From: Paenarthrobacter sp. PH39-S1
GTDB lineage: Bacteria; Actinomycetota; Actinomycetes; Actinomycetales; Micrococcaceae
Length of the DNA stretch: 60,071 bases
NCBI RefSeq assembly: GCF_030063245.1
Contig: NZ_JASISR010000027.1
Location: 1-60,071, forward strand
Direction of reading: 5' to 3'
Position numbers and translations under genes: made by a program. Positions 1 to 60,071 of the stretch are shown here, one piece after another. The notes under the pieces were generated by a model. That model ran no database searches, had not been told where the DNA came from, and saw only the letters and a program-made list of their open reading frames with translations. Within the stretch, counting starts at the first letter, position 1. The number at the start of each line of letters is the position of its first letter.

Positions 1-73
1 GGGCAGACTCAGGCTCCGGCCCAGGCCCCCCAAACGAAGCCCCCTGCTGCTCGTGTCCTTCGGTAACCGTCAT
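1..73 (-). CDS. N-terminal fragment of an unidentified protein, cut by the window edge
   Basis: A leftward reading frame starts with ATG at 73-71 and runs off the window. A good Shine-Dalgarno (GAGG, 7 bases before the ATG) supports the start. The visible 24 residues begin MTVTEGHEQQGASFGG and are polar and glycine/proline-rich, so they give no family assignment. The fragment lies just downstream of a transposase remnant on the same strand. Confidence 0.4.
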   Translation of the reverse strand, partial: MTVTEGHEQQGASFGGPGPEPESA

Positions 74-100
74 GGCAATTCCTCATCTCCAACAGGAACC

Positions 101-265
101 TTAATACACAGTTAAGTAGACACCCCCGCGGCGGATCCAATCCAGGACGACCGCCGGGTCCGAGTCCATGGTCATCCTCACCAGCTCCCCGGTGTCAGGA
201 TTCAGGGCGCAGCCAACAACGTTGGCCGCGTGAACATCCAACCCAATAAACGTATGCTGATACAT
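101..265 (-). pseudogene. IS110-family transposase, N-terminal fragment
   Basis: The frame from ATG 265 begins MYQHTFIGLDVHAANVVGCA, the typical start of IS110-family (DEDD) transposases, including the first catalytic Asp in the GLDVH motif. A GGGAGG ribosome site lies 9 bases upstream. Only 54 residues remain before a TAA, against roughly 350-400 in intact members, so the catalytic core and C-terminal domain are missing. IS110 elements lack terminal inverted repeats, so the original element limits cannot be read. A second, different IS110-type pseudogene lies at the far right of the window. Confidence 0.7.
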
Positions 266-581
266 GACCGGGACCTCCCAAAATTCACATGTGGCACTAC
301 CAATGCAACTCTCGCCAAGGCCCAAAGCCAAGAGGTTGATCCACTGGCAACCCACGGACGCTGTGACACAGAAGGCCCCGGCCCTCACCAACTCCGGCCG
401 GTCCCTGACCGGCCGGATACAAGGCCGTTCCCGCCGGGCCACAGGCCCCGCGGCGCCGCCTTCAAAGCGACGGCAACATGCCAGCATCAAGCCGGCGCCA
501 CGGGACCGCCCGGCGACAATGGCCGCCCCGGACGGGCAGCAAACCCAACCACCCCCACCTCATATCGTCTAGAGTGACGGG
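266..581. other. Non-coding stretch between IS110 fragment and globin gene
   Basis: Overlapping frames exist here but none shows a recognisable domain or codon bias. The part nearest 265 is probably upstream IS110 sequence. No convincing terminator or operator is visible. Confidence 0.4.
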
Positions 582-1031
582 GTGCAGACTGTGTACGAAG
601 CTTCGGGCGGCGGGTCAGGGCTGCTGCGCCTCGCTCATGCATGGCATCGGCGGGTTATGACCGACGGGGTCGTCAGCCATGCGTTCAGCCATGGCTTCGA
701 CCCCCAACACAGCGAGCGATTGGCCGCCTACTGGGGCGAGGCGCTCGGTGGCCCATCCACGTACTCCAACACACTTGGTGATGAGAGCTCAGTCGTGCGG
801 ATGCACAGTGGAAACGGCGAGCATGACGAGATGGATCGCCACGCCATCTCCTGCTTCGACCAGGCCCTAACAGATAGTGGATTCGACGAAACCCCACAGC
901 TGCGACAGGTGCTTTACGACTACTTTGCCTGGGCCACGATAACGACCCTGTCCCATTACCCCGCATCCGCTGATGACGTGCCCGGAGACCTTCGCATCCC
1001 GCACTGGTCGTGGGATGGGCTTGAGTGCTAA
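582..1031 (+). CDS. Group II truncated haemoglobin
   Basis: A 149-residue protein of the 2-over-2 (truncated) globin fold, likely cytoplasmic and binding haem for O2 or NO chemistry. The diagnostic stretch HGFDPQHSERLAAYWGEALG followed by GPSTYS carries the proximal His (in PQH) and the WG/GGP pattern of group II (GlbO-like) members. Length is normal for the family. The GTG at 582 is the assigned start, although its ribosome site is weak. It is the only intact gene among decayed neighbours at this end. Its physiological role cannot be told from sequence. Confidence 0.8.
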   Translation: MQTVYEASGGGSGLLRLAHAWHRRVMTDGVVSHAFSHGFDPQHSERLAAYWGEALGGPSTYSNTLGDESSVVRMHSGNGEHDEMDRHAISCFDQALTDSGFDETPQLRQVLYDYFAWATITTLSHYPASADDVPGDLRIPHWSWDGLEC

Positions 1032-1103
1032 CGAATAGTCTGTCGCATCCGGTCCGCAACGTCGTCACGATCAGCCGCCCGCGTTGTTCGCCGGGTCGCG
1101 ACC

Positions 1104-2255
1104 ATGACCATTGTCGGATCCAGGCCAGACGCGCGTTCGGTCGGCGCTCATCGTTTTGCCCGAATCCCCCTGATTCTGCTGCATCTGCCGTACGTGGTTG
1201 TTCCGGTGGTCTACGTGGTGGTGGACGTTGCCGCGACATGGCAGGATCGCCGCCTTTGGATTCTCGCACTACCCATCGCTGGCGCAGCCGGGGTCCTGCA
1301 GCTGCGACACAGTCTGATCGTGGCATCCGGTTACCGTCCGAAGCGATGGCCGGCATCTTTCTCTGTGTTGGTTGGCCTGCGCGTGCTACCCGCGTTCGTG
1401 CTCGGCATCAACTGGGAATCCGCGTTGCTGATGGTGGCGGCGTCGTCCTTCCCCTTGCTGCCGCGATCGGTCGCTGTTGTCGTCCTTACAACGATCTGCC
1501 TGATCACCTCGTTTTGGGCGCTGGCGACGTTGCGGCCCGCCAGTCTGAGCCAGGCGATCTACTGGGTCGCTTCCAGTGGCCTCTTCATAGTCGGATTTGG
1601 GCTCGCTATTCCCGCCGCCGGCGCAGCCGTGCGGGTACTCACCGAGCTCCAGCGTGCCCGATCGGACCTCGCCGAACAGGTCGTCAACGCGGAGCGGACA
1701 CGGGTGGCACGGGACTTGCACGACCTCGTCGGACAAAGCCTGTCGGCGGTGTCGCTCAAGGGTGATCTCGCCCTTCGGCTGCTCGCCGCCAAGCAGCGGG
1801 CCGCTGCCCGGAAGGAGATCGCCGGACTGACCGAAGTGGCCGGGACCGCGTCGCGTTAGGTCCGGGATGTGGCCCTCCACCGCCGTGCGACGTCCTTTGA
1901 CACCGAATTGGACAACGCCAGCGTACTTCTCTCTTCAGCCGGGGTCGCCGTCGAGATCCACGCGTCAGCAACGGCCCTAACTGATCAGATCGAAGAGGTG
2001 CTGGCATGGACTGTGCGGGAAGGCATCACGAACGTGGTGCGGCACAGCGACGCCGCCACGGCCACGATTACCGTCGAGACCACCGATGACCGGGTTGTCC
2101 TCACATTTTGGAGCGACCGCCCACGACCCACACTGGCCTCGGGATCCGGTTTACGCGGTCTGGATGCCCGCGCCGCGGCAGTGAACGGTCGCATCGACGT
2201 GACGCGAGGCAACGGGTCGTTCACCCTCCGAATTCGACCTGCCCACTACTCGAGC
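1104..2255 (+). pseudogene. Two-component sensor histidine kinase (DesK/NarX-like), broken by in-frame stop
   Basis: The N-terminal part (to 1856) has about five hydrophobic segments and then the dimerisation/phosphoacceptor helix with RVARDLHDLVGQSLSAVSLK, whose His would be autophosphorylated (HisKA_3). A TAG at 1857-1859 interrupts the gene. The same frame resumes directly with VRDVALHRRATSF and then an HATPase_c domain (REGITNVVRHSDAA, GSGLRGLDARA). The stop falls exactly where family members read straight through, so this is a point nonsense mutation. The kinase's own stop is also lost, and its frame continues into the response regulator at 2256. The pair is therefore a decayed NarL/DesR-type two-component system. 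Confidence 0.85.
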
Positions 2256-2850
2256 ATGATTCGCATCCTGATTGCTGAGGACATGCATCTCATCCGAGGC
2301 CCGATGGTCGCGCTGCTGACCCTTGAAGATGACATGGAAGTCGTCGCTTAACTCGACCGCGGCGACGCCATCCTCTCCTCAGCGCTCAACACGCGTCCCG
2401 ACGTCGGCGTGCTCGACATCGATCTCCCGGGTCTCGATGGCCTCAGCGCCGCCAAGGAACTTCACGATCGAATCCCCGAATGTCGAATTCTCATATTGAC
2501 CGGACTCAGCCAGCCCGGAAACCTCCTCCGTGCCCTCCAATCCCATGTCCGCGGCTTCATCCTCTAAGACGCGCCAGCTGAATCACTCGCGGACGGCATC
2601 CGCCGTGTCGCGGCAGGTGAACGCGTCATCGACCCGGACCTGATCGCCGCCGCGCTGGAAACCGCAACGAGCCCGCTCACCGCCCGCGAAGCGAGCTGCA
2701 GACGGAGGCGCTTCCATCGACACCATCGCGCGACAACTGTATCTCGCACCCACCACCGTCCGGAACTACCTGTCGAGCGCCATCAGCAAGGTCGGAGCAG
2801 GCAACCGCAGCGAAGCCATCCGGATATGCCGGGACGCCGGCTGGTTATAG
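2256..2850 (+). pseudogene. NarL/DesR-family response regulator, multiply disrupted
   Basis: From ATG 2256 the frame reads MIRILIAEDMHLIRGPMVAL, a receiver-domain N-terminus. It then meets TAA at 2349-2351, resumes with the phosphoacceptor region VGVLDIDLPGLDGLSAAKEL, and hits a second TAA in the FIL*DAPAES motif near 2567. In the LuxR-type HTH a short deletion with frameshift after LTAREA moves the reading frame. The remaining helix-turn-helix (ASIDTIARQLYLAPTTVRNY) and the terminal DAGWL are readable to a TAG at 2848-2850. Two stops plus one frameshift make it non-functional. Confidence 0.85.
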
Positions 2851-3019
2851 GAAGACAGGCACGCGTCCTTGCCGAGGCAGTCAGACCCCGCCCTGACATG
2901 CCTCAGTGCTACGACGGGACCGCGACCAGTTGGGCCTCCTTTTGGGGCGACCAGCGGCAGAACATCGTCGCCCCGCGGAAGGGCGGCCCGGACCACCGAA
3001 GCGCACCCGAGGACCGAGC

Positions 3020-3347
3020 GTTGAAGCAGACAAGCTGGACTTTCTGAGCCGCGCGGGCACGCATGTGATGGGTCGGGTCACCTACGAAGAGATGGCGGGT
3101 TACTGGCCGAATTCCGACGACGAGTACGCGGCCCCGATGAACGAGCTGCCGAAGGTCGTGTTCTCAAAGTCCCTGCATGATGCGGCATGGAGCGGCACCA
3201 CGATTGTGAGCGGAGACCTCGCCGACGAGATCATCGCGCTCCGCAACGAACCCGGAGGCGACATCTCAACGCAGGCAGGCCCGAGAATTGTTCCGTCCAC
3301 AAGAGCGCCGCTCGGACAGTTCAGGTTGAGTTCGGAACCTATCGTCG
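3020..3347 (+). pseudogene. RibD C-terminal (dihydrofolate-reductase-like) domain remnant
   Basis: One frame holds HVMGRVTYEEMAGYW, PKVVFSKSL and TTIVSGDLADEIIAL, characteristic of small DHFR/RibD_C-fold reductases. It lacks the usual N-terminal MRKLVV.. strand and start codon. After GGDI it is degenerate (ISTQAGPRIVPSTRAPLG in place of the expected GGxxFxxxLxxxGLVDE), and the C-terminus is lost. A second, also broken, member of this family lies at 47.3 kb. Confidence 0.65.
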
Positions 3348-3617
3348 CCGCAGCTGGGCTGCGGCAACGAGACCCATGCCGAGCCATACGGCAGCGAGAA
3401 CAAACAAGAGCAACGGCTTCCATCGGATACTGCCTGTGGCTACGTCGATTGTTCCCAAAGTCGCCCAAAGAACGGCGCCGAGAACCGCAGATATTAAGAC
3501 AACCTTTGGAGTCTCGAATTTTTTCATAATTGTCACTCCCATGGGAAGCATTATTCCAATTAGCAAGGTTGCGGCGGCGACGAATACGCCCAGGGTCGCG
3601 GTCCGGGCACCGGCCAC
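3339..3617 (-). CDS. Small predicted integral membrane protein, three hydrophobic segments
   Basis: A 92-residue leftward frame (GTG start at 3617) with three hydrophobic stretches at about residues 5-30, 38-60 and 68-88, separated by basic loops such as MKKFETPK. No family is recognised. The ribosome site is weak, and internal ATGs could be the true start. Its 3' end overlaps the reductase remnant on the other strand. The regular membrane topology argues for a real gene, but coding status is uncertain. Confidence 0.45.
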   Translation of the reverse strand: MAGARTATLGVFVAAATLLIGIMLPMGVTIMKKFETPKVVLISAVLGAVLWATLGTIDVATGSIRWKPLLLFVLAAVWLGMGLVAAAQLRRR

Positions 3618-3694
3618 CCCACGGGTTGAAACTACTTTCGTTAGCTTCCCTCACAGCGCCCAGAGACCCGGCAGGTGAACACCGGGACGGCAGG

Positions 3695-4543
3695 TCAGCC
3701 GGCAATGCGGTCGAGCTCCACGCCCGTCAGCACAGTCGCCGGGTGCGGGCCGCCGGCGGTAAGTTCGGCGGTCCAATCTTCGGGCCATGGCACCGTGGTG
3801 CCGATCAAAATGATGTTGCCGGGATAACGGCCGGCGAACATGCCGGTTTCGGCAAAGGCCGCGACGTCGCCGGTCCGGAAACTGCCCCCCGGGTCAACAG
3901 CGGCTTCAGCCGTCGCATCCGTCGTCACCTCTGGTCCGGAGCCCGTCATGGCGCGCCGCAGGGCACTGACCTGGCTTCGCACCAGCGTCAGCGCGGGTTC
4001 ATCTCCGACATTCACGATCAGCACGCCGCCGGGGGACAGCCGGGCGGCGGCTTCCTCGTAGAATTCGGTGCAGGCAATATGCTCGGGAGCGTCAGGACCC
4101 GAAAAGATGTCCAGGATGATGACGTCGAAGAACAGATCGCCCGGGAGCGCGGCCTGGACTTCGCGGGCGTCGCCGATGTGCGTGGTCAGTGCGGTCCCGG
4201 CCGGCAGGGGGAGCTGCTGCAGCACATAGTCGAGGAGTTCGCGCTCCAGTTCGACGGCGTGCTGTACAGACCCGGGGCGGGTCACCTGGATGTAGCGGGC
4301 CAGGGTGAGGGCGCCGGCGCCCAGGTGCAGGACGCGGATCGGCTCGCCCGCCGGGGCGGCCAGGTCAACGATGTGCCCGATTCTGCGCAGGTACTCGTAG
4401 AAGATTTCTTCCGGATGGGCCAGGTTGACGTGCGATTGTTCCGCGCCGCCGATGCTCAGGACGAAGGAGCCGTCCTTGAATCCGTCCGGGGAAATCGTGG
4501 CGTGCTGGCCGGTGGTGCGCAGGTAGCGTGTTTTATCCGCCAA
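3695..4543 (-). CDS. Spermidine-synthase-like methyltransferase-fold protein
   Basis: A 282-residue protein with the Rossmann fold of the SpeE family. VLHLGAGALTLARYI (residues about 70-85) is the nucleotide-binding motif I, VELERELLDYV carries the acidic ribose-binding residue, and IGDAREV and FDVIILDIFSG match the SpeE acidic motifs around the active site. Actinobacterial homologues of this type are annotated as fused-less spermidine-synthase-like proteins, and many probably do not make polyamines. The gene is followed upstream on the same strand by an aminotransferase with a 3-base gap, so the two are probably co-transcribed. Substrate unknown. Confidence 0.75.
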   Translation of the reverse strand: MADKTRYLRTTGQHATISPDGFKDGSFVLSIGGAEQSHVNLAHPEEIFYEYLRRIGHIVDLAAPAGEPIRVLHLGAGALTLARYIQVTRPGSVQHAVELERELLDYVLQQLPLPAGTALTTHIGDAREVQAALPGDLFFDVIILDIFSGPDAPEHIACTEFYEEAAARLSPGGVLIVNVGDEPALTLVRSQVSALRRAMTGSGPEVTTDATAEAAVDPGGSFRTGDVAAFAETGMFAGRYPGNIILIGTTVPWPEDWTAELTAGGPHPATVLTGVELDRIAG

Positions 4544-4546
4544 GGG

Positions 4547-5743
4547 CTACAGCCGGTCCTTGAGCGTGGCCAGCCGGGCCGCGGCCTCCTCCAGTACCGC
4601 GGCCTTTTTGCAGAAGGCGAAGCGAAGCAGGGATTTGGTCCGTTCTGCTCCTTCGGGGTGGCAGAACACCGGGACGGGAATCGCCGCGACACCGATCAGC
4701 GATGGGAGCCGGCGGGCCAGTGCGGTCGCGTCGGTGATGCCCAGGGCCGCGGCGTCCACGTTGATGAAGTACGTGCCCTGCGACGGCAGGACCTTCAGCC
4801 CGGCCGCGCGCAGCCCTCCACTGAGGATGTCCCGCTTGCCGGCCAGATCCGTCGCAATGCCCCGATAGAAGTCGTCGCCGAGGGCGAGGCCGCCGGCGAT
4901 GGCGTTTTGGAAGGGTGTGCCGGAGCTGTAGCTGAGGAACTGCTTGACGGTTCGGACCGCCGCGACCAGCTCGGCCGGCCCGCTGAGCCAGCCGATTTTC
5001 CAGCCGGTGAAGGAGAAGGTCTTGCCGGCTGAGGAGATGGTCAGGGTGCGCTCGGCCGCGCCCGGCAGCGTCGCGATGGGGATGTGCCGCAGGCCGAAGG
5101 TCAGGTGCTCGTACACCTCATCGGTAACGATAACGGCGTCGTACTTTGCTGCGAGCTCGACGATCCTGCCCAGCACGTCCGTCCCGAAGACGGCACCGGT
5201 CGGATTGTGCGGGTTGTTGATCAGCACCACCTTTGTCCGCGGCGAAAATGCTGCTTCCAGAGCGTCCAAGTCGGGCTGGAAATCGGGGGCGAGCAGGGGT
5301 GCTGTGGTGTGCGTCGCGCCGGAGAGGCCGGCGACGGCGCCATAGGAATCGTAGAAGGGCTCGAAGGTGAGCACTTCGTCGCCCGGTCCGACCAGGGCCA
5401 GCAGGGTGGCGGCGATGGCTTCGGTGGCCCCGGTGGTAACAATGATCTCGGTCTCCGGGTCCGGCGTCAGCGCGTAAAAACGCTCCTGGTGGGTGGCAAT
5501 GGCGGTGCGCAGTTCCATGGTGCCCTTACCAGGGGCGTACTGGTTGGCTCCGGCGGCGATGGCGGCACGCGCGGCTTCCTTGATCGACGCCGGCCCGTCC
5601 TCGTCCGGGAAGCCCTGGCCGAGGTTGATTGCTCCGGTCTCCTGGGCCAGCGTGGTGATTTCCTCGAAGATCGTCACGCCGAGGGAGCCGTCGGCCGCCA
5701 GCAGGTTGGCTCCGTCGGCGGTCCGCTGCCACGGTGCGCTCAT
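4547..5743 (-). CDS. Class I/II PLP-dependent aminotransferase
   Basis: A 398-residue fold-type I aminotransferase. Visible motifs are NLGQGFPDEDGP near the N-terminus, VTTGATEAIAATLLAL, NNPHNPTGAVF (Asn contacts PLP), VTDEVYEHLTF (Asp/Tyr), the Schiff-base lysine in SSAGKTFSFTGWKIGW, and an RFAFCK Arg region near the C-terminus. This pattern fits the YbdL/DapC/kynurenine-aminotransferase group, and the actinobacterial homologue is often called putative N-succinyldiaminopimelate aminotransferase (dapC). The start at MSAPWQ is chosen because GAGGA lies 7 bases upstream. The first gene of a two-gene leftward unit, divergent from coaD. Confidence 0.85.
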   Translation of the reverse strand: MSAPWQRTADGANLLAADGSLGVTIFEEITTLAQETGAINLGQGFPDEDGPASIKEAARAAIAAGANQYAPGKGTMELRTAIATHQERFYALTPDPETEIIVTTGATEAIAATLLALVGPGDEVLTFEPFYDSYGAVAGLSGATHTTAPLLAPDFQPDLDALEAAFSPRTKVVLINNPHNPTGAVFGTDVLGRIVELAAKYDAVIVTDEVYEHLTFGLRHIPIATLPGAAERTLTISSAGKTFSFTGWKIGWLSGPAELVAAVRTVKQFLSYSSGTPFQNAIAGGLALGDDFYRGIATDLAGKRDILSGGLRAAGLKVLPSQGTYFINVDAAALGITDATALARRLPSLIGVAAIPVPVFCHPEGAERTKSLLRFAFCKKAAVLEEAAARLATLKDRL

Positions 5744-5865
5744 GCGTTGTCCTCGGTTCCGTATCATCGGCCGTGCGGTCGGTCAGCTGTCGCAAATGCG
5801 TCCTTGCCATGATAACGCCGTTGTCAGGACTTACTCCCGTGCCGCCCATGGGTTAGATTCGGAAC

Positions 5866-6366
5866 ATGCGACGTGCGGTATGCCCCGGTTCTTTTGACCC
5901 CATCCACAATGGCCATCTTGAGGTCATTGCACGGGCTTCGGGCCTTTTCGACGAGGTCATCGTGGCGGTGTCGACCAACTACGCCAAGAAGTACCGCTTC
6001 ACGCTCGATGAGCGGCTGGAAATGGCCCGGGAAACCTTCGCGGCCGTGAGCGGGATCCTCATCGAACCGATGGGGGAGGGGCTGCTGGCCCGGTACTGCC
6101 ATGACCGCGGTGCGTCAGCGATTGTCAAAGGCCTGCGGTCGTCGTCGGACTTTGACTATGAACTGCCGATGGCCACAATGAACCGGCAGCTTAACGGCGT
6201 GGAGACTGTGTTCCTGCCAGGCGACGGCAGGTATCTGCACCTGTCCTCCACCCTGATAAAGGAGGTGGCGGACTTGGGCGGGGATGTTTCCGATTATGTG
6301 CCCAAACTGGTCCTCCGCCGGCTCCTCGCTGGCGCGCCTGCCAAGGAAACAGGCCGGGGGCAGTAA
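5866..6366 (+). CDS. coaD: Phosphopantetheine adenylyltransferase
   Basis: A 166-residue enzyme transferring AMP from ATP to 4'-phosphopantetheine, giving dephospho-CoA (penultimate CoA step, cytoplasmic). The nucleotidyltransferase signature PGSFDPIHNGHLEVI (TxGH-type) is at residues 6-20. Further family features are the KKYRFTLDERLEM segment, the RSSSDFDYELPMA substrate-binding loop and YLHLSSTLIKEVA near the C-terminus (the ISSTxVRE-type motif). Full length. It starts the coaD-yceD-rpmF-rnc-mutM block typical of actinobacteria. Confidence 0.95.
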   Translation: MRRAVCPGSFDPIHNGHLEVIARASGLFDEVIVAVSTNYAKKYRFTLDERLEMARETFAAVSGILIEPMGEGLLARYCHDRGASAIVKGLRSSSDFDYELPMATMNRQLNGVETVFLPGDGRYLHLSSTLIKEVADLGGDVSDYVPKLVLRRLLAGAPAKETGRGQ

Positions 6367-6526
6367 GCTTGTAAAGGCCGCTTGGCCGAGCCGGAAGGAT
6401 GCGGATGCATCCGAACAACCGGGTCTCCCGTGCGCTGAACCCTGTTTTTGGGTATGGCCGGGGTTTCAGGCTAAGATGATACGTCGGTCATATGTTCTAC
6501 AGGAGTTTTCAATTAGTGCAAGCAAG

Positions 6527-7096
6527 ATGGGTAACCGTCTCAACCCGGGCTCGCCCCTAACCCTTCAGGTTAAGGACATCGGGCGCAGCGCAGGCAGTAT
6601 GCGGACCCTGCAGGAAGAAGTGCCCGCACCGAAGGATTTCGGTGTGCCGATCATTGGCGTGCAGGAAGGGTCCTTGATGGACCTGGATCTGAGGCTGGAG
6701 GGCGTACACGAAGGAATTCTGGTATCCGGTACCGCAGTCGTCGAAGTGACGGGTGAGTGTGCCAGATGCCTGGATCCCCTTGCGTATGACCTTGAGGTCA
6801 ATGTGCAAGAGCTTTTCTCCTACGAGGAGCCGTCTCAAAGCGGTCCCCCCGTGGGAGAGGACGAAGAAGAGCAACGTTGGATCGAGCACGATCAGATCGA
6901 TCTTGAACCGGTGTTGCGGGACGCAGTGGTAACCGCACTGCCGTTCCAGCCGGTGTGCCGGGAAGACTGCCAGGGATTGTGTTCCGAATGCGGAATTCAT
7001 CTGGTGGATCAGCCGGGGCACCACCACGAGGTCCTGGACCCTCGCTGGGCCGCCCTACAAGGCTTAACCGGCAAAGACAGTCAGATCACGAACTGA
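6527..7096 (+). CDS. yceD: YceD/DUF177 protein linked to 23S rRNA maturation
   Basis: About 189 residues. DUF177 signature segments are LEGVHEGILVSGTAVVEVTG, ECARCLDPL, and the C-terminal cysteine cluster CREDCQGLCSECG, likely a metal site. The family is known to sit before rpmF and to affect 23S rRNA/50S assembly. ATG 6527 is the only standard start close to the conserved region, but its spacing to AGGAG (6501-6505) is 21 bases. An in-frame ATT at 6512 is spaced 6 bases from that AGGAG and may be the true start. Upstream and downstream genes are co-oriented. Confidence 0.8.
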   Translation: MGNRLNPGSPLTLQVKDIGRSAGSMRTLQEEVPAPKDFGVPIIGVQEGSLMDLDLRLEGVHEGILVSGTAVVEVTGECARCLDPLAYDLEVNVQELFSYEEPSQSGPPVGEDEEEQRWIEHDQIDLEPVLRDAVVTALPFQPVCREDCQGLCSECGIHLVDQPGHHHEVLDPRWAALQGLTGKDSQITN

Positions 7097-7146
7097 ATTA
7101 GAACCTGGGGAAAACCCGGGTTCGTCGAGAGAGAAAAGAGTTAGCC

Positions 7147-7350
7147 GTGGCTGTTCCCAAGCGGAAAATGTCCCGCTCGAATACGCATGCCCGCCGGTCT
7201 CAGTGGAAAGCCACTGCACCCGCCCTGGTCAAGACCGTTGAAAATGGACGCGTGACCTACAGCATGCCGCACCAGGCCAAGGTCGTTACCGACTCCGCTG
7301 GCACGGCGCTGTACCTGGAGTACAAGGGCCGCAAGGTCGCAGACGTCTAA
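7147..7350 (+). CDS. rpmF: 50S ribosomal protein L32
   Basis: A 67-residue protein beginning (GTG start) [19 protein letters not shown], the invariant L32 N-terminus. It contains no cysteine at all, so it is the zinc-independent (C-minus) form. That form is often part of zinc-responsive paralogue pairs, but no second L32 or Zur site is visible here. GAGAGAAAAGAG lies upstream as ribosome site. Positioned between yceD and rnc as in most bacteria. Confidence 0.95.
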
Positions 7351-7360
7351 GACGTCCGCA

Positions 7361-8128
7361 ATGAAGCATTCTGCCGGTGCTGCCGCCGGTCAGTCGGAAC
7401 GGGTTTTGCCTGATCCGGAGGCCGCGCATCATTTGCTGTTGAAGCGTCTCGGTGTCGATATCGATGCCGGGACGCTTCGTCTTGCCCTGACTCATCGCTC
7501 GTACGCGTATGAAAACGGGGGGATGCCCACCAACGAGCGCCTGGAGTTCCTGGGCGACTCCATTTTGGGCTTCTCGGTGACGGACGCTCTGTACCGCGAC
7601 AACCCGACCCTGCCCGAGGGCGATCTGGCCAAGCGGCGTTCGGCCGTGGTCAGCACCCGTGCGCTGGCCGTGCTTGGCCGCGAGCTGGGCATCGGTGAGC
7701 ACATCTACCTCGGTGCGGGCGAGCGTCTGACCAACGGCAAAAACAAGTCCTCGATTCTCGCGGACACCATGGAAGCGCTGATCGGCGCGACCTATCTGTC
7801 CAACGATCTGGAGACCGCCCGCCAGCTCGTCATGAGATTGGTGGGTCCGCTCCTGCTCGACGCCGCTGCTTTGGGCGCCGGTACGGACTGGAAGACCAAT
7901 ATTCAGGAAATCGCCGCCAGCCGGCACTTGGGCCCTGTGCAGTACCTGGTCACCGGCTCCGGCCCGGACCATGCGCGGTCCTTCGGCGCGAAACTCCAGA
8001 TCGGGGGCGTCGACTACGGTACAGGCGCCGGGAATTCGAAGAAGGAAGCGGAACAGGAAGCCGCAGCCGACGGTTGGAAAATCCTGGGTGCCCGCTGCCC
8101 TGACAACCGCGCAGCCGGCTCGGTCTAA
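7361..8128 (+). CDS. rnc: Ribonuclease III
   Basis: A 255-residue double-stranded-RNA endonuclease that processes rRNA precursors and structured mRNAs. The catalytic domain has the signature [15 protein letters not shown] (residues about 54-68, with the metal-binding Glu/Asp) and the second acidic motif [12 protein letters not shown]. The C-terminal double-stranded RNA-binding domain runs from [11 protein letters not shown] to [16 protein letters not shown]. Starts 10 bases after rpmF and ends 2 bases before mutM, so it is co-transcribed. Confidence 0.95.
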
Positions 8129-8130
8129 GC

Positions 8131-9078
8131 GTGCCGGAACTGCCGGAAGTTGAGGTCGTCCGCCGGGGTCTGGAACGCTGGGTCGCCCGCCGGACCATCA
8201 CCGCCGTGGACGTACCCGATCCCCGCTCGATCCGCCGTCATGCCTTGGGCGTGGATGACTTCCGCAGCAATCTGGTCGGCGCCAGGGTGCTGGATGTGGT
8301 GCGCCGCGGTAAGTTCCTCTGGCTTCCGCTCACTGACGGGGCGGACGACGACGGCGTGCCCCACACTGCGCTGATGGCCCACCTGGGCATGAGCGGGCAG
8401 CTGCTGATGCAGGATCCGGCGCAGCCGGACGAGAAACTTCTCAAAGTCCGGCTGAAGCTCTCACCTGTCGACGGTGCTCCGGACGAACTCCGGTTTGTTG
8501 ACCAGCGGATTTTCGGCGGCCTTTTTGTCACGTCCTTGGTGCCGACGTCGGACGGGCTTCCTGGCGGCCAAGCAGCATGCGCGCTGCCGCTGATCCCCGC
8601 AGAGGCCGCTCATATCGGCCGCGACCCCTTGGACCCTGCCTTTTCTCAGGAGACTTTTTATCAAAAGCTCCGGTCCCGCAAGACCGGGCTGAAACGGGCC
8701 CTGCTTGATCAGGGTCTGATCTCGGGCATCGGCAACATTTACGCGGACGAAGCGCTGTGGCTGGCGCAGCTGCATTTCGCCCGGCCTACGGACACGCTGC
8801 GCCGTGCCGAAGCACAACGGGTAGTGGACGCGGCCAAGGACGTGATGGGCCGCGCCTTGGATGCCGGCGGCACCAGCTTCGACTCGCTGTATGTTAATGT
8901 CAATGGCGACTCCGGGTACTTCGACCGGTCATTGAACGCCTACGGTCGCGAAAATGAACCGTGCCCGCGCTGTGCAGATATTGGCTTGGATACCCGGATC
9001 CGGAGGGACTCGTTCATGAACCGGTCGTCCTACAGCTGCCCGGTCTGTCAGCCCCGACCCCGCAACGGCCGCTGGTAG
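8131..9078 (+). CDS. mutM: Formamidopyrimidine-DNA glycosylase (Fpg/MutM)
   Basis: A 315-residue base-excision repair enzyme removing 8-oxoguanine and formamidopyrimidines, with AP-lyase activity. After the GTG start the mature N-terminus [13 protein letters not shown] contains catalytic Pro2 and Glu3. The lysine-bearing HLGMSGQL motif, the helix-two-turn-helix ([13 protein letters not shown]) and the C-terminal zinc finger CPRC...CPVC are all present. Slightly longer than usual because of extra residues around position 150. Directly follows rnc. Confidence 0.95.
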
Positions 9079-9231
9079 GAAGATGGACGAGGCGCTGGTA
9101 TGAAGGAACCTGCAGCCGGGGCAGTGTAGCTGGGAGGGCATGCAGGATTGGAAGGACATTGCCGGCCGCCAATTGGGAAGGGCCGGTGGCTGGCGCCCGG
9201 TGCGGCCCGGGATTCCAGGCCCACGCTGCAT

Positions 9232-9501
9232 TCAGGTAGATAACGACGGGCTGTCCGGGTCCTGCCGCGCGAGCGCATATTTGGCGATTTTAGCCCGCCG
9301 GCTTTGCAGCTCGATTTCGATGTTCGGCCGCCCGCGGACGGAATCGCCTTCGTCCGCCACCGGACCCGCGGGGCGTCCGCGGTCCAGCCGGTCGACGGCG
9401 GCGCTCAGCTCCGCATCCGGGTGCAATGCGCGCAGATTCACAATGAAAAGGTCCTCGGCCTGCCGGGGGGTTACATTGGATGAAATCAATGGCCAGACCA
9501 T
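9232..9501 (-). CDS. Small protein of unknown function
   Basis: An 89-residue leftward frame, likely co-transcribed with the membrane/GAF-like gene upstream. The start MVWPLISSN at 9501 is chosen because a strong AGGAGG lies 7 bases before it. An alternative ATG at 9540 immediately after the upstream stop lacks such a site. The sequence has a helical, charged body (RQAEDLFIVNLRALHPDAEL and later IEIELQSRRAKIAKYALARQ) without a recognised domain or membrane segment. Confidence 0.6.
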   Translation of the reverse strand: MVWPLISSNVTPRQAEDLFIVNLRALHPDAELSAAVDRLDRGRPAGPVADEGDSVRGRPNIEIELQSRRAKIAKYALARQDPDSPSLST

Positions 9502-9541
9502 CCAACAGCCTCCTTCCTTGGTTGTCGCGGGTAAGTCCATT

Positions 9542-10312
9542 TTAGCTCTCGTCCAGGATATCCCGCAGCACTCCGGCGCACGCCGTCGCAATTTGGATGA
9601 CCTGCGGTGAATCGAGCCGGCACGGCTGGTCCTTGAGCTCCGGCGCGTAGGGAACGTCGACGGCGAAGACTCCCAGTATCCGTTCGGAATCCTCGCTCAG
9701 GATCGGCACCGCGAGGCCTTCGGCATATTTCGGCGCTATCTTGCGGAACTCGTCGTAGGAGAATCCCATCCGGTCTGCTTTGGAAAGCGCGTCATAGGCC
9801 TCAGCCGGCACAATACCGGGTTCGTTCCAGGTAGCCGCAACCTGCCGCCAATCGAAATGCCGGGGCGCCAGGTCGCGGACAGCCTGTCCCACCGCGCCCT
9901 TCCCCTCAGTCCAGAAGATCCCGGAGCCCTGCGGGTATTCGTTCAGGCGGTATCGGATCCGACGCGTGAGGTGCCGGCGTTTCCACAGCCACCGGTGGCG
10001 GGGGAGGACGAAGAGGGACCCACCCAGGGCGGTCAGGTCGAGAAGGGTGATTTGCCCTATCGATTTCAGGGATGCCAGAACCGCCTTTTCCAGTTGCTTC
10101 TGGCGGTGCTCCCGCCGCGGAAGCCGGTAAAGCTGCACGCCACCGCGGATGCTCTGGACGAAGACCACGGCGCCGGCCCCGGCGATGATCCAGAATTCGA
10201 GCGTGGCGTTCGTGGCGACCCAGCCGACTTGGGTTGCTCCTTTCAGAACAACCAGGGCCAGCGCAAGTAGCGCAGCCACAACTCTGCTCACAAGACCGAA
10301 CTTTCGCCCCAT
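9542..10312 (-). CDS. Membrane-anchored GAF-like sensory protein of unknown function
   Basis: 256 residues. Two hydrophobic segments near the N-terminus (about residues 8-30 and 40-55) are followed by a basic cytoplasmic stretch (RLPRREHRQKQLEKAV) and a soluble domain. That domain contains GKGAVGQAVRDLAPRHFDW and AVPILSEDSERILGVFAVDV, a pattern resembling GAF domains (VP(I/V)..G..xGVl..D). No output domain follows, so it would act as a membrane-bound ligand sensor or partner protein. The small gene at 9232-9501 follows with a 40-base gap and may encode the partner. Confidence 0.6.
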   Translation of the reverse strand: MGRKFGLVSRVVAALLALALVVLKGATQVGWVATNATLEFWIIAGAGAVVFVQSIRGGVQLYRLPRREHRQKQLEKAVLASLKSIGQITLLDLTALGGSLFVLPRHRWLWKRRHLTRRIRYRLNEYPQGSGIFWTEGKGAVGQAVRDLAPRHFDWRQVAATWNEPGIVPAEAYDALSKADRMGFSYDEFRKIAPKYAEGLAVPILSEDSERILGVFAVDVPYAPELKDQPCRLDSPQVIQIATACAGVLRDILDES

Positions 10313-10434
10313 CCAAGAAGACTACCCACTACTCCCCGCTGATGCGGCTGATGACGTCGCCAGACAACAGCCAGTGTGCTGCGGTTGTGGCGGGTGTGGA
10401 CGCGGACGGGCGCCGAATCTTGGAGATGGGGCTG

Positions 10435-11439
10435 TCAGGCGTGGTAATGGGCGCCGAGGCGCTGCAGACCTTCGTCCACACTGACCGCCGGCTCCCAATC
10501 CAGCACCTCGCGCGTGTGCCGCTGGTCAAACCAGTGCGCAGTGGTGAGCTGCTCGGCCAGGAAACGGGTCATCGGCGGCTCGTCGCGGACCCAGCCGCGC
10601 TTCCCGGCGAGGCTCCAGGCCCTTTCAATGACAGAACCCGCGCCGCGCGCCAGCCAGCCGGGAACGGACCACGTAGGAGAGCCGGCGCCGGCAGCGGCGC
10701 AGATGCCGGTGATGAGCTCGCCCACGGGGCGCGGCTGGCCGTTGGTGACCACCAGCGCCTGTCCATGGGCATGATCCATTCGCTCAAGACCTCGGACGAT
10801 GGCCGACGCGGCGTTGTCGATGTAGATGGTGTCGATCAGGGCCGCGCCGTGGTCGAGCACCGGCAGCCGGCCGGAACGGGCACGCTCCACAACCCGCTCC
10901 ACCAGCTGGGTGTCGCCCGGACCCCAAACGATATGCGGCCGGATGGCGGTCACACGGAACGCGGGAGAGTCCTCAGCCAGCGCGAGCAGCTCGGCGGTGG
11001 CCTTGGACCGGGCGTAGTTGCCGCGTGCGCGGTCCGGATCCGCCGGTCCCGCGCTGGCGCCGACGATCGAGGCGCCGAAGTGTGCCACGGAGGGCGAGGA
11101 AACGAAGACGAAATCGCGGACTCCAATGGCCTTGGCCGCGGCGAGCAGTCCGCGGGTGCCTTCGATGTTGGTGGCGGCGAAGTCGCTCCAGTCGCCGGTG
11201 AAGGAGACCTTGGCCGCGAGGTGGATGACGGCGTCGACCCCGGCCACGGCGCGTGTCACGGCTTCGCCGTCGGTGACGGAACCCTGCACGAATTCCGCCG
11301 GACCTGATTCTGTTTGCAACCCGGGCGGACGGCGCTGGAAGGTCCGCAGGGCATATCCCTTGTCAATCAGGAGTTGGGCGACGGCCCGGCCGAGCAGTCC
11401 GCTGGCTCCCGTAACCAGTACCGTCCGCGTCTGGCTCAT
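10435..11439 (-). CDS. oleD: OleD-type NAD(P)H-dependent 2-alkyl-3-ketoalkanoic acid reductase
   Basis: A 334-residue extended short-chain dehydrogenase (3-beta-HSD-like). The N-terminal VLVTGASGLLGRAVAQLL is the GxxGxxG dinucleotide motif. VIHLAAKVSF, VSSPSVAH and the YARSK catalytic Tyr-Lys motif follow. By analogy with characterised Ole systems it reduces the OleA product to a beta-hydroxy acid. ATG 11439 overlaps the oleBC stop by 4 bases (ATGA), giving translational coupling. Third gene of oleA-oleBC-oleD. Confidence 0.88.
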   Translation of the reverse strand: MSQTRTVLVTGASGLLGRAVAQLLIDKGYALRTFQRRPPGLQTESGPAEFVQGSVTDGEAVTRAVAGVDAVIHLAAKVSFTGDWSDFAATNIEGTRGLLAAAKAIGVRDFVFVSSPSVAHFGASIVGASAGPADPDRARGNYARSKATAELLALAEDSPAFRVTAIRPHIVWGPGDTQLVERVVERARSGRLPVLDHGAALIDTIYIDNAASAIVRGLERMDHAHGQALVVTNGQPRPVGELITGICAAAGAGSPTWSVPGWLARGAGSVIERAWSLAGKRGWVRDEPPMTRFLAEQLTTAHWFDQRHTREVLDWEPAVSVDEGLQRLGAHYHA

Positions 11440-14315
11440 GGCCGGCGCATCTTGCCGCCGGACAGCGCGGTGGTGGCCCAGGCGGCGAGGGCGGTGCGGT
11501 CGATCTTTGAGTTGTGCCGTATGTCCGTGGGCATCGACGGGATGATGAGCACCGCGGCCAGATCCATGCCAGCACCCGGGTAGGCGGCTGCCGCTGCGCT
11601 GCCCGGGGTGCCCGCACGCGCTGCCGAGCCCGCTGCTGTTCCCGCACCCGCTGCTGTTCCCGCACCCGCTGCTGTGCCCGCGACAACGGCAGTGCGGACC
11701 TCGCCGGCGAGCTTGGGTGATGCCAGGGCAGGAGTGCTGGCGGCGGGTACGGTTTCGATGATGGCGACGGCCGCCTGTGCTCCGGCCGGACCAACGCCCA
11801 CGACGGCGGCCCGGCCGACGCCGTCGACCGTTTCAGCCAGCTGCTCGGCGGCAACGGGAGTCCGCACACCGGCGGCGGTGGCCAGGATGTGGCTAAGCCT
11901 TCCTTCGACCCAGAGCCGTCCTGCGTCGTCAAGGTGGCCGACGTCGCCGGTGCGGTGCCAGCCGGGGATCGAGACGCTATGGTCCTGGGTGATCCAGAGC
12001 CTGTCGTAGCGGTCCTTGACGTGGGCGGCGCTGACGAGGATCTCGCCCGTAATGCCGGGCGAGGTGGACGGCTCGGCCGCGACGCTGCCGTCGGGGCGGA
12101 TGGCGGAGATGGCCACCAGGGCTCCGGGGACCGGGGTTCCGACGCAGACGCCATTGCCCGGGCCGGCCGCGCGGATTTCCTCCAGGCTGATGTCCGTCAC
12201 CGGGAGTGCTTCGGTCATGCCGTAGGGGGTGTGCAGTGACGCGGCTGGAACCAGCTTTTGCACGCGGCTCAGCAGGGGCTCCGGGATCGGCGCGCCCGCG
12301 GAAAGCAGCAGTTGTACCTGGGCCAGGGACTGCCGTTGCGCCAGGGTCAGAACCGATGCGGTGGCGAGGACGTTGACCAGCGCAGCCGGAGAGGCAAACA
12401 CCGTGGTGGCCTGCACGGCCGCGGCGGCATCGGCCAGGGCGGCTGCGGTGAGCGTTGCGGGGGCGGTGACGTCCATGTCCGGCGTGACGGAGGTGGCGCC
12501 CAGGGCGGGTCCGAGCAGGGCAAACGGAGCGAAACCCGCCACCAGGGAGGTGCCTGGCTGCAGGTTGTAGGTGTTTTTCAGGGTGTCCCGCATGGCCGAG
12601 AGCTGCCGGTGCGTGTAGACGACGCCCTTGGCGGGACCGGTGGAGCCGGAGGTGAAGAGCACGGCGGCGTCCGCGTCCGGATCGATGGGGCGGACGGTCG
12701 GGGCTGACGTGCCGGATGCCGGAATTGGGCCGCTCGGCACACGTGGGTCAATCGATACGCCCGCGCCGTTCGATATGCCCGGGTCGACCGACCCTGTGCG
12801 CTGTGCGTCCCGGCCGGCGGACAGCAGCTCCGGAACGGTGTGTGCCACGCCGAGCAGCCGGCGCCTGACAGCACCCAGTGGTGCAGCGCTGATCCGGATG
12901 CCGGGCCAGCCGTACAGCCGGGCGCCGAGCAGCGCGCGTTCGATGCCGATCAGGTAGGCCGGGCCGGCGCCCTTGATGGCCCGGCTCATGCCTGCTGCGC
13001 CGAGGCCGGCGTCGGCCACGACGATGACGGCGCCGAGCCGCAGACTGGCGTAGATCAGCGAGGTCAGTTCGATCCCCGGTGGAACGAGCAGACTGACGCG
13101 GTCCCCGGCCTTCACGCCGATGGAATCGAGACCGGAGGCAAGCTGGTCCACGCGTTCGGCCAACTGCGCCCAGGAGAGGGTGCGGGGGCCGGTGCTGCGG
13201 ACCGCCCCCAGCGGGGCCATGTCGACGACGGCGGCGGCGGAGTCGGTGCGGCGCTCATCCAGTGCGGCGAGCATCGGACGGAAGCCGCAGGCGGTGCCGG
13301 GCTGGTCGTGGGCCAGACCCCAATCGGCTCGATCAGCCGGCGCTGCCGGATGCCGGCCGGCGCGGTCATCGGCACGGTCACCGTCGCGATCAGCGTTCTT
13401 TTCGACCCAGCTGAAGATGGGGGTGGCAACGTCGCGGTCCTCAGGCAGCAGATGCCCGGCACCCTCAAAGCGGTGCACATCGGCCTGCGGTAGCCGGTCC
13501 ATCAGATCGCGCAGGTAACGGTCCGAGAACACCGGGTCCTTGGGTCCCCAGAGCAGCAGTGCCGGAACATCAAGGGTGCGGATGCTATCGGCCACCTCGG
13601 CCAGGGTGCCCCAGCTCGGATGGGACTCCCCGGCCGGGATGTCGGCGACGAAGTTGCCCACGCCCTGCCGGCGGGCGGCGGTTCGGTACGGTGCCATGAA
13701 TGCCGCGCGGACGTCCTTGGCCAGGGCCGGGTGCGCCAGCGCGTGCGTCACGCGCAGGAACGCCGCCGTCGTCGTCGTTCCCCATTGATGCACGCCAGGG
13801 TGCAGCGCCAGCTGCAGCGGCGCGGGCACGGCGAACCCGGCCGGATGCACCGCGGTGTTGTTAAGCACAACGGCGGCGAGCTGGCTTCGGTGCCGGGTGG
13901 CCCAGCCAAGTGAGATGACGCCACCCCAGTCGTGGCCGACGGTGACCACCGGGCCGGTGATGCCCAGCTCGGCGGTCAGGTCGCCCAGATCGGTGATGCG
14001 GTCCTCGAGCCGGCGGAAGACGCCGGTGCGGGCGGAGAAGCCCATGTCCAGCTGGTCGACGGCGACGACGCGCCACGGCCGGTCCGCGACGGACGCCGCG
14101 GCCAGCAGTGTCCGCCACAGGTAGGACCAAGTGGGGTTTCCGTGCACGCACAAGAGCGTTCCCGCTGGCTTTGCACCGCGGGCGGCCAGCTCATCGGCGT
14201 TGTCCAGCAGATGCCAGCGGTGGCTGCTGCCGGCCGGGTCCGGGAGGGATGTGGAGGGGACGTCAACAAACCGGGACCAGGAGGGATCAACCCCGGGCCA
14301 TACTTCTGCTACCAC
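11436..14315 (-). CDS. oleBC: OleBC fusion: beta-lactone decarboxylase plus beta-lactone synthetase
   Basis: About 959 residues. The N-terminal alpha/beta-hydrolase (OleB; haloalkane-dehalogenase-like) has LLCVHGNPTWSYLWR, the nucleophile Asp in VGHDWGG, LLLWGPKDPVF and a late His (GAGHLLPED). The C-terminal acyl-adenylate-type domain (OleC) has VLFTSGSTGPAKGVVYTHRQ and WHRTGDVGHLD. OleC converts beta-hydroxy acids to beta-lactones, which OleB decarboxylates to long internal alkenes. The fusion is known from actinobacteria such as M. luteus. GTG 14315 is chosen because it overlaps the oleA stop. Near the C-terminus an Ala/Gly/Thr repeat linker interrupts the OleC sub-domain. Confidence 0.88.
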   Translation of the reverse strand: MVAEVWPGVDPSWSRFVDVPSTSLPDPAGSSHRWHLLDNADELAARGAKPAGTLLCVHGNPTWSYLWRTLLAAASVADRPWRVVAVDQLDMGFSARTGVFRRLEDRITDLGDLTAELGITGPVVTVGHDWGGVISLGWATRHRSQLAAVVLNNTAVHPAGFAVPAPLQLALHPGVHQWGTTTTAAFLRVTHALAHPALAKDVRAAFMAPYRTAARRQGVGNFVADIPAGESHPSWGTLAEVADSIRTLDVPALLLWGPKDPVFSDRYLRDLMDRLPQADVHRFEGAGHLLPEDRDVATPIFSWVEKNADRDGDRADDRAGRHPAAPADRADWGLAHDQPGTACGFRPMLAALDERRTDSAAAVVDMAPLGAVRSTGPRTLSWAQLAERVDQLASGLDSIGVKAGDRVSLLVPPGIELTSLIYASLRLGAVIVVADAGLGAAGMSRAIKGAGPAYLIGIERALLGARLYGWPGIRISAAPLGAVRRRLLGVAHTVPELLSAGRDAQRTGSVDPGISNGAGVSIDPRVPSGPIPASGTSAPTVRPIDPDADAAVLFTSGSTGPAKGVVYTHRQLSAMRDTLKNTYNLQPGTSLVAGFAPFALLGPALGATSVTPDMDVTAPATLTAAALADAAAAVQATTVFASPAALVNVLATASVLTLAQRQSLAQVQLLLSAGAPIPEPLLSRVQKLVPAASLHTPYGMTEALPVTDISLEEIRAAGPGNGVCVGTPVPGALVAISAIRPDGSVAAEPSTSPGITGEILVSAAHVKDRYDRLWITQDHSVSIPGWHRTGDVGHLDDAGRLWVEGRLSHILATAAGVRTPVAAEQLAETVDGVGRAAVVGVGPAGAQAAVAIIETVPAASTPALASPKLAGEVRTAVVAGTAAGAGTAAGAGTAAGSAARAGTPGSAAAAAYPGAGMDLAAVLIIPSMPTDIRHNSKIDRTALAAWATTALSGGKMRRP
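11628..11682 (-). repeat. 18-bp tandem repeat inside oleBC
   Basis: About three copies of the unit CCCGCACCCGCTGCTGTT (as read on the plus strand; the first is partial). It encodes a GAGTAA-like hexapeptide repeat on the minus strand and lengthens a linker near the C-terminus of OleC without breaking the frame. Confidence 0.85.
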
Positions 14316-15334
14316 GCAATTTCCATCATGGTGGTGTTCAGCCCGGAGCCCACGCCCATGCACAGCACCCGGTCGCCCTGGCTGAGCGACTGGGCTTCCT
14401 GGGCCAGGGTCATCGGCAGCGAGGCCGGGCCCACATTGCCCCAGCGCGGGAACGTGATCGGCACCCTGCTGCGGACCAGGTTCACGGCCTTGATGATCGC
14501 GTTGGTGTACGAGGTGGAGACCTGATGGGTCACGTAGCGGTCCATCGACGTCCAGTTCCAGCCGTCCTTGTGCGCCTCATTCCACGCGGTGACGACCAGC
14601 TCCAGGCCGCCGTCGAGCAGGCCCTTGGCGTCGGTGAACATGCCGTCGGCGCCGCCGACGCAAAGTTCGTGGTGCTGGGTACCGGCGCGGGAGACGCCGC
14701 CGAGGATCCGGTGCGAGCCCGGATGCTCGTCCGCCGGTCCGATGACGGCTGCCGCGGCTCCGGATCCGAGCGTGAGAGTGGCGAATTCGCGCAGGAAATC
14801 CTCGCGGGTGGAATCCGGGCGGTTGAGCCGGGCGAACGTGGCCTCCTGGGTGCCTTGGGCATCCTCACCGGCCACGATCAGGGCGTACTTGATCTGGCCT
14901 GAATCGATCATATTGGCGGCCAGAGTGATGCCGTTGACAAACCCCAGGCAGGCATTGGCCAGGTCGAAGTTCATCGCGGAGGACGGCAGTCCAAGCCCGT
15001 GGTGGATCTTCACGGCCACGGAGGGTTCGAGGTTTCTGCGCGTCACGGACGTATTGATCAGGAGGCCGATCTGCCCCGGTTCAATCCCGGCTTCGGCCAG
15101 TGCCTTGGCACCCGCCTCGATGGCGGCGTCGTCGAATGCGGTACCCGGGGACCACCAGCGGCGCTCCGTGACTCCGGCGACCCGCTCCAGCAGACGTTTG
15201 GACAGGTGCAGCCGTTTGAGGCTGGGCGCCAGGCGCTCGTCAAAGTCCGCGGAACTGACGACTACCGGCGCCTCCACACTGGTGACGGCCAGCAGCGCCG
15301 TGTTGTCATGTCGAAACGTCGCGTTGCCGATCAA
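14309..15334 (-). CDS. oleA: OleA: thiolase-fold enzyme for head-to-head acyl-CoA condensation
   Basis: About 341 residues of the KAS III-like fold. The catalytic cysteine is in LANACLGFVNGITLAA, and the region VTHQVSTSYTNAIIKAV followed by RWGNVGPASLP carries the catalytic His and Asn. OleA condenses two fatty acyl-CoAs into a 2-alkyl-3-ketoacid, the first step to C25-C31 olefins. The start is read as the TTG at 15334 (LIGNATFRHDNTALL), matching the usual OleA N-terminus and having AAGG 7 bases upstream. The longer frame to 15391 is less likely. First gene of the operon. Confidence 0.88.
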   Translation of the reverse strand: MIGNATFRHDNTALLAVTSVEAPVVVSSADFDERLAPSLKRLHLSKRLLERVAGVTERRWWSPGTAFDDAAIEAGAKALAEAGIEPGQIGLLINTSVTRRNLEPSVAVKIHHGLGLPSSAMNFDLANACLGFVNGITLAANMIDSGQIKYALIVAGEDAQGTQEATFARLNRPDSTREDFLREFATLTLGSGAAAAVIGPADEHPGSHRILGGVSRAGTQHHELCVGGADGMFTDAKGLLDGGLELVVTAWNEAHKDGWNWTSMDRYVTHQVSTSYTNAIIKAVNLVRSRVPITFPRWGNVGPASLPMTLAQEAQSLSQGDRVLCMGVGSGLNTTMMEIAW

Positions 15335-15642
15335 TATCCAGCCTTCATCCGTGTGTGGTCTCTTTGGCGGGGCAGGAGCGGCACAGGCCACCCAAGAGAT
15401 TAACTATGCACCTAAAACCATGGTTCCTGCACATGCACCGTATGGCATGTTTCCTGCAGCTTTCTATCCTATCTTCGCCGTTAATCCGATGGTGATCAGT
15501 AAATTTGGGGCGGACGCCAGATTTAGGGCCGCCGGCAGCTTTATGGCACACGGTAGATTTGGGAGGTACACCGCCCAGCCTGGCAACCCGCCGTCGCCCA
15601 GCGCGCGTTCCGACCCGTCCCATCCGTGAGAGCCGAAACACC
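15335..15642. other. Divergent intergenic region between oleA and smc
   Basis: About 300 bases without a supported gene. It is more AT-rich than its surroundings in 15400-15510. Three loosely similar motifs occur (AAATTTGGGGCGG, AGATTTAGGGC, AGATTTGGGAGG at about 15501-15565). Promoters for both oleA and smc should lie here, but no consensus pair could be assigned with confidence. Confidence 0.4.
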
Positions 15643-18600
15643 TTGCACCTGAAAAGCCTGACCGTCCGAGGGTTTAAATCCTTCGCCTCGGCGACAACTT
15701 TTGACTTCGAACCCGGCGTCACGGCCGTGGTTGGCCCGAACGGGTCCGGAAAATCCAACGTGGTGGACGCGCTGGCCTGGGTGATGGGCGAGCAGGGGGC
15801 CAAAACGCTGCGCGGCGGAAAAATGGACGACGTCATTTTTGCCGGCACGTCCGGGCGTCCGCCGTTGGGTCGGGCCCAGGTGTCCCTCACCATTGACAAC
15901 GCCGATGGCGCCCTGCCGATCGAATACAGCGAAGTCACCATATCCCGCACCCTGTTTCGCACCGGCGGGTCCGAATACGCCATCAACGGCGTCGGCTGCC
16001 GGCTGCTGGACATCCAGGAACTGCTCTCCGACTCCGGCCTGGGTCGGGAAATGCACGTGATCGTCGGGCAGGGACAGCTGGATAAGGTGCTGCATGCCAC
16101 GCCCGAGGAGCGACGCGGTTTCATCGAAGAGGCAGCCGGGATTCTCAAGCACCGCCGGCGCAAGGAAAAGACGCTGCGCAAGCTGGAGGCCATGCAGGCC
16201 AATCTGGCCCGGCTGACGGACTTGACCACCGAACTGCGCCGCCAGCTGACGCCACTGGGCAGGCAGGCCGAGGTGGCACGCCGCGCCCAGACCGTGCAGT
16301 TTGAACTCCGCGATGCCCGTGCCCGGCTGCTGGCGGATGACCTGGTGCAGCTGCAGAGCACACTGGCGCGGGACGTTGCGGACGAGACCGCGTTGAAGGC
16401 CCGGCGGGCCGAGGTGGAGCAGACGCTGGAATCGGGCCGGCTGCGGCGGGCCGAATGCGAGCAGCTGGCGGCCGCGGCGACGCCGGCACTGAACACGGCG
16501 CGGGATACCTGGTATCAGCTCTCCGCGGTGCGGGAACGGCTGCGGGCCCTGGGAAATCTTGCGGCCGACAGGCGCAGGCTTCTGGGTGCGCCGGATGCCG
16601 CGCCGGATTCGGAGCGCGATCCGGAAAAACTGCAGCAACAGGCCTCTCGGGTTCGGGCGGAGCAGGTCCAGCTGGAGGGGTCCGTGCTGGCGCGGCGCGG
16701 CGCCCTGGCGACGGCCGTGGCCGCCAAGGCGGACGCCGAACGCGCCGCCGCGCAGGAAGACCAGCGGCTCACTGCCATCCTGCGTGCCGCGGCCGACCAC
16801 CGCGAGGGACTGGCGAAGCTGGCCGGCCAGGTGGCCGCGGCCCGCTCCCGGGTGGAATCCGCCGAGGCCGAGGTGGGCCGGCTGCGCGGATCCATGACCG
16901 CGGGCGAGCAGCGTCGGGCAAAGGCACAGGAGGAGTTCACCGCGCTTGAATCCCAGGTGGCGGGTGTGGAGCAGGGCGAAGAGACCCTGGACGCGGACTA
17001 CGAGCGCGCCAGCCAGGTGCTGGAAACCGTGCTCGCGGAGATCGAGGACCTGACCGCTGGGCAGCGTGCGGCCGAGCGCGAACGCGATTCCCTGGTGGCC
17101 CGGCGCGATGCACTCGCCGTCGGGCTGCGCCGTAAGGACGGCACGGGGTTGCTGCTGGCCGCCGGTCAGGAGGGAGTCCTCAGTGCGATTTCGGACCTGA
17201 TCACCTTGCGGCCCGGCTATGAGACGGCGGTGGCCACGGCGCTTGGTTCGGCCGCCGACGCCGTGGCCGTGACCGATCTGGCCGCCGCCGTGGCGGCGTT
17301 GGAAGTGCTGAAAGACGACGACGGCGGCCGCGTCGAGCTGATTATCGCCGGGGCCGCGCAGCCCGCGCATTCGCTGCCCGGAGCGCCGGGTGTCGACGGG
17401 CTCGGCGCGGCATCTGATGCACCGGGGGCCGACATACCGGTGGTCGACGGGCTCGGCGCGGCATCCAATGCGCTGGCGGCCGACGTATCGGTAGGCGGCC
17501 GACCGGGGGCCGACGAAGGTACCTCGGCTCCTCGTCCGGCGGTCGACCACAGTGTGTCTGTCCCGATGCCCGAGTCAGGCCGCTCCGCGACCGCTTGGGG
17601 GGAATCTGAAGGCGTAATGGCCGCAGATCTGATTGCCGTGCATGATCCCAGCGCCGGACCCGGCCTGGCTGCCGCGCTGGCCCAGCTGCTCGCCGACGTC
17701 GTCGTGGTGGAGGACCTGACTGCGGCCATGGCCGCAGTCGGCGCCCATCCCAAGCTGCGGGCCGTGACGAGGGCCGGCGACGTGATCACCGCGGTCAGCC
17801 TCAGTGGCGGATCCGCCGGCGCGCCGTCGACCCTGGAACTGCAGGCCGACGTCGAAGAAACCGTCGCGGAGCTGGCCGGCGTGACGGCGGAGGCGGAACA
17901 ACTGCGCTTCGCACTGTCCTCGGCTGTGGCACGGCGCGATCAGGCCCGCAGCCGCACCGACGCTGCCCTGGAACGGCTGCACGATTCAGATGCCAGACTG
18001 GCTGCGGTGGCGGAACGGCTGGGCCAGCTGGGGTCATCACTCCGCTCCGCCGTAGGGGAGAGCGAGCGGCTGGCCGCCTTGCTGGCGGCGGCGGAGGCCA
18101 ATATTGGCACCGAGCAGCAGGCCCTGAACGGGATTTCCGCACGGCTGGATGCCGCACGGGTGGCCCCCGCGGAGGACGAGCCGTCCATGCAAGCGCGGGA
18201 TGAGCTCGCCGCTGCCGCCATCGCCGCCCGGGCTATCGAGATGGACGCACGGCTCGGCCTGCGCAGCTCGGAGGAGCAATTGAGCGCCATCTCCAACCGG
18301 GCGGCATCGCTGGAGCGCGCGGCTGTCACCGAGCGGAAGGCGAGGGAAGTGGCAGCGGAGCGTGCACGCCTTCGAGCTGCACAGGCGCGAAAGGCTGCCT
18401 CCGTGACCGCGGCCGTTCAGCAGACTCTGGCGTTTGTCGATGTTTCGCTGGAGGCCGCCGGTCGGGAGCGGGACGATGCCGCCGAAACCCGCGCCGCCCT
18501 CGAGAGCGAATTGGCGGACATCCGTACCGGCAACGAAAAAGCCGCCCTGGAACTGGCCAAACTGACCGATTCGGTGCACCGGGATGAGCTGGCGAGGACC

Positions 18601-19452
18601 CAGCAGCGGCTGCGGATCGAGGCCCTTGAGAATCGTGCGATAGAGGATCTGGGCCTTACGGCCGATCATCTGGTCGCCGAGTACGGACCGGCCACCCTTG
18701 TCCCGACGGGGCCTGGCGAGGTCACGGACAAATGGGCCGCGCTGCGCGCCCCGGTGGACGCGGACGGCAACGAGGTCCGCGAAGGCCTCCCGTTTGTCCG
18801 CGCCGAGCAGGAAAAGCGTCTGCGCCGGGCGGAGCGGGACCTGAGCGCACTGGGCCGGGTGAATCCGCTGGCGCTGGAGGAATTCGCTGCTCTCGAGGAA
18901 CGCCATCAGTTCCTGAGCAGCCAGTTGGAGGACCTGAAGGCGAGCCGAAAGGACCTGATGGACATAATCCGCGAGGTGGATGAACGCGTGGAACAGGTGT
19001 TCACGGCCGCTTACACGGACACCGCCCGGCACTTCGAATCGGTCTTCGCCGCGCTTTTCCCCGGTGGCGAAGGAAGGCTGGTGCTCACCGACCCGTCAGA
19101 AATGCTCACCACCGGCATCGAGGTGGAGGCTCGTCCGGCGGGAAAGAAGATCAAACGGCTGTCGCTGCTCTCCGGCGGTGAACGGTCTTTGACAGCGGTG
19201 GCCCTGCTGGTGGCGATCTTCAAGGCGCGTCCCTCGCCGTTCTATGTCATGGACGAGGTGGAAGCGGCACTGGACGATACGAATCTGGGCCGGCTGCTCA
19301 ACATTTTCGAGGAGTTGCGGCAATCGAGTCAGCTGATCATCATCACCCACCAGAAGCGCACGATGGAAGTGGCCGATGCGCTGTATGGCGTGACCATGCG
19401 CGGCGATGGCGTCTCGACAGTCATCAGTCAGCGGCTCGGCGCAGACGTGTAA
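15643..19452 (+). CDS. smc: Chromosome segregation ATPase SMC with enlarged hinge
   Basis: About 1269 residues, larger than the usual 1150-1200. Start TTG 15643 gives the conserved LHLKSLTVRGFKSF. Walker A is VVGPNGSGKS (residues 30-38). Long coiled coils (about 170-500 and 690-1080) flank a hinge at about 510-690. The ABC signature LLSGGERSLTAVALL and Walker B FYVMDEVEAALDD are near the C-terminus. SMC forms the ScpAB-loaded loop extruder that organises origins. The hinge contains a roughly 70-residue Ala/Gly/Asp-rich insertion with internal 51-bp repeats (from about residue 575). A strong hairpin follows the stop. Confidence 0.95.
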   Translation: MHLKSLTVRGFKSFASATTFDFEPGVTAVVGPNGSGKSNVVDALAWVMGEQGAKTLRGGKMDDVIFAGTSGRPPLGRAQVSLTIDNADGALPIEYSEVTISRTLFRTGGSEYAINGVGCRLLDIQELLSDSGLGREMHVIVGQGQLDKVLHATPEERRGFIEEAAGILKHRRRKEKTLRKLEAMQANLARLTDLTTELRRQLTPLGRQAEVARRAQTVQFELRDARARLLADDLVQLQSTLARDVADETALKARRAEVEQTLESGRLRRAECEQLAAAATPALNTARDTWYQLSAVRERLRALGNLAADRRRLLGAPDAAPDSERDPEKLQQQASRVRAEQVQLEGSVLARRGALATAVAAKADAERAAAQEDQRLTAILRAAADHREGLAKLAGQVAAARSRVESAEAEVGRLRGSMTAGEQRRAKAQEEFTALESQVAGVEQGEETLDADYERASQVLETVLAEIEDLTAGQRAAERERDSLVARRDALAVGLRRKDGTGLLLAAGQEGVLSAISDLITLRPGYETAVATALGSAADAVAVTDLAAAVAALEVLKDDDGGRVELIIAGAAQPAHSLPGAPGVDGLGAASDAPGADIPVVDGLGAASNALAADVSVGGRPGADEGTSAPRPAVDHSVSVPMPESGRSATAWGESEGVMAADLIAVHDPSAGPGLAAALAQLLADVVVVEDLTAAMAAVGAHPKLRAVTRAGDVITAVSLSGGSAGAPSTLELQADVEETVAELAGVTAEAEQLRFALSSAVARRDQARSRTDAALERLHDSDARLAAVAERLGQLGSSLRSAVGESERLAALLAAAEANIGTEQQALNGISARLDAARVAPAEDEPSMQARDELAAAAIAARAIEMDARLGLRSSEEQLSAISNRAASLERAAVTERKAREVAAERARLRAAQARKAASVTAAVQQTLAFVDVSLEAAGRERDDAAETRAALESELADIRTGNEKAALELAKLTDSVHRDELARTQQRLRIEALENRAIEDLGLTADHLVAEYGPATLVPTGPGEVTDKWAALRAPVDADGNEVREGLPFVRAEQEKRLRRAERDLSALGRVNPLALEEFAALEERHQFLSSQLEDLKASRKDLMDIIREVDERVEQVFTAAYTDTARHFESVFAALFPGGEGRLVLTDPSEMLTTGIEVEARPAGKKIKRLSLLSGGERSLTAVALLVAIFKARPSPFYVMDEVEAALDDTNLGRLLNIFEELRQSSQLIIITHQKRTMEVADALYGVTMRGDGVSTVISQRLGADV
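17392..17493 (+). repeat. 51-bp imperfect tandem repeat in the smc hinge
   Basis: Two adjacent 51-bp copies (17392-17442 and 17443-17493) begin with the same 23 bases (GTCGACGGGCTCGGCGCGGC...) and encode VDGLGAASDAPGADIPV and VDGLGAASNALAADVSV. A shorter degenerate third copy follows. The units are in frame and sit in the hinge between RVELIIAGAAQPAH and AADLIAVHDPSAG. Confidence 0.85.
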
Positions 19453-19476
19453 GTGAGGTCCTGCCAGTTCGATTCA

Positions 19477-19530
19477 AAACCTGCTTGCACTGATTGCAAT
19501 GCATGCACTGCAATCAGTGCATGCAGGTTT
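19477..19530 (+). terminator. Long hairpin after smc (convergent with MFS gene)
   Basis: A 22-base arm (19477-19498) pairs with 19509-19530 with one mismatch across a 10-base loop (ATGCATGCAC), starting 24 bases after the smc stop. There is no U-tract, as is common in high-GC actinobacteria. The arms are unusually AT-rich (TGCACTGATTGCA), so a protein-binding role cannot be excluded. Confidence 0.7.
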
Positions 19531-19639
19531 CCGGACCGACCGTGCTCTGGCGGAGGTAGGGTGCGGATCAGACGGCGTCTGGGCTGACCCAGGGCTGGGA
19601 CCGGACGGCATCTAGGACCCCTCGGCGCTTTCACCGGCT

Positions 19640-20980
19640 TTAGCCGGTCGGGCGTTGCAGGGTTTCAGTTGCCTTGAGCCACGCACCAATTCCGATGGCA
19701 CCCACGACAGCCGCCATCCCAAACGCCGGACCGTAGGAGAAAGCATCAACGACGACGCCGGCGGCGATGGGACCGAGGATGGTGCCGAAATCCTGACTCA
19801 TTTGGAAAGTGGCAAGCACCTTGCCGCCGGAACGCTCTGTGCCGATGATGTCCGCCACGGAGGATTGCTGTGCCGGGCCGAAGAGTCCGCTGCCCACGCC
19901 CGCAATGGCGGAGACGATGAAGAACACCGGGACGCTGGCGGTGAGTCCGAGGACGGCCATGGCGGCGGTGTTGACTGCCAGCCCGGTGATCACCATTGGT
20001 TTTCGCCCCCAGGTATCCGCCAGCTTTCCGGAAAACGTCAGGGCAACACCAGTTCCGATGGCGAAGACGGCCAGGGAAACACCGGCCACCGCAGTCCCGC
20101 CGTGGAGCACTACCGTGGCGAACAGAGGAACGAGTGCCATCCGGATGCCGAAGGCGGACCACCCGTTGGCAAAGGCCGAGATCAGGGCGGCCCGGTAGCT
20201 GCTGTATCCCATCGCCTCCCGCACTGGCATCGAGGTCTTCACGGTCGCTGGCACCACTTTTGCCGGTGCTGCGTCGGCCGGTGCTGCGTCGGCCTGCACG
20301 GCTTCGGGCCGTGCCAAACCGGCGGTGCTCCCGGGCCGGCCAGCCAATGCCGTCGTTGTCAATCTGGTCGTGGCGGCCAGACGTGCCAGCCGCGCGGGAC
20401 GCAGCGAGGTTGCCACCACGATTGCCGCCACGAGGAGCGTGCCGGCATAGATCAGGAACGGAAGCTTCAGACCCAGCCCTGCCATGAGGGCGCCGGCAGC
20501 CGGACCGGCGATGTTGCCCAACAGGAAAGACCCTGCATAGGCACTGTTCACCCGGCCGCGGGCGGTGGGCGGTGAGAGGCGGACCAGCAGCCCCATGGCC
20601 GCAACCGTGAACATGGTGGATCCAACACCCCCGAGTCCGCGGAAGATCAGCAGCTGCCAGTAGTCCTGCGCGAACGCACAAGCAGCGGACGACAGGGCGA
20701 CTATCAGGATGCCCGTGATGTAAATCCAGCGCTCGCCGAAGCGCTCCACCAGTTGACCGCTAAAGGGTGCGAACACCAGCCGGGCAAACGCAAAGACACT
20801 GACCACCATGGCCGCGGCGCTGACGGAAACACCGAAGCTGCGGGCAAACTGGGGCAGCACGGGAGCAACCAGGCCGAAGCCGAGGGCGATCACGAAGGCC
20901 GCGGCGACCAGAACACTGATTTCGCGCGGTAAGGGCAGCTTGGCTGGCCGTGCGGCGGTGGGGCGGGGCTCGCGAATCAT
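19640..20980 (-). CDS. MFS transporter, multidrug-efflux type
   Basis: A 446-residue major facilitator with about 12 hydrophobic segments. The inter-helix 2-3 motif region reads GQLVERFGERWIYI and the second-half counterpart GKLADTWGRKPMVI, both typical of drug/H+ antiporters (DHA1). FRGLGGVGSTMFTVA matches motif B around helix 4, with the conserved Arg. The central cytoplasmic loop carries an Ala-rich repeat (DAAPADAAPAKV, from two 15-bp units at 20262-20291). Substrate unknown. It separates smc from ftsY, which are adjacent in many relatives, and points leftward. Confidence 0.8.
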   Translation of the reverse strand: MIREPRPTAARPAKLPLPREISVLVAAAFVIALGFGLVAPVLPQFARSFGVSVSAAAMVVSVFAFARLVFAPFSGQLVERFGERWIYITGILIVALSSAACAFAQDYWQLLIFRGLGGVGSTMFTVAAMGLLVRLSPPTARGRVNSAYAGSFLLGNIAGPAAGALMAGLGLKLPFLIYAGTLLVAAIVVATSLRPARLARLAATTRLTTTALAGRPGSTAGLARPEAVQADAAPADAAPAKVVPATVKTSMPVREAMGYSSYRAALISAFANGWSAFGIRMALVPLFATVVLHGGTAVAGVSLAVFAIGTGVALTFSGKLADTWGRKPMVITGLAVNTAAMAVLGLTASVPVFFIVSAIAGVGSGLFGPAQQSSVADIIGTERSGGKVLATFQMSQDFGTILGPIAAGVVVDAFSYGPAFGMAAVVGAIGIGAWLKATETLQRPTG

Positions 20981-21211
20981 AGTGTCCCGAGTCTGTCATA
21001 ACACGGCCCGACTGAGGATGAGCGGACCGGCTGAGGAGCTGAGGATGTCCGGCCGGACGGGGGATGGTGCGCGGCCTCCGTGGAGGCGCGGGCCGGGGGT
21101 CGCTGCGTCGTCGTCGTTCTGCCGCCGGTCCGTAGGCCAACACGGATTCCCAAGCCACGACCGAAAAACCAAGCCCGCGCGGATGTCACCCCGCTATGAG
21201 AAGCTAGAAGC

Positions 21212-22417
21212 GTGAATGACACTCTTCTGATCGTCCTGTACGTCGTGATCGCGCTCGCCGTCATCGGCGCGCTGATCCCGGTCCTGCTCAAGGGCCGACG
21301 CAGCAAGGGTGTCTACGGCACCACCAGGGATGCAAATGATCTGCCAGCTGCCGGCGGAGGCGCAACCCTGCTGGAGGACCGTCCGGATAAGGTCTCTCCG
21401 CCCGTCCCGGAGGCGCCGACCGCGGCAGTTCAGGACCAAGACCTGCTGGACGATCTTGCCGGTCTGGAAACGCTGCCGGCAATCGAGACGCCGGCCGCGG
21501 TGGAGGGCCGCCTGGTCCGCCTGCGCGCCCGGCTGGTCCGGTCCAACAGCGCGCTGGGCAAGGGCCTGCTGACGCTGCTGTCCCGGGATAACATCGATGA
21601 AAACGTCTGGGACGAGATCGAAGAAACCCTGCTGCTGGCCGATGTTGGCACCGCGCCGACGCTTGAGTTGGTGGATTCGCTGCGGGCCCGGGTGAAGATC
21701 CTCGGCAGCCGCACGCCGGAACAGGTCCAGCAGATGCTCCGCGAGGAGTTGGTCAAGCTCGTTGATCCGACGATGGACCGTTCATTGAACACCACCCGCC
21801 ATGATGACCGCCCAGCGGTGATGATGGTGGTAGGCGTCAACGGTGTCGGCAAGACGACGACCGTCGGCAAACTGGCCCGTGTACTGGTGGCCGAGGACAA
21901 GGACGTGCTGCTCGGGGCGGCGGATACCTTCCGTGCTGCGGCCGCGGAGCAGTTGGCCACCTGGGGGCAGCGCGTCGGTGTTCCCACGGTGAAGTCCGAC
22001 GTTGATGGTGCTGATCCGGCATCGGTCGCTTTCGAGGCGGTCAAGGCCGGAATTGAGCAGGAGGTCGATGTCGTGATGATCGATACGGCCGGCCGGCTGC
22101 AGAACAAGGTCGGCCTGATGGACGAGCTTGGCAAGGTCAAGCGCGTCATCGAAAAACAGGCCACCGTGGATGAGGTGCTGCTGGTGTTGGACGCCACCAC
22201 CGGTCAGAACGGGCTCGCGCAGGCGAAGGTGTTTGCCGACGTCGTCAATATCACCGGCATAGTACTCACCAAACTGGACGGGACCGCCAAGGGCGGCATT
22301 GTCGTCGCGATCCAGAAAACGCTGGGCGTGCCGGTCAAGCTGGTGGGTCTGGGCGAGGGTGCCGATGATCTGGCCCCCTTCGACGCCGAGGATTTTGTGG
22401 ACGCCCTGCTCAATTGA
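21212..22417 (+). CDS. ftsY: Signal recognition particle receptor FtsY
   Basis: 401 residues. An N-terminal membrane helix (LLIVLYVVIALAVIGALIPV) is followed by a short acidic linker and the NG domain. GTPase motifs are G1 GVNGVGKTTTVGKLA, the DTFRAAAAEQL insertion-box segment, G3 DTAGR, G4 TKLDG and closing GLGEGADDLAPFD. It docks the Ffh-ribosome complex to the membrane; Ffh is encoded 5 kb downstream here. Upstream MFS gene is divergent. Confidence 0.95.
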   Translation: MNDTLLIVLYVVIALAVIGALIPVLLKGRRSKGVYGTTRDANDLPAAGGGATLLEDRPDKVSPPVPEAPTAAVQDQDLLDDLAGLETLPAIETPAAVEGRLVRLRARLVRSNSALGKGLLTLLSRDNIDENVWDEIEETLLLADVGTAPTLELVDSLRARVKILGSRTPEQVQQMLREELVKLVDPTMDRSLNTTRHDDRPAVMMVVGVNGVGKTTTVGKLARVLVAEDKDVLLGAADTFRAAAAEQLATWGQRVGVPTVKSDVDGADPASVAFEAVKAGIEQEVDVVMIDTAGRLQNKVGLMDELGKVKRVIEKQATVDEVLLVLDATTGQNGLAQAKVFADVVNITGIVLTKLDGTAKGGIVVAIQKTLGVPVKLVGLGEGADDLAPFDAEDFVDALLN

Positions 22418-22746
22418 CACCCGTCGCCCCGAGTCGACGAGCGAGGGCCTGTGTGGCCTGTAGAACTCCGTCCCTGCTCCGACGTCGTCCCCGTGGACGA
22501 GGCTGCATCGACCCCGCTGCATCATCAGGTCCACCAGGTAGTGCGATGCGTCGTGTTCGTTGCGTATCTTATGGACCGATTCCCCGAGATCGGAACCGCC
22601 CGTCTGCCCGCCAGCGGGCTGCGCGGCACCAGGTTCGGCTTGGGTTTCTTCCCGACGGGACAGTATGTCGCTGTATCGCAAACAGCCTCGGCAAGGTCCT
22701 TGAAGGCCAGACACGCTGCGGCCCGAGCGGGCTGGCCGCCGGCGGA
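22418..22746. other. Gene-poor stretch after ftsY
   Basis: No frame with a recognised domain. Leftward segments such as ACLAFKDLAEAVCDTATYC (about 22640-22700) may be further debris of the broken gene at 22747-23111, but this could not be established. Confidence 0.35.
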
Positions 22747-23111
22747 CTATCCAGAGGGTGATGATTTCCATTCCTCGCCGCTGCCGAACGTTCGAACCGA
22801 GAGCCGGACGCGCAATGGGGCATTCCATTCGACCGACTCGCGCAGACATTGGAGGCCTTCACGGAATTTGGACAGGGTCTCGTGGACACCTTCGTCCAAA
22901 CTCCGTTCCACCGCCAATTTGACGATCAGTGCCTCCATTGCCCCCTCCATCGCCGAGCCCGTTTCAGGAGCTCGAGACGGACGTCCAGACGGGCACGGCC
23001 TTCGAAACCATATTTGAATTTCATCGCAGCCCAAATCTTCCAGATCGTGAAAAACTCTCCGTAGAGCGAATAGAAGCGGTGGACCGCGTCCAGGTCCAGC
23101 TCGCGCTGCAT
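22747..23111 (-). pseudogene. Unidentified conserved-looking gene broken by a frameshift
   Basis: From ATG 23111 one frame reads MQRELDLDAVHRFYSLYGEF and then an aromatic-rich helix (FTIWKIWAAMKFKYGFEGRA) and RLDVRLELLKRA. Near 22950 this frame degenerates and the adjacent frame takes over with GAMEALIVKLAVERSLDEGV and LSKFREGLQCLRESVEWN. The two pieces form one plausible alpha-helical protein of about 120 residues if a frameshift between 22940 and 22965 is repaired. Family not recognised. Confidence 0.5.
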
Positions 23112-23234
23112 CTTCCGAATATCTCAACGGGCCGAGATCCTGTTGCCGGCTATCCAGCCCAGCAGGAGCGTAAGAACGGCGGCACATGCCGCTGGAATGC
23201 CTTGATAAACGCCTCTGCCAGTGACTCGTTCGCC

Positions 23235-23654
23235 ATGTCTGCTCGGCCGGACGCCTACGGTGCAGCGCTGGAGAGGGCGAGGGTTCACGCGTTGGAGTGG
23301 CTCGCGTCCGTGCCGACCCGCCCGGTGGGTCCGCGGGCCAGCGCCGACGATCTGATGGCGGGATTTGCCGCCGAGCTTCCCGAACAGCCCACGAACCCGG
23401 GCGCGGTCATTGATGAAATGGCCGCCTTTGGCGGAGCCGGGGCTGATGGCGATCTCCACTCCGTTTCCTTTGATCCGTTCGGCGAGGCCGTCTCCGTGGC
23501 GCATGCGCGTGGTGCCTGGGTGCATGTGGGCGGCGCTGCGGTCCCTTGGCCGCGCCGGCATGTGCTGCGGATTTCCGTGAGCAATTGGTCCACGGACGGC
23601 GACGCCATCGCACAGTCGTTGGCGGCCGTGCAGCGTGCTGCGAAGCAGCGTTAA
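23235..23654 (+). pseudogene. PLP-dependent group II decarboxylase remnant with internal deletions
   Basis: A 139-residue open frame that stitches together three parts of a roughly 450-residue decarboxylase/aminotransferase-like protein. The N-terminal part (RARVHALEWLASVPTRPVGP and DLMAGFAAELPEQ) is followed directly by an internal piece DPFGEAVSVAHARGAWVHVG, where the family has ...AHxxGAWVHVDGA. The C-terminal piece VLRISVSNWSTDGDAIAQSL comes next. The PLP lysine region and most of the core are absent, so it cannot be active although no stop is present. Both deletions are in frame. Confidence 0.75.
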
Positions 23655-23718
23655 TCCTCGGTTGGGGCACCTCGTTGGGGAAGCCGCGCCGTCTACTGCC
23701 CCGGCAGAACAAGTTTCC

Positions 23719-23734
23719 GTTACCTGCCGGAAAC
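23719..23734 (+). promoter_or_regulatory. GlnR-type nitrogen-control box upstream of amtB
   Basis: GTTACCTGCCGGAAAC fits the actinobacterial GlnR pattern GTnAC-n6-GAAAC exactly. It also lies within a dyad GTTTCC...GGAAAC. It is 169 bases before the amtB ATG, as expected for activation of ammonium uptake under nitrogen limitation. A weaker second half (GTCGC) follows with correct spacing. Confidence 0.65.
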
Positions 23735-23902
23735 ATGGTGGTCGCACAGTCTTTACGCAGCCGCCGTTGTTGTAACACGACGGCAATCCACGGCCAGCGC
23801 GGACGAAACACCCCAGAGTCAATCTTGTAGAGACAGATTGCACCAAGCGGCGGCCCCCGAGCGGGGCTGGCGCAATAATTCTCTACAGAAAGGCCAGCCA
23901 CC

Positions 23903-25620
<1,718 letters not shown>

Positions 25621-25641
25621 GCTGCTCCGGCCGTCAGGCGG

Positions 25642-25691
25642 CAGAAATGGACACTCGCCCCCGCTGCTGTGGGGGCGATTGTCCATTTCTG
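25642..25691 (+). terminator. Strong hairpin between glnK and the convergent zwf homologue
   Basis: A 21-base arm (25642-25662) pairs with 25671-25691 with one mismatch and an 8-base loop. The stem includes a CGCCCCC/GGGGGCG core. It ends amtB-glnK and probably also the leftward gene. No long T-tract. Confidence 0.75.
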
Positions 25692-25804
25692 AGCCGATGT
25701 CCTCGACAACCCGCAACTCTTTGGGGGCACTGCCCGCGGGGTTCCCGGCCGTCGCTTAAGGGTAGCGTCGCGCAGTGGCGGTGACCGTCGTCGTCGCTAT
25801 ATAG

Positions 25805-27379
25805 TCAGCGCTTACCGGACGACTTGGACGTTTCCCAGTCGGCGGGGCCGCTCGAGCCGGCTGGGTAATCCTGCAGCGGTACCTTATTTTCCCGCCAGGC
25901 CTTCAGCGTCGGCTCCACGATCCGCCAGCACTGTTCGGCCGTATCACCGCGTACCGAGAGCAATGGGTCTCCGTTGAGCACTCCGTCCAATACCTCGCCG
26001 TAGGGGAGTAGCTCGTCGCTGGCAAGATCCGTTTCCAGAAAAACGCGGTCCAAAGTGAAGAGATCGCCGGGACCGTTGACATCCAGATCAAGTTTGAGGA
26101 CGTCCGGGCCGAGGCCCAGGTGCAGCCTCGTGGGCCGGTCGACCCCCTTGAACCCGGTGGGCAGGTGCGGCACGGGTCTGTAGGTGATTACGACCTCCTT
26201 TTGCGCCTTGCCAAGGGACTTGCCCGAGCGCAGGATGAACGGGACCCCGGCCCAGCGCCAGTTTTGGATGCGCACCTCCACCTCGGCCAAAGTTTCGGTG
26301 TTGTTGGCCGGATCCACGCCGTCTTCGGCAACATAGTCCGGGACATTGCGCGCGCCGAGGTTTCCGGTGGTGTAACGGGCACGCCGGGTGCTGGCCGTGA
26401 AGTCATCGCTGATGCTGCTGGCCCGCAGTACGGCGGCAATGCCATCGCGGACGTCGCGTTCATGCAGTGTGGCGGGGGCCTCCATCGCCATGATGGCCAT
26501 GACCTGGAGCAAATGACTTTGGATCATGTCGCGCAGGGCGCCGGCCCGGTCGTAATAGCGGGCGCGGTTCTCCAGCGTCAGGGCTTCGTCAAAAACGATT
26601 TCCACCTTCGCGATGTGGATGCTGTTCCATAACGGTTCCAGCAGCCGGTTGGCGAACCTCAGACCGAGGATGTTAAAGACGGTGGACTTACCCAGGAAAT
26701 GGTCCACGCGGTGGATGTGATCCTCTGGGACCAGTCCGGCCAGGGTGTGGTTCAGCGCCCGCGCCGAGGCTTCACCCGAGCCGAATGGTTTCTCCATCAC
26801 CAAACGCGTCCCCGGTGGCAGCTCGGCGGCTGTCAGGACCTCGCACGCGCGCTGGCTCACGGCCGGCGGCAGCGCAAAGTACACGGCAATGGGCGCCTGC
26901 AAAGTGGCCAGGAGTTTGGTCAGCTCACCCGGTGCGGTGACATCGAGGGTGTGGTAGCTGGTGCCCTTCTGCGTTGCCGCCAGGGCGGCTTTGCCACCGG
27001 ATTTGGCCGCGGGTGCGGCTTCGGCGAAGGTCGTCGAGACGCGGTCCGTCCATTGTCCTGCCGTCCAGTCATCGCTGCCGGCCCCCACCAGACTGATGCC
27101 ACTGGCGCGGCCTGCGGCGATCAGCCGCGCCACTCCGGGCAGCAGTAGCCGGCCGGTCAGGTCTCCGGAAGCTCCCAGAATAAGCAGGGTGCGGATGGTG
27201 CCGTCGGTGTCGGCGCGCGGGCTTTCCGTGACGCGTGCGGACGTGCCGTGGCCCGACGAGCTGGGCGTCGGGCGGCCGGTCGGGGTGCCGGTCGGGGTGC
27301 CGGGTGCGGCTCCCGAAGTCCCGGCTCCCGAAGTCCCGGCCGTGGATGGATGTTTGGAGGAGCTCTTAGCGACAGTCAT
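25805..27379 (-). CDS. zwf: Glucose-6-phosphate dehydrogenase homologue (variant active site)
   Basis: A 524-residue G6PD-family protein. The NADP-binding motif LLILGASGDLTGRLLLPGVA begins near residue 66. VMEKPFG and the substrate region HRVDHFLGKSTVFN follow, where canonical enzymes have RIDHYLGKE. It then has LRDMIQSHLLQVMAIMAME and RSGKSL. The first ~55 residues are a Ser/Thr/Pro/Gly tail built from 15-bp and 12-bp tandem repeats. It stands alone, without gnd, tal or opcA neighbours, so it may be a secondary paralogue rather than the main pentose-phosphate enzyme. The symbol is therefore tentative. Confidence 0.75.
   Translation of the reverse strand: MTVAKSSSKHPSTAGTSGAGTSGAAPGTPTGTPTGRPTPSSSGHGTSARVTESPRADTDGTIRTLLILGASGDLTGRLLLPGVARLIAAGRASGISLVGAGSDDWTAGQWTDRVSTTFAEAAPAAKSGGKAALAATQKGTSYHTLDVTAPGELTKLLATLQAPIAVYFALPPAVSQRACEVLTAAELPPGTRLVMEKPFGSGEASARALNHTLAGLVPEDHIHRVDHFLGKSTVFNILGLRFANRLLEPLWNSIHIAKVEIVFDEALTLENRARYYDRAGALRDMIQSHLLQVMAIMAMEAPATLHERDVRDGIAAVLRASSISDDFTASTRRARYTTGNLGARNVPDYVAEDGVDPANNTETLAEVEVRIQNWRWAGVPFILRSGKSLGKAQKEVVITYRPVPHLPTGFKGVDRPTRLHLGLGPDVLKLDLDVNGPGDLFTLDRVFLETDLASDELLPYGEVLDGVLNGDPLLSVRGDTAEQCWRIVEPTLKAWRENKVPLQDYPAGSSGPADWETSKSSGKR
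27277..27340 (-). repeat. Tandem repeats in the N-terminal tail of the zwf homologue
   Basis: Two 12-bp units (CGGTCGGGGTGC at 27277-27300) and two perfect 15-bp units (TCCCGAAGTCCCGGC at 27311-27340) encode GTPTGTPTG and GTSGAGTSGA segments of the disordered tail. Confidence 0.85.
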
Positions 27380-27558
27380 TTTGTCAGCATGCCACCGAAT
27401 GACGGATATTTCAGCCCCCCGTGCCCGAGGATTTCCCGAATGAAGCGGTAGCCGTCCTGCGCTTGATACCCTAGATAGTTGAGTCCCCAGATGTGCTTCT
27501 CCTATCTGTCTACAGGGGCATGTCCAGAGCTATACCTGAGGAAAGAAGTACACGGCGC

Positions 27559-29133
27559 GTGTTCAACTCACTATCTGACCGGTTGACAGCAACCTTCAAG
27601 AACCTGCGCGGCAAGGGCCGTCTGACCGAGGCCGATGTTGACGCCACGGTGCGGGAAATCCGCCGTGCCCTGCTGGACGCCGACGTTGCCGTCCCCGTGG
27701 TGCGCGAATTTACCGGCAAAATCCGCGAACGGGCGCTCGGCGCCGAGGTCAACGCGGCGCTGAACCCGGGTCAGCAGATCGTGAAGATCGTCAACGAGGA
27801 ACTCGTGGCGATCCTAGGCGGGGAGACACGCCGGATCCGGCTGGCGAAGAACCCGCCGACGGTTATTATGCTGGCCGGTCTGCAGGGTGCCGGTAAGACG
27901 ACGCTGGCCGGAAAACTCTCCAAGTGGCTCAAAGGGCAGGGCCATAGTCCCCTCCTGGTGGCCGCGGATCTGCAGCGTCCGAACGCCGTCAGGCAGCTGC
28001 AGGTCAACGGTGAACGCGCCGGCGTTCCGGTTTTCGCCCCGCATCCGGGCGTCAGTTCTGAGTTTGAGGCCGCTACTGGTGACCCGGTCGCCGTCGCCCG
28101 CGCCGGTGTCGCAGAGGCGCGCGCCAAGCTGCACGACGTCGTCATCGTTGACACCGCCGGCCGTCTGGGCGTGGACGCCGAGCTGATGCGCCAGGCCGCC
28201 GACATCCGCGCCGCCATCGTCCCGGACGAGGTGTTGTTCGTGATCGATGCGATGATCGGCCAGGACGCCGTCACCACGGCACATGCGTTCGATGCGGGCG
28301 TCAACTTTACCGGCGTTGTGCTGACAAAGCTCGACGGCGATGCCCGCGGAGGTGCGGCGCTTTCCGTTGCGTCGGTGACCGGCAAGCCCGTGATGTTCGC
28401 CTCCACCGGTGAGGGGCTGGACGACTTCGAGCTCTTCCACCCGGACCGGATGGCCGGGCGCATCCTGGACATGGGTGACGTTCTCACTCTGATCGAACAG
28501 GCCGAGAAGAACTGGGACAAGGACGAAGCGGCCCGGATGGCGCAGAAGTTCGCCGACCAGGAAGACTTCACGCTTGATGATTTCCTGTCCCAGATGCAGC
28601 AGATCCGCAACATGGGTTCGATGAAGAAAATGCTGATGATGATGCCCGGTGCGGCCAGTATGCGCCAGCAGTTGGAGAACTTCGACGAACGCGAAATCGA
28701 CCGGGTCGAGGCAATTGTCCGCTCTATGACCCCGCACGAGCGGGTGGCCCCGAAAATCATCAACGGGTCCCGCCGTGCCCGCATCGCCCGCGGCTCCGGC
28801 GTCCAGGTATCCGAGGTCAACGGGCTGTTGGAGCGCTTCGGCCAGGCCCAGAAGATGATGAAGAAAATGGCGCAAGGCGGCGGCATTCCGGGCATGCCGG
28901 GAATGACCGGTCCGGGCGGCGGAGCCCGCAAGGCAGGCAAGAATGCGCCGAAGAAGAAGGCCCGCTCCGGCAACCCGGCCAAGGCGGCCCAGCAGCTTCG
29001 TGAGGCGGAGGAAAAACGTGCCAACACCTCCAGATCGCTGCCCACCGGCTCCGCATTCGGGCAACAGGGCGCCGAAGGCTTTGACCCTTCGTCGCTGAAT
29101 CTGCCCAAGGGCTTCGATAAGTTCCTGAAGTAG
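27559..29133 (+). CDS. ffh: Signal recognition particle protein Ffh
   Basis: 524 residues. The GTG at 27559 gives the conserved MFNSLSDRLTATFKNLRGKG. NG-domain motifs are G1 GLQGAGKTTLAGKL, ADLQRPNAVRQL, G3 DTAGR, G4 TKLDGDARGGAALS. The methionine-rich M domain has NMGSMKKMLMMMPG, and the RNA-binding region has NGSRRARIARGSGV followed by a Gly/Met-rich tail and FDKFLK end. It binds signal sequences and 4.5S RNA. Upstream in-frame codons to 27493 are unlikely to be translated. The FtsY partner is 5 kb upstream. Confidence 0.95.
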   Translation: MFNSLSDRLTATFKNLRGKGRLTEADVDATVREIRRALLDADVAVPVVREFTGKIRERALGAEVNAALNPGQQIVKIVNEELVAILGGETRRIRLAKNPPTVIMLAGLQGAGKTTLAGKLSKWLKGQGHSPLLVAADLQRPNAVRQLQVNGERAGVPVFAPHPGVSSEFEAATGDPVAVARAGVAEARAKLHDVVIVDTAGRLGVDAELMRQAADIRAAIVPDEVLFVIDAMIGQDAVTTAHAFDAGVNFTGVVLTKLDGDARGGAALSVASVTGKPVMFASTGEGLDDFELFHPDRMAGRILDMGDVLTLIEQAEKNWDKDEAARMAQKFADQEDFTLDDFLSQMQQIRNMGSMKKMLMMMPGAASMRQQLENFDEREIDRVEAIVRSMTPHERVAPKIINGSRRARIARGSGVQVSEVNGLLERFGQAQKMMKKMAQGGGIPGMPGMTGPGGGARKAGKNAPKKKARSGNPAKAAQQLREAEEKRANTSRSLPTGSAFGQQGAEGFDPSSLNLPKGFDKFLK

Positions 29134-29142
29134 ATAGGACTG

Positions 29143-29838
29143 ATGAGCAAAGAACGGATCGTTTTCGTCCACGGCTCCGGCAGCTTCGGCGCCGCCGCGT
29201 GGCCCCGCCAGCACGGCCTTGCCCGCGATTACGATGCGCTCTTCGTCAAACGCCTCGGTTATGACGCGGCCGCCGAGCCGGTTGCGTCGGATTTCCTCGC
29301 GGACCGGGACATTGTGCTGGATTCCCTGGGCGAGGGTGGCCATGTGGTGGCGCATTCCCAAGGCGCCATCGCGGCGATGCTTGCCGCCGTGCAGGCGCCC
29401 GACCTGGTCCGTTCGCTGGTGCTCGTGGAACCGGCCTGCCTGTCGATCACAGCTGAGCTGCCCGCAACCCAGGCCTACCGGACCCGGCTGGAACCGCTGT
29501 TTTCCCGCCGGCTGGAGATGACGGATGAGGAGTTCAGCGGGGAGGCTATCCGGATAGCCCATGCCATGCAGGCCCAGCCGGTGACGGATGAGTCCCGCCG
29601 CCAGGCACGTCGAATGCGGCTGCAGGCCCCGCCGTGGGAAGCTCCGCTGGAGATAGTGCCCGGCGTCCCGACATTGGTGCTGACCGGCGGATGGGAGCCG
29701 CTGTACGAGGAAATCGCGCAATACCTGGCCTCCACCGGCGCCGTGCACCGCATTACCGCCGGCGGCCACCAGCCGCAGGAGACAGACGCCGGCGATCGCC
29801 TGATGCGGGACTTCCTGCGCGCCCACCGCTGCGTCTGA
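29143..29838 (+). CDS. Alpha/beta-hydrolase family protein
   Basis: 231 residues. HGSGSFGAAAWPRQ forms the oxyanion region, VVAHSQGAIAAMLAA is the nucleophile elbow with Ser, and LVLTGGWEPLYEEIA and the terminal GGHQPQ supply acid and His positions. Small single-domain hydrolase without signal peptide. Starts 10 bases after ffh and may be co-transcribed, but no functional link is evident. Substrate unknown. Confidence 0.75.
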   Translation: MSKERIVFVHGSGSFGAAAWPRQHGLARDYDALFVKRLGYDAAAEPVASDFLADRDIVLDSLGEGGHVVAHSQGAIAAMLAAVQAPDLVRSLVLVEPACLSITAELPATQAYRTRLEPLFSRRLEMTDEEFSGEAIRIAHAMQAQPVTDESRRQARRMRLQAPPWEAPLEIVPGVPTLVLTGGWEPLYEEIAQYLASTGAVHRITAGGHQPQETDAGDRLMRDFLRAHRCV

Positions 29839-29872
29839 CTCCCCGCTCCGCCTGATCGTGACGACCATATCC

Positions 29873-29894
29873 GGACGCCGAAATTTCGGCGTCC
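29873..29894 (+). terminator. Perfect palindromic hairpin between convergent hydrolase and thiC
   Basis: GGACGCCGAAATTTCGGCGTCC (11-base arms, no separate loop; the central AT can open) lies 35 bases after the hydrolase stop and 84 bases beyond the thiC stop. Well placed as a bidirectional terminator. Confidence 0.6.
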
Positions 29895-29977
29895 CGGGGC
29901 TAAAGGGGGCAGATTTCAGATCGCGGCGCGGGTCCGGCGGCAAAAGATGCGCGCAGCAGGCTGGGAACGGCGCCGAC

Positions 29978-31906
<1,929 letters not shown>

Positions 31907-31907
31907 T

Positions 31908-31994
31908 CACTTCCTTCGCCGGCATTACCCGGACAGGTTCAACGGTCGCAGACTGCATCAGCCCGATCTCAGCCCCTGCAACAGGGCTCCCGTG
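31908..31994 (-). promoter_or_regulatory. TPP riboswitch (THI element) of thiC
   Basis: Read on the minus strand, the conserved blocks GGGAGCCC, GGGGCTGAGAT and GAACCTGTCCGGGTAATG are in the correct order, followed by GCCGGCGAAGGAAG. The last block contains the AGGA that is the likely thiC ribosome site, so TPP binding probably blocks translation initiation rather than only transcription. Confidence 0.9.
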
Positions 31995-32052
31995 TGGTCG
32001 TAACCGAACATACACGGGGAATACCGTCGGTGGCCAGTCGTAGGCTCAATAC

Positions 32053-32568
32053 ATGCTTGAATTACGTCCGGCCGCCTTGGCCGAATTTTCCCTGCTGCCG
32101 GCCATCGAGGCCGCATCGGATACCCTCCTGACCCAAATTGCCGGCCAGCGCCTGACGCGCCCTATGCCGTCCGGGGCCGGCGCCGCGGAGTTCGCCGCGG
32201 CGTTGCACATCATGGTCGCCGGCAGACCTGCGGTGGCCTTCGTCAGGCTGGAGGAAGTCGATGGCCAGGCCCATCTGGAACAGCTCTCCGTCCAGCCGGA
32301 CTTCGCCCGACACGGGATAGGCCGCGCGCTGATCCACGCCGCGGTCGCTTGGGCCAGGGAGTGTGGGTACCACGCGATGACGCTCACCACCTTCGCCGAC
32401 GTGCCGTTTAATGCGCCGTTTTATGCCAGCTGCGGCTTCGCCGTGGACAGTTCGCCGGGCCCGGAACTTCTCCGGCGCCGCAATCACGAACGCGAGCTCG
32501 GACTGGATGCGCTGGGGGATCGTGTGGTGATGCGGATCAGCCTCGATGGCAAATACCCCCAGGCGTAA
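32053..32568 (+). CDS. GNAT-family N-acetyltransferase
   Basis: 171 residues. Acetyl-CoA motif A is LSVQPDFARHGIGRALIHAA (R/Q-x-x-G-x-G/A type) at about residues 77-96, followed by motif B NAPFYASCGFAVD. Divergent from thiC, so its 5' end lies next to the riboswitch promoter region. Substrate unknown. Confidence 0.85.
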   Translation: MLELRPAALAEFSLLPAIEAASDTLLTQIAGQRLTRPMPSGAGAAEFAAALHIMVAGRPAVAFVRLEEVDGQAHLEQLSVQPDFARHGIGRALIHAAVAWARECGYHAMTLTTFADVPFNAPFYASCGFAVDSSPGPELLRRRNHERELGLDALGDRVVMRISLDGKYPQA

Positions 32569-32690
32569 AGCACCCGCTCATCGTCCGGGACGGTTCCGGC
32601 GTTTCACCGCAGCGTCGGGCTGCCCCGGCAGGTTCACCGGGCGTCGGGCCGGCCCTGGTGCTTCACCGGAAGCCTCGTCATGAACTGACG

Positions 32691-32735
32691 CTTCAACCTG
32701 AAGTTTCGTCGACATGGAATAAATTGAAGCTTCAA
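32691..32735. promoter_or_regulatory. Paired inverted repeats upstream of VOC dioxygenase gene (candidate MarR-type operator)
   Basis: CTTCAACCTGAAG (32691-32703) and the perfect 12-bp palindrome TTGAAGCTTCAA (32724-32735) share the half-site TTCAA. They lie in a locally AT-rich patch 117-161 bases before the VOC gene start, inside a 283-bp gene-free stretch. Glyoxalase/dioxygenase genes of this type are often MarR-controlled, but no marR gene is adjacent. Confidence 0.5.
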
Positions 32736-32851
32736 GTAATTGATCTGGATAAGGGCCACGAACAGCACGTCGGCCACCAGTCGAATCCAACGCATATCAC
32801 CGCAGCGGCCGAGGCTGTCACATCACCCACCGACACCGTCAGGAGCATGAC

Positions 32852-33742
32852 ATGCCCCCAACCACCTCGCCCCAGGACCTGCTCCCGGCCGACCTCGCCA
32901 TGAGCACCGTGCTGCTTAAAGTGGGGGACATGAATGTCATGTCCGCCTACTATCAGCAGGCGCTGGGCCTGGATATCGTCACTGAGGCCGACGGCGGTCT
33001 TTACCTGGGACGGGAAAGTACTGCGCTGGTGCATCTCGCCCCGGCGCCGGGGCTGCAGGTGGGCCGCCGCGGGGAGGCCGGCCTGTTCCACACGGCGCTG
33101 CTGTTCGAGGACCAGTCCTCTCTGGCGGCCACGGTCGCCAGCGCCGCGCAGTTTGAGCCGCACGCCTTCGTCGGCAGCGCCGACCATCTGGTCAGCGAGG
33201 CGTTTTACTTCACCGATCCGGAGGGCAACGGCATCGAGTTGTACTACGACAGGCCGCGGACGCAATGGCAGTGGGAGGACGGGCAGGTGGCCATGGACTC
33301 GCTGGCCCTGTCCCCGCAGCAGTACCTCGACGAGCACCTCACCGAAGCGGTTCTGGCCGGTCAGCGGCAGCAGCATGCCGCCGTCGGCCACGTCCACCTG
33401 CAGGTCGGTGACGTGCAGAGCGCGCACGACTTCTACGTGGACACGCTGGGTTTCGAGAAGACGGCCGGCTGGCACGGTCAGGCCCTGTTTGTCTCCGCCG
33501 GCGGCTATCATCACCACATGGCCATGAATGTCTGGAACAGCCGGGGTGCCGGGCCGCGCAAGGACACGCTCGGACTCGGTGAGGTGCTGATTGCGCTGCG
33601 CAGGAAGGACGACGTCGGCGCTCTTGCCGAGCGGCTGGCCCACCATGGAGTCGCCGCGGCCAACACCGGCGCCGAACTGGTCTTCGCGGATCCGTGGAAC
33701 AATCGGATCCGCGTTACTGTGGACACTGAGGCAGGCGCCTGA
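32852..33742 (+). CDS. VOC-family protein, catechol-2,3-dioxygenase-like
   Basis: 296 residues with two vicinal-oxygen-chelate halves (about 17-140 and 175-290). In the first, VLLKVGDMNVMSAYYQQALG and YFTDPEGNGIELYYDRP are seen. In the second, GHVHLQVGDVQSAHDFYVDT and HHHMAMNVW carry likely metal-binding His and Glu/Asp. This layout matches CatE/MhqO-type ring-cleavage dioxygenases, but a detoxification role for quinones is equally possible. Likely under its own promoter with palindromic operators upstream. Confidence 0.75.
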   Translation: MPPTTSPQDLLPADLAMSTVLLKVGDMNVMSAYYQQALGLDIVTEADGGLYLGRESTALVHLAPAPGLQVGRRGEAGLFHTALLFEDQSSLAATVASAAQFEPHAFVGSADHLVSEAFYFTDPEGNGIELYYDRPRTQWQWEDGQVAMDSLALSPQQYLDEHLTEAVLAGQRQQHAAVGHVHLQVGDVQSAHDFYVDTLGFEKTAGWHGQALFVSAGGYHHHMAMNVWNSRGAGPRKDTLGLGEVLIALRRKDDVGALAERLAHHGVAAANTGAELVFADPWNNRIRVTVDTEAGA

Positions 33743-33788
33743 GTACGGCACGGCGGCTGCAAGACCATCGACGTTGGAGGCCGCAGCC

Positions 33789-34226
33789 TTGTCCACACTT
33801 TCGGAATTCTTCATAGCTGACCACCGCAGTGCCGTGGCCCACGCGCATGCCCTGGACGCGGGCAAGACCCCGCCAACGCAGCTGTCCCGGCTGGAAGTGC
33901 CGGACCTGACGGACCTGGATGTGGAGATCCTAGCCGAACTGGCCGTCAAAGCCGTCCATGCGACGGGGACCGACTGCGAGCTGGGACTGGTGGACATTGA
34001 ACTGGACACGCTTTTCGTCGTGCCGGAAGCAGTGGCGGTGGTCTTTGCGGAACTGAAGGATCTGGAAGACCAGGACGATGTGACTGCGCTGGCCGCCGCC
34101 TGGGCGCAGACCGAGGAAATGTCGACGACGGCCGACGTCACCGAGCCGGTGGTGCGTGCGCTGTCCGAGCTGGCATCCGGGGCTGACGAGGACGCGATGA
34201 TCAGCCTGTACTTCTGGTCCGAATAA
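33789..34226 (+). CDS. Acidic protein of unknown function
   Basis: 145 residues from TTG 33789, chosen because GGAGG sits 8 bases upstream. Strongly acidic and alpha-helical (DLTDLDVEILAELAVKAVHA, FAELKDLEDQDDVTALAAAW), ending SLYFWSE. Resembles small DUF1877-like soluble proteins in general make-up, but I do not assign a family. Follows the VOC gene by 46 bases and may be co-transcribed. Confidence 0.6.
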   Translation: MSTLSEFFIADHRSAVAHAHALDAGKTPPTQLSRLEVPDLTDLDVEILAELAVKAVHATGTDCELGLVDIELDTLFVVPEAVAVVFAELKDLEDQDDVTALAAAWAQTEEMSTTADVTEPVVRALSELASGADEDAMISLYFWSE

Positions 34227-34277
34227 CCAGCGCCCGGCGGGCCGGCCGCGCTGTCGTCCCGGGTCGGATTGATCTGG

Positions 34278-34283
34278 CATAAT
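34278..34283 (+). promoter_or_regulatory. Candidate -10 element of the rpsP promoter
   Basis: CATAAT preceded by TGG, 132 bases before the rpsP start, gives a leader of about 125 bases. The leader contains a small hairpin (GCCGATC...GATCGGC, about 34321-34354). No good -35 was seen. Confidence 0.4.
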
Positions 34284-34414
34284 GGGAAGGTACTCGATCC
34301 GCGCGGCCCCTCTCTCCGTGTGCCGATCCTGTCCTTAGAACCCTAACGATCGGCCCGCCCCACGGGAGCGTGACATAGGGTTTGCCCTCTTCAGAACCAG
34401 GAGTGACCACAAAA

Positions 34415-34822
34415 GTGGCCGTAAAGATTCGCCTTAAGCGCTTTGGTAAAATGCGCGCACCGTATTACCGCATCGTTGTTATGGACGCGCGCGCCAAGCG
34501 CGACGGCCGTGCGATCGAAGAAATCGGCAAGTACCACCCGACCGAGGACCCCTCGTACATCGAGGTAGTTTCCGAGCGCGCCCAGTACTGGCTTGGGGTT
34601 GGCGCCCAGCCGTCCGAGCAGGTCGCCGCGATCCTGAAGATCACCGGTGACTGGCAGAAGTTCAAGAACCTGCCCGGCCAGGAAGGCACCTTGCGTGTCA
34701 AGGCCGACAAGGTTCCCTTCGTAGCTCCCGAGAAGTCCTCGGTCATCGTCAAGGAGGCCATCACCACGAAGGCCAAGAAGGACGACGCTCCGGAAGCAGC
34801 TGCAGAGACGACTGAGGCGTAG
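34415..34822 (+). CDS. rpsP: 30S ribosomal protein S16
   Basis: 135 residues. GTG 34415 yields [20 protein letters not shown], the S16 hallmark, then [25 protein letters not shown] lies 11 bases upstream. It carries a long C-terminal extension rich in Lys, Ala and Glu (from about residue 85), as usual in actinobacteria. First gene of rpsP-khpA; a terminator separates these two from rimM. Confidence 0.95.
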
Positions 34823-34827
34823 TCAGG

Positions 34828-35070
34828 ATGCTTTCCGAAGCGCTCGAGCACTTGGTCCGGGGGATCGTTGACAGTCCAGATGATGTCAAGGTCAGCGTCA
34901 AGAACAACCGCCGCGGGGAATCCCTCGAGGTGCGCGTTCACCAGGACGACCTGGGCCGGGTGATCGGACGTCAGGGCCGGACGGCGCGCGCACTGCGCAC
35001 CGTTATTGCCGCACTGGCCAACGGCGAACCGGTGCGCGTCGACGTCGTCGACACCGACCGCCGCCGCTGA
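34828..35070 (+). CDS. khpA: KH-domain RNA-binding protein KhpA
   Basis: 80 residues: a single type II KH domain with the GxxG loop in LGRVIGRQGRTARALRTVIA. KhpA works with KhpB/EloR in RNA binding and cell elongation in firmicutes; the role in actinobacteria is less clear. Starts 5 bases after rpsP. Confidence 0.9.
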   Translation: MLSEALEHLVRGIVDSPDDVKVSVKNNRRGESLEVRVHQDDLGRVIGRQGRTARALRTVIAALANGEPVRVDVVDTDRRR

Positions 35071-35125
35071 CTCACTGCAGCGCAGCAGCACGGTTTTTTC
35101 TGAACGCAACAGTCAAGGATTTTTT

Positions 35126-35164
35126 GGCCCCGGCACCGTAATGGTGCCGGGGCCAGTCTTTTTT
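35126..35164 (+). terminator. Intrinsic terminator between khpA and rimM
   Basis: A perfect 12-bp stem (GGCCCCGGCACC/GGTGCCGGGGCC at 35126-35137 and 35143-35154) with a GTAAT loop is followed by AGTCTTTTTT. It is the only hairpin plus T-tract terminator recognised in the window. It splits rpsP-khpA from rimM-trmD, so rimM needs its own promoter or partial read-through. Confidence 0.85.
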
Positions 35165-35238
35165 CACCGGCCGGGCTCGGCCGCCATCAGCGGATCGCGT
35201 GGATATTCGCGCCCCGGAAACAGCAAAGAGGAGTTCTT

Positions 35239-35856
35239 ATGCAGGTTCAGGTTGCCCGGATCGGCAAGCCGCATGGCATCAAGGGTGAGGTCACCGTTCA
35301 GGTGCTCACGGATGCTCCGGAGAACCGATTCGTTCCCGGGGTTGAGCTGACGGTGGAGCCGGCCACGCTGGGTCCGCTGACAGTGGTCAGCGCCCGCTGG
35401 AACAAGGACATTCTACTGCTCGCCTTCGACGGAGTGACGACCCGTAATCGTGCGGAGGAACTGCGCGGGGGCAAACTATTCGTGGAGTCCGACGAGGTGG
35501 ACGACGACGACGACGATGACGCATGGTATGAGCACGAGCTGGTCGGCCTGGAAGTTCGTGTCGGGTCCGAGGTGGTGGGGAAGGTCAGCGGACTGAACAC
35601 CATGCCGGTGCAGGACCTGCTGATCGTTACCACCGCAGCGGGCGAGGAGATTCTGGTGCCGTTCGTGGCGGAGATCGTGCCCGAGGTCAACATTGCCGAC
35701 GGCTATCTGCTGCTGACTCCTCCGGAAGGGCTGTTCACGGTGAATGCTGAGCCTGGGGAAGAAGCGGCCGTGACGGATACGCGCAAAACTGCGGATGCGA
35801 CCGGGGAAAATGGACCTGCCGGGGAAGATGGCGCTGCCGGGAAAGACGCCGGATAG
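35239..35856 (+). CDS. rimM: 16S rRNA processing protein RimM
   Basis: 205 residues. QVQVARIGKPHGIKGEVTVQ and the N-terminal beta-barrel are followed by an acidic run (DEVDDDDDDDAWYEHELVGL) and a PRC-barrel domain (QDLLIVTTAAGEEILVPFVA, IVPEVNIADGYLLLTPPEGL). It binds S19 during 30S maturation. The last ~35 residues (GENGPAGEDGAAGKDAG) are low-complexity and not part of the fold. AGAGGAG ribosome site upstream. trmD follows with no gap. Confidence 0.93.
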   Translation: MQVQVARIGKPHGIKGEVTVQVLTDAPENRFVPGVELTVEPATLGPLTVVSARWNKDILLLAFDGVTTRNRAEELRGGKLFVESDEVDDDDDDDAWYEHELVGLEVRVGSEVVGKVSGLNTMPVQDLLIVTTAAGEEILVPFVAEIVPEVNIADGYLLLTPPEGLFTVNAEPGEEAAVTDTRKTADATGENGPAGEDGAAGKDAG

Positions 35857-36828
35857 ATGCGCGTCGATGTCATCAGTATCTTCCCTGAGTATCTGGCCCC
35901 GCTGGAGCTGAGCCTCATCGGGAAGGCCCGCCAGGACGGCATCCTGGATCTGCGCGTGCACAACCTGCGGGATTTCACCACGGACCGGCACCGTACCGTC
36001 GATGACACCCCGTACGGCGGCGGCGCCGGCATGGTCATGAAACCGGAGCCGTGGGCCCTGGCCCTCGAATCAGTGGCCGGGTCCCTTCCGCCGGTGGCCG
36101 ACCATCTGAGCCCCGACGATCACGGGGCGGCCGGGTCCCTTCCGCCGGTGGCCGACCATCTGAGCCCCGACGATCACGGGGCGGCCGGGTCCCTTCCGCC
36201 GGTGGCCGACCATCTGAGCCCCGATGAACTTGGGGAGAGTGCCGCGCCGCGGTCCCCGGCGAAGCCGACCCTGATTGTGCCGTCCCCTGCAGGCGAGGTT
36301 TTTGATCAGGCATTGGCGTACCGGCTGGCCGAGAAAGAGCACCTCGTTTTCGCCTGCGGGCGCTACGAAGGCATCGACGAGCGCGTGCTGGAATGGGCGG
36401 CCGGCCCGTACGCGGTCCGGCCCGTCAGTCTCGGTGACTACGTCCTCAACGGCGGGGAGGTTGCCGTGCTGGCCATGGTGGAGGCCATCGGGCGTCTGCT
36501 GCCGGGGGTAATCGGCAATCCCGAATCGCTCGTGGAAGAATCCCACGCAGACGGACTGCTGGAATACCCGGTGTACACCAAGCCTTCCTCTTGGCGTGGG
36601 CGCGACATCCCGGACGTTCTGCTCAGCGGCAACCACGGCAGGATCGCCTCGTTCCGCCGGGACGAGCAACTGCGCCGCACCGTGGCACGCCGGCCGGACC
36701 TGATCGCCGCCCTTGACCCGGCATGCCTGAGCAAAGCGGAACGCGCCACGCTGTCGGATCTGGGTTACGTCGTCGTCGGCGGCCGTCTCAGCCCAGCCGC
36801 GTGCACTCAGACCGTTGGCGGACCGTGA
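35857..36828 (+). CDS. trmD: tRNA (guanine-37-N1)-methyltransferase TrmD with internal repeat insertion
   Basis: 323 residues against about 250-270 usually. The SPOUT-fold signatures [70 protein letters not shown] and [12 protein letters not shown] (with AdoMet trefoil-knot residues) are intact. Between the KPEPW strand and [11 protein letters not shown] is an insertion (residues about 73-130) composed of 18-residue repeats. It methylates G37 of tRNAs reading CNN/UGG codons and is usually essential, so the insertion is probably tolerated. Begins immediately after the rimM stop. Confidence 0.93.
36075..36224 (+). repeat. Perfect 54-bp tandem repeat in trmD (2.8 copies)
   Basis: Copies at 36075-36128 and 36129-36182 are identical, and 36183-36224 repeats the first 42 bases before diverging. 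Each encodes [18 protein letters not shown] in frame. Identity at the DNA level points to recent expansion. Confidence 0.97.
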
Positions 36829-36901
36829 CAGAACCTCCCACCCGTGAGATTCTCTAGATAGGTCCGCGTTGACGGACACCCAGCCCAGGGAGGAAGCGGC
36901 C

Positions 36902-37369
36902 ATGCCAGAAGAGTCAGGTATCCGCCAGGACTTGCTGGACCGCATCGAAGGGAAGCGGGACGGCGTTAACGCCTATCTGCACCGGGTTCGGCCCCGCCGC
37001 AACCGGCTGACCAACATCAGCATTATCGGCAGTGCTCTTGCCGCGGTCCTTACTGCCGGGCCCGCCCTGGGCGGCGCTCCCTTTTCCTCCGGCGTCCAGC
37101 ACATCCTATCGCTCCAGGACGACTCGACGGTCTGGCGGGTGCTCTGTCTGGCGGCGCTGGTAACGTCGGTTTCGGCCACCATCGCCACCAACCTGTCCAA
37201 ATCCCAGGATATCTCCGCCGAAGTTATTGCGGCGGAGGCCTGCAACGCGGAGCTTGAGGGGCTGCGGACCTCGCTGGAGTTCGGCATGCTGCCCATCAGG
37301 GAGGCCGTCAAGCTGTACCAGCAGTATGTGGCGAAGGTGCCGTTTGTCGAGGACACTCCCGCCCGTTAG
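36902..37369 (+). CDS. Two-helix membrane protein of unknown function
   Basis: 155 residues. Start MPEESG at 36902 has GGAGG 8 bases upstream. A charged N-terminal helix (IRQDLLDRIEGKRDGVNAYL) precedes two hydrophobic segments (ISIIGSALAAVLTAGPALGG and VLCLAALVTSVSATIATNL). A soluble helical C-terminus (EACNAELEGLRTSLEFGML) follows. The layout resembles SLATT-type 2TM proteins, but no motif proves it. It stands between trmD and rplS. Confidence 0.65.
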   Translation: MPEESGIRQDLLDRIEGKRDGVNAYLHRVRPRRNRLTNISIIGSALAAVLTAGPALGGAPFSSGVQHILSLQDDSTVWRVLCLAALVTSVSATIATNLSKSQDISAEVIAAEACNAELEGLRTSLEFGMLPIREAVKLYQQYVAKVPFVEDTPAR

Positions 37370-37416
37370 CCCGCCGGTGCCGGACCGGTGATTAACCCCG
37401 ACGGGGGGCCATGTGG

Positions 37417-37422
37417 CAGAAT
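37417..37422 (+). promoter_or_regulatory. Candidate -10 element of rplS, with long leader
   Basis: CAGAAT preceded by TGTGG resembles the rpsP -10 context. It implies a leader near 190 bases. TGTGGCAG...CTGCCACA (37413-37420 with 37449-37456) can pair and overlaps this element. Confidence 0.35.
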
Positions 37423-37618
37423 AGAACATTGTGTCCACTGGGTCCGCACCTGCCACAGGGGGAGCGTGACCACCGCAGCGGCACACCGGCCTTCCCCCAG
37501 CGGAACCGCCGGTCAAAACCAAACTTTCGGCGGAAACCTCCGCGGGCCTTTCGGGCTCCGGGCGTGGCTGCCGTGACACAAAAGCGAATGACCCGTGGCG
37601 TTCGCCAGGAGTGACACT

Positions 37619-37978
37619 ATGCACATCCTCGATTCAGTCGATGCAGCCAGCCTGCGTACGGACGTCCCCGACTTCCGCGCCGGTGACACCCTCAAGGTTC
37701 ATGTCAACATCATTGAAGGCAACCGCTCCCGCGTCCAGGTGTTCCAGGGCTTCGTGCTCGGGCGCCATGGCGACGGTCTGCGTGAAACCTTCTCGGTCCG
37801 CAAGGTCTCGTTTGGAGTCGGCGTAGAGCGTAAGTTCCCGGTGCATTCCCCGATCATTGAAAAGATCGAGGTTGTTTCCAAGGGTGACGTGCGCCGTGCC
37901 AAGCTGTACTACATGCGTAACCTGCGCGGCAAGGCTGCCAAGATCAAGGAAAAGCGCGATATCGTTCCCGCCAAGTAA
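37619..37978 (+). CDS. rplS: 50S ribosomal protein L19
   Basis: 119 residues. ATG 37619 with AGGAG 7 bases upstream. Typical L19 sequence: [59 protein letters not shown], and [20 protein letters not shown] at the end. Followed after 12 bases by the first lepB. Confidence 0.95.
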
Positions 37979-37990
37979 GGGATCCGCACT

Positions 37991-38731
37991 TTGAACCAAA
38001 CGGAACGCCGGTCCAGGAAACTGGGCTGGCGTTTTGTTGTGCTGGCCGTGGTGCTGGTGGTGATTGTCAGCGCCGTGATCCGCAGCTGCTGGCTGGACGT
38101 CTATTACATCCCCTCGGAGTCCATGGAGCCATATCTGCTGACCGGGGACCGGGTGCTGGTGTCCCGCACGGACTACGCCTCCGCTACGGTCCAGCGCGGC
38201 GACGTCGTCGTCTTCGACGGCCGTGGCTCGTTTGCCCCGCTGAACAGCGGCAAGGGTCCCGTCGCTGACGCCGTCCAGACCGTCGGGGTCTGGTTGGGGG
38301 TGGCCGGAAGCGACACGGTGTACGTCAAACGCGTCATCGGCGTTGCCGGCGACCGGGTCAGGTGCTGTTCGACGGACGGCCGGCTGGAAGTCAACGGCGC
38401 GCCGCAGACGGAACCATACCTGTTCCGGCGCGACCGGCCCAGCGATTTGTCCTTTGACGTGGTGGTCCCGCAGGATAAATTGTGGCTGATGGGGGACCAC
38501 CGCTCCGTCTCGGCTGACTCGCGGTCGCTGCTCGGGGCGCCCGGCGGCGGTATGGTTTCGGTAGAAAAAGTCATTGGCAGGCCGGTCCGGATTCTCTGGC
38601 CACTAAACCGCTTTGGACCGCTTGAGCGCAGCGCATCCGAGCACCTTGCGTCTGCTCACGTAAAGTCTGATCACATAACGGTGCCGGCAATCATGCCGGC
38701 ACCGCCGGCTACACCGAAGGACGCACAGTAA
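37991..38731 (+). CDS. lepB: Signal peptidase I (first of two)
   Basis: 246 residues, TTG start. One membrane helix (FVVLAVVLVVIVSAVI) anchors an extracytoplasmic S26 domain. Catalytic Ser is in IPSESMEPYLLTGDRVLV, Lys in VYVKRVIGVAGDRV, and box E is MGDHRSVSADSRSLL. It cleaves signal peptides of exported pre-proteins. It lacks the long N-terminal tail of its neighbour and has a Pro/Ala-rich C-terminal tail. Its stop abuts the next lepB. Confidence 0.92.
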   Translation: MNQTERRSRKLGWRFVVLAVVLVVIVSAVIRSCWLDVYYIPSESMEPYLLTGDRVLVSRTDYASATVQRGDVVVFDGRGSFAPLNSGKGPVADAVQTVGVWLGVAGSDTVYVKRVIGVAGDRVRCCSTDGRLEVNGAPQTEPYLFRRDRPSDLSFDVVVPQDKLWLMGDHRSVSADSRSLLGAPGGGMVSVEKVIGRPVRILWPLNRFGPLERSASEHLASAHVKSDHITVPAIMPAPPATPKDAQ

Positions 38732-39733
38732 ATGCCGCAGAACATCCCCGGCATCCCCGGCGAGTCTGAGCCGCGCAGTCCGAAGACGGACGACGACGGC
38801 GACGCTGCCGGCAGCGCCGACCGCGCCGCGGGTGGTCGGCTCCAGGGCGCTGCTGGCGCTGCTGGCGGCGGCGACAAGCGCACGGCGGGCACGGCGTCGG
38901 TCGGATCCGAACGGCACATCCACGGGGTGCATTCCGCTTCCTCGCACCCGGCCGGGCACGGGGCTCATTCGGCGGCCGCACCCGATCACGACAAAACAGC
39001 CGGTGAGCGGCTGCGGCGCGGTGCACTGGCCTGGCTGAAGGAAGTCGGCACGATCATTGTGATCGCCCTGGTGCTGTCCTTCCTGATCAAGACCTTCCTG
39101 TTCCGCGCCTACTGGATTCCGTCGGGTTCGATGGAGAACACGCTGGAAGAAAACGACCGGATCTTCGTCAACCTGTTGGTCCCGCGTCCGTTTGCCCTCG
39201 AGCGCGGCGACATCGTGGTGTTCAAGGACAGCCAGCAATGGTTGCCGCCTGCCGCGCCGCAGCCAGCCGGCCCGCTGAGCTGGGTCAAGGATTCCCTGAT
39301 GTTTGTCGGCCTCGTTCCTGACGAATCCCAGCAGCACCTGGTCAAACGCGTGATCGGGCTGCCGGGGGACAGAGTCATCTGCTGCGACGCGGGCGGCAAA
39401 ATCACCGTCAACGGGCAGCCGCTGACCGAGCCCTACCTGTATCCCGGTGCGGCACCCGCCGATCCGTCCAAGCCATTCGACGTAACGGTCCCACCCAACG
39501 AACTATGGGTGATGGGCGATCATCGCAACAATTCAGCGGACTCCCGCGCCCATGTGAACACGCCGGGGAAGGGCTTCGTGCCGATCTCCGACGTCGAGGG
39601 GAGAGCCACCGTCATCGCCTGGCCATTCAACCGGCTGGCCATTCTGGGGAACTATCCGGACGTGTTCGGGAATGTTCCGGCTCCGTCCCCCGCCGCGGCG
39701 ACCGGTACTTCTAAACCCTCCCAAGGCAGGTAA
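38732..39733 (+). CDS. lepB: Signal peptidase I (second of two)
   Basis: 333 residues. A ~90-residue hydrophilic, Gly/Ala/His-rich cytoplasmic N-terminus precedes one membrane helix ([20 protein letters not shown]). The S26 catalytic domain has Ser in [19 protein letters not shown], Lys in [16 protein letters not shown], and box [15 protein letters not shown]. It starts one base after the upstream lepB stop. The two share the same catalytic pattern but differ clearly in sequence, so they look like an old tandem duplication. Confidence 0.92.
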
Positions 39734-39746
39734 AGACGGTCCGGCC

Positions 39747-40898
39747 ATGAGCACCTTTCCAAAAGCCGCAGCCCCGCGGGCCGAAGCTCTTCGGTCCGCG
39801 CCCCGCGCCACGCCGCAGGCGGCTCAACAAGTGGCACCGCAGGCGGCTCAACAAGTGGCACCGCAGGCTCAACAAGTGGCTCCGCAAGCGGCTCAGAAGG
39901 GACGCTCTAAACCGACGTCCAAGGCCGCGGGAAGGAAGTCGGCCGCCGGCCAGGGCACCGGCACAACGGCAGCACCGACTCTGGTCTACGAACGCTCCTT
40001 CCTGTCCGACGGACACCGCCTGATCGCCGGCTGCGACGAGGTAGGCCGCGGTGCCTTGGCCGGCCCTGTCAGCGTCGGCATGGTGGTCATCGATGCCTCA
40101 TCGCAGCGGGAGCTGCCCAAGGTCCGGGACAGCAAACTGCTCACCCCGGCGGCGCGGGTCGAACTGGTGCCGCAGATCAAAGACTGGGCCGTAGCCTACG
40201 GAATCGGGCATGCCACCGCCGCCGAGGTTGACGCCGTCGGCCTGATCGCCGCCCTGCGGCTGGCCGGAACGAGGGCGTGGCTGCAGGTGCTCGAATCGGG
40301 TGTCACGCCGGAAGCAGTCATTCTGGACGGCAATCACAACTGGCTCTCGCCCCGGACGGAACCCGGGGCGGCAACGCAGGAGCAGCCACACACACAGCCG
40401 TCATTACAGATGCCCGAACAGGCACAGCAGCCGTTCAGTCTTTTTGACGAGGCCTCGGACCTGGCTTCGGTGGCGACAACCGGGATGGAGCTGACGCCCG
40501 GTCTGGTGGCTATGCCGGAGAGGGTGCGGACCGCGGAAACGGGATGGACCACAGGTCCAGCGCCGGACGGGACCACAGGATCAAAGCCGGACCTCGCCGA
40601 AGAGGCGAGCGCCGTCGTCCTTTCCTGCGACGCTCCGGTGTTCACCAAAATCAAGGCCGATTTGCAGTGCCTGAGCGTCGCTGCCGCCAGCGTGCTGGCC
40701 AAGGTCGAGAGGGACGGCATGCTGACCGAGCTCGACGCCGTCCTCCCGGACTTCGGTTGGGCCGTCAACAAGGGCTACGCCACGGCCGCGCACCGCGCCG
40801 CGATCGCCCTGCACGGGCCTTCGCAGTACCACCGGAAGAGCTGGCGGCTGACCGCTGAGATCGATCCCGCGGCCAGGGCAGGCTCGGGTAAGGGATGA
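39747..40898 (+). CDS. rnhB: Ribonuclease HII with repeat tail and internal insertion
   Basis: 383 residues, far above the usual 200-260. The catalytic core has [20 protein letters not shown] (Asp-Glu), the downstream acidic VILDGNHNW and [20 protein letters not shown]. It removes RNA and single ribonucleotides from RNA-DNA duplexes. Two additions are seen: a Gln/Ala/Pro-rich N-terminal tail made from 24-bp repeats, and an unconserved ~95-residue segment (about residues 202-297) between the DGNHNW and KIKADLQ motifs. Start ATG 39747 precedes the repeats. Confidence 0.9.
39816..39897 (+). repeat. 24-bp tandem repeat in rnhB N-terminus
   Basis: Units of CAGGCGGCTCAACAAGTGGC plus ACCG encode QAAQQVAP. 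Two units are exact, a third lacks one codon, and a fourth is diverged. All changes keep the frame. Confidence 0.93.
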
Positions 40899-40905
40899 TG
40901 GAACC

Positions 40906-41232
40906 ATGAGTGCCGAAGATCTGGAAAACTACGAGACCGACATGGAGCTCCAGCTCTATCGTGAATACCGTGACGTTGTGGGGCTTTTCAGCTACGTTGT
41001 GGAAACGGAACGCCGGTTTTACCTGGCCAATCACGTTGACCTGCAGGCACGATCAGCCGACGGCGAGGTTTACTTCGATCTGACGCTGCAGGACGCCTGG
41101 GTCTGGGACGTTTACCGTTCCGCCCGTTTCGTGAAGAATGTCCGCGTCATCACATTTAAGGACGTCAACGTCGAAGAGCTGGTTAAATCCGACGATCTGA
41201 CGATTCCCAAGGATGGACCGCTGGGCAACTGA
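40906..41232 (+). CDS. DUF2469 family protein
   Basis: 108 residues. MSAEDLENYETDMELQLYRE and YRDVVGLFSYVVETERRFYL identify the actinobacterial DUF2469 family, always found between rnhB and yraN. Highly conserved, soluble, no known activity. A degraded copy of its tail seems to be present at about 45489-45533. Confidence 0.9.
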   Translation: MSAEDLENYETDMELQLYREYRDVVGLFSYVVETERRFYLANHVDLQARSADGEVYFDLTLQDAWVWDVYRSARFVKNVRVITFKDVNVEELVKSDDLTIPKDGPLGN

Positions 41233-41331
41233 TCCTCTACAGCCGGTCGGGGGCCCTGCAGTGCCCACATCTGCGGCACCGCCACTTCCTTGTGCCCGGG
41301 AGCACCAGCCACGCTGGTGGTGGAGGTGCTC

Positions 41332-41688
41332 ATGAAAGCGAAGGACGTTCTCGGACGACGCGGCGAAGTCCTGGCCGCGGACTACCTGGAAGACCGCGGC
41401 ATCCGGGTGATCGACCAGAACTGGCGGTGCCGCAGCGGAGAAATTGACCTTGTCGCCTTCGACGGGACGTGCCTGGTGATTGCAGAGGTCAAGACCCGGC
41501 GTTCGTTGCGCTATGGGCACCCCTTCGAGGCCATTACGCCAGCCAAGCTGAACAGGCTGCGCACTTTGGCTGTGCTGTGGTCCCGGGACCATGGCGTCTT
41601 CCCGCCCTCGATCCGCATCGATGCGGTGGCCGTGCTCGACGACGGCGTAGCTGAACCCGTGCTGGAGTATCTGAAGGGCGTGGGATAG
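41332..41688 (+). CDS. yraN: YraN/UPF0102 endonuclease-like protein (intact copy)
   Basis: 118 residues. Restriction-endonuclease-like fold: GRRGEVLAADYLEDRGIRVI, CRSGEIDLVAFDGTCLVIAE and VKTRRS give the E...D...ExK pattern. ATG 41332 has GGAGG 6 bases upstream. In relatives yraN is directly followed by comM; here comM is 4.1 kb away and preceded by a second, decayed yraN. Confidence 0.9.
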   Translation: MKAKDVLGRRGEVLAADYLEDRGIRVIDQNWRCRSGEIDLVAFDGTCLVIAEVKTRRSLRYGHPFEAITPAKLNRLRTLAVLWSRDHGVFPPSIRIDAVAVLDDGVAEPVLEYLKGVG

Positions 41689-41718
41689 CCCGGTCGAAGA
41701 TGTCCCGGCAATCCGGTG

Positions 41719-42690
41719 CTACCGCAGCCGGGTAAGAAGGTGGTTGGGCAACCGATTCCCCGGGGCGCGGCCGCGGATCTCCAATAGCTCGCGCGCGTGT
41801 GCCTGCAGGCGCCTGTCCTCGGCGGAGCGCGGCAGGAAGGTCGGAACCGGGACAGCGGTGCCGCTTTCGTCGCGGGCCACCATGACGGTAAGGCAATAGG
41901 TCGTCAGGTGCATCTCTCGGCCCTTGGGCTCACCTGACCTCACATGAACGGCAATATGCATTCCCTTGTTGCCCGTGTAGACCAGCCTCGCTTCAACCTC
42001 CACCACATCTCCGATCAACAACGGTCGGTAGAAACGCACCCCGCCGGAAAAGACGGCCACCGTGTCCATGCCGCAGTATCGGGAGGCACAGACGTAGGCG
42101 GCTTCATCAATCCAAGCCATGACAGTACCGCCGTGGACTTTGCCTCCCCAATTCACGTCGGTCGGCGATGCAAGGAAACGCAACGTCACCCGTTCCGCTG
42201 TTCCGTCTGCGGTGTATTCCTGACGACTCATCGCCGCAACGATTTCTTCACGCACCGTGATCCGTGCGACGGCCTGGTCCCTTTTTTCGATTTCCGGGAT
42301 TGTCCTTGGCACATAAGGTGATACCGGGACCGGCTTGCCGTCAAGACCTACTGCCACAAAGATCACCAAGCACTGGCTCCGCATGGTCGCTTCGCCGCCG
42401 CGCACATCCCCGGAAGAAACCACTGTCTGAATGTGAAGGGAAGAGCGTCCCGTATAAATAATGGTCGCTTCAACCTCGACCATGTCTCCGCTGTTAACGG
42501 GAGCGGCAAAGTGGGTGTTCCCCACGTAGGCGGTGACGCAGTAGGACTTTGCCCACCCGACTGCGACGGCATAAGCGGCCTTGTCAACCCAGGCAAGGAC
42601 AGTGCCAGCATCTACGGAACCACTGTGCCCAATGTCCGTTGGTGCGGCGAGGAAACGCAAGGTTACGACGTTACTGGCTGTCTCATTCAT
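41719..42690 (-). CDS. Acyl-CoA thioesterase with two hotdog domains
   Basis: 323 residues from ATG 42690 (GGAGGAG 11 bases upstream). Two similar hotdog halves begin VTLRFLAAPTDIGHSGSVDA and VTLRFLASPTDVNWGGKVHG. Each is followed by AGTVLAWVDKAAYAVA / GGTVMAWIDEAAYVCA with the acidic catalytic position. Such double-hotdog acyl-CoA hydrolases release fatty acids from CoA. The first half has an altered motif (SVDAGTVLAWVDK in place of the more usual NHxGGxxMxWIDE), so perhaps only the second site is active. First gene of the inserted segment, on the opposite strand to yraN. Confidence 0.85.
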   Translation of the reverse strand: MNETASNVVTLRFLAAPTDIGHSGSVDAGTVLAWVDKAAYAVAVGWAKSYCVTAYVGNTHFAAPVNSGDMVEVEATIIYTGRSSLHIQTVVSSGDVRGGEATMRSQCLVIFVAVGLDGKPVPVSPYVPRTIPEIEKRDQAVARITVREEIVAAMSRQEYTADGTAERVTLRFLASPTDVNWGGKVHGGTVMAWIDEAAYVCASRYCGMDTVAVFSGGVRFYRPLLIGDVVEVEARLVYTGNKGMHIAVHVRSGEPKGREMHLTTYCLTVMVARDESGTAVPVPTFLPRSAEDRRLQAHARELLEIRGRAPGNRLPNHLLTRLR

Positions 42691-42847
42691 TGGATCCGGT
42701 CTCCTCCGTGGCGTTCCTTGTGCAGGATCAATCCGGCTGATCACGCGCACCGGTGATACTGCCTCCACCATTCTGTCTTGAAATGCTGTCCTGAAGACCT
42801 TCGTTAGGTCGTGTGACGTTCGCTACTGGCTCCGATTGTGGCTATAG

Positions 42848-43226
42848 TCACTCGGCCGGTACGGAGCCGTCGCCGGTAAGGATCAGGTCGTAGGGCAGAG
42901 TGTGGGCGAGCCTACCAGGCTTGGCCACCATGGCGTCATCTTGATTGCTTCGTTGAAATCCGCTCCGGTGTGGCGGATGAACAACTCCACTGCCTGGTCG
43001 GGGTGCCCGGAACCCAGGGCCTCCTGCCGGCGTTGGGCGAAGTCAGCCGCGGGCTCTCTTGGACGTTCCCGGTCAGGTAGGGCGGTTCGTAGACTGCGAG
43101 CTTCGTAATCGGCACTCCGCCTGCCGCGGCCTCGAGTGCGAGGATTCCACCCGAGGAGTGGCCGTAGACAGCCGCGGTCCCGCCCGCCGCGTTGACCAGC
43201 GCCCGAAGGTCTTCAACGACCGTCAA
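42848..43226 (-). pseudogene. Alpha/beta-hydrolase remnant with frameshifts
   Basis: The nucleophile elbow is clear in AAVYGHSSGGILALEAAAGG and VPITKLAVYEPPYL (frame from 43226). After TSPNAGRR the coherent sequence shifts frame to QEALGSGHPDQAVELFIRHT, and then again to LAHTLPYDLILTGDGSVPAE before a TGA at 42848. The N-terminal strand region and C-terminal catalytic His part are missing. At least two frameshifts plus two truncations. Confidence 0.75.
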
Positions 43227-43432
43227 TAACGCTGCGGCACAGGGCGTGCTGCGTCACCCGGGGCTCTAAGTCACCCAAGTCAGAGAAGACCGCGTCAGGG
43301 GTCTGCATCATCGCATCGCACCACGTTGACGCGCGTTGAAGGTTTCCCCATATCGGCATTTGTTTCCCTCGTCGGTGTTGGGTGGGACTATCAGAGTGCG
43401 CATGGCCATCAATACCGACGGAAGGACCTGAC

Positions 43433-43798
43433 GTGAGCGACGATGGAGAACGGCAACGGGCGCGGGAGCCGGAGGACTTGAGCCGGTTCTTTGCCGAGAG
43501 AGCGAATACCGGTGATGTGGAGGGTCTCGTGGCGCTTTATGAACCTGACGCGGTCCTTGCCTTGCCTAATGGGGACGTGGCAGCCGGTGCGCAGGCCATC
43601 CGCGACGCTTACCAAGCGCTCCTGGCCGGTCGGCCCGCATTTAACAACGGTTACCAGGCACCCGCGTTGGTGAACGGGGAATTCGCACTTACCTCTACTG
43701 TCATCCCGGGTGGAGCGACTGCCGAGCTGGCGCGACGTCAACCAGATGGCACGTGGCTATGGGTAATTGATCGGCCCAACATCCTTGCTCCAACATGA
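43433..43798 (+). CDS. SnoaL-like / ketosteroid-isomerase-fold protein
   Basis: 121 residues from GTG 43433 (GGAAGGA upstream). NTF2-like fold markers are FFAERANTGDVEGLVALYEP, DAVLALPNGDVAAGAQAIRD and a closing WLWVIDRPNILA. Homologues often act as small hydrolases or isomerases or merely bind ligands. Convergent with, and overlapping, the XRE-cupin gene by 42 bases. Confidence 0.7.
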   Translation: MSDDGERQRAREPEDLSRFFAERANTGDVEGLVALYEPDAVLALPNGDVAAGAQAIRDAYQALLAGRPAFNNGYQAPALVNGEFALTSTVIPGGATAELARRQPDGTWLWVIDRPNILAPT

Positions 43799-44434
43799 CG
43801 ATGGGTCGTTCAAGGTCCCGCTCAGTTCGTCCCGGTCCTCCTGGCCGACGATAGGCTCGAAGACGACAAGGGTGAATCGCGCTGTCCGTGTCTGAGCGGT
43901 CGCCTGTTTGTCGGGCTGATTCCAGGCATATGTGTGCGCAATTGTGCCGGTAAATGATGCGGAGTCGCCGGTGTTGAGTATTTCGGTTTCCTCGCCCAGG
44001 ACCAGTCGGACCGCGCCTTGGCGGACCTGGATCAGTTCCCGGGTTCCGGCCGGGTGGGGGCCGCCCTCATAACTGTCGCCGGGTCCGAGGGTCCAGTCCC
44101 AGAGTTCCACGACTTTCGGCGGTGCGGTTCCGGCGACGAGTTTCGCGCTTCCGCCGGCTTTACCGCGCCAAAGGACGGGTGCCTCGTCGCGCCGTGTGAC
44201 CTCGAGGCTCGGTTCTCTGGTGACGGCCAGCAGCTGGGGCAGTCCAATCCCCAACGCATCGGACAGAGCCAGCAAGGAAGCGATGGTCGGATTGGTTTGC
44301 CCCTTTTCGACCTGAATCAGCAGGCGGCGGCTCACCCCGGCTGTGCCCGCCAGACGGTCCAGGCTCCATCCTCGTGCCAGACGCGAGGCCCGCACCGTGC
44401 CCCCGATCGCCGCCGTCACGTTTTCAAGGTCCAT
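43757..44434 (-). CDS. XRE-family transcriptional regulator with C-terminal cupin domain
   Basis: 225 residues. HTH at about 9-63 (VRASRLARGWSLDRLAGTAG, VSRRLLIQVEKGQTNPTIAS) and a cupin sensor domain (LGPGDSYEGGPHPAGTRELI, QVRQGAVRLVLGEETEILNT, GDSASFTG). Members often control a divergently encoded transporter, which fits here: the EamA-type gene starts 98 bases away across a palindromic site. Confidence 0.88.
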   Translation of the reverse strand: MDLENVTAAIGGTVRASRLARGWSLDRLAGTAGVSRRLLIQVEKGQTNPTIASLLALSDALGIGLPQLLAVTREPSLEVTRRDEAPVLWRGKAGGSAKLVAGTAPPKVVELWDWTLGPGDSYEGGPHPAGTRELIQVRQGAVRLVLGEETEILNTGDSASFTGTIAHTYAWNQPDKQATAQTRTARFTLVVFEPIVGQEDRDELSGTLNDPSSCWSKDVGPINYP

Positions 44435-44456
44435 GCGGCCATGCTACCGTTCCAAC

Positions 44457-44474
44457 AGTGCATTAGAGTGCACT
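44457..44474. promoter_or_regulatory. Palindromic operator candidate between XRE-cupin and EamA genes
   Basis: AGTGCATTAGAGTGCACT: perfect 6-bp arms AGTGCA/TGCACT around a 6-bp spacer, which also reads as a direct repeat GTGCATTA/GTGCACTA. Placed 23 bases before the regulator's ATG and 58 bases before the transporter's. Confidence 0.6.
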
Positions 44475-44531
44475 ATTCGAGCGTAGTCTGGTCCTGCCCG
44501 GAAGGATCCCGTTGCGGGAAGGTCTTGCTGA

Positions 44532-45354
44532 ATGAGTGTCTTGTTCTCGCTTGGGGCGTCCTTGCTGTGGGGCACCGCGGACTTTCTCGGCGGGCGGGCG
44601 AGCCGGGGGCTGCCGCTCCTGACGGTCATGCTCTTCAGCCAAGTGGCGGGTCTCCTTGGGTTATTGCTGGTCCTGGCCTTCCGTCAACACGTCGACTTTG
44701 GCGCCGGAGGTTGGGGCATGGCTGCCGGGATCACAAGCCTGGGCAGCCTCGCCTGCTTTTACCGCGCTTTGGCGGTCGGGACGATGAGTATCGTGGCCCC
44801 GATAGTCGCCACGTCCGCAGCGGTTCCGGTGATCGCCGGATTCGCGATGGGCGAACGGCCTTACCCCGCCGCCGTCGGCGGAATCGTCCTCGCCCTGATC
44901 GGTGTGGTCCTGGCAAGCCGGCAACCAACACGTGCGCCGGTCACTGACCATCACCGGAGCATCGTTCTGGCCCTCGTCGCGGCATTTCTGTTAGGACTTC
45001 AGCTAATTTTTTCTTCAGCAGGCAGGGCATGTCGATGCCTTCACAGGCGTGGCCGCGAGCCGACTGACGAGCGTCGCCTGCTTTTCCCTTATCGCCCTTT
45101 TCGCCCGGCCGCCCGTAGCGGTCCGGCAGCTGCCCGGCGTCGCCCTCATCGGGGTGCTCGATACCGCAGCCAACCTCGCCTTCACTGTAGCCACGCTGAA
45201 CGGTTCGCTCCCCGTCGTCGCCGTCTTGAGTAGCCTTTTCCCCATGGTTACCGTGGCTCTGGCCTATCTGCGCCTCCACGAGCGGCTGACCCGCGCCCAG
45301 CTCGTCGGCATTGCCGTGGCCGTCACCGGTGTTCTACTGATCGTAAGCGCGTAA
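44532..45354 (+). pseudogene. EamA/DMT-family transporter interrupted by a one-base frameshift
   Basis: The first part (ATG 44532) encodes about seven membrane helices: FSLGASLLWGTADFLGGRAS, ALAVGTMSIVAPIVATSAAV and others. At a T6 run (45009-45014) the frame is lost. Removing one T restores LQLIFLQQAGHVDAFTGVAA and continues in the downstream frame with SLIALFARP, ATLNGSLPVVAVLSSLFPMV and HERLTRAQLVGIAVAVTGVL to a TAA at 45352. The repaired protein would have ten helices, normal for DMT exporters. Confidence 0.8.
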
Positions 45355-45415
45355 AGGAGACGAATAATCATAACCCTGCCCGATACGTGCGGGTTCGACT
45401 GCATCTTCATAACGA

Positions 45416-45445
45416 GTGCCAGGCGGGACGAATCCCGCCTGGCAC
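45416..45445 (+). terminator. Hairpin after the EamA gene
   Basis: A perfect 13-bp stem (GTGCCAGGCGGGA/TCCCGCCTGGCAC) with a CGAA tetraloop, 62 bases after the transporter stop. No T-tract. Confidence 0.75.
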
Positions 45446-45632
45446 GGAGTTCCGGACCAGACTGGGCTTGACAGGAACCGCCATCTCTTGACTACTTTGA
45501 AGCAGTTAATGGATGGCGCGAGCTGGGTAACTTGTCCTCTACAGCGGGCTCGGACATCCGAGCCGCCCACATCTTGGATCTTTCCGCTTCCGATGCTCAG
45601 GCCTGTGCGCCACCCTGATGGTGGAGGTGCTC

Positions 45633-45800
45633 ATGAAAGCGAAAGATGCTGTTGGCTGGCTGACCCGGATGCAGGTTCTTGGCATGCCGTGTCCCGGGGA
45701 GCACAGGGTTCCTCTGCTCCCGATCTGCATCGACACCGCGTCGGTGCCCGGTGACGGCGTGTGCGAATCCGTGCTGAAGTCTCTAAAGGGCGTGGGATAG
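45633..45800 (+). pseudogene. yraN: Decayed, internally deleted second copy of yraN
   Basis: It begins with the same GTGGAGGTGCTCATGAAAGC as the intact yraN (MKAKD) and ends with the same LKGVG followed by TAG. It encodes only 55 residues because roughly 190 bases including the catalytic ExK region are missing. The remaining middle (CIDTASVPGDGVCESVL) aligns with RIDAVAVLDDGVAEPVL. Upstream bases 45489-45632 also resemble the DUF2469-yraN junction (shared TCCTCTACAGC and GCCCACATC). comM starts immediately after, as expected for the native yraN-comM arrangement. Confidence 0.85.
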
Positions 45801-46973
45801 GTGTCCATGGGCCGGGCTTTTTCGGTGGCCTTGGTAGGGCTGGAGGGGCACATCGTTGAGGTCGAGGCGGATATCGGACAGACCCTGCCGAATTTTGTGC
45901 TGCTGGGTCTTCCCGACGCGTCCCTGAATGAGGCCAAAGAGAGGATCCGGGCCGCGGCCCACAATTCCGGCATTCCCCTGAGCAGACGCAAGATCACCGT
46001 CAATCTGGTGCCCGCGTCGTTGCCGAAGAAGGGGTCGGCATTTGATCTGGCCATCGTGATGGCTGCGCTGAGTGCTGCCGGGGACGTGCGCGGCACCGGC
46101 CGTACCGTTTTCATAGCGGAGTTGGGGTTGGATGGCAGGTTGCGTCCGGTGCGCGGGATTCTCCCGGCCGTGATGGCGGGCATGCGGGCGGGGTTCAGCG
46201 AATTCGCCGTGGCGGCGGCGAATCTCGGAGAAGCCCGGCTGGTGCCCGGGGCGAATGCCAGGGGGTATCAGTCGCTGGCCAGGGTGGCCCTGGATTTTGG
46301 GGCCAATGCGCAGGAGTTGATGTTGGAGGACATCGGCGACGCGGAACCTTCGTTCTCTGCGGCAGCAGCAGTCGGCGAGCCGTCAGCGGGGCCGGATCTG
46401 ATCGATGTTGCCGGTCAGGCCGAGGCGCGGATGGCGCTGGAGGTCGCCGCCGCGGGCGGCCATCACCTGCTGCTGGTGGGTCCTCCGGGTGCCGGGAAGA
46501 CGATGCTGGCCGAGCGGCTGCCGGGGCTATTGCCGGACCTCGATGATGCCGAGGCAATGGAGGTGACGGCCATTCATTCGCTGGGCGGCCGCGATCAGGT
46601 CCTTTCGCTGATCCGCCGGCCGCCTTATGAGCGGCCGCACCACACCGCCAGTACCGTCGCCATCATCGGAGGGGGAAGCGGCATTCCCCATCCCGGTTCC
46701 GCCTCCCGGGCCCATCGAGGTGTGCTGTTCCTCGACGAGGCAAGAAACCGTAAGCACCCCACGCTTCGTGTCTATTTTACCAGCCAGTCGGGCGCGACAA
46801 GGCTAGCGGGGGAGTTCAGCCATGGCCAGTTATGCTCCAGTCGTCGTCCGGGTTCGGCAGTGCTCATGAGCTGCAATCTCTGCGGCAGCGTCGTGAACAG
46901 CGGCACCGCACCGCCGCGCGCCGCCGAAGGCCGGGCCACCTACCACCGCAATTCGTTAGATGATCAACCGTGA
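45801..46973 (+). pseudogene. comM: ComM/YifB Mg-chelatase-like AAA+ protein, 3' half replaced
   Basis: From GTG 45801 about 315 residues match ComM. The N-terminal Lon-protease-like domain has LVGLEGHIVEVEADIGQTLP and ITVNLVPASLPKKGSAFDLA, Walker A is LLLVGPPGAGKTMLAERLPG, and Walker B is RGVLFLDEA. At about 46742 homology stops: family members continue with PEF..VLDALRQPLESG, while here an unrelated 77-residue tail follows to TGA 46971. Sensor and C-terminal domains are missing, so the competence helicase function is lost. dprA, the usual next gene, is absent. Confidence 0.85.
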
Positions 46974-47323
46974 TGTCTATTGTGGCCACTAACAACGGAA
47001 ACCTGCAGAGGAGCACACTGCACCCGGGGAAAAGGAGCGCATCACCGCTGACCATGACAAAGGTAACCAAGGGATCCCAAATTGCCGACAGAAGCGAGCA
47101 GAAATCTGCACGTAACGGGAGCCTCCGAAGAACTCGAACTAGGGCACTGGCTGTTTGAGGTTCGCGGATCGCCTCCATCCCCGCATTGATGGGGCAATCC
47201 GCGCGCCGCCCTCTCGCGGTGAGTGTCACCATGCCACGGGTAGTGCTTACGGCTCGCCAGCACCCTCGGGTAGATTTCGGTCCACTACCTGCCAATGGCA
47301 GCCACCTTCGAAAGGGGTCGCGG
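46743..47323. other. Sequence of unknown origin after the comM break
   Basis: About 580 bases with no recognised gene. The first 230 carry the non-homologous comM tail frame. The rest has several stops in all frames and no clear hairpin. It is probably debris from the rearrangement that truncated comM. Confidence 0.4.
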
Positions 47324-47928
47324 ATGTCGGACACTACTTGCCACATGTCGATCTCCCTTGACGGTTTTGTTGCCGGTCCTGACCAGAGCCGCGAGCACCC
47401 GCTCGGGAAGCGCGGAATCGAGCTGCACGGCTGGCACATCGGCGACGAGCGCGCCAACGAGGCCGATGAGATCGCAACCCGTTGGCTCATGCGCCCCCGC
47501 GGCGCTTATGTCATGGGCCGCAATATGTTCGGTCCGATCCGCGGCGAGTGGGAGGCGGGCTGGCGCGGGTGGTGGGGGTCCGAACCGCCTTATCACGCAC
47601 CGGTGTTCGTGCTCACCCATCACGCCCGCAATCCGATCGAGATGGAGGGCGGGACGACTTTCCACTTCGTCACCGACGGCTTCGATATCGCCTACGCGCA
47701 GGCGCGTGAGGCAGCCGGCGACGACGGCATAGACATCGCAGGCGGTGCCTCCACCGTTCGACAGGCGCTCGTCGCCGGGGTCATCGATGAGCTGACGCTC
47801 GACATCGCCCAGTTCTACTCGGGGCCGGCGAGCGGGTCTTCGACGGCGTCAAATCTTTCGGGTTGGAGCCCGTCGAGGTGTTGCATTCGCCGCTGGCCAC
47901 TCACATCCGCTACCGGCGGACCAGTTGA
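47324..47928 (+). pseudogene. RibD C-terminal domain (DHFR-like) reductase, frameshifted near the 3' end
   Basis: From ATG 47324: CHMSISLDGFVAGPDQSREH, GAYVMGRNMFGPIRGEW, PVFVLTHHARNPIEMEGGTT, DIAGGASTVRQALVAGVIDE and LTLDIAQ are typical of stand-alone RibD_C reductases. Near 47820 a one-base indel shifts the frame. The expected ending GAGERVFDGVKSFGLEPVEV and HSPLATHIRYRRTS is readable in the next frame to TGA 47926. The unrepaired frame runs on to 48046 with unrelated residues. Confidence 0.8.
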
Positions 47929-48520
47929 CCGCTGGATAGGTGTACACCGCTTCGAGTGTCGCGATGCGGATGACAGCGACGCACTGTCGGGTGTCCCAAG
48001 AGGTAGTCCTGTAGCAGCCGCTGTGGCACCGCGGTTGATTCCGTGACATTTACGGCAAGGTGGTGTCGTGTCTGACCCTCCCCACATGAAGCCCGATTGG
48101 CGCAGATCACACGCCAGCGCAGGAGTAGTGCTGTCAGGAAGTCTCACCACCCATACCATGCAAGACGGCACTTGCTGCCGACAACTGCCACAGCAAGTGA
48201 GCACAGAACGCCGCTACCGAACTCCACACCAATGCCCATCACGAGTCTTGATTCCCGGTGTCCCATCAAAGGATGGTTTCGTCTGATTCAGAGACTATCG
48301 GGATGAGACACGTCATTGGGACAAACCGGAGCCGCGAGAAGCCGTGCCGTGACGGCGCAGAAGGTTAACCGCGGTGAATCCTGCCAATGGTTCCATTGAT
48401 GGGATGACAGGGGTGAGAGTGGCAGCCGACACCAGCGGCTGCCACTCCGGGTCGCGGAGTTATGGGCGGTGCTTTTTTGATGCCGCGGTCCTGGGCATGT
48501 TCTTGTCGTTGGTGGGGAGT
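47929..48520. other. Gene-free stretch before the MBL-fold gene
   Basis: Roughly 590 bases without a supported gene. Apart from the hairpin at 48417-48447 nothing with clear structure was found. Confidence 0.45.
48417..48447 (-). terminator. Hairpin downstream of the MBL-fold gene
   Basis: Perfect 12-bp stem GAGTGGCAGCCG/CGGCTGCCACTC with a 7-base loop, 74 bases beyond the leftward stop. No T-tract. Confidence 0.65.
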
Positions 48521-49345
48521 CTATCCGAGTTGGCCTGTTGGGTAGAGTTCGCGGAATTTCCAGTCGTGTTCCGGGATGATGATGTCGGCTTCTTTCCTTA
48601 TCCGGTCGTAGCCGGTCATGAGCTCGGGCAAGTCCCAGAAGGATCCCATGGGCCAGTTGAGTTCCAGGTTCTTGTAGTTGTACATGACATCGCTGGTCAG
48701 GCAAACCGTCCCGGCGTCGGTTTCCACCATGACGACCATGCAACCGGGTGTGTGGCCTCCGATCTTGACTAAGCGGACCGAGTCGTTGACGCGGTGGTCG
48801 CCGTCTATGACTTGCAGTCGTTCGCGTACCGCGTCGATCTTGTAGCTATATTCGGGGTAGTAAAACATGCAGAAGGAGGGCGGTTCATCAGCTTGGGGGA
48901 GTTCATCGTTTTGGACGATAAAAGTGGCGTTGGGGAAGAGTTCATTGTTGCCGATGTGGTCGAAATGCAGGTGGGTGAGGATGACGATGTCAACATCCTG
49001 AGGGGCAACCCCGTGTTGGGCCAGCCCCTGCACGAGGTCTTGGCCTTCGGTGCGGGATGCTACGAAGTCGACTCCGTAGCGGCTTTGCATCTGGGAGACC
49101 TCATCGATGTCTCCCAGTCCGGTGTCCACGAGGATCACCTGGTCAGTGCCCTGGATGAGCCAAACGGGCACTGGCACCATGACGCCCTGGGTGATTTCCC
49201 CGTTCTTGCGCTGGATGTCCGTCCGCCATCCGAAGGGACGCCGGTCCTCCACAGGCAGGTCCGGGTGGGCCCCGGAATTAAGCAGGGATACGGACAGGGA
49301 GCTTTCCAGTTCCCCGGTCACGATGTGTTGAATCTTTACACCCAT
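48521..49345 (-). CDS. Metallo-beta-lactamase-fold hydrolase, AHL-lactonase-like
   Basis: 274 residues from ATG 49345 (AAAGGAG 9 bases upstream). VPVWLIQGTDQVILVDTGLG, the HxHxDH metal motif in VDIVILTHLHFDHIGNNELF, later KIGGHTPGCMVVMVETDAGT and DVMYNYKNLEL supply two-metal ligands. The subgroup contains N-acyl-homoserine lactonases and related lactone hydrolases. Its place downstream of a LacI gene and divergent from an import/catabolic operon suggests it hydrolyses an ester or lactone in that pathway rather than quenching signals (inference). Confidence 0.8.
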   Translation of the reverse strand: MGVKIQHIVTGELESSLSVSLLNSGAHPDLPVEDRRPFGWRTDIQRKNGEITQGVMVPVPVWLIQGTDQVILVDTGLGDIDEVSQMQSRYGVDFVASRTEGQDLVQGLAQHGVAPQDVDIVILTHLHFDHIGNNELFPNATFIVQNDELPQADEPPSFCMFYYPEYSYKIDAVRERLQVIDGDHRVNDSVRLVKIGGHTPGCMVVMVETDAGTVCLTSDVMYNYKNLELNWPMGSFWDLPELMTGYDRIRKEADIIIPEHDWKFRELYPTGQLG

Positions 49346-49425
49346 CGAAGTGTCTCCTTTGGTTGATGGCTGATGTTTTTGAGCGGGTGGCAGGACAAGG
49401 CCTGATGCGCGCCGGGCGGCGTCCA

Positions 49426-50457
49426 TCATGGTTGTGAGGACACGGGGGTGGGGCTGAATCGTGATTCGCCGGAGGAAGCACGGGCGATGAGGGTGACGGA
49501 CAGTATTTCGCGGTGAGGTTGAGGGGGGGATTTATGCTCAAGTGAATCCAGCAGGATCTCGGCGGCTTTGGAGCCCAGCCCTGCGATGTCCTGATGGACG
49601 GAGGTGATGGTGGGTTGCGATCGCCGGGCCAGGGAGATGTCATCAAAGCCGACCACGGAGACGTCTTCTGGCACGCGCAGCTTCATGGCTTGCAGTTCTT
49701 GGATGGCCGCGTGGGCCATGAGGTCATTGACGGCGAAAACCGCGGTGAAGTCGTTGTCAGTAATATCGCCGATGCATGCTTGCAGGGCTGCGGTTCCACC
49801 ATCGATGGTCAACGCCCCACGGCTGACGGTGGCAATGCCGCCCGCCGCGGTCCAGGTGGACAAAAATCCCTCCACCCGCTGGGTGCTGCTGATTAGGTGT
49901 TCTTCCCCGGCCAAGACCAACGCCTTGTGATGGCCGTATTCCAACAAATGCTCGGCCGCAAGTCGGCCGCCGGTGACATTGTCGGAGACCACAGCAACCG
50001 TCCGTGAGCCTTCGATCTCCTCATCGACGTGAACGAGCGGAATGTCTCCCAGCAGCCTGGTCAGCTCCTCTCCCGTCATTTCGGCGCCGGCGGCGTAGAT
50101 GACACCGTCGACAGCCTTGCCGCGGAGCATTTCCAAGTAAAGAACTTCACGTTCATGGTTGAAGCCGGTGTTGCACAGCAGGATGTTGTATCCCCTGGAG
50201 CTCGCGACTCCCTCGGCGCCTTTGGTGAGTATGGCGAAAAATTCATCCCCGACATCAGGCACAAGCATCGCCACAATGCGGGTCATCCCCAAGGCGAGGT
50301 TTTGTGCGGCCCTGTGGGGCAGGTAGGCGAGCTTTTCCATGGCATCGTGCACACGTTGCTGGACCTCGTCGCTGACCTTCCGCTTTCCGCTGAGAGTGTG
50401 GGAAACCGTCGTGGGGCTCACCCCGGCCAGTGAAGCAACATCGGCTATGGATACCAC
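49426..50457 (-). CDS. LacI-family transcriptional regulator
   Basis: 343 residues. N-terminal HTH VSIADVASLAGVSPTTVSHT with hinge helix LPHRAAQNLALG, then a periplasmic-binding-protein-like effector domain (IVAMLVPDVGDEFFAILTKG, DNVTGGRLAAEHLLEYGHHK, VFAVNDLMAHAAIQELQAM, VPEDVSVVGFDDISLARRSQ, PTITSVHQDI). Two operator-like sites stand 33-72 bases before its start, so it probably represses itself and the divergent operon until an inducer from that pathway binds. The MBL-fold gene follows in the same transcript. Confidence 0.93.
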   Translation of the reverse strand: MVSIADVASLAGVSPTTVSHTLSGKRKVSDEVQQRVHDAMEKLAYLPHRAAQNLALGMTRIVAMLVPDVGDEFFAILTKGAEGVASSRGYNILLCNTGFNHEREVLYLEMLRGKAVDGVIYAAGAEMTGEELTRLLGDIPLVHVDEEIEGSRTVAVVSDNVTGGRLAAEHLLEYGHHKALVLAGEEHLISSTQRVEGFLSTWTAAGGIATVSRGALTIDGGTAALQACIGDITDNDFTAVFAVNDLMAHAAIQELQAMKLRVPEDVSVVGFDDISLARRSQPTITSVHQDIAGLGSKAAEILLDSLEHKSPPQPHREILSVTLIARASSGESRFSPTPVSSQP

Positions 50458-50490
50458 GGGCCCTCCTTCAGGTCGTCGGTCACATCGTTT

Positions 50491-50504
50491 GCAAACCGCT
50501 TTGC
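50491..50504. promoter_or_regulatory. LacI-type operator 1
   Basis: GCAAACCGCTTTGC has perfect outer arms (GCAAA/TTTGC) around CCGC, the central-CG style of LacI-family sites. A perfect GTTTGCAAAC palindrome overlaps its left edge (50487-50496). Confidence 0.7.
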
Positions 50505-50515
50505 TAAACCTCTTG

Positions 50516-50529
50516 CCAAACCGCTTTGG
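50516..50529. promoter_or_regulatory. LacI-type operator 2
   Basis: CCAAACCGCTTTGG shares the core AAACCGCTTT with operator 1 and has perfect outer arms CCAAA/TTTGG. The centres are 25 bases apart. It overlaps TTGCCA, a possible -35 for the rightward operon. Confidence 0.75.
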
Positions 50530-50604
50530 TTAAATGTAGCGTAGGTCACAACACCGACGCAAGACCGCCGGTATCGGCGCGTATCCCCTGAAAATTCAAG
50601 GATA

Positions 50605-51414
50605 ATGATGATTAAAGTTCTGCTCGCTGGCGAATCCTGGATCAGTAATTCGACACACTACAAGGGGTTCGATTCGTTCAACAGCGTGACCTTCCACACG
50701 GGGCATGGCCCGTTGGTCAAGGCGCTGACCGGATCCGATATTGACCTGACGTTTATGCCGGGTCATGAGGTGGCGGAAAACTTCCCTTCTGATTTGGACT
50801 CCTTCAACAAGTTCGATGTTGTGATCATTTCGGACATTGGCGCCAACAGCCTGCTGCTTTCGGCCAGCACGTGGCTGTCTTCACAAAGGCAGCCCGATCG
50901 GCTGGAACTGTTGGCTGAGTGGACGGCCAGCGGCGGCGGTCTGGCCATGATGGGCGGCTACCTTAGCTTCCAGGGCATTGAAGGAAAGGCCTTCTATGCC
51001 GGGTCCGCGGTGGAACGTGTCCTTCCGGTGGAGATTTCACGTTTTGATGACCGGGTCGAATGCCCGGCCGGTGTCCGGCCGGTGTCGATTTCACCCACCG
51101 GCGGGGTGGACGGGGCCTTCTCTGTGCCCGAGGGCCCTTGGCCCCATCTGCTCGGCTACAACAAGGTCACTGCCAAGGCTGGTTCCCAAGTCCTGGCCGA
51201 GATTGGGCCGGACCCTCTGCTGGTTTTGGGAGCGGTGGGACAGGGCCGCTCGGCTGCCTGGACCAGCGACATCTCCCCGCACTGGTGCCCTGATGAGTTC
51301 TCCAGCTGGGACGGCTACCGGACCATCTTTGTCTCGCTGATTACTTGGCTGGCCGGCAGCCAGGAGGCCTTGGCGTCTGTGCCGCTGATGAACAAGGAGA
51401 CCACTAATGTATGA
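50605..51414 (+). CDS. Class I glutamine-amidotransferase-like protein
   Basis: 269 residues. IKVLLAGESWISNSTHYKGF, VVIISDIGANSLLLSASTWL, WTASGGGLAMMGGYLSFQG and LGAVGQGRSAAWTSDISPHW match the GATase1-like (DUF1355-type) group of proteins. It shows no clear Cys nucleophile elbow (GGYLSF where GATases have GxCxG), so it may bind or process a substrate without glutaminase activity. First gene of the LacI-controlled operon; its stop overlaps the M24 gene by 8 bases. Confidence 0.6.
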   Translation: MMIKVLLAGESWISNSTHYKGFDSFNSVTFHTGHGPLVKALTGSDIDLTFMPGHEVAENFPSDLDSFNKFDVVIISDIGANSLLLSASTWLSSQRQPDRLELLAEWTASGGGLAMMGGYLSFQGIEGKAFYAGSAVERVLPVEISRFDDRVECPAGVRPVSISPTGGVDGAFSVPEGPWPHLLGYNKVTAKAGSQVLAEIGPDPLLVLGAVGQGRSAAWTSDISPHWCPDEFSSWDGYRTIFVSLITWLAGSQEALASVPLMNKETTNV

Positions 51415-52567
51415 GGCCATCACCCGGGTTTCAGAGCTGACGGAGCGGTGTGACCGCTTTCAAGAGCGGATGCTCCAGGCTGGCTTTGAGGCCGCCATCA
51501 TTTCCTCCCCCCTCAGCGTCCATTACCTCACGGGAGTGGACCTGGGAGGGTTCCTGTCACCGCAAGCCTTGATATTTGCCGCCGACAAGGACCCCGTTCT
51601 CATCGTCCGCGATATTGAAATGACCTGGCAGGACCACTGGGCGGAACGGTCGTGGTGCAAGACATGGGCATCCTACAAAGATGACCAGGACGCCCATGTT
51701 GTCATAGGTGAAGCTGCCAGCCAGTTGGTCGGTAGGGGGGTGAAGAGGCTCGGACTTGAGCTCAATAGACCTACCATGAGCTACGACGCCGTCCAGAAGC
51801 TGCTCTCTACCATTGATCCTGGTGCGATCGGCTCGATCACCGAGACGATCGAAGGGATGCGCCGCATCAAATCCGCAACAGAGATTGGATTTATGCGGGA
51901 GGCCGGGAAGATCGCCGTGGCAGGGGTGTATGCACAGGCTGATGCCGTCCGCGGTGGCGCCACCGACACCCAGTCCGTGTCCGCGGCGTTTGGGGCCATG
52001 TTGGAGGCCGGGGCCTCCTTGCTTGCTGACCCGCCGTCGTTGCCCGTCGGTCCCGGGTCGGCGCGCGCCCACAGCCACTGGGACGGCAAGAAGCCTGTCG
52101 ATGGTGACGTTGTCACCTTCTTCATGTCGGGCAGTTACGGCCGCTATCAGTGCCCGGTGGAGAGGACCTTCGTGTATGGGAAAAACCATGGACGAGCCCA
52201 AAGCGTCATCGACTCCGTCGTGGAGGTACAAACGGAGATCCTGGATTTCTTGAAGGCCGGGGTGGTGTCGTCCGAAGCCGACCAGTTTGCGAAGAAGCTC
52301 TATGAAGCACGGGGCCTGGAACAATATCGGGCGTGCCGGCTGGGGTATTCAATCGGCATAGCGTACCCGCCCGGATGGTGGGAGAACGAGATCGCCCAAA
52401 TCCGCCCCGGCAGCGACATGGTCCTTGAACCCGGCATGGCTTTCCATATCGTTCCGTGCCTGTGTGTTCCGGATGTGGGCTTCGTCAACCGCAGCATGGC
52501 CGTTGTCATCACGGAGAACGGCTGTGAGCCGCTCATTGACCTGCCGATAGACAAGCAGGTTCTGTGA
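51407..52567 (+). CDS. M24 pita-bread enzyme without metal ligands (creatinase/ectoine-hydrolase-like)
   Basis: 386 residues: N-terminal creatinase domain (AAIISSPLSVHYLTGVDLGG) and C-terminal pita-bread fold. Three of the five M24 metal ligands are replaced. The first Asp region reads VVTFFMSGSYGRY, the second reads QCPVERTF in place of SDITRTF, and the His position reads LGYSIGIAYPPGW. The two Glu regions (VLEPGMAFH, ITENGCEP) remain. Metal-free members include creatinase and ectoine hydrolase (DoeA), and GY-IG--YPP-W resembles the latter. It probably hydrolyses a C-N bond in a small cyclic or amidine substrate (inference). SD AAGGAG is 8 bases upstream. Confidence 0.75.
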   Translation: MYEAITRVSELTERCDRFQERMLQAGFEAAIISSPLSVHYLTGVDLGGFLSPQALIFAADKDPVLIVRDIEMTWQDHWAERSWCKTWASYKDDQDAHVVIGEAASQLVGRGVKRLGLELNRPTMSYDAVQKLLSTIDPGAIGSITETIEGMRRIKSATEIGFMREAGKIAVAGVYAQADAVRGGATDTQSVSAAFGAMLEAGASLLADPPSLPVGPGSARAHSHWDGKKPVDGDVVTFFMSGSYGRYQCPVERTFVYGKNHGRAQSVIDSVVEVQTEILDFLKAGVVSSEADQFAKKLYEARGLEQYRACRLGYSIGIAYPPGWWENEIAQIRPGSDMVLEPGMAFHIVPCLCVPDVGFVNRSMAVVITENGCEPLIDLPIDKQVL

Positions 52568-53688
52568 TGGAGCCGGTGACGACCGCCGAACGCCCAGCCA
52601 CCTCCAGGCGTCCGGCCACTGGTGCTTCCATCAGGGTCAGGAACGCCATGAAAAGCTACGGACCGACAGTGGTGCTGGAAAACCTGGACCTTAATATTGA
52701 GCCAGGGGAGTTCGTAACCTTGCTCGGACCGAGCGGATCGGGAAAGTCGACCCTGCTCAACGCCATCGCCGGGCTGGAAAACCTGACTGGCGGCACCATT
52801 GAGGTCGATGGGCGGGATCTGACTCGCGTTCCTGCCCATAAGAGGGGCTTCGGCATGGTTTTCCAGTCGTATGCTCTTTTCCCTCACCTGACGGTGGCCG
52901 AAAATGTCGGCTATCCACTGCGTGTTCGGCACCTGGGGGCACGGGACCGGCGCCTCCAGGTGCAGAAATACCTGGAGCTGGTTGCCCTCGACCATATGGC
53001 TGACAGGTTGCCGTCCCAGCTCAGCGGCGGGCAGCAGCAACGTGTGTCACTGGCCCGGGCGATGGTGTTTGAGCCCAGTGTGCTGCTCATGGATGAACCT
53101 CTTGGTGCTTTGGACCGGAACTTGCGTCAGTCGTTGCAGTTTGAGATCCGCAAGCTCCAGCTCGAAGCAGGGTCAACGGTGATCTACGTTACCCACGACC
53201 ATGACGAGGCATTGTCCATGAGCGACAAGGTGGCACTGCTCAACGACGGCAGGATCGTACAGTTGGCCTCCCCCCGGGACCTCTACCGCAACCCACGGAA
53301 TTCGTATGTGGCCGCCGCTTTTGGTGAGACCAGCCTGCTGAAATGCACGGTCGACGCCGGACATGCCGGCTTGACGGCCCACCTGACCGGGAGTGGGCAG
53401 AGCCTGCGTGTGCCGGAGCACACCAACCACACCTGCACCGGAGGAGAAGGGTTCCTTGCGGTGAGGCCTGAAGTGGCGACCATCGTGGGTCCTCGCGATC
53501 CCGGGGCGAACCTTCACGGGATGCTCGAGTCGGTCGCCTTCATGGGTGACATCTGGCGGTGCGAGGTGAGGGTCGGAACGGAAACCCTCATCGCCACGGC
53601 CCCGTCAGGGGCGGCCCTTGCCTATCAGACCGGTCAAGACATCGGGCTGACTCTCGATTTGGATTCACTGCGACTCGTGGCCATCTAG
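52564..53688 (+). CDS. ABC transporter ATP-binding protein, PotA-like
   Basis: 374 residues. Walker A LLGPSGSGKSTLLNAIAGLE, Q-loop VFQSYALFPHLTV, signature LSGGQQQRVSLARAMVFEPS, Walker B VLLMDEPLGALDR, H-loop VTHDHDEAL, then a C-terminal TOBE domain. This layout is typical of polyamine/iron/opine-type importers. Start GTG 52564 or ATG 52567 overlaps the M24 stop, indicating coupling. Confidence 0.92.
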   Translation: MMEPVTTAERPATSRRPATGASIRVRNAMKSYGPTVVLENLDLNIEPGEFVTLLGPSGSGKSTLLNAIAGLENLTGGTIEVDGRDLTRVPAHKRGFGMVFQSYALFPHLTVAENVGYPLRVRHLGARDRRLQVQKYLELVALDHMADRLPSQLSGGQQQRVSLARAMVFEPSVLLMDEPLGALDRNLRQSLQFEIRKLQLEAGSTVIYVTHDHDEALSMSDKVALLNDGRIVQLASPRDLYRNPRNSYVAAAFGETSLLKCTVDAGHAGLTAHLTGSGQSLRVPEHTNHTCTGGEGFLAVRPEVATIVGPRDPGANLHGMLESVAFMGDIWRCEVRVGTETLIATAPSGAALAYQTGQDIGLTLDLDSLRLVAI

Positions 53689-53719
53689 GCTCCGACCTCA
53701 ACTCACAGAAAGAACAACC

Positions 53720-54781
53720 ATGAAACGAATGATTTGGGCGAATATCGCCATTGTGGCGTCGTTGGGCACGGTCCTTGCCGGGTGTGGCACCCCGGCATCC
53801 GATGCTGGTTCGGCACCCAGCCAAACTGTCACGGTGGTGGACGGCGGCGGCGCTTATCACGATGCGATGGTCAAGGCCGTGTATGAACCGTTTGAGAAAG
53901 AAACGGGGATCAAGGTAGTTTCGCAAAGCTACGACTACTCCCAGGGCGCCATCAAGGCCCAGGTATTGGGCGCCAAGCAGTGGGATGTCGTATCCACCTC
54001 CACCATCTTGGACGACGCGGCGGCTGCCGAGTTGTACCAACCCATCGACTATGCGGTTGTGAACAAGGACGGTTACTCGGCCGCCGATGCCTCGAAGTAC
54101 TTCCTCTGGTCGGTGTACTCCGCCAACGTTCTTGCCTGGAACACGAACTCCATCAAGACTGCGCCCACGTCGTGGGCGGATCTCTGGGACACCGGCAAGT
54201 TCCCCGGCCCTCGGGCTCTGTGGAACAGCCCCCAGTCCGTGCTGGAGATCGCCCTCTTGGCCGATGGGGTGAGCTGGGACAAGATGTACCCGCTGGACGT
54301 GGACCGCGCCTTCAAGAAACTCGATGAACTCAAGAGCAAGACCAACATTGTGTGGTACGACTCCGGTGCCCAACAGACCCAAAATTTCTCCAGCGGCGCA
54401 GCCGTCATCGGTGAAGGATGGAACGGGCGTATCGCCTCCTCACGGAACCAGGGGCAGCCGGTGGACTACACCATCAACGGGGCACTCTCGGGTGGAACAG
54501 CATGGGCTGTTCTGAAGACCGCACCGAACAAGACCAACGCGATGAAATTTATGAACTATGCTGGCGGCGCTGAGGCGGGAGCCGCATTGGCGCAGGCCTT
54601 CCCCGGCATGTCACCGGCTAATACCAAGTCGTACCCGCTGATTCCCGAGAAGATTGCCAAGAATCTTGAGTCCAACCCTGCCAATGCCAAGGTGGTGGCA
54701 GGAAATATGGACGCACAGTGGTGGGCCACCAACTACAATGCGGTCTACGAGCGCTGGCAGAAATGGTATTCGGCCAAGTGA
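53720..54781 (+). CDS. Lipoprotein substrate-binding protein, PotD-like
   Basis: 353 residues. Signal peptide with lipobox LAGCG (cleavage before Cys22). The mature part is a two-lobed binding protein of the spermidine/putrescine type: YEPFEKETGIKVV, QWDVVSTSTILDDAAAAELY, AWNTNSIKTAPTSWADLWDT, GPRALWNSPQSVLEIALLAD and WAVLKTAPNKTNAMKFMNYA. It would capture the ligand outside the membrane for the transporter encoded around it. Ligand unknown. Confidence 0.9.
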   Translation: MKRMIWANIAIVASLGTVLAGCGTPASDAGSAPSQTVTVVDGGGAYHDAMVKAVYEPFEKETGIKVVSQSYDYSQGAIKAQVLGAKQWDVVSTSTILDDAAAAELYQPIDYAVVNKDGYSAADASKYFLWSVYSANVLAWNTNSIKTAPTSWADLWDTGKFPGPRALWNSPQSVLEIALLADGVSWDKMYPLDVDRAFKKLDELKSKTNIVWYDSGAQQTQNFSSGAAVIGEGWNGRIASSRNQGQPVDYTINGALSGGTAWAVLKTAPNKTNAMKFMNYAGGAEAGAALAQAFPGMSPANTKSYPLIPEKIAKNLESNPANAKVVAGNMDAQWWATNYNAVYERWQKWYSAK

Positions 54782-56583
54782 GGCAACTGAAAAAGAAGCC
54801 ATCGGTGGGATGGGCGGCCATCCCACCGGTTCTCTTCCTTATCCTGTTCTTCATACTGCCGCTTTTTTACATGGTCCGTCAGAGTTTGTGGCTGCCAGAC
54901 TTCTCGGCCTCGAAATACGTAGAGGCTGTCACAAATTCCGCGTACACGGGCGGATTGAAAAACTCCCTGGTTCTGGCAGCGTATGCCACTCTCTACACCA
55001 CGATACTGGGATTATTTCTCGTCTATGCCATGGACCGTTGGGGGAAGAAATGGCAAATCGCCATCAGCATTTCCCTGCTCATTCCGCTCGTGACCAACGG
55101 TGAGCTCGTCCGGGTCCTGGCCTGGATGATCGGGCTGAGCCCGACCGGTCCCATTACGGCTGTCGCACGCTTCTTTGGATTCCTCCACGCCGGCGAAGGC
55201 CTGGCTCCCAGCCTCGGGGCCGTTGTCCTTGGACTCGTGCACATCCTTCTGCCGTTCTTCGTTTTCGTTGTGTATTCAACCACTCGGGGAGCTGATGCCA
55301 GGATAGAAAAAGCGGCGGTCCTCATGGGAGGCAATAAGCTCCAAGCGTTCCTTTACGCAGCCCTTCCGGCCGCGATACCAGGAATTCTTGCGGGCATGCT
55401 TCTGGCATTCATGATGACCTTGGGCTACTACGCCACCCCGGCACTGTTGGGAAATCCACAAGACACGGTTTTGCCCGTCCTGATCGCCAACCAGATCAAG
55501 CTCCTGGGGGACTACGGCCAGGCCGCAGCGCTGGGCATGCTGCTCCTCGGGGTCATCCTGCTGTTCATCCTTGCACTCAACAAATTGGGTGTCATGCAAA
55601 GTCTTTACGGGGACCCTTCCAGCAAGGACAACGGCAAAGCAGGCCAGTCACGCATGAGCAACTACTGGTGCTCACTGGTGTGTTCCACGCCCGTACAACG
55701 GGTGACCGCCGTTGTCAGCGGCTTCAAAGCTTTCCGATGGACCTCCTACGCACTCGCCCGGTTGGTCGTCCTGCTGCTGTTGCTATTCCTGGCTGTCCCG
55801 CTCATTATTTCTTTGGGCGCTAGCTTTACGCCGACTGAACTGCTGACCTTCCCGCCCCAAGGCATCTCGCTTCGCTGGTACGAAACATTCTTTTCCGATC
55901 CGGTGTGGACATCGAGTGCCCTCAACAGCCTGATCATTGCGCTCATGAGTGCCGTGGTTTCGGTGGTCTTCGGTGCCCTGGCAGCAGCTGCCCTGACACG
56001 TGGAAGGTTCAAGCGGAAGGGCGCACTATTTGCCCTGCTCATCGCGCCACTGGTCATTCCCTGGATCGTTCCGGCGCTGGGCCTCTACTTTGAAAGCGTC
56101 TCCCTGGGAGTAGCCTTCACCTACACCGGCATCTCCATAGGCCACGTCGTTTTGGCTCTTCCATACAGCACCCTGGTGCTGAGCACCGCATTGAGGGGAT
56201 TCGATTGGCGCCTGGATCTTGCTGCACGCATGAGCGGGGCTTCCCTTGGCCGGCGGATAGTGGACATTTACATCCCCCTGCTCAGGCCCGCCATGCTCTC
56301 GGCATTTCTGTTCTCGTTCCTGACTTCGTTTACGGAGTTTGTGTTCGCGTTCTTCATGAGCGACGTCCATCTCAAGACTCTGCCGGTCCAAATGTGGGAG
56401 GGCCTGACCTTCAACGTGACACCGACGGTGGCTGCGGCTGGCGGCATCTTCACTGCCCTGGCACTGGTGGCCATGATCATCGTCGGGGCTTGGCAATACA
56501 TGGCAACACGACGCCTTTCTCCCAAGAAGAACCTACGAAGGGTGACAGCTCCGCCACAGGACAGTTCAGTCCTTAGTTCATAG
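54778..56583 (+). CDS. Fused ABC permease (PotB-PotC in one chain)
   Basis: About 601 residues with two complete binding-protein-dependent permease halves. Half one (about 10-300) has the EAA loop region ADARIEKAAVLMGGNKLQAF, and half two (about 335-590) has DLAARMSGASLGRRIVDIYI, each with six hydrophobic segments. Normally these are two genes; here a ~60-residue linker (KDNGKAGQSRMSNYWC...) joins them. GTG 54778 overlaps the binding-protein stop by 4 bases; an upstream in-frame ATG at 54763 is also possible. Confidence 0.88.
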   Translation: MRQLKKKPSVGWAAIPPVLFLILFFILPLFYMVRQSLWLPDFSASKYVEAVTNSAYTGGLKNSLVLAAYATLYTTILGLFLVYAMDRWGKKWQIAISISLLIPLVTNGELVRVLAWMIGLSPTGPITAVARFFGFLHAGEGLAPSLGAVVLGLVHILLPFFVFVVYSTTRGADARIEKAAVLMGGNKLQAFLYAALPAAIPGILAGMLLAFMMTLGYYATPALLGNPQDTVLPVLIANQIKLLGDYGQAAALGMLLLGVILLFILALNKLGVMQSLYGDPSSKDNGKAGQSRMSNYWCSLVCSTPVQRVTAVVSGFKAFRWTSYALARLVVLLLLLFLAVPLIISLGASFTPTELLTFPPQGISLRWYETFFSDPVWTSSALNSLIIALMSAVVSVVFGALAAAALTRGRFKRKGALFALLIAPLVIPWIVPALGLYFESVSLGVAFTYTGISIGHVVLALPYSTLVLSTALRGFDWRLDLAARMSGASLGRRIVDIYIPLLRPAMLSAFLFSFLTSFTEFVFAFFMSDVHLKTLPVQMWEGLTFNVTPTVAAAGGIFTALALVAMIIVGAWQYMATRRLSPKKNLRRVTAPPQDSSVLSS

Positions 56584-56671
56584 GGGAGTACCGACGCCCC
56601 TGATCTATGGAAGAACGCCAGCCCAGATTTCATTTCAAAAGTGTCCCGACCACACGAGAAAAAGAGAAGTT

Positions 56672-57619
56672 ATGAGTAAAACGACCACCCATCCCACCGT
56701 GCTGGTCGTCGGGTCCCTGAACATGGATCTGTCAGTGCGCACATCGAGGTTCCCGAATCCGGGGGAGACAGTACACGGCGGGGAGCTTAAAAAAGTCCCT
56801 GGGGGGAAAGGTGCGAATCAGGCAACGGCCGCACAGGCCCTGGGCTGTCAGGTCTCGATCATTGGAGCCGTAGGAGACGATGATTTCGGTTCCACGCTTC
56901 TTGCGGCAGCACAAACCCACGGCATAGACACCTCCCACGTCAGCGTCCTACCCGGAATCGCCACAGGGTCCGCGATGATTGCGATTTCCGACGACGGGGA
57001 GAACACCATCATCGTGTCCCCGGGGGCCAACGGACGGCTCCTCCCATCCCACATAGTTGAAGCCGAAGCCCTGTTTCGAGACTCAGCAGTACTGTGCCTG
57101 TCACTGGAAACGCCTCTGGCAACCGTTCAGGCCGCAGCGCGGATGGGAAAAATCCACGGGATCACCAGCATCCTGAACCTCTCGCCCTACCGTGACGTCC
57201 CAAGGGATTTTCTGGATACTGTCGACATATTGCTCGTAAACAGACATGAAGCTGCAGGACTTCTCGGCAGTCCAGTCATCGACTCCAATGACTGGGAAAT
57301 GGTGCAGTCACAGTTTTTCAGGGCCGGCTTGACCCGGGTCGTGGTAACCCTCGGCTCTCAAGGTGCCGTGGTGCTCGATTCGACCGACGGTGAGAGCATG
57401 CCACACATGGTTGAACCACTCACTGTCCAAGCCGTGGACACCACAGGGTGCGGGGACGCATTCTTCGGCGCGATCGCCCAGCAGATCGCACTCGGAGCCG
57501 GACTGACCGAAGCCGCCAGCTTCGCAGCCAAAGTCGCATCCCTCACAGCAGCCAGGGAAGGAGCCCAAACCTCATACAACGTTCTCGCAGATACCTACGC
57601 CGGATTAATGGAGTCCTGA
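56672..57619 (+). CDS. PfkB-family carbohydrate kinase, ribokinase-like
   Basis: 315 residues. VVGSLNMDLSVRTSRFPNPG and VPGGKGANQATAAQALGC are the N-terminal PfkB signature, and VDTTGCGDAFFGAIAQQIAL holds the catalytic Asp and anion hole (with Cys replacing the usual Ala of GAGD). Ribokinase-type enzymes phosphorylate sugars or nucleosides with ATP. Last gene of the LacI-regulated operon (88 bases after the permease), suggesting that the transported compound yields a sugar-like alcohol (inference). Confidence 0.85.
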   Translation: MSKTTTHPTVLVVGSLNMDLSVRTSRFPNPGETVHGGELKKVPGGKGANQATAAQALGCQVSIIGAVGDDDFGSTLLAAAQTHGIDTSHVSVLPGIATGSAMIAISDDGENTIIVSPGANGRLLPSHIVEAEALFRDSAVLCLSLETPLATVQAAARMGKIHGITSILNLSPYRDVPRDFLDTVDILLVNRHEAAGLLGSPVIDSNDWEMVQSQFFRAGLTRVVVTLGSQGAVVLDSTDGESMPHMVEPLTVQAVDTTGCGDAFFGAIAQQIALGAGLTEAASFAAKVASLTAAREGAQTSYNVLADTYAGLMES

Positions 57620-57732
57620 CACCACGCTGTGAGACTTGATCTAGCTGGTCTGGGACTGGCTGGCAGAGTAGGTACTGGCTGTTCTTCCCGGTCGTTGTGA
57701 CTCCAACCCACGCTGGCTCCGATCGGATGTCT

Positions 57733-59101
57733 GACTCTCCTGACGTCAGTGTGGGCCAGTTTATTTCTGGTACGGGAGTTTGATTTCCACTGGGCCGCAG
57801 GCGAGCATGATCAGGGCGAGAGCGGCTTCTAGGGTGTGGAATCCGTAGGATCTGCGGGTCATGGTTCTGATCTTGTTGTTCAGGCCTTCGTGGCGGCCGT
57901 TGGAGAGTTGCCTGGTGACGGCGGCGTGGATCCCGTCGGTGTGGGAGCGGATGGTGGCGGCGGCCCTGGCGAACTCGCGGATGTTGGATGTGGCGGCGAG
58001 TTCGCACCGGGTGGTGATCATCTCCATCACGTCAGCGGGGTTGAGGTCGCCGGCGAAGACTTCCCTCAGGGATTCCTTGAGCTGGTAGGCGTCCCATAGA
58101 AGCCCTCCGGCCTGTTCGAGCCCGGCCAAGGTGACTTGTTGCTTCCCGGTGAGGTTCTGCGGGTTTTTCAGCAGCACCCAGCGGGTTCCCTTGAACTTCT
58201 TCGCGATGTCCTGATCGGGCAGATCACGGGCCCGTTGCCAGATGGAACGGCGGAAGGATTCCAAGGCGTTGGTGGCCAGCTGGATGACGTGGAATGGATC
58301 GTAACAGATGACCGCGCCGGGGGCGTTGGTCCTCACGGACTTGGCAAAAGCCGGTCCCATGTCCATGCTCACGGCCTCTATCACCGCCGTGTTCTCGGCT
58401 CCGATCTCGGCGAAGAACCCGTCCAGTGTGGCCGCGTTTTTCCCCGGGGCTCCCCACACGATCTTCGAGGTGGCGTGGTCCGAAACCAGGGTCAGGTAGC
58501 GGTGGTGTTTGCGCCAGGAAATCTCATCCACCCCAATATTGACCAGGGACTCGAAGCGTGTTTCATCGAGCTGTTCGGCCACGACGCGTTCGCAGATCGC
58601 CCCGACCGTCCGCCACGCTATCCGGGCGAACAATGACACCGTGGTCTTGTCCGCCCGGGTGACCAGCCAGGCGATCATGTCCTCAAAGTCCGTGCTGAAC
58701 CGGGACCCGGGCCGGGCGAACGGCACGCCCTGAACCACGACCCCATGGGCCGGACACACCAGGCGCCGGCGCAGCATCGTCAGCACGGTCACCCGCCCCG
58801 CAACATCCAGGAGGATTCGGCCCACCGGGTGTCATAGCCGGCCATCGTGAAGAAGCTGCAATGCGGGCAGTCCAGGCGTTTGCGGGCCTTCAACGCCACC
58901 CGCACCACCAACGGGCCAGCAGCGTGCACCAGGATCAACATCAATGACGCGCACGCCTGTCAGGTTAAGGAGACGGTTGAGTAGAGTGGTAGCACGCATG
59001 GGTAACTCCGAAATTTGGGCAGTGTGAGAACTACCAAATCTACCGGGTTACCCATGCCCCATAACACACAAACCCTGACCCACACTTACGTCAGGAGAGC
59101 C
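57733..59101 (-). mobile_element. Complete ISL3-family insertion sequence (1369 bp)
   Basis: Ends are 27-bp inverted repeats (57733-57759 and 59075-59101) matching at 24 positions with the shared core CTCTCCTGACGT. It is flanked on both sides by the 8-bp direct repeat GGATGTCT (57725-57732 and 59102-59109), the target duplication size known for ISL3 elements. The insertion lies just after the ribokinase gene. Confidence 0.9.
57761..58999 (-). pseudogene. ISL3-family transposase with two N-terminal frameshifts
   Basis: From ATG 58999 the frame reads MRATTLLNRLLNLTGVRVID. Near 58940 it shifts to the frame with PLVVRVALKARKRLDCPHCS (zinc-finger region), and near 58815 it shifts again to the main DDE frame (from VAGRVTVLTMLRRRLVCPAH). 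That frame has VDEISWRKHHRYLTLVSDH, VSMDMGPAFAKSV, CYDPFHVIQLA and the late Glu region SNGRHEGLNNKIRTMTRRSY, all ISL3 marks. The catalytic domain is complete, but the DNA-binding N-terminus is disrupted. Confidence 0.85.
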
Positions 59102-59296
59102 GGATGTCTTTTAGGTGACTTGTCCAATTGCGGGGCGGGGCGGCCGGTACCTACCCGGCCCACCTTGGTGACTTGATCAGAAGGTTATCCACCCTCCAGG
59201 GCGTAACTCGTCACAGTATTGTTCCGAAGTGACCTCTACCCGGACTGGTACCGGCCGACACCGGCCACGACCATATCCGCGAAGAGGAAGGTACGA

Positions 59297-59968
59297 ATGA
59301 CCGCCATGTCTATCGTCGCGCATTCACATGCGTTTGTCGTCGGTGTCGGCACCCACGTCCGTAAACACGTATAAGCAATCATCGCCGCCACCACCGGTGA
59401 ACTCGTTGATACCCGGGATTTCCCCACCAACAGTGCCGGCATCAGCCGCGCTACAGCTTGGGTGGCCCGCCGCACGGGTGCTGACCTCGCGGCTCTCTGG
59501 GTGAACGAAGGTGCCGCCTCATACCGGGCCATCCTCGCCGGAGCCGTCGGCGCCGAGGGCTACGAAGTCGTCGAAGCCGCCCGCATCGACGCACGGGCCC
59601 ACCACGGCGTCGGAAAATCCGACCAACTTGATGCCCAGCGGATCGCCAGGACAGCACTCCCGTTGGAGATTAAGCAGTTGCGTCGACCCCGGGTCAGTGA
59701 AGGCGTCCGTGCGTCCCTGAGGGTCCGGATATCTGTGCGTGAAGCTATGACCGGTGAACGTACCCGGGCCGTGAACGCGCTGACCGCTCTGGTGCGCGTC
59801 AACGATCTTGGCCTGGACGCCCGCAAGGCCTTGACCAGTGTGCAGTTTGCCGAGGTGTCCCGGTGGCGTGCCCGGGATGAGGAGTTGGTGCTCGCCATTG
59901 CCCGTACGGAAGCTATCCGGTTCGCGAAGCGGATCGGTGAGCTTCCCTCTACGTCAAGCTGGTTGTGA
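59297..59968 (+). pseudogene. IS110-family transposase, premature stop and 3' truncation
   Basis: ATG 59297 starts MTAMSIVAHSHAFVVGVGTH. A TAA at about 59369 interrupts (HV*AIIAATTGELVDTRDF), and the same frame then continues through VARRTGADLAALWVNEGAAS, HHGVGKSDQLDAQRIARTAL (DEDD-domain region) and EGVRASLRVRISVREAMTGE to a stop at 59966. The GVGTH motif replaces the expected GVDTH, losing the first catalytic Asp. The C-terminal transposase_20 domain is absent. Confidence 0.8.
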
Positions 59969-60006
59969 GCCACCCGGTTCTTTCATATTGATTGAAGGAG
60001 ACAGCC

Positions 60007-60071
60007 ATGACAGTTGCTATCCAGGGGTATACCCGTGAGGAGATCCGTCAGTTCGTGCACGAGTACTATCT
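60007..60071 (+). CDS. N-terminal fragment of a gene cut by the window edge (probably transposase-associated)
   Basis: ATG 60007 is preceded by AAGGAG with 6-base spacing. The 21 complete codons begin MTVAIQGYTREEIRQFVHEY. The short helical start resembles small ORFs at the head of IS transposases, consistent with the IS-rich surroundings, but the family is not proven. Confidence 0.5.
   Translation, partial: MTVAIQGYTREEIRQFVHEYY

Follow-up and report, generated by a model that had tools for sequence, protein, structure and literature searches.

Among the closest described systems is the RikA (STM3547)-STM3548-STM3549-STM3550 cluster of Salmonella and other Enterobacterales, whose pathway its authors left unexplained in 2026 (PMC13432705). 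According to the passages that treat it, the Salmonella PfkB kinase RikA, encoded beside a PF07090 gene, phosphorylates ribose, an activity that its authors consider possibly off-target (PMC13432705). Like the locus analyzed here, the cluster combines a PfkB kinase with a PF07090 protein, a transporter, and a putatively metal-dependent hydrolase, but its hydrolase is a putative phosphotriesterase and its transporter is of the DMT type, and those passages name no MBL, M24 enzyme, Pot importer, or LacI regulator (PMC13432705).

Clusters combining a ribose-type ABC transporter, a phosphotriesterase-family hydrolase (PTE), and PF07090 occur in Rhizobiales plasmids, Streptosporangiaceae, Coriobacteriia, and Micrococcaceae (L093–L095), often with PfkB and LacI and in some cases with BtpA/SgcQ, TenA, or M20. 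They resemble the present locus in PF07090, an importer, one hydrolase, and often a like kinase and regulator, but have a PTE in place of the MBL, a ribose-type importer, and no M24 gene.

Our locus occupies positions 48,521–57,619 of the window, the 60,071-nucleotide stretch of Paenarthrobacter sp. PH39-S1 that was analyzed. As in RikA-type clusters, PF07090, PfkB, a hydrolase, and a transporter occur together; family search of the locus proteins recognized no phosphotriesterase-family hydrolase, and an MBL is present instead. The locus represents an atypical form of a gene module that is widespread among bacteria but not yet explained. The earlier sequence-only reading knew of no named pathway with this exact set, and we found none of this content in the open-licence literature.

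Gene content and genomic setting

All eight reading frames proved intact in an ORF and family search of the locus, on the strands previously reported, and their families matched the gene content given by the sequence-only reading (LacI and MBL, divergent from a GATase-like protein, M24, an importer, and PfkB). The minus-strand arm encodes an MBL-fold hydrolase of the AHL-lactonase/4-pyridoxolactonase kind (Lactamase_B; 48,521–49,429), which probably starts at an internal ATG at 49,345, matching the start of its relatives, and a LacI-family repressor (LacI and Peripla_BP_3; 49,426–50,457). The plus-strand arm encodes a PF07090 GATase1_like protein (50,605–51,414; E 2e-93), an M24 creatinase/DoeA-like hydrolase (Peptidase_M24 and Creatinase_N; 51,407–52,567), a PotA/PhnT-like importer ATPase (ABC_tran and TOBE_2; 52,564–53,688), a solute-binding protein (SBP_bac_8; 53,720–54,781), a PotB-PotC-like permease (54,763–56,583; reading frame listed from 54,718), and a ribokinase-like PfkB kinase (56,672–57,619). 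The permease is a single polypeptide with a PotB-like half at residues 40–285 and a PotC-like half at 346–589. The six rightward genes are indeed close or overlapping: the PF07090 and M24 genes overlap by 8 bp, the M24 and ATPase genes by 4 bp, and the binding-protein and permease genes by 19 bp if the internal ATG at 54,763 is the permease start, with gaps of 31 bp between ATPase and binding protein and 88 bp between permease and PfkB. No dehydrogenase, glycosidase, or nucleosidase family was recognized in the locus by family search, and no window protein reached the cut-off of a substrate-naming curated model.

The surroundings are as first described, an IS-rich zone beyond a broken comM: a comM-like gene at 45,801–46,973 is truncated (model positions 2–312 of 499), with an intact copy on another contig, and an ISL3 transposase (57,761–58,825) and an IS110 fragment (59,462–59,968) lie beyond PfkB. 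GC content is 59.1% in the locus vs 65.0% in window positions 1–48,000, and the locus was probably acquired. Phage cargo was rejected, since the phage collection yielded no MBL relative at E 1e-30 and viral contigs carried neither an MBL pattern match nor an M24 relative; plasmid cargo was likewise rejected, plasmid-borne relatives all being <60% identical.

In Arthrobacter hankyongi the whole eight-gene set is syntenic, at 68–87% identity, and dN/dS against that species is 0.06–0.22 across all locus genes. Eight-gene synteny and a low dN/dS for every gene point to more than a chance assembly. The earlier picture of a single regulated, probably acquired uptake-and-degradation unit gains support as far as its appearance goes. 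A search for the M24 orthologue found it in 2 of 295 family genomes, and the order draw (n = 396) and phylum draw (n = 396) added no other genome; the G150 locus is a letter-for-letter part of the A. hankyongi locus.

The operator pair and the recurring core

The closest curated model to the LacI protein is RbsR (233 bits vs a cut-off of 382). Comparison across loci shows a conserved pair of predicted LacI operators between the divergent arms, in the 147-bp LacI/PF07090 intergenic DNA, with copies of CAAACCGCTTTG at 50,492–50,503 and 50,517–50,528. The pattern was picked after viewing the intergenic sequence and then tested in other loci; the pair CAAANCGNTTTG precedes the lacI gene of the window and those of L002 (A. 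hankyongi), L088, and L092, recurs in short duplicate pieces of the window and L002, and was found nowhere else among 98 fetched loci (1,330,504 bases). The stretch TTVSH, which we take to be a LacI helix with an operator-related role, is kept in these four operator-bearing repressors and differs in L097, where the operator pattern was not found.

LacI, MBL, PF07090, and PfkB, together with an importer, form a recurring unit, as the same comparison shows. In L088 (G450) and L092 (G244) they make one same-strand run, LacI-importer-MBL-PF07090-PfkB, that shares with our locus the operator pair, LacI (48–55% identical), and MBL (77–79%), but has an importer of another class (NMT1-type ABC), no M24 gene, and a PF07090 protein only 37–41% identical. 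PfkB-PF07090 is divergent from LacI-MBL in L097, and PF07090 adjoins MBL in L042 and L090. Among four MBL-led finds, L089 showed no PF07090 gene in 19 kb, and the 24 kb fetched for L090 contained neither PfkB nor LacI.

The variable parts, outside this core, are M24 and the Pot-type importer. Orthologues of these two were seen together with the core in no genome but the present one and A. hankyongi, and a place for M24 in a widely conserved six-gene core was rejected on that distribution; L090, L037, and L072 do have M24 enzymes from other subfamilies in the vicinity of PF07090. Since L088, L092, and L097 lack the orthologue, M24 may serve only the compound taken up by this importer. The co-conservation that the sequence-only reading had proposed as a sign of one pathway thus extends to LacI, MBL, PF07090, and PfkB plus an importer, and not to M24 or the PotABCD-type importer.

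Within 6 kb of PF07090, a PTE was present in 45 of 56 loci, MBL in two, and both in none; PfkB was found in 27 of the 56, several contigs ending early, and RbsA (ribose-type ABC) was nearby in 32. PTE and this MBL never occurred together near PF07090 in the loci examined, later-fetched ones included, and they therefore look interchangeable. The PF07090 tree implied five changes of MBL label, gains or losses, at least four of them forced (10 of 500 shuffles needed no more), with several MBL rows on long branches and with L053, L055, L057, L096, and nine of fifteen annotated plasmid loci left out. C-N hydrolases (TenA, hydantoinase/carbamoylase-type M20, nitrilase, arginase family) and N-heterocycle-type transporters (NMT1/THI5 binding proteins, NCS1 permease) recur in relatives' loci.

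Enzymes, kinase, and importer

Public records name PF07090 proteins glutamine amidotransferases. In an alignment of 41 sequences, no column that is invariant or 90% conserved holds a Cys, so a class I glutamine amidotransferase was rejected for want of a conserved nucleophile, and the label "GATase-like" should not be read as amidotransferase chemistry. When the PF07090 model was searched against structures, the best 50 of 74 matches (E up to 0.001) placed Salmonella relatives and a planctomycete GATase1-like protein first, followed by glycoside hydrolases and phosphorylases at query TM 0.38–0.53. These matches of a predicted structure are suggestive, not decisive, of carbohydrate settings.

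The nearest solved M24 structure is the ectoine hydrolase DoeA, which works metal-free. Both are two-domain M24 proteins, and their alignment lacks in both the usual two Asp, which we take to be the metal-ligand positions of metal-dependent M24 enzymes; on that reading, the description "metal-ligand-less" stands. However, the window enzyme scores far below the DoeA cut-offs (177.6 vs 575 and 122.7 vs 613 bits), and the genome has no match to DoeB (TIGR02994) at E 1e-5. The MBL keeps HxHxDH, H226, D247, Y250, and H288 (all eight positions, both in the window protein and in each of the seven relatives compared), presumably the ligands of the dinuclear Zn site and the catalytic Tyr of an AiiA-type lactonase, but it falls below the AHL lactonase and 4-pyridoxolactonase equivalog cut-offs (99.7 vs 375 and 92.6 vs 325 bits) and sits in another genetic setting.

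PfkB scores 282.3 bits on ribokinase TIGR02152, under the cut-off of 299.65 but the best of three genome matches at E 1e-20, vs 59 bits with fructoselysine 6-kinase. Aligned with E. coli ribokinase, it keeps D19, G44-G45-K46, N49, E146, and D262, which we take to be ribose-contact residues, and the substrate may therefore carry a ribose-like sugar moiety. This adds to the "small nitrogenous compound" of the sequence-only reading, which itself stays at its original, inferred strength. Both the metal-ligand (two Asp) argument and that from the ribose pocket depend on the roles assigned here to these residues.

True PotABCD spermidine/putrescine import was rejected, the Pot cut-offs being missed by the PotA (312.5 vs 355.6), PotC (151 vs 326), and PotB (114 vs 348) matches; the binding protein's best polyamine model is PotF (35 vs 636). 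Its better-scoring solved relatives are 4i1d, the polyamine-titled 4eq7, and the GABA sensor 6dgv, and others are 5l9s (titled mannopine), 6hly (agropine permease), and 5l9g (MotA), whose ligand, we assume, places it beside the mannopine and agropine structures.

A candidate pathway and competing readings

We tentatively favor, at somewhat less than an even chance, two catabolic operons under LacI repression that together degrade a nitrogen compound linked to a sugar. The Pot-type importer would take up a compound that carries an amine or carboxylate group and is coupled to a ribose-like sugar; M24 would hydrolyze a C-N (amide or amidine) bond; the MBL, whose place a PTE takes in most relatives, would hydrolyze a lactone or a cyclic ester of similar kind; PF07090 would perform a further step on the sugar-linked substrate, other than glutamine-dependent amidotransfer; and PfkB would phosphorylate the freed ribose-like sugar, feeding the pentose phosphate pathway. 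A repressible sugar-nitrogen pathway is suggested by the A. hankyongi synteny, the recurring core, the operator pair, the kept MBL and kinase residues, the action of RikA on ribose, the MBL/PTE exclusion, and the C-N hydrolases and N-heterocycle-type transporters of relatives; our confidence is lowered by the possibility that the ribose activity of RikA is off-target. Also against it count the absence of the M24 orthologue from L088, L092, and L097, the presence of PfkB near PF07090 in only 27 of 56 loci, the core genes missing from L089 and L090, the lack of any match above a substrate-naming cut-off, and the failure to recognize a dehydrogenase or glycosidase family in the locus.

Two alternatives are narrower versions of this reading. 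The substrate could be a ribosylated N-heterocycle (a modified or damaged nucleoside or a ureide riboside), with M24 acting as DoeA does on ectoine to open a cyclic amidine or amide, the MBL cutting a second cyclic bond, and the kinase recovering ribose. The kinship to DoeA, the ribose-type ABC genes near PF07090, and the NCS1 and NMT1/THI5 transporters, TenA, and hydantoinase/carbamoylase-type M20 of relatives speak for this, but the locus has no recognized nucleosidase family and we know of no Pot-type binding proteins for nucleosides, leaving it unlikely. The other alternative, breakdown of a sugar-amino-acid conjugate of the opine or Amadori type, would combine mannopine/agropine-like import, lactone opening by the MBL (agropine is a lactone), C-N cleavage by M24, and sugar phosphorylation by PfkB. 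The opine-related structures among the binding protein's relatives fit it, as does a Ti plasmid PF07090 gene near fructoselysine 6-kinase, SIS, and hydantoinase/oxoprolinase genes, and the opine santhopine is degraded by Arthrobacter strains, as a passage of PMC8262997 reports. Yet the polyamine and GABA relatives outscore the opine-titled ones, the kinase strongly prefers the ribokinase model over fructoselysine 6-kinase, and the sibling runs carry NMT1-type binding proteins, so we consider it quite improbable.

Use of ectoine or of GABA/polyamines, with PfkB and PF07090 as unrelated neighbors, would account for the closeness of M24 to DoeA and of the binding protein to 4i1d and to polyamine-titled and GABA sensor proteins. 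It is very improbable: MBL, PF07090, PfkB, and LacI recur without M24 and without this importer, and ectoine use itself was rejected on the low DoeA scores and missing DoeB match.

Beyond the favored sugar-linked nitrogen reading of this locus, PF07090 may mark an undescribed catabolic pathway across several bacterial phyla that harvests ribose from differing ribose-linked nitrogen compounds, a possible but rather doubtful generalization. Its core would be PF07090, a ribokinase-like kinase, and LacI, to which exchangeable importers and hydrolases that open rings or esters (PTE or MBL; TenA, M20, M24, nitrilase) would be added, and the present locus would be its MBL, M24, and Pot-importer version.

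Many PF07090 proteins belong to gene sets that look catabolic but for which the searchable literature names no substrate, and the MBL/PTE exclusion and the conserved operator offer two handles on them. The 12-base motif makes the regulon predictable, and the resemblance of the kinase to ribokinase narrows the candidate products to ribose-like ones. If one MBL and one PTE enzyme hydrolyze the same compound, that compound would be the pathway intermediate.

Gene content, operator and flanks

All eight genes named by the sequence-only reading are present, intact and in the order it claimed, as established from reading frames and family matches. The leftward arm comprises a LacI regulator (49426-50457) and a metallo-beta-lactamase-fold (MBL) hydrolase (48521-49429), and the rightward arm encodes, in order, a PF07090 protein, an M24 enzyme, a Pot-type ATPase, a binding protein, a permease joining a PotB-like and a PotC-like half in a single polypeptide, and a PfkB kinase. 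Gene coordinates bear out the close or overlapping spacing described for this arm: overlaps occur at three of its five junctions (8 bp, 4 bp and, if the permease starts at 54763, 19 bp), and the remaining gaps are 31 and 88 bp.

The 147-bp divergent gap carries CAAACCGCTTTG, the predicted operator, in two copies 25 bp apart. The Arthrobacter hankyongi gap has an identical first copy and a second, CAAAGCGCTTTG, that is an exact palindrome. Across 98 fetched loci (1,330,504 bases), the pattern CAAANCGNTTTG was found, besides the window, only before lacI in A. hankyongi, L088 and L092 (two copies each) and in short pieces that duplicate window or A. hankyongi sequence. LacI of L088 shares 55% and that of L092 48% identity with the window LacI, and both retain the TTVSH helix letters; that of L097 (31%) does not, and the pattern is absent from this locus.

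A. hankyongi shares the full eight-gene set and its order, with identities of 68–87% over the best segment and 66–89% end to end, and dN/dS between the two is 0.06–0.22 for each gene. The eight-gene locus is real and selected. The M24 orthologue is rare (2 of 295 family genomes, namely its own and A. hankyongi, and only its own in order and phylum draws of 396 genomes each, at E limits of 1e-60 and 1e-70). With a locus GC of 59.1% vs 65.0% in window positions 1-48000, acquisition, earlier called probable, is likely. GC of the eight A. hankyongi genes is higher (62.7–69.1%). An ISL3-family transposase (57761-58825) lies directly beyond the locus, followed by an IS110-type transposase fragment (59462-59968), and a truncated comM/YifB-like gene (45801-46973), covering model positions 2–312 of 499, precedes it. 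No IS was found among six ORFs scanned in the A. hankyongi flanks, two of which had family matches (DUF4839 and NERD). Contig C46 of the same assembly as the window carries an intact comM copy.

Core and variable genes

With MBL as the sole query, four genomes besides its own were recovered (L088, L089, L090 and L097); L092 came from a PF07090 search. PF07090 lies within about 1.2 kb of MBL in L088, L090 and L097, and was not found in the 19 kb fetched around MBL in L089. In L088 and L092 seven genes follow one another on one strand (LacI-ATPase-permease-NMT1-type binding protein-MBL-PF07090-PfkB), and L097 mirrors the layout in the window, with LacI-MBL divergent from PfkB-PF07090; arginase-family and NCS1 nucleobase-type permease genes (L097:10329-12827) adjoin its MBL gene convergently. 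L090, from a 1.4-Mb genome, has consecutive genes for PF07090, MBL, an amidohydrolase, another M24 enzyme and an arylformamidase-like cyclase, together with an NMT1-type importer (1-6918), and neither PfkB nor LacI in 24 kb; this seems to be a more elaborate form of the pathway. From these gene sets, LacI, MBL, PF07090, PfkB and an importer make up the core, to which M24 and the Pot-type importer have been added locally. The proposed co-conservation thus holds for the core families, which recur together in L088, L092 and L097, and does not extend to the M24 enzyme and the Pot-type importer. M24 enzymes of other subfamilies occur near PF07090 in L090, L037 and L072.

The wider PF07090 module

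Among 56 loci of PF07090 relatives, a sample in which several contigs end early and many entries are near relatives, phosphotriesterase-family (PTE) hydrolases lie within 6 kb in 45, LacI in 34, RbsC in 33, RbsA in 32, RbsB in 30, PfkB in 27, and MBL and M24 in 2 each, by models derived from the window and from annotated plasmid relatives. PTE and MBL never co-occur within this distance (0/56). Later loci fit this exclusion (L093–L095 have PTE without MBL; L088, L090, L092 and L097 the reverse), and L091 has neither. A tree built from 68 PF07090 proteins, with some long branches, requires five changes of the MBL label (at least four forced), which may reflect gains, losses or swaps.

For the PTE of a Rhizobium PF07090 cluster (L061:6803-7882), the closest solved relatives are 3k2g, 9efa (a PTE-related protein) and Pmi1525; given the activities of the latter two, it may hydrolyse a lactone or amide rather than a phosphotriester. 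Genes for TenA, M20 (allantoate/carbamoylase kind), nitrilase and BtpA turn up in further annotated neighbourhoods. On Ti plasmid pTiA47a (L067:7004-14584), trbI is followed by a PF07090 gene, and downstream of that come genes for hydantoinase/oxoprolinase, SIS and fructoselysine 6-kinase.

The Salmonella STM3547-STM3550 cluster is of the same kind: its PfkB phosphorylates ribose, an activity the authors consider possibly off-target, and they write of a pathway whose substrate is unknown (PMC13432705).

Enzymes and pathway

The label "glutamine amidotransferase" for PF07090 is unsupported, since no Cys is common to 41 aligned proteins; their invariants include E10, W12, K20, D23, H54, D77, D148, D149, R150, N186, D222, H226 and W227, and the AlphaFold2 model (mean pLDDT 90.7) best matches STM3548 and STM1381 among the matches listed. 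The catalytic residues of MBL (HxHxDH, two more His, a bridging Asp and a Tyr three residues on) are kept in all seven relatives compared, and correspond to the lactonase residues of the AiiA structure. The M24 enzyme is DoeA-like, but its scores fall well short of the DoeA cut-offs, and a profile search of its own genome found no DoeB match. PfkB scores below the ribokinase cut-off (282 vs 299.65) and keeps the residues that bind ribose in E. coli RbsK; the Glu position of this pocket differs in 2 of 17 kinases compared (L061 and L070). Solved relatives of the binding protein carry polyamine, GABA sensor, mannopine and agropine permease titles; the best match, 4i1d, is untitled.

As the sequence-only reading held, no named pathway with this exact set was found, nor any paper on it, in the open-licence literature searched. 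Comparison with relatives shows the operator, the core gene set and the catalytic residues, and we infer the specificity of import, the substrate and the sequence of steps. Our best reading of the locus is a repressible pathway that acts on a ribose-like sugar linked to a nitrogen compound.
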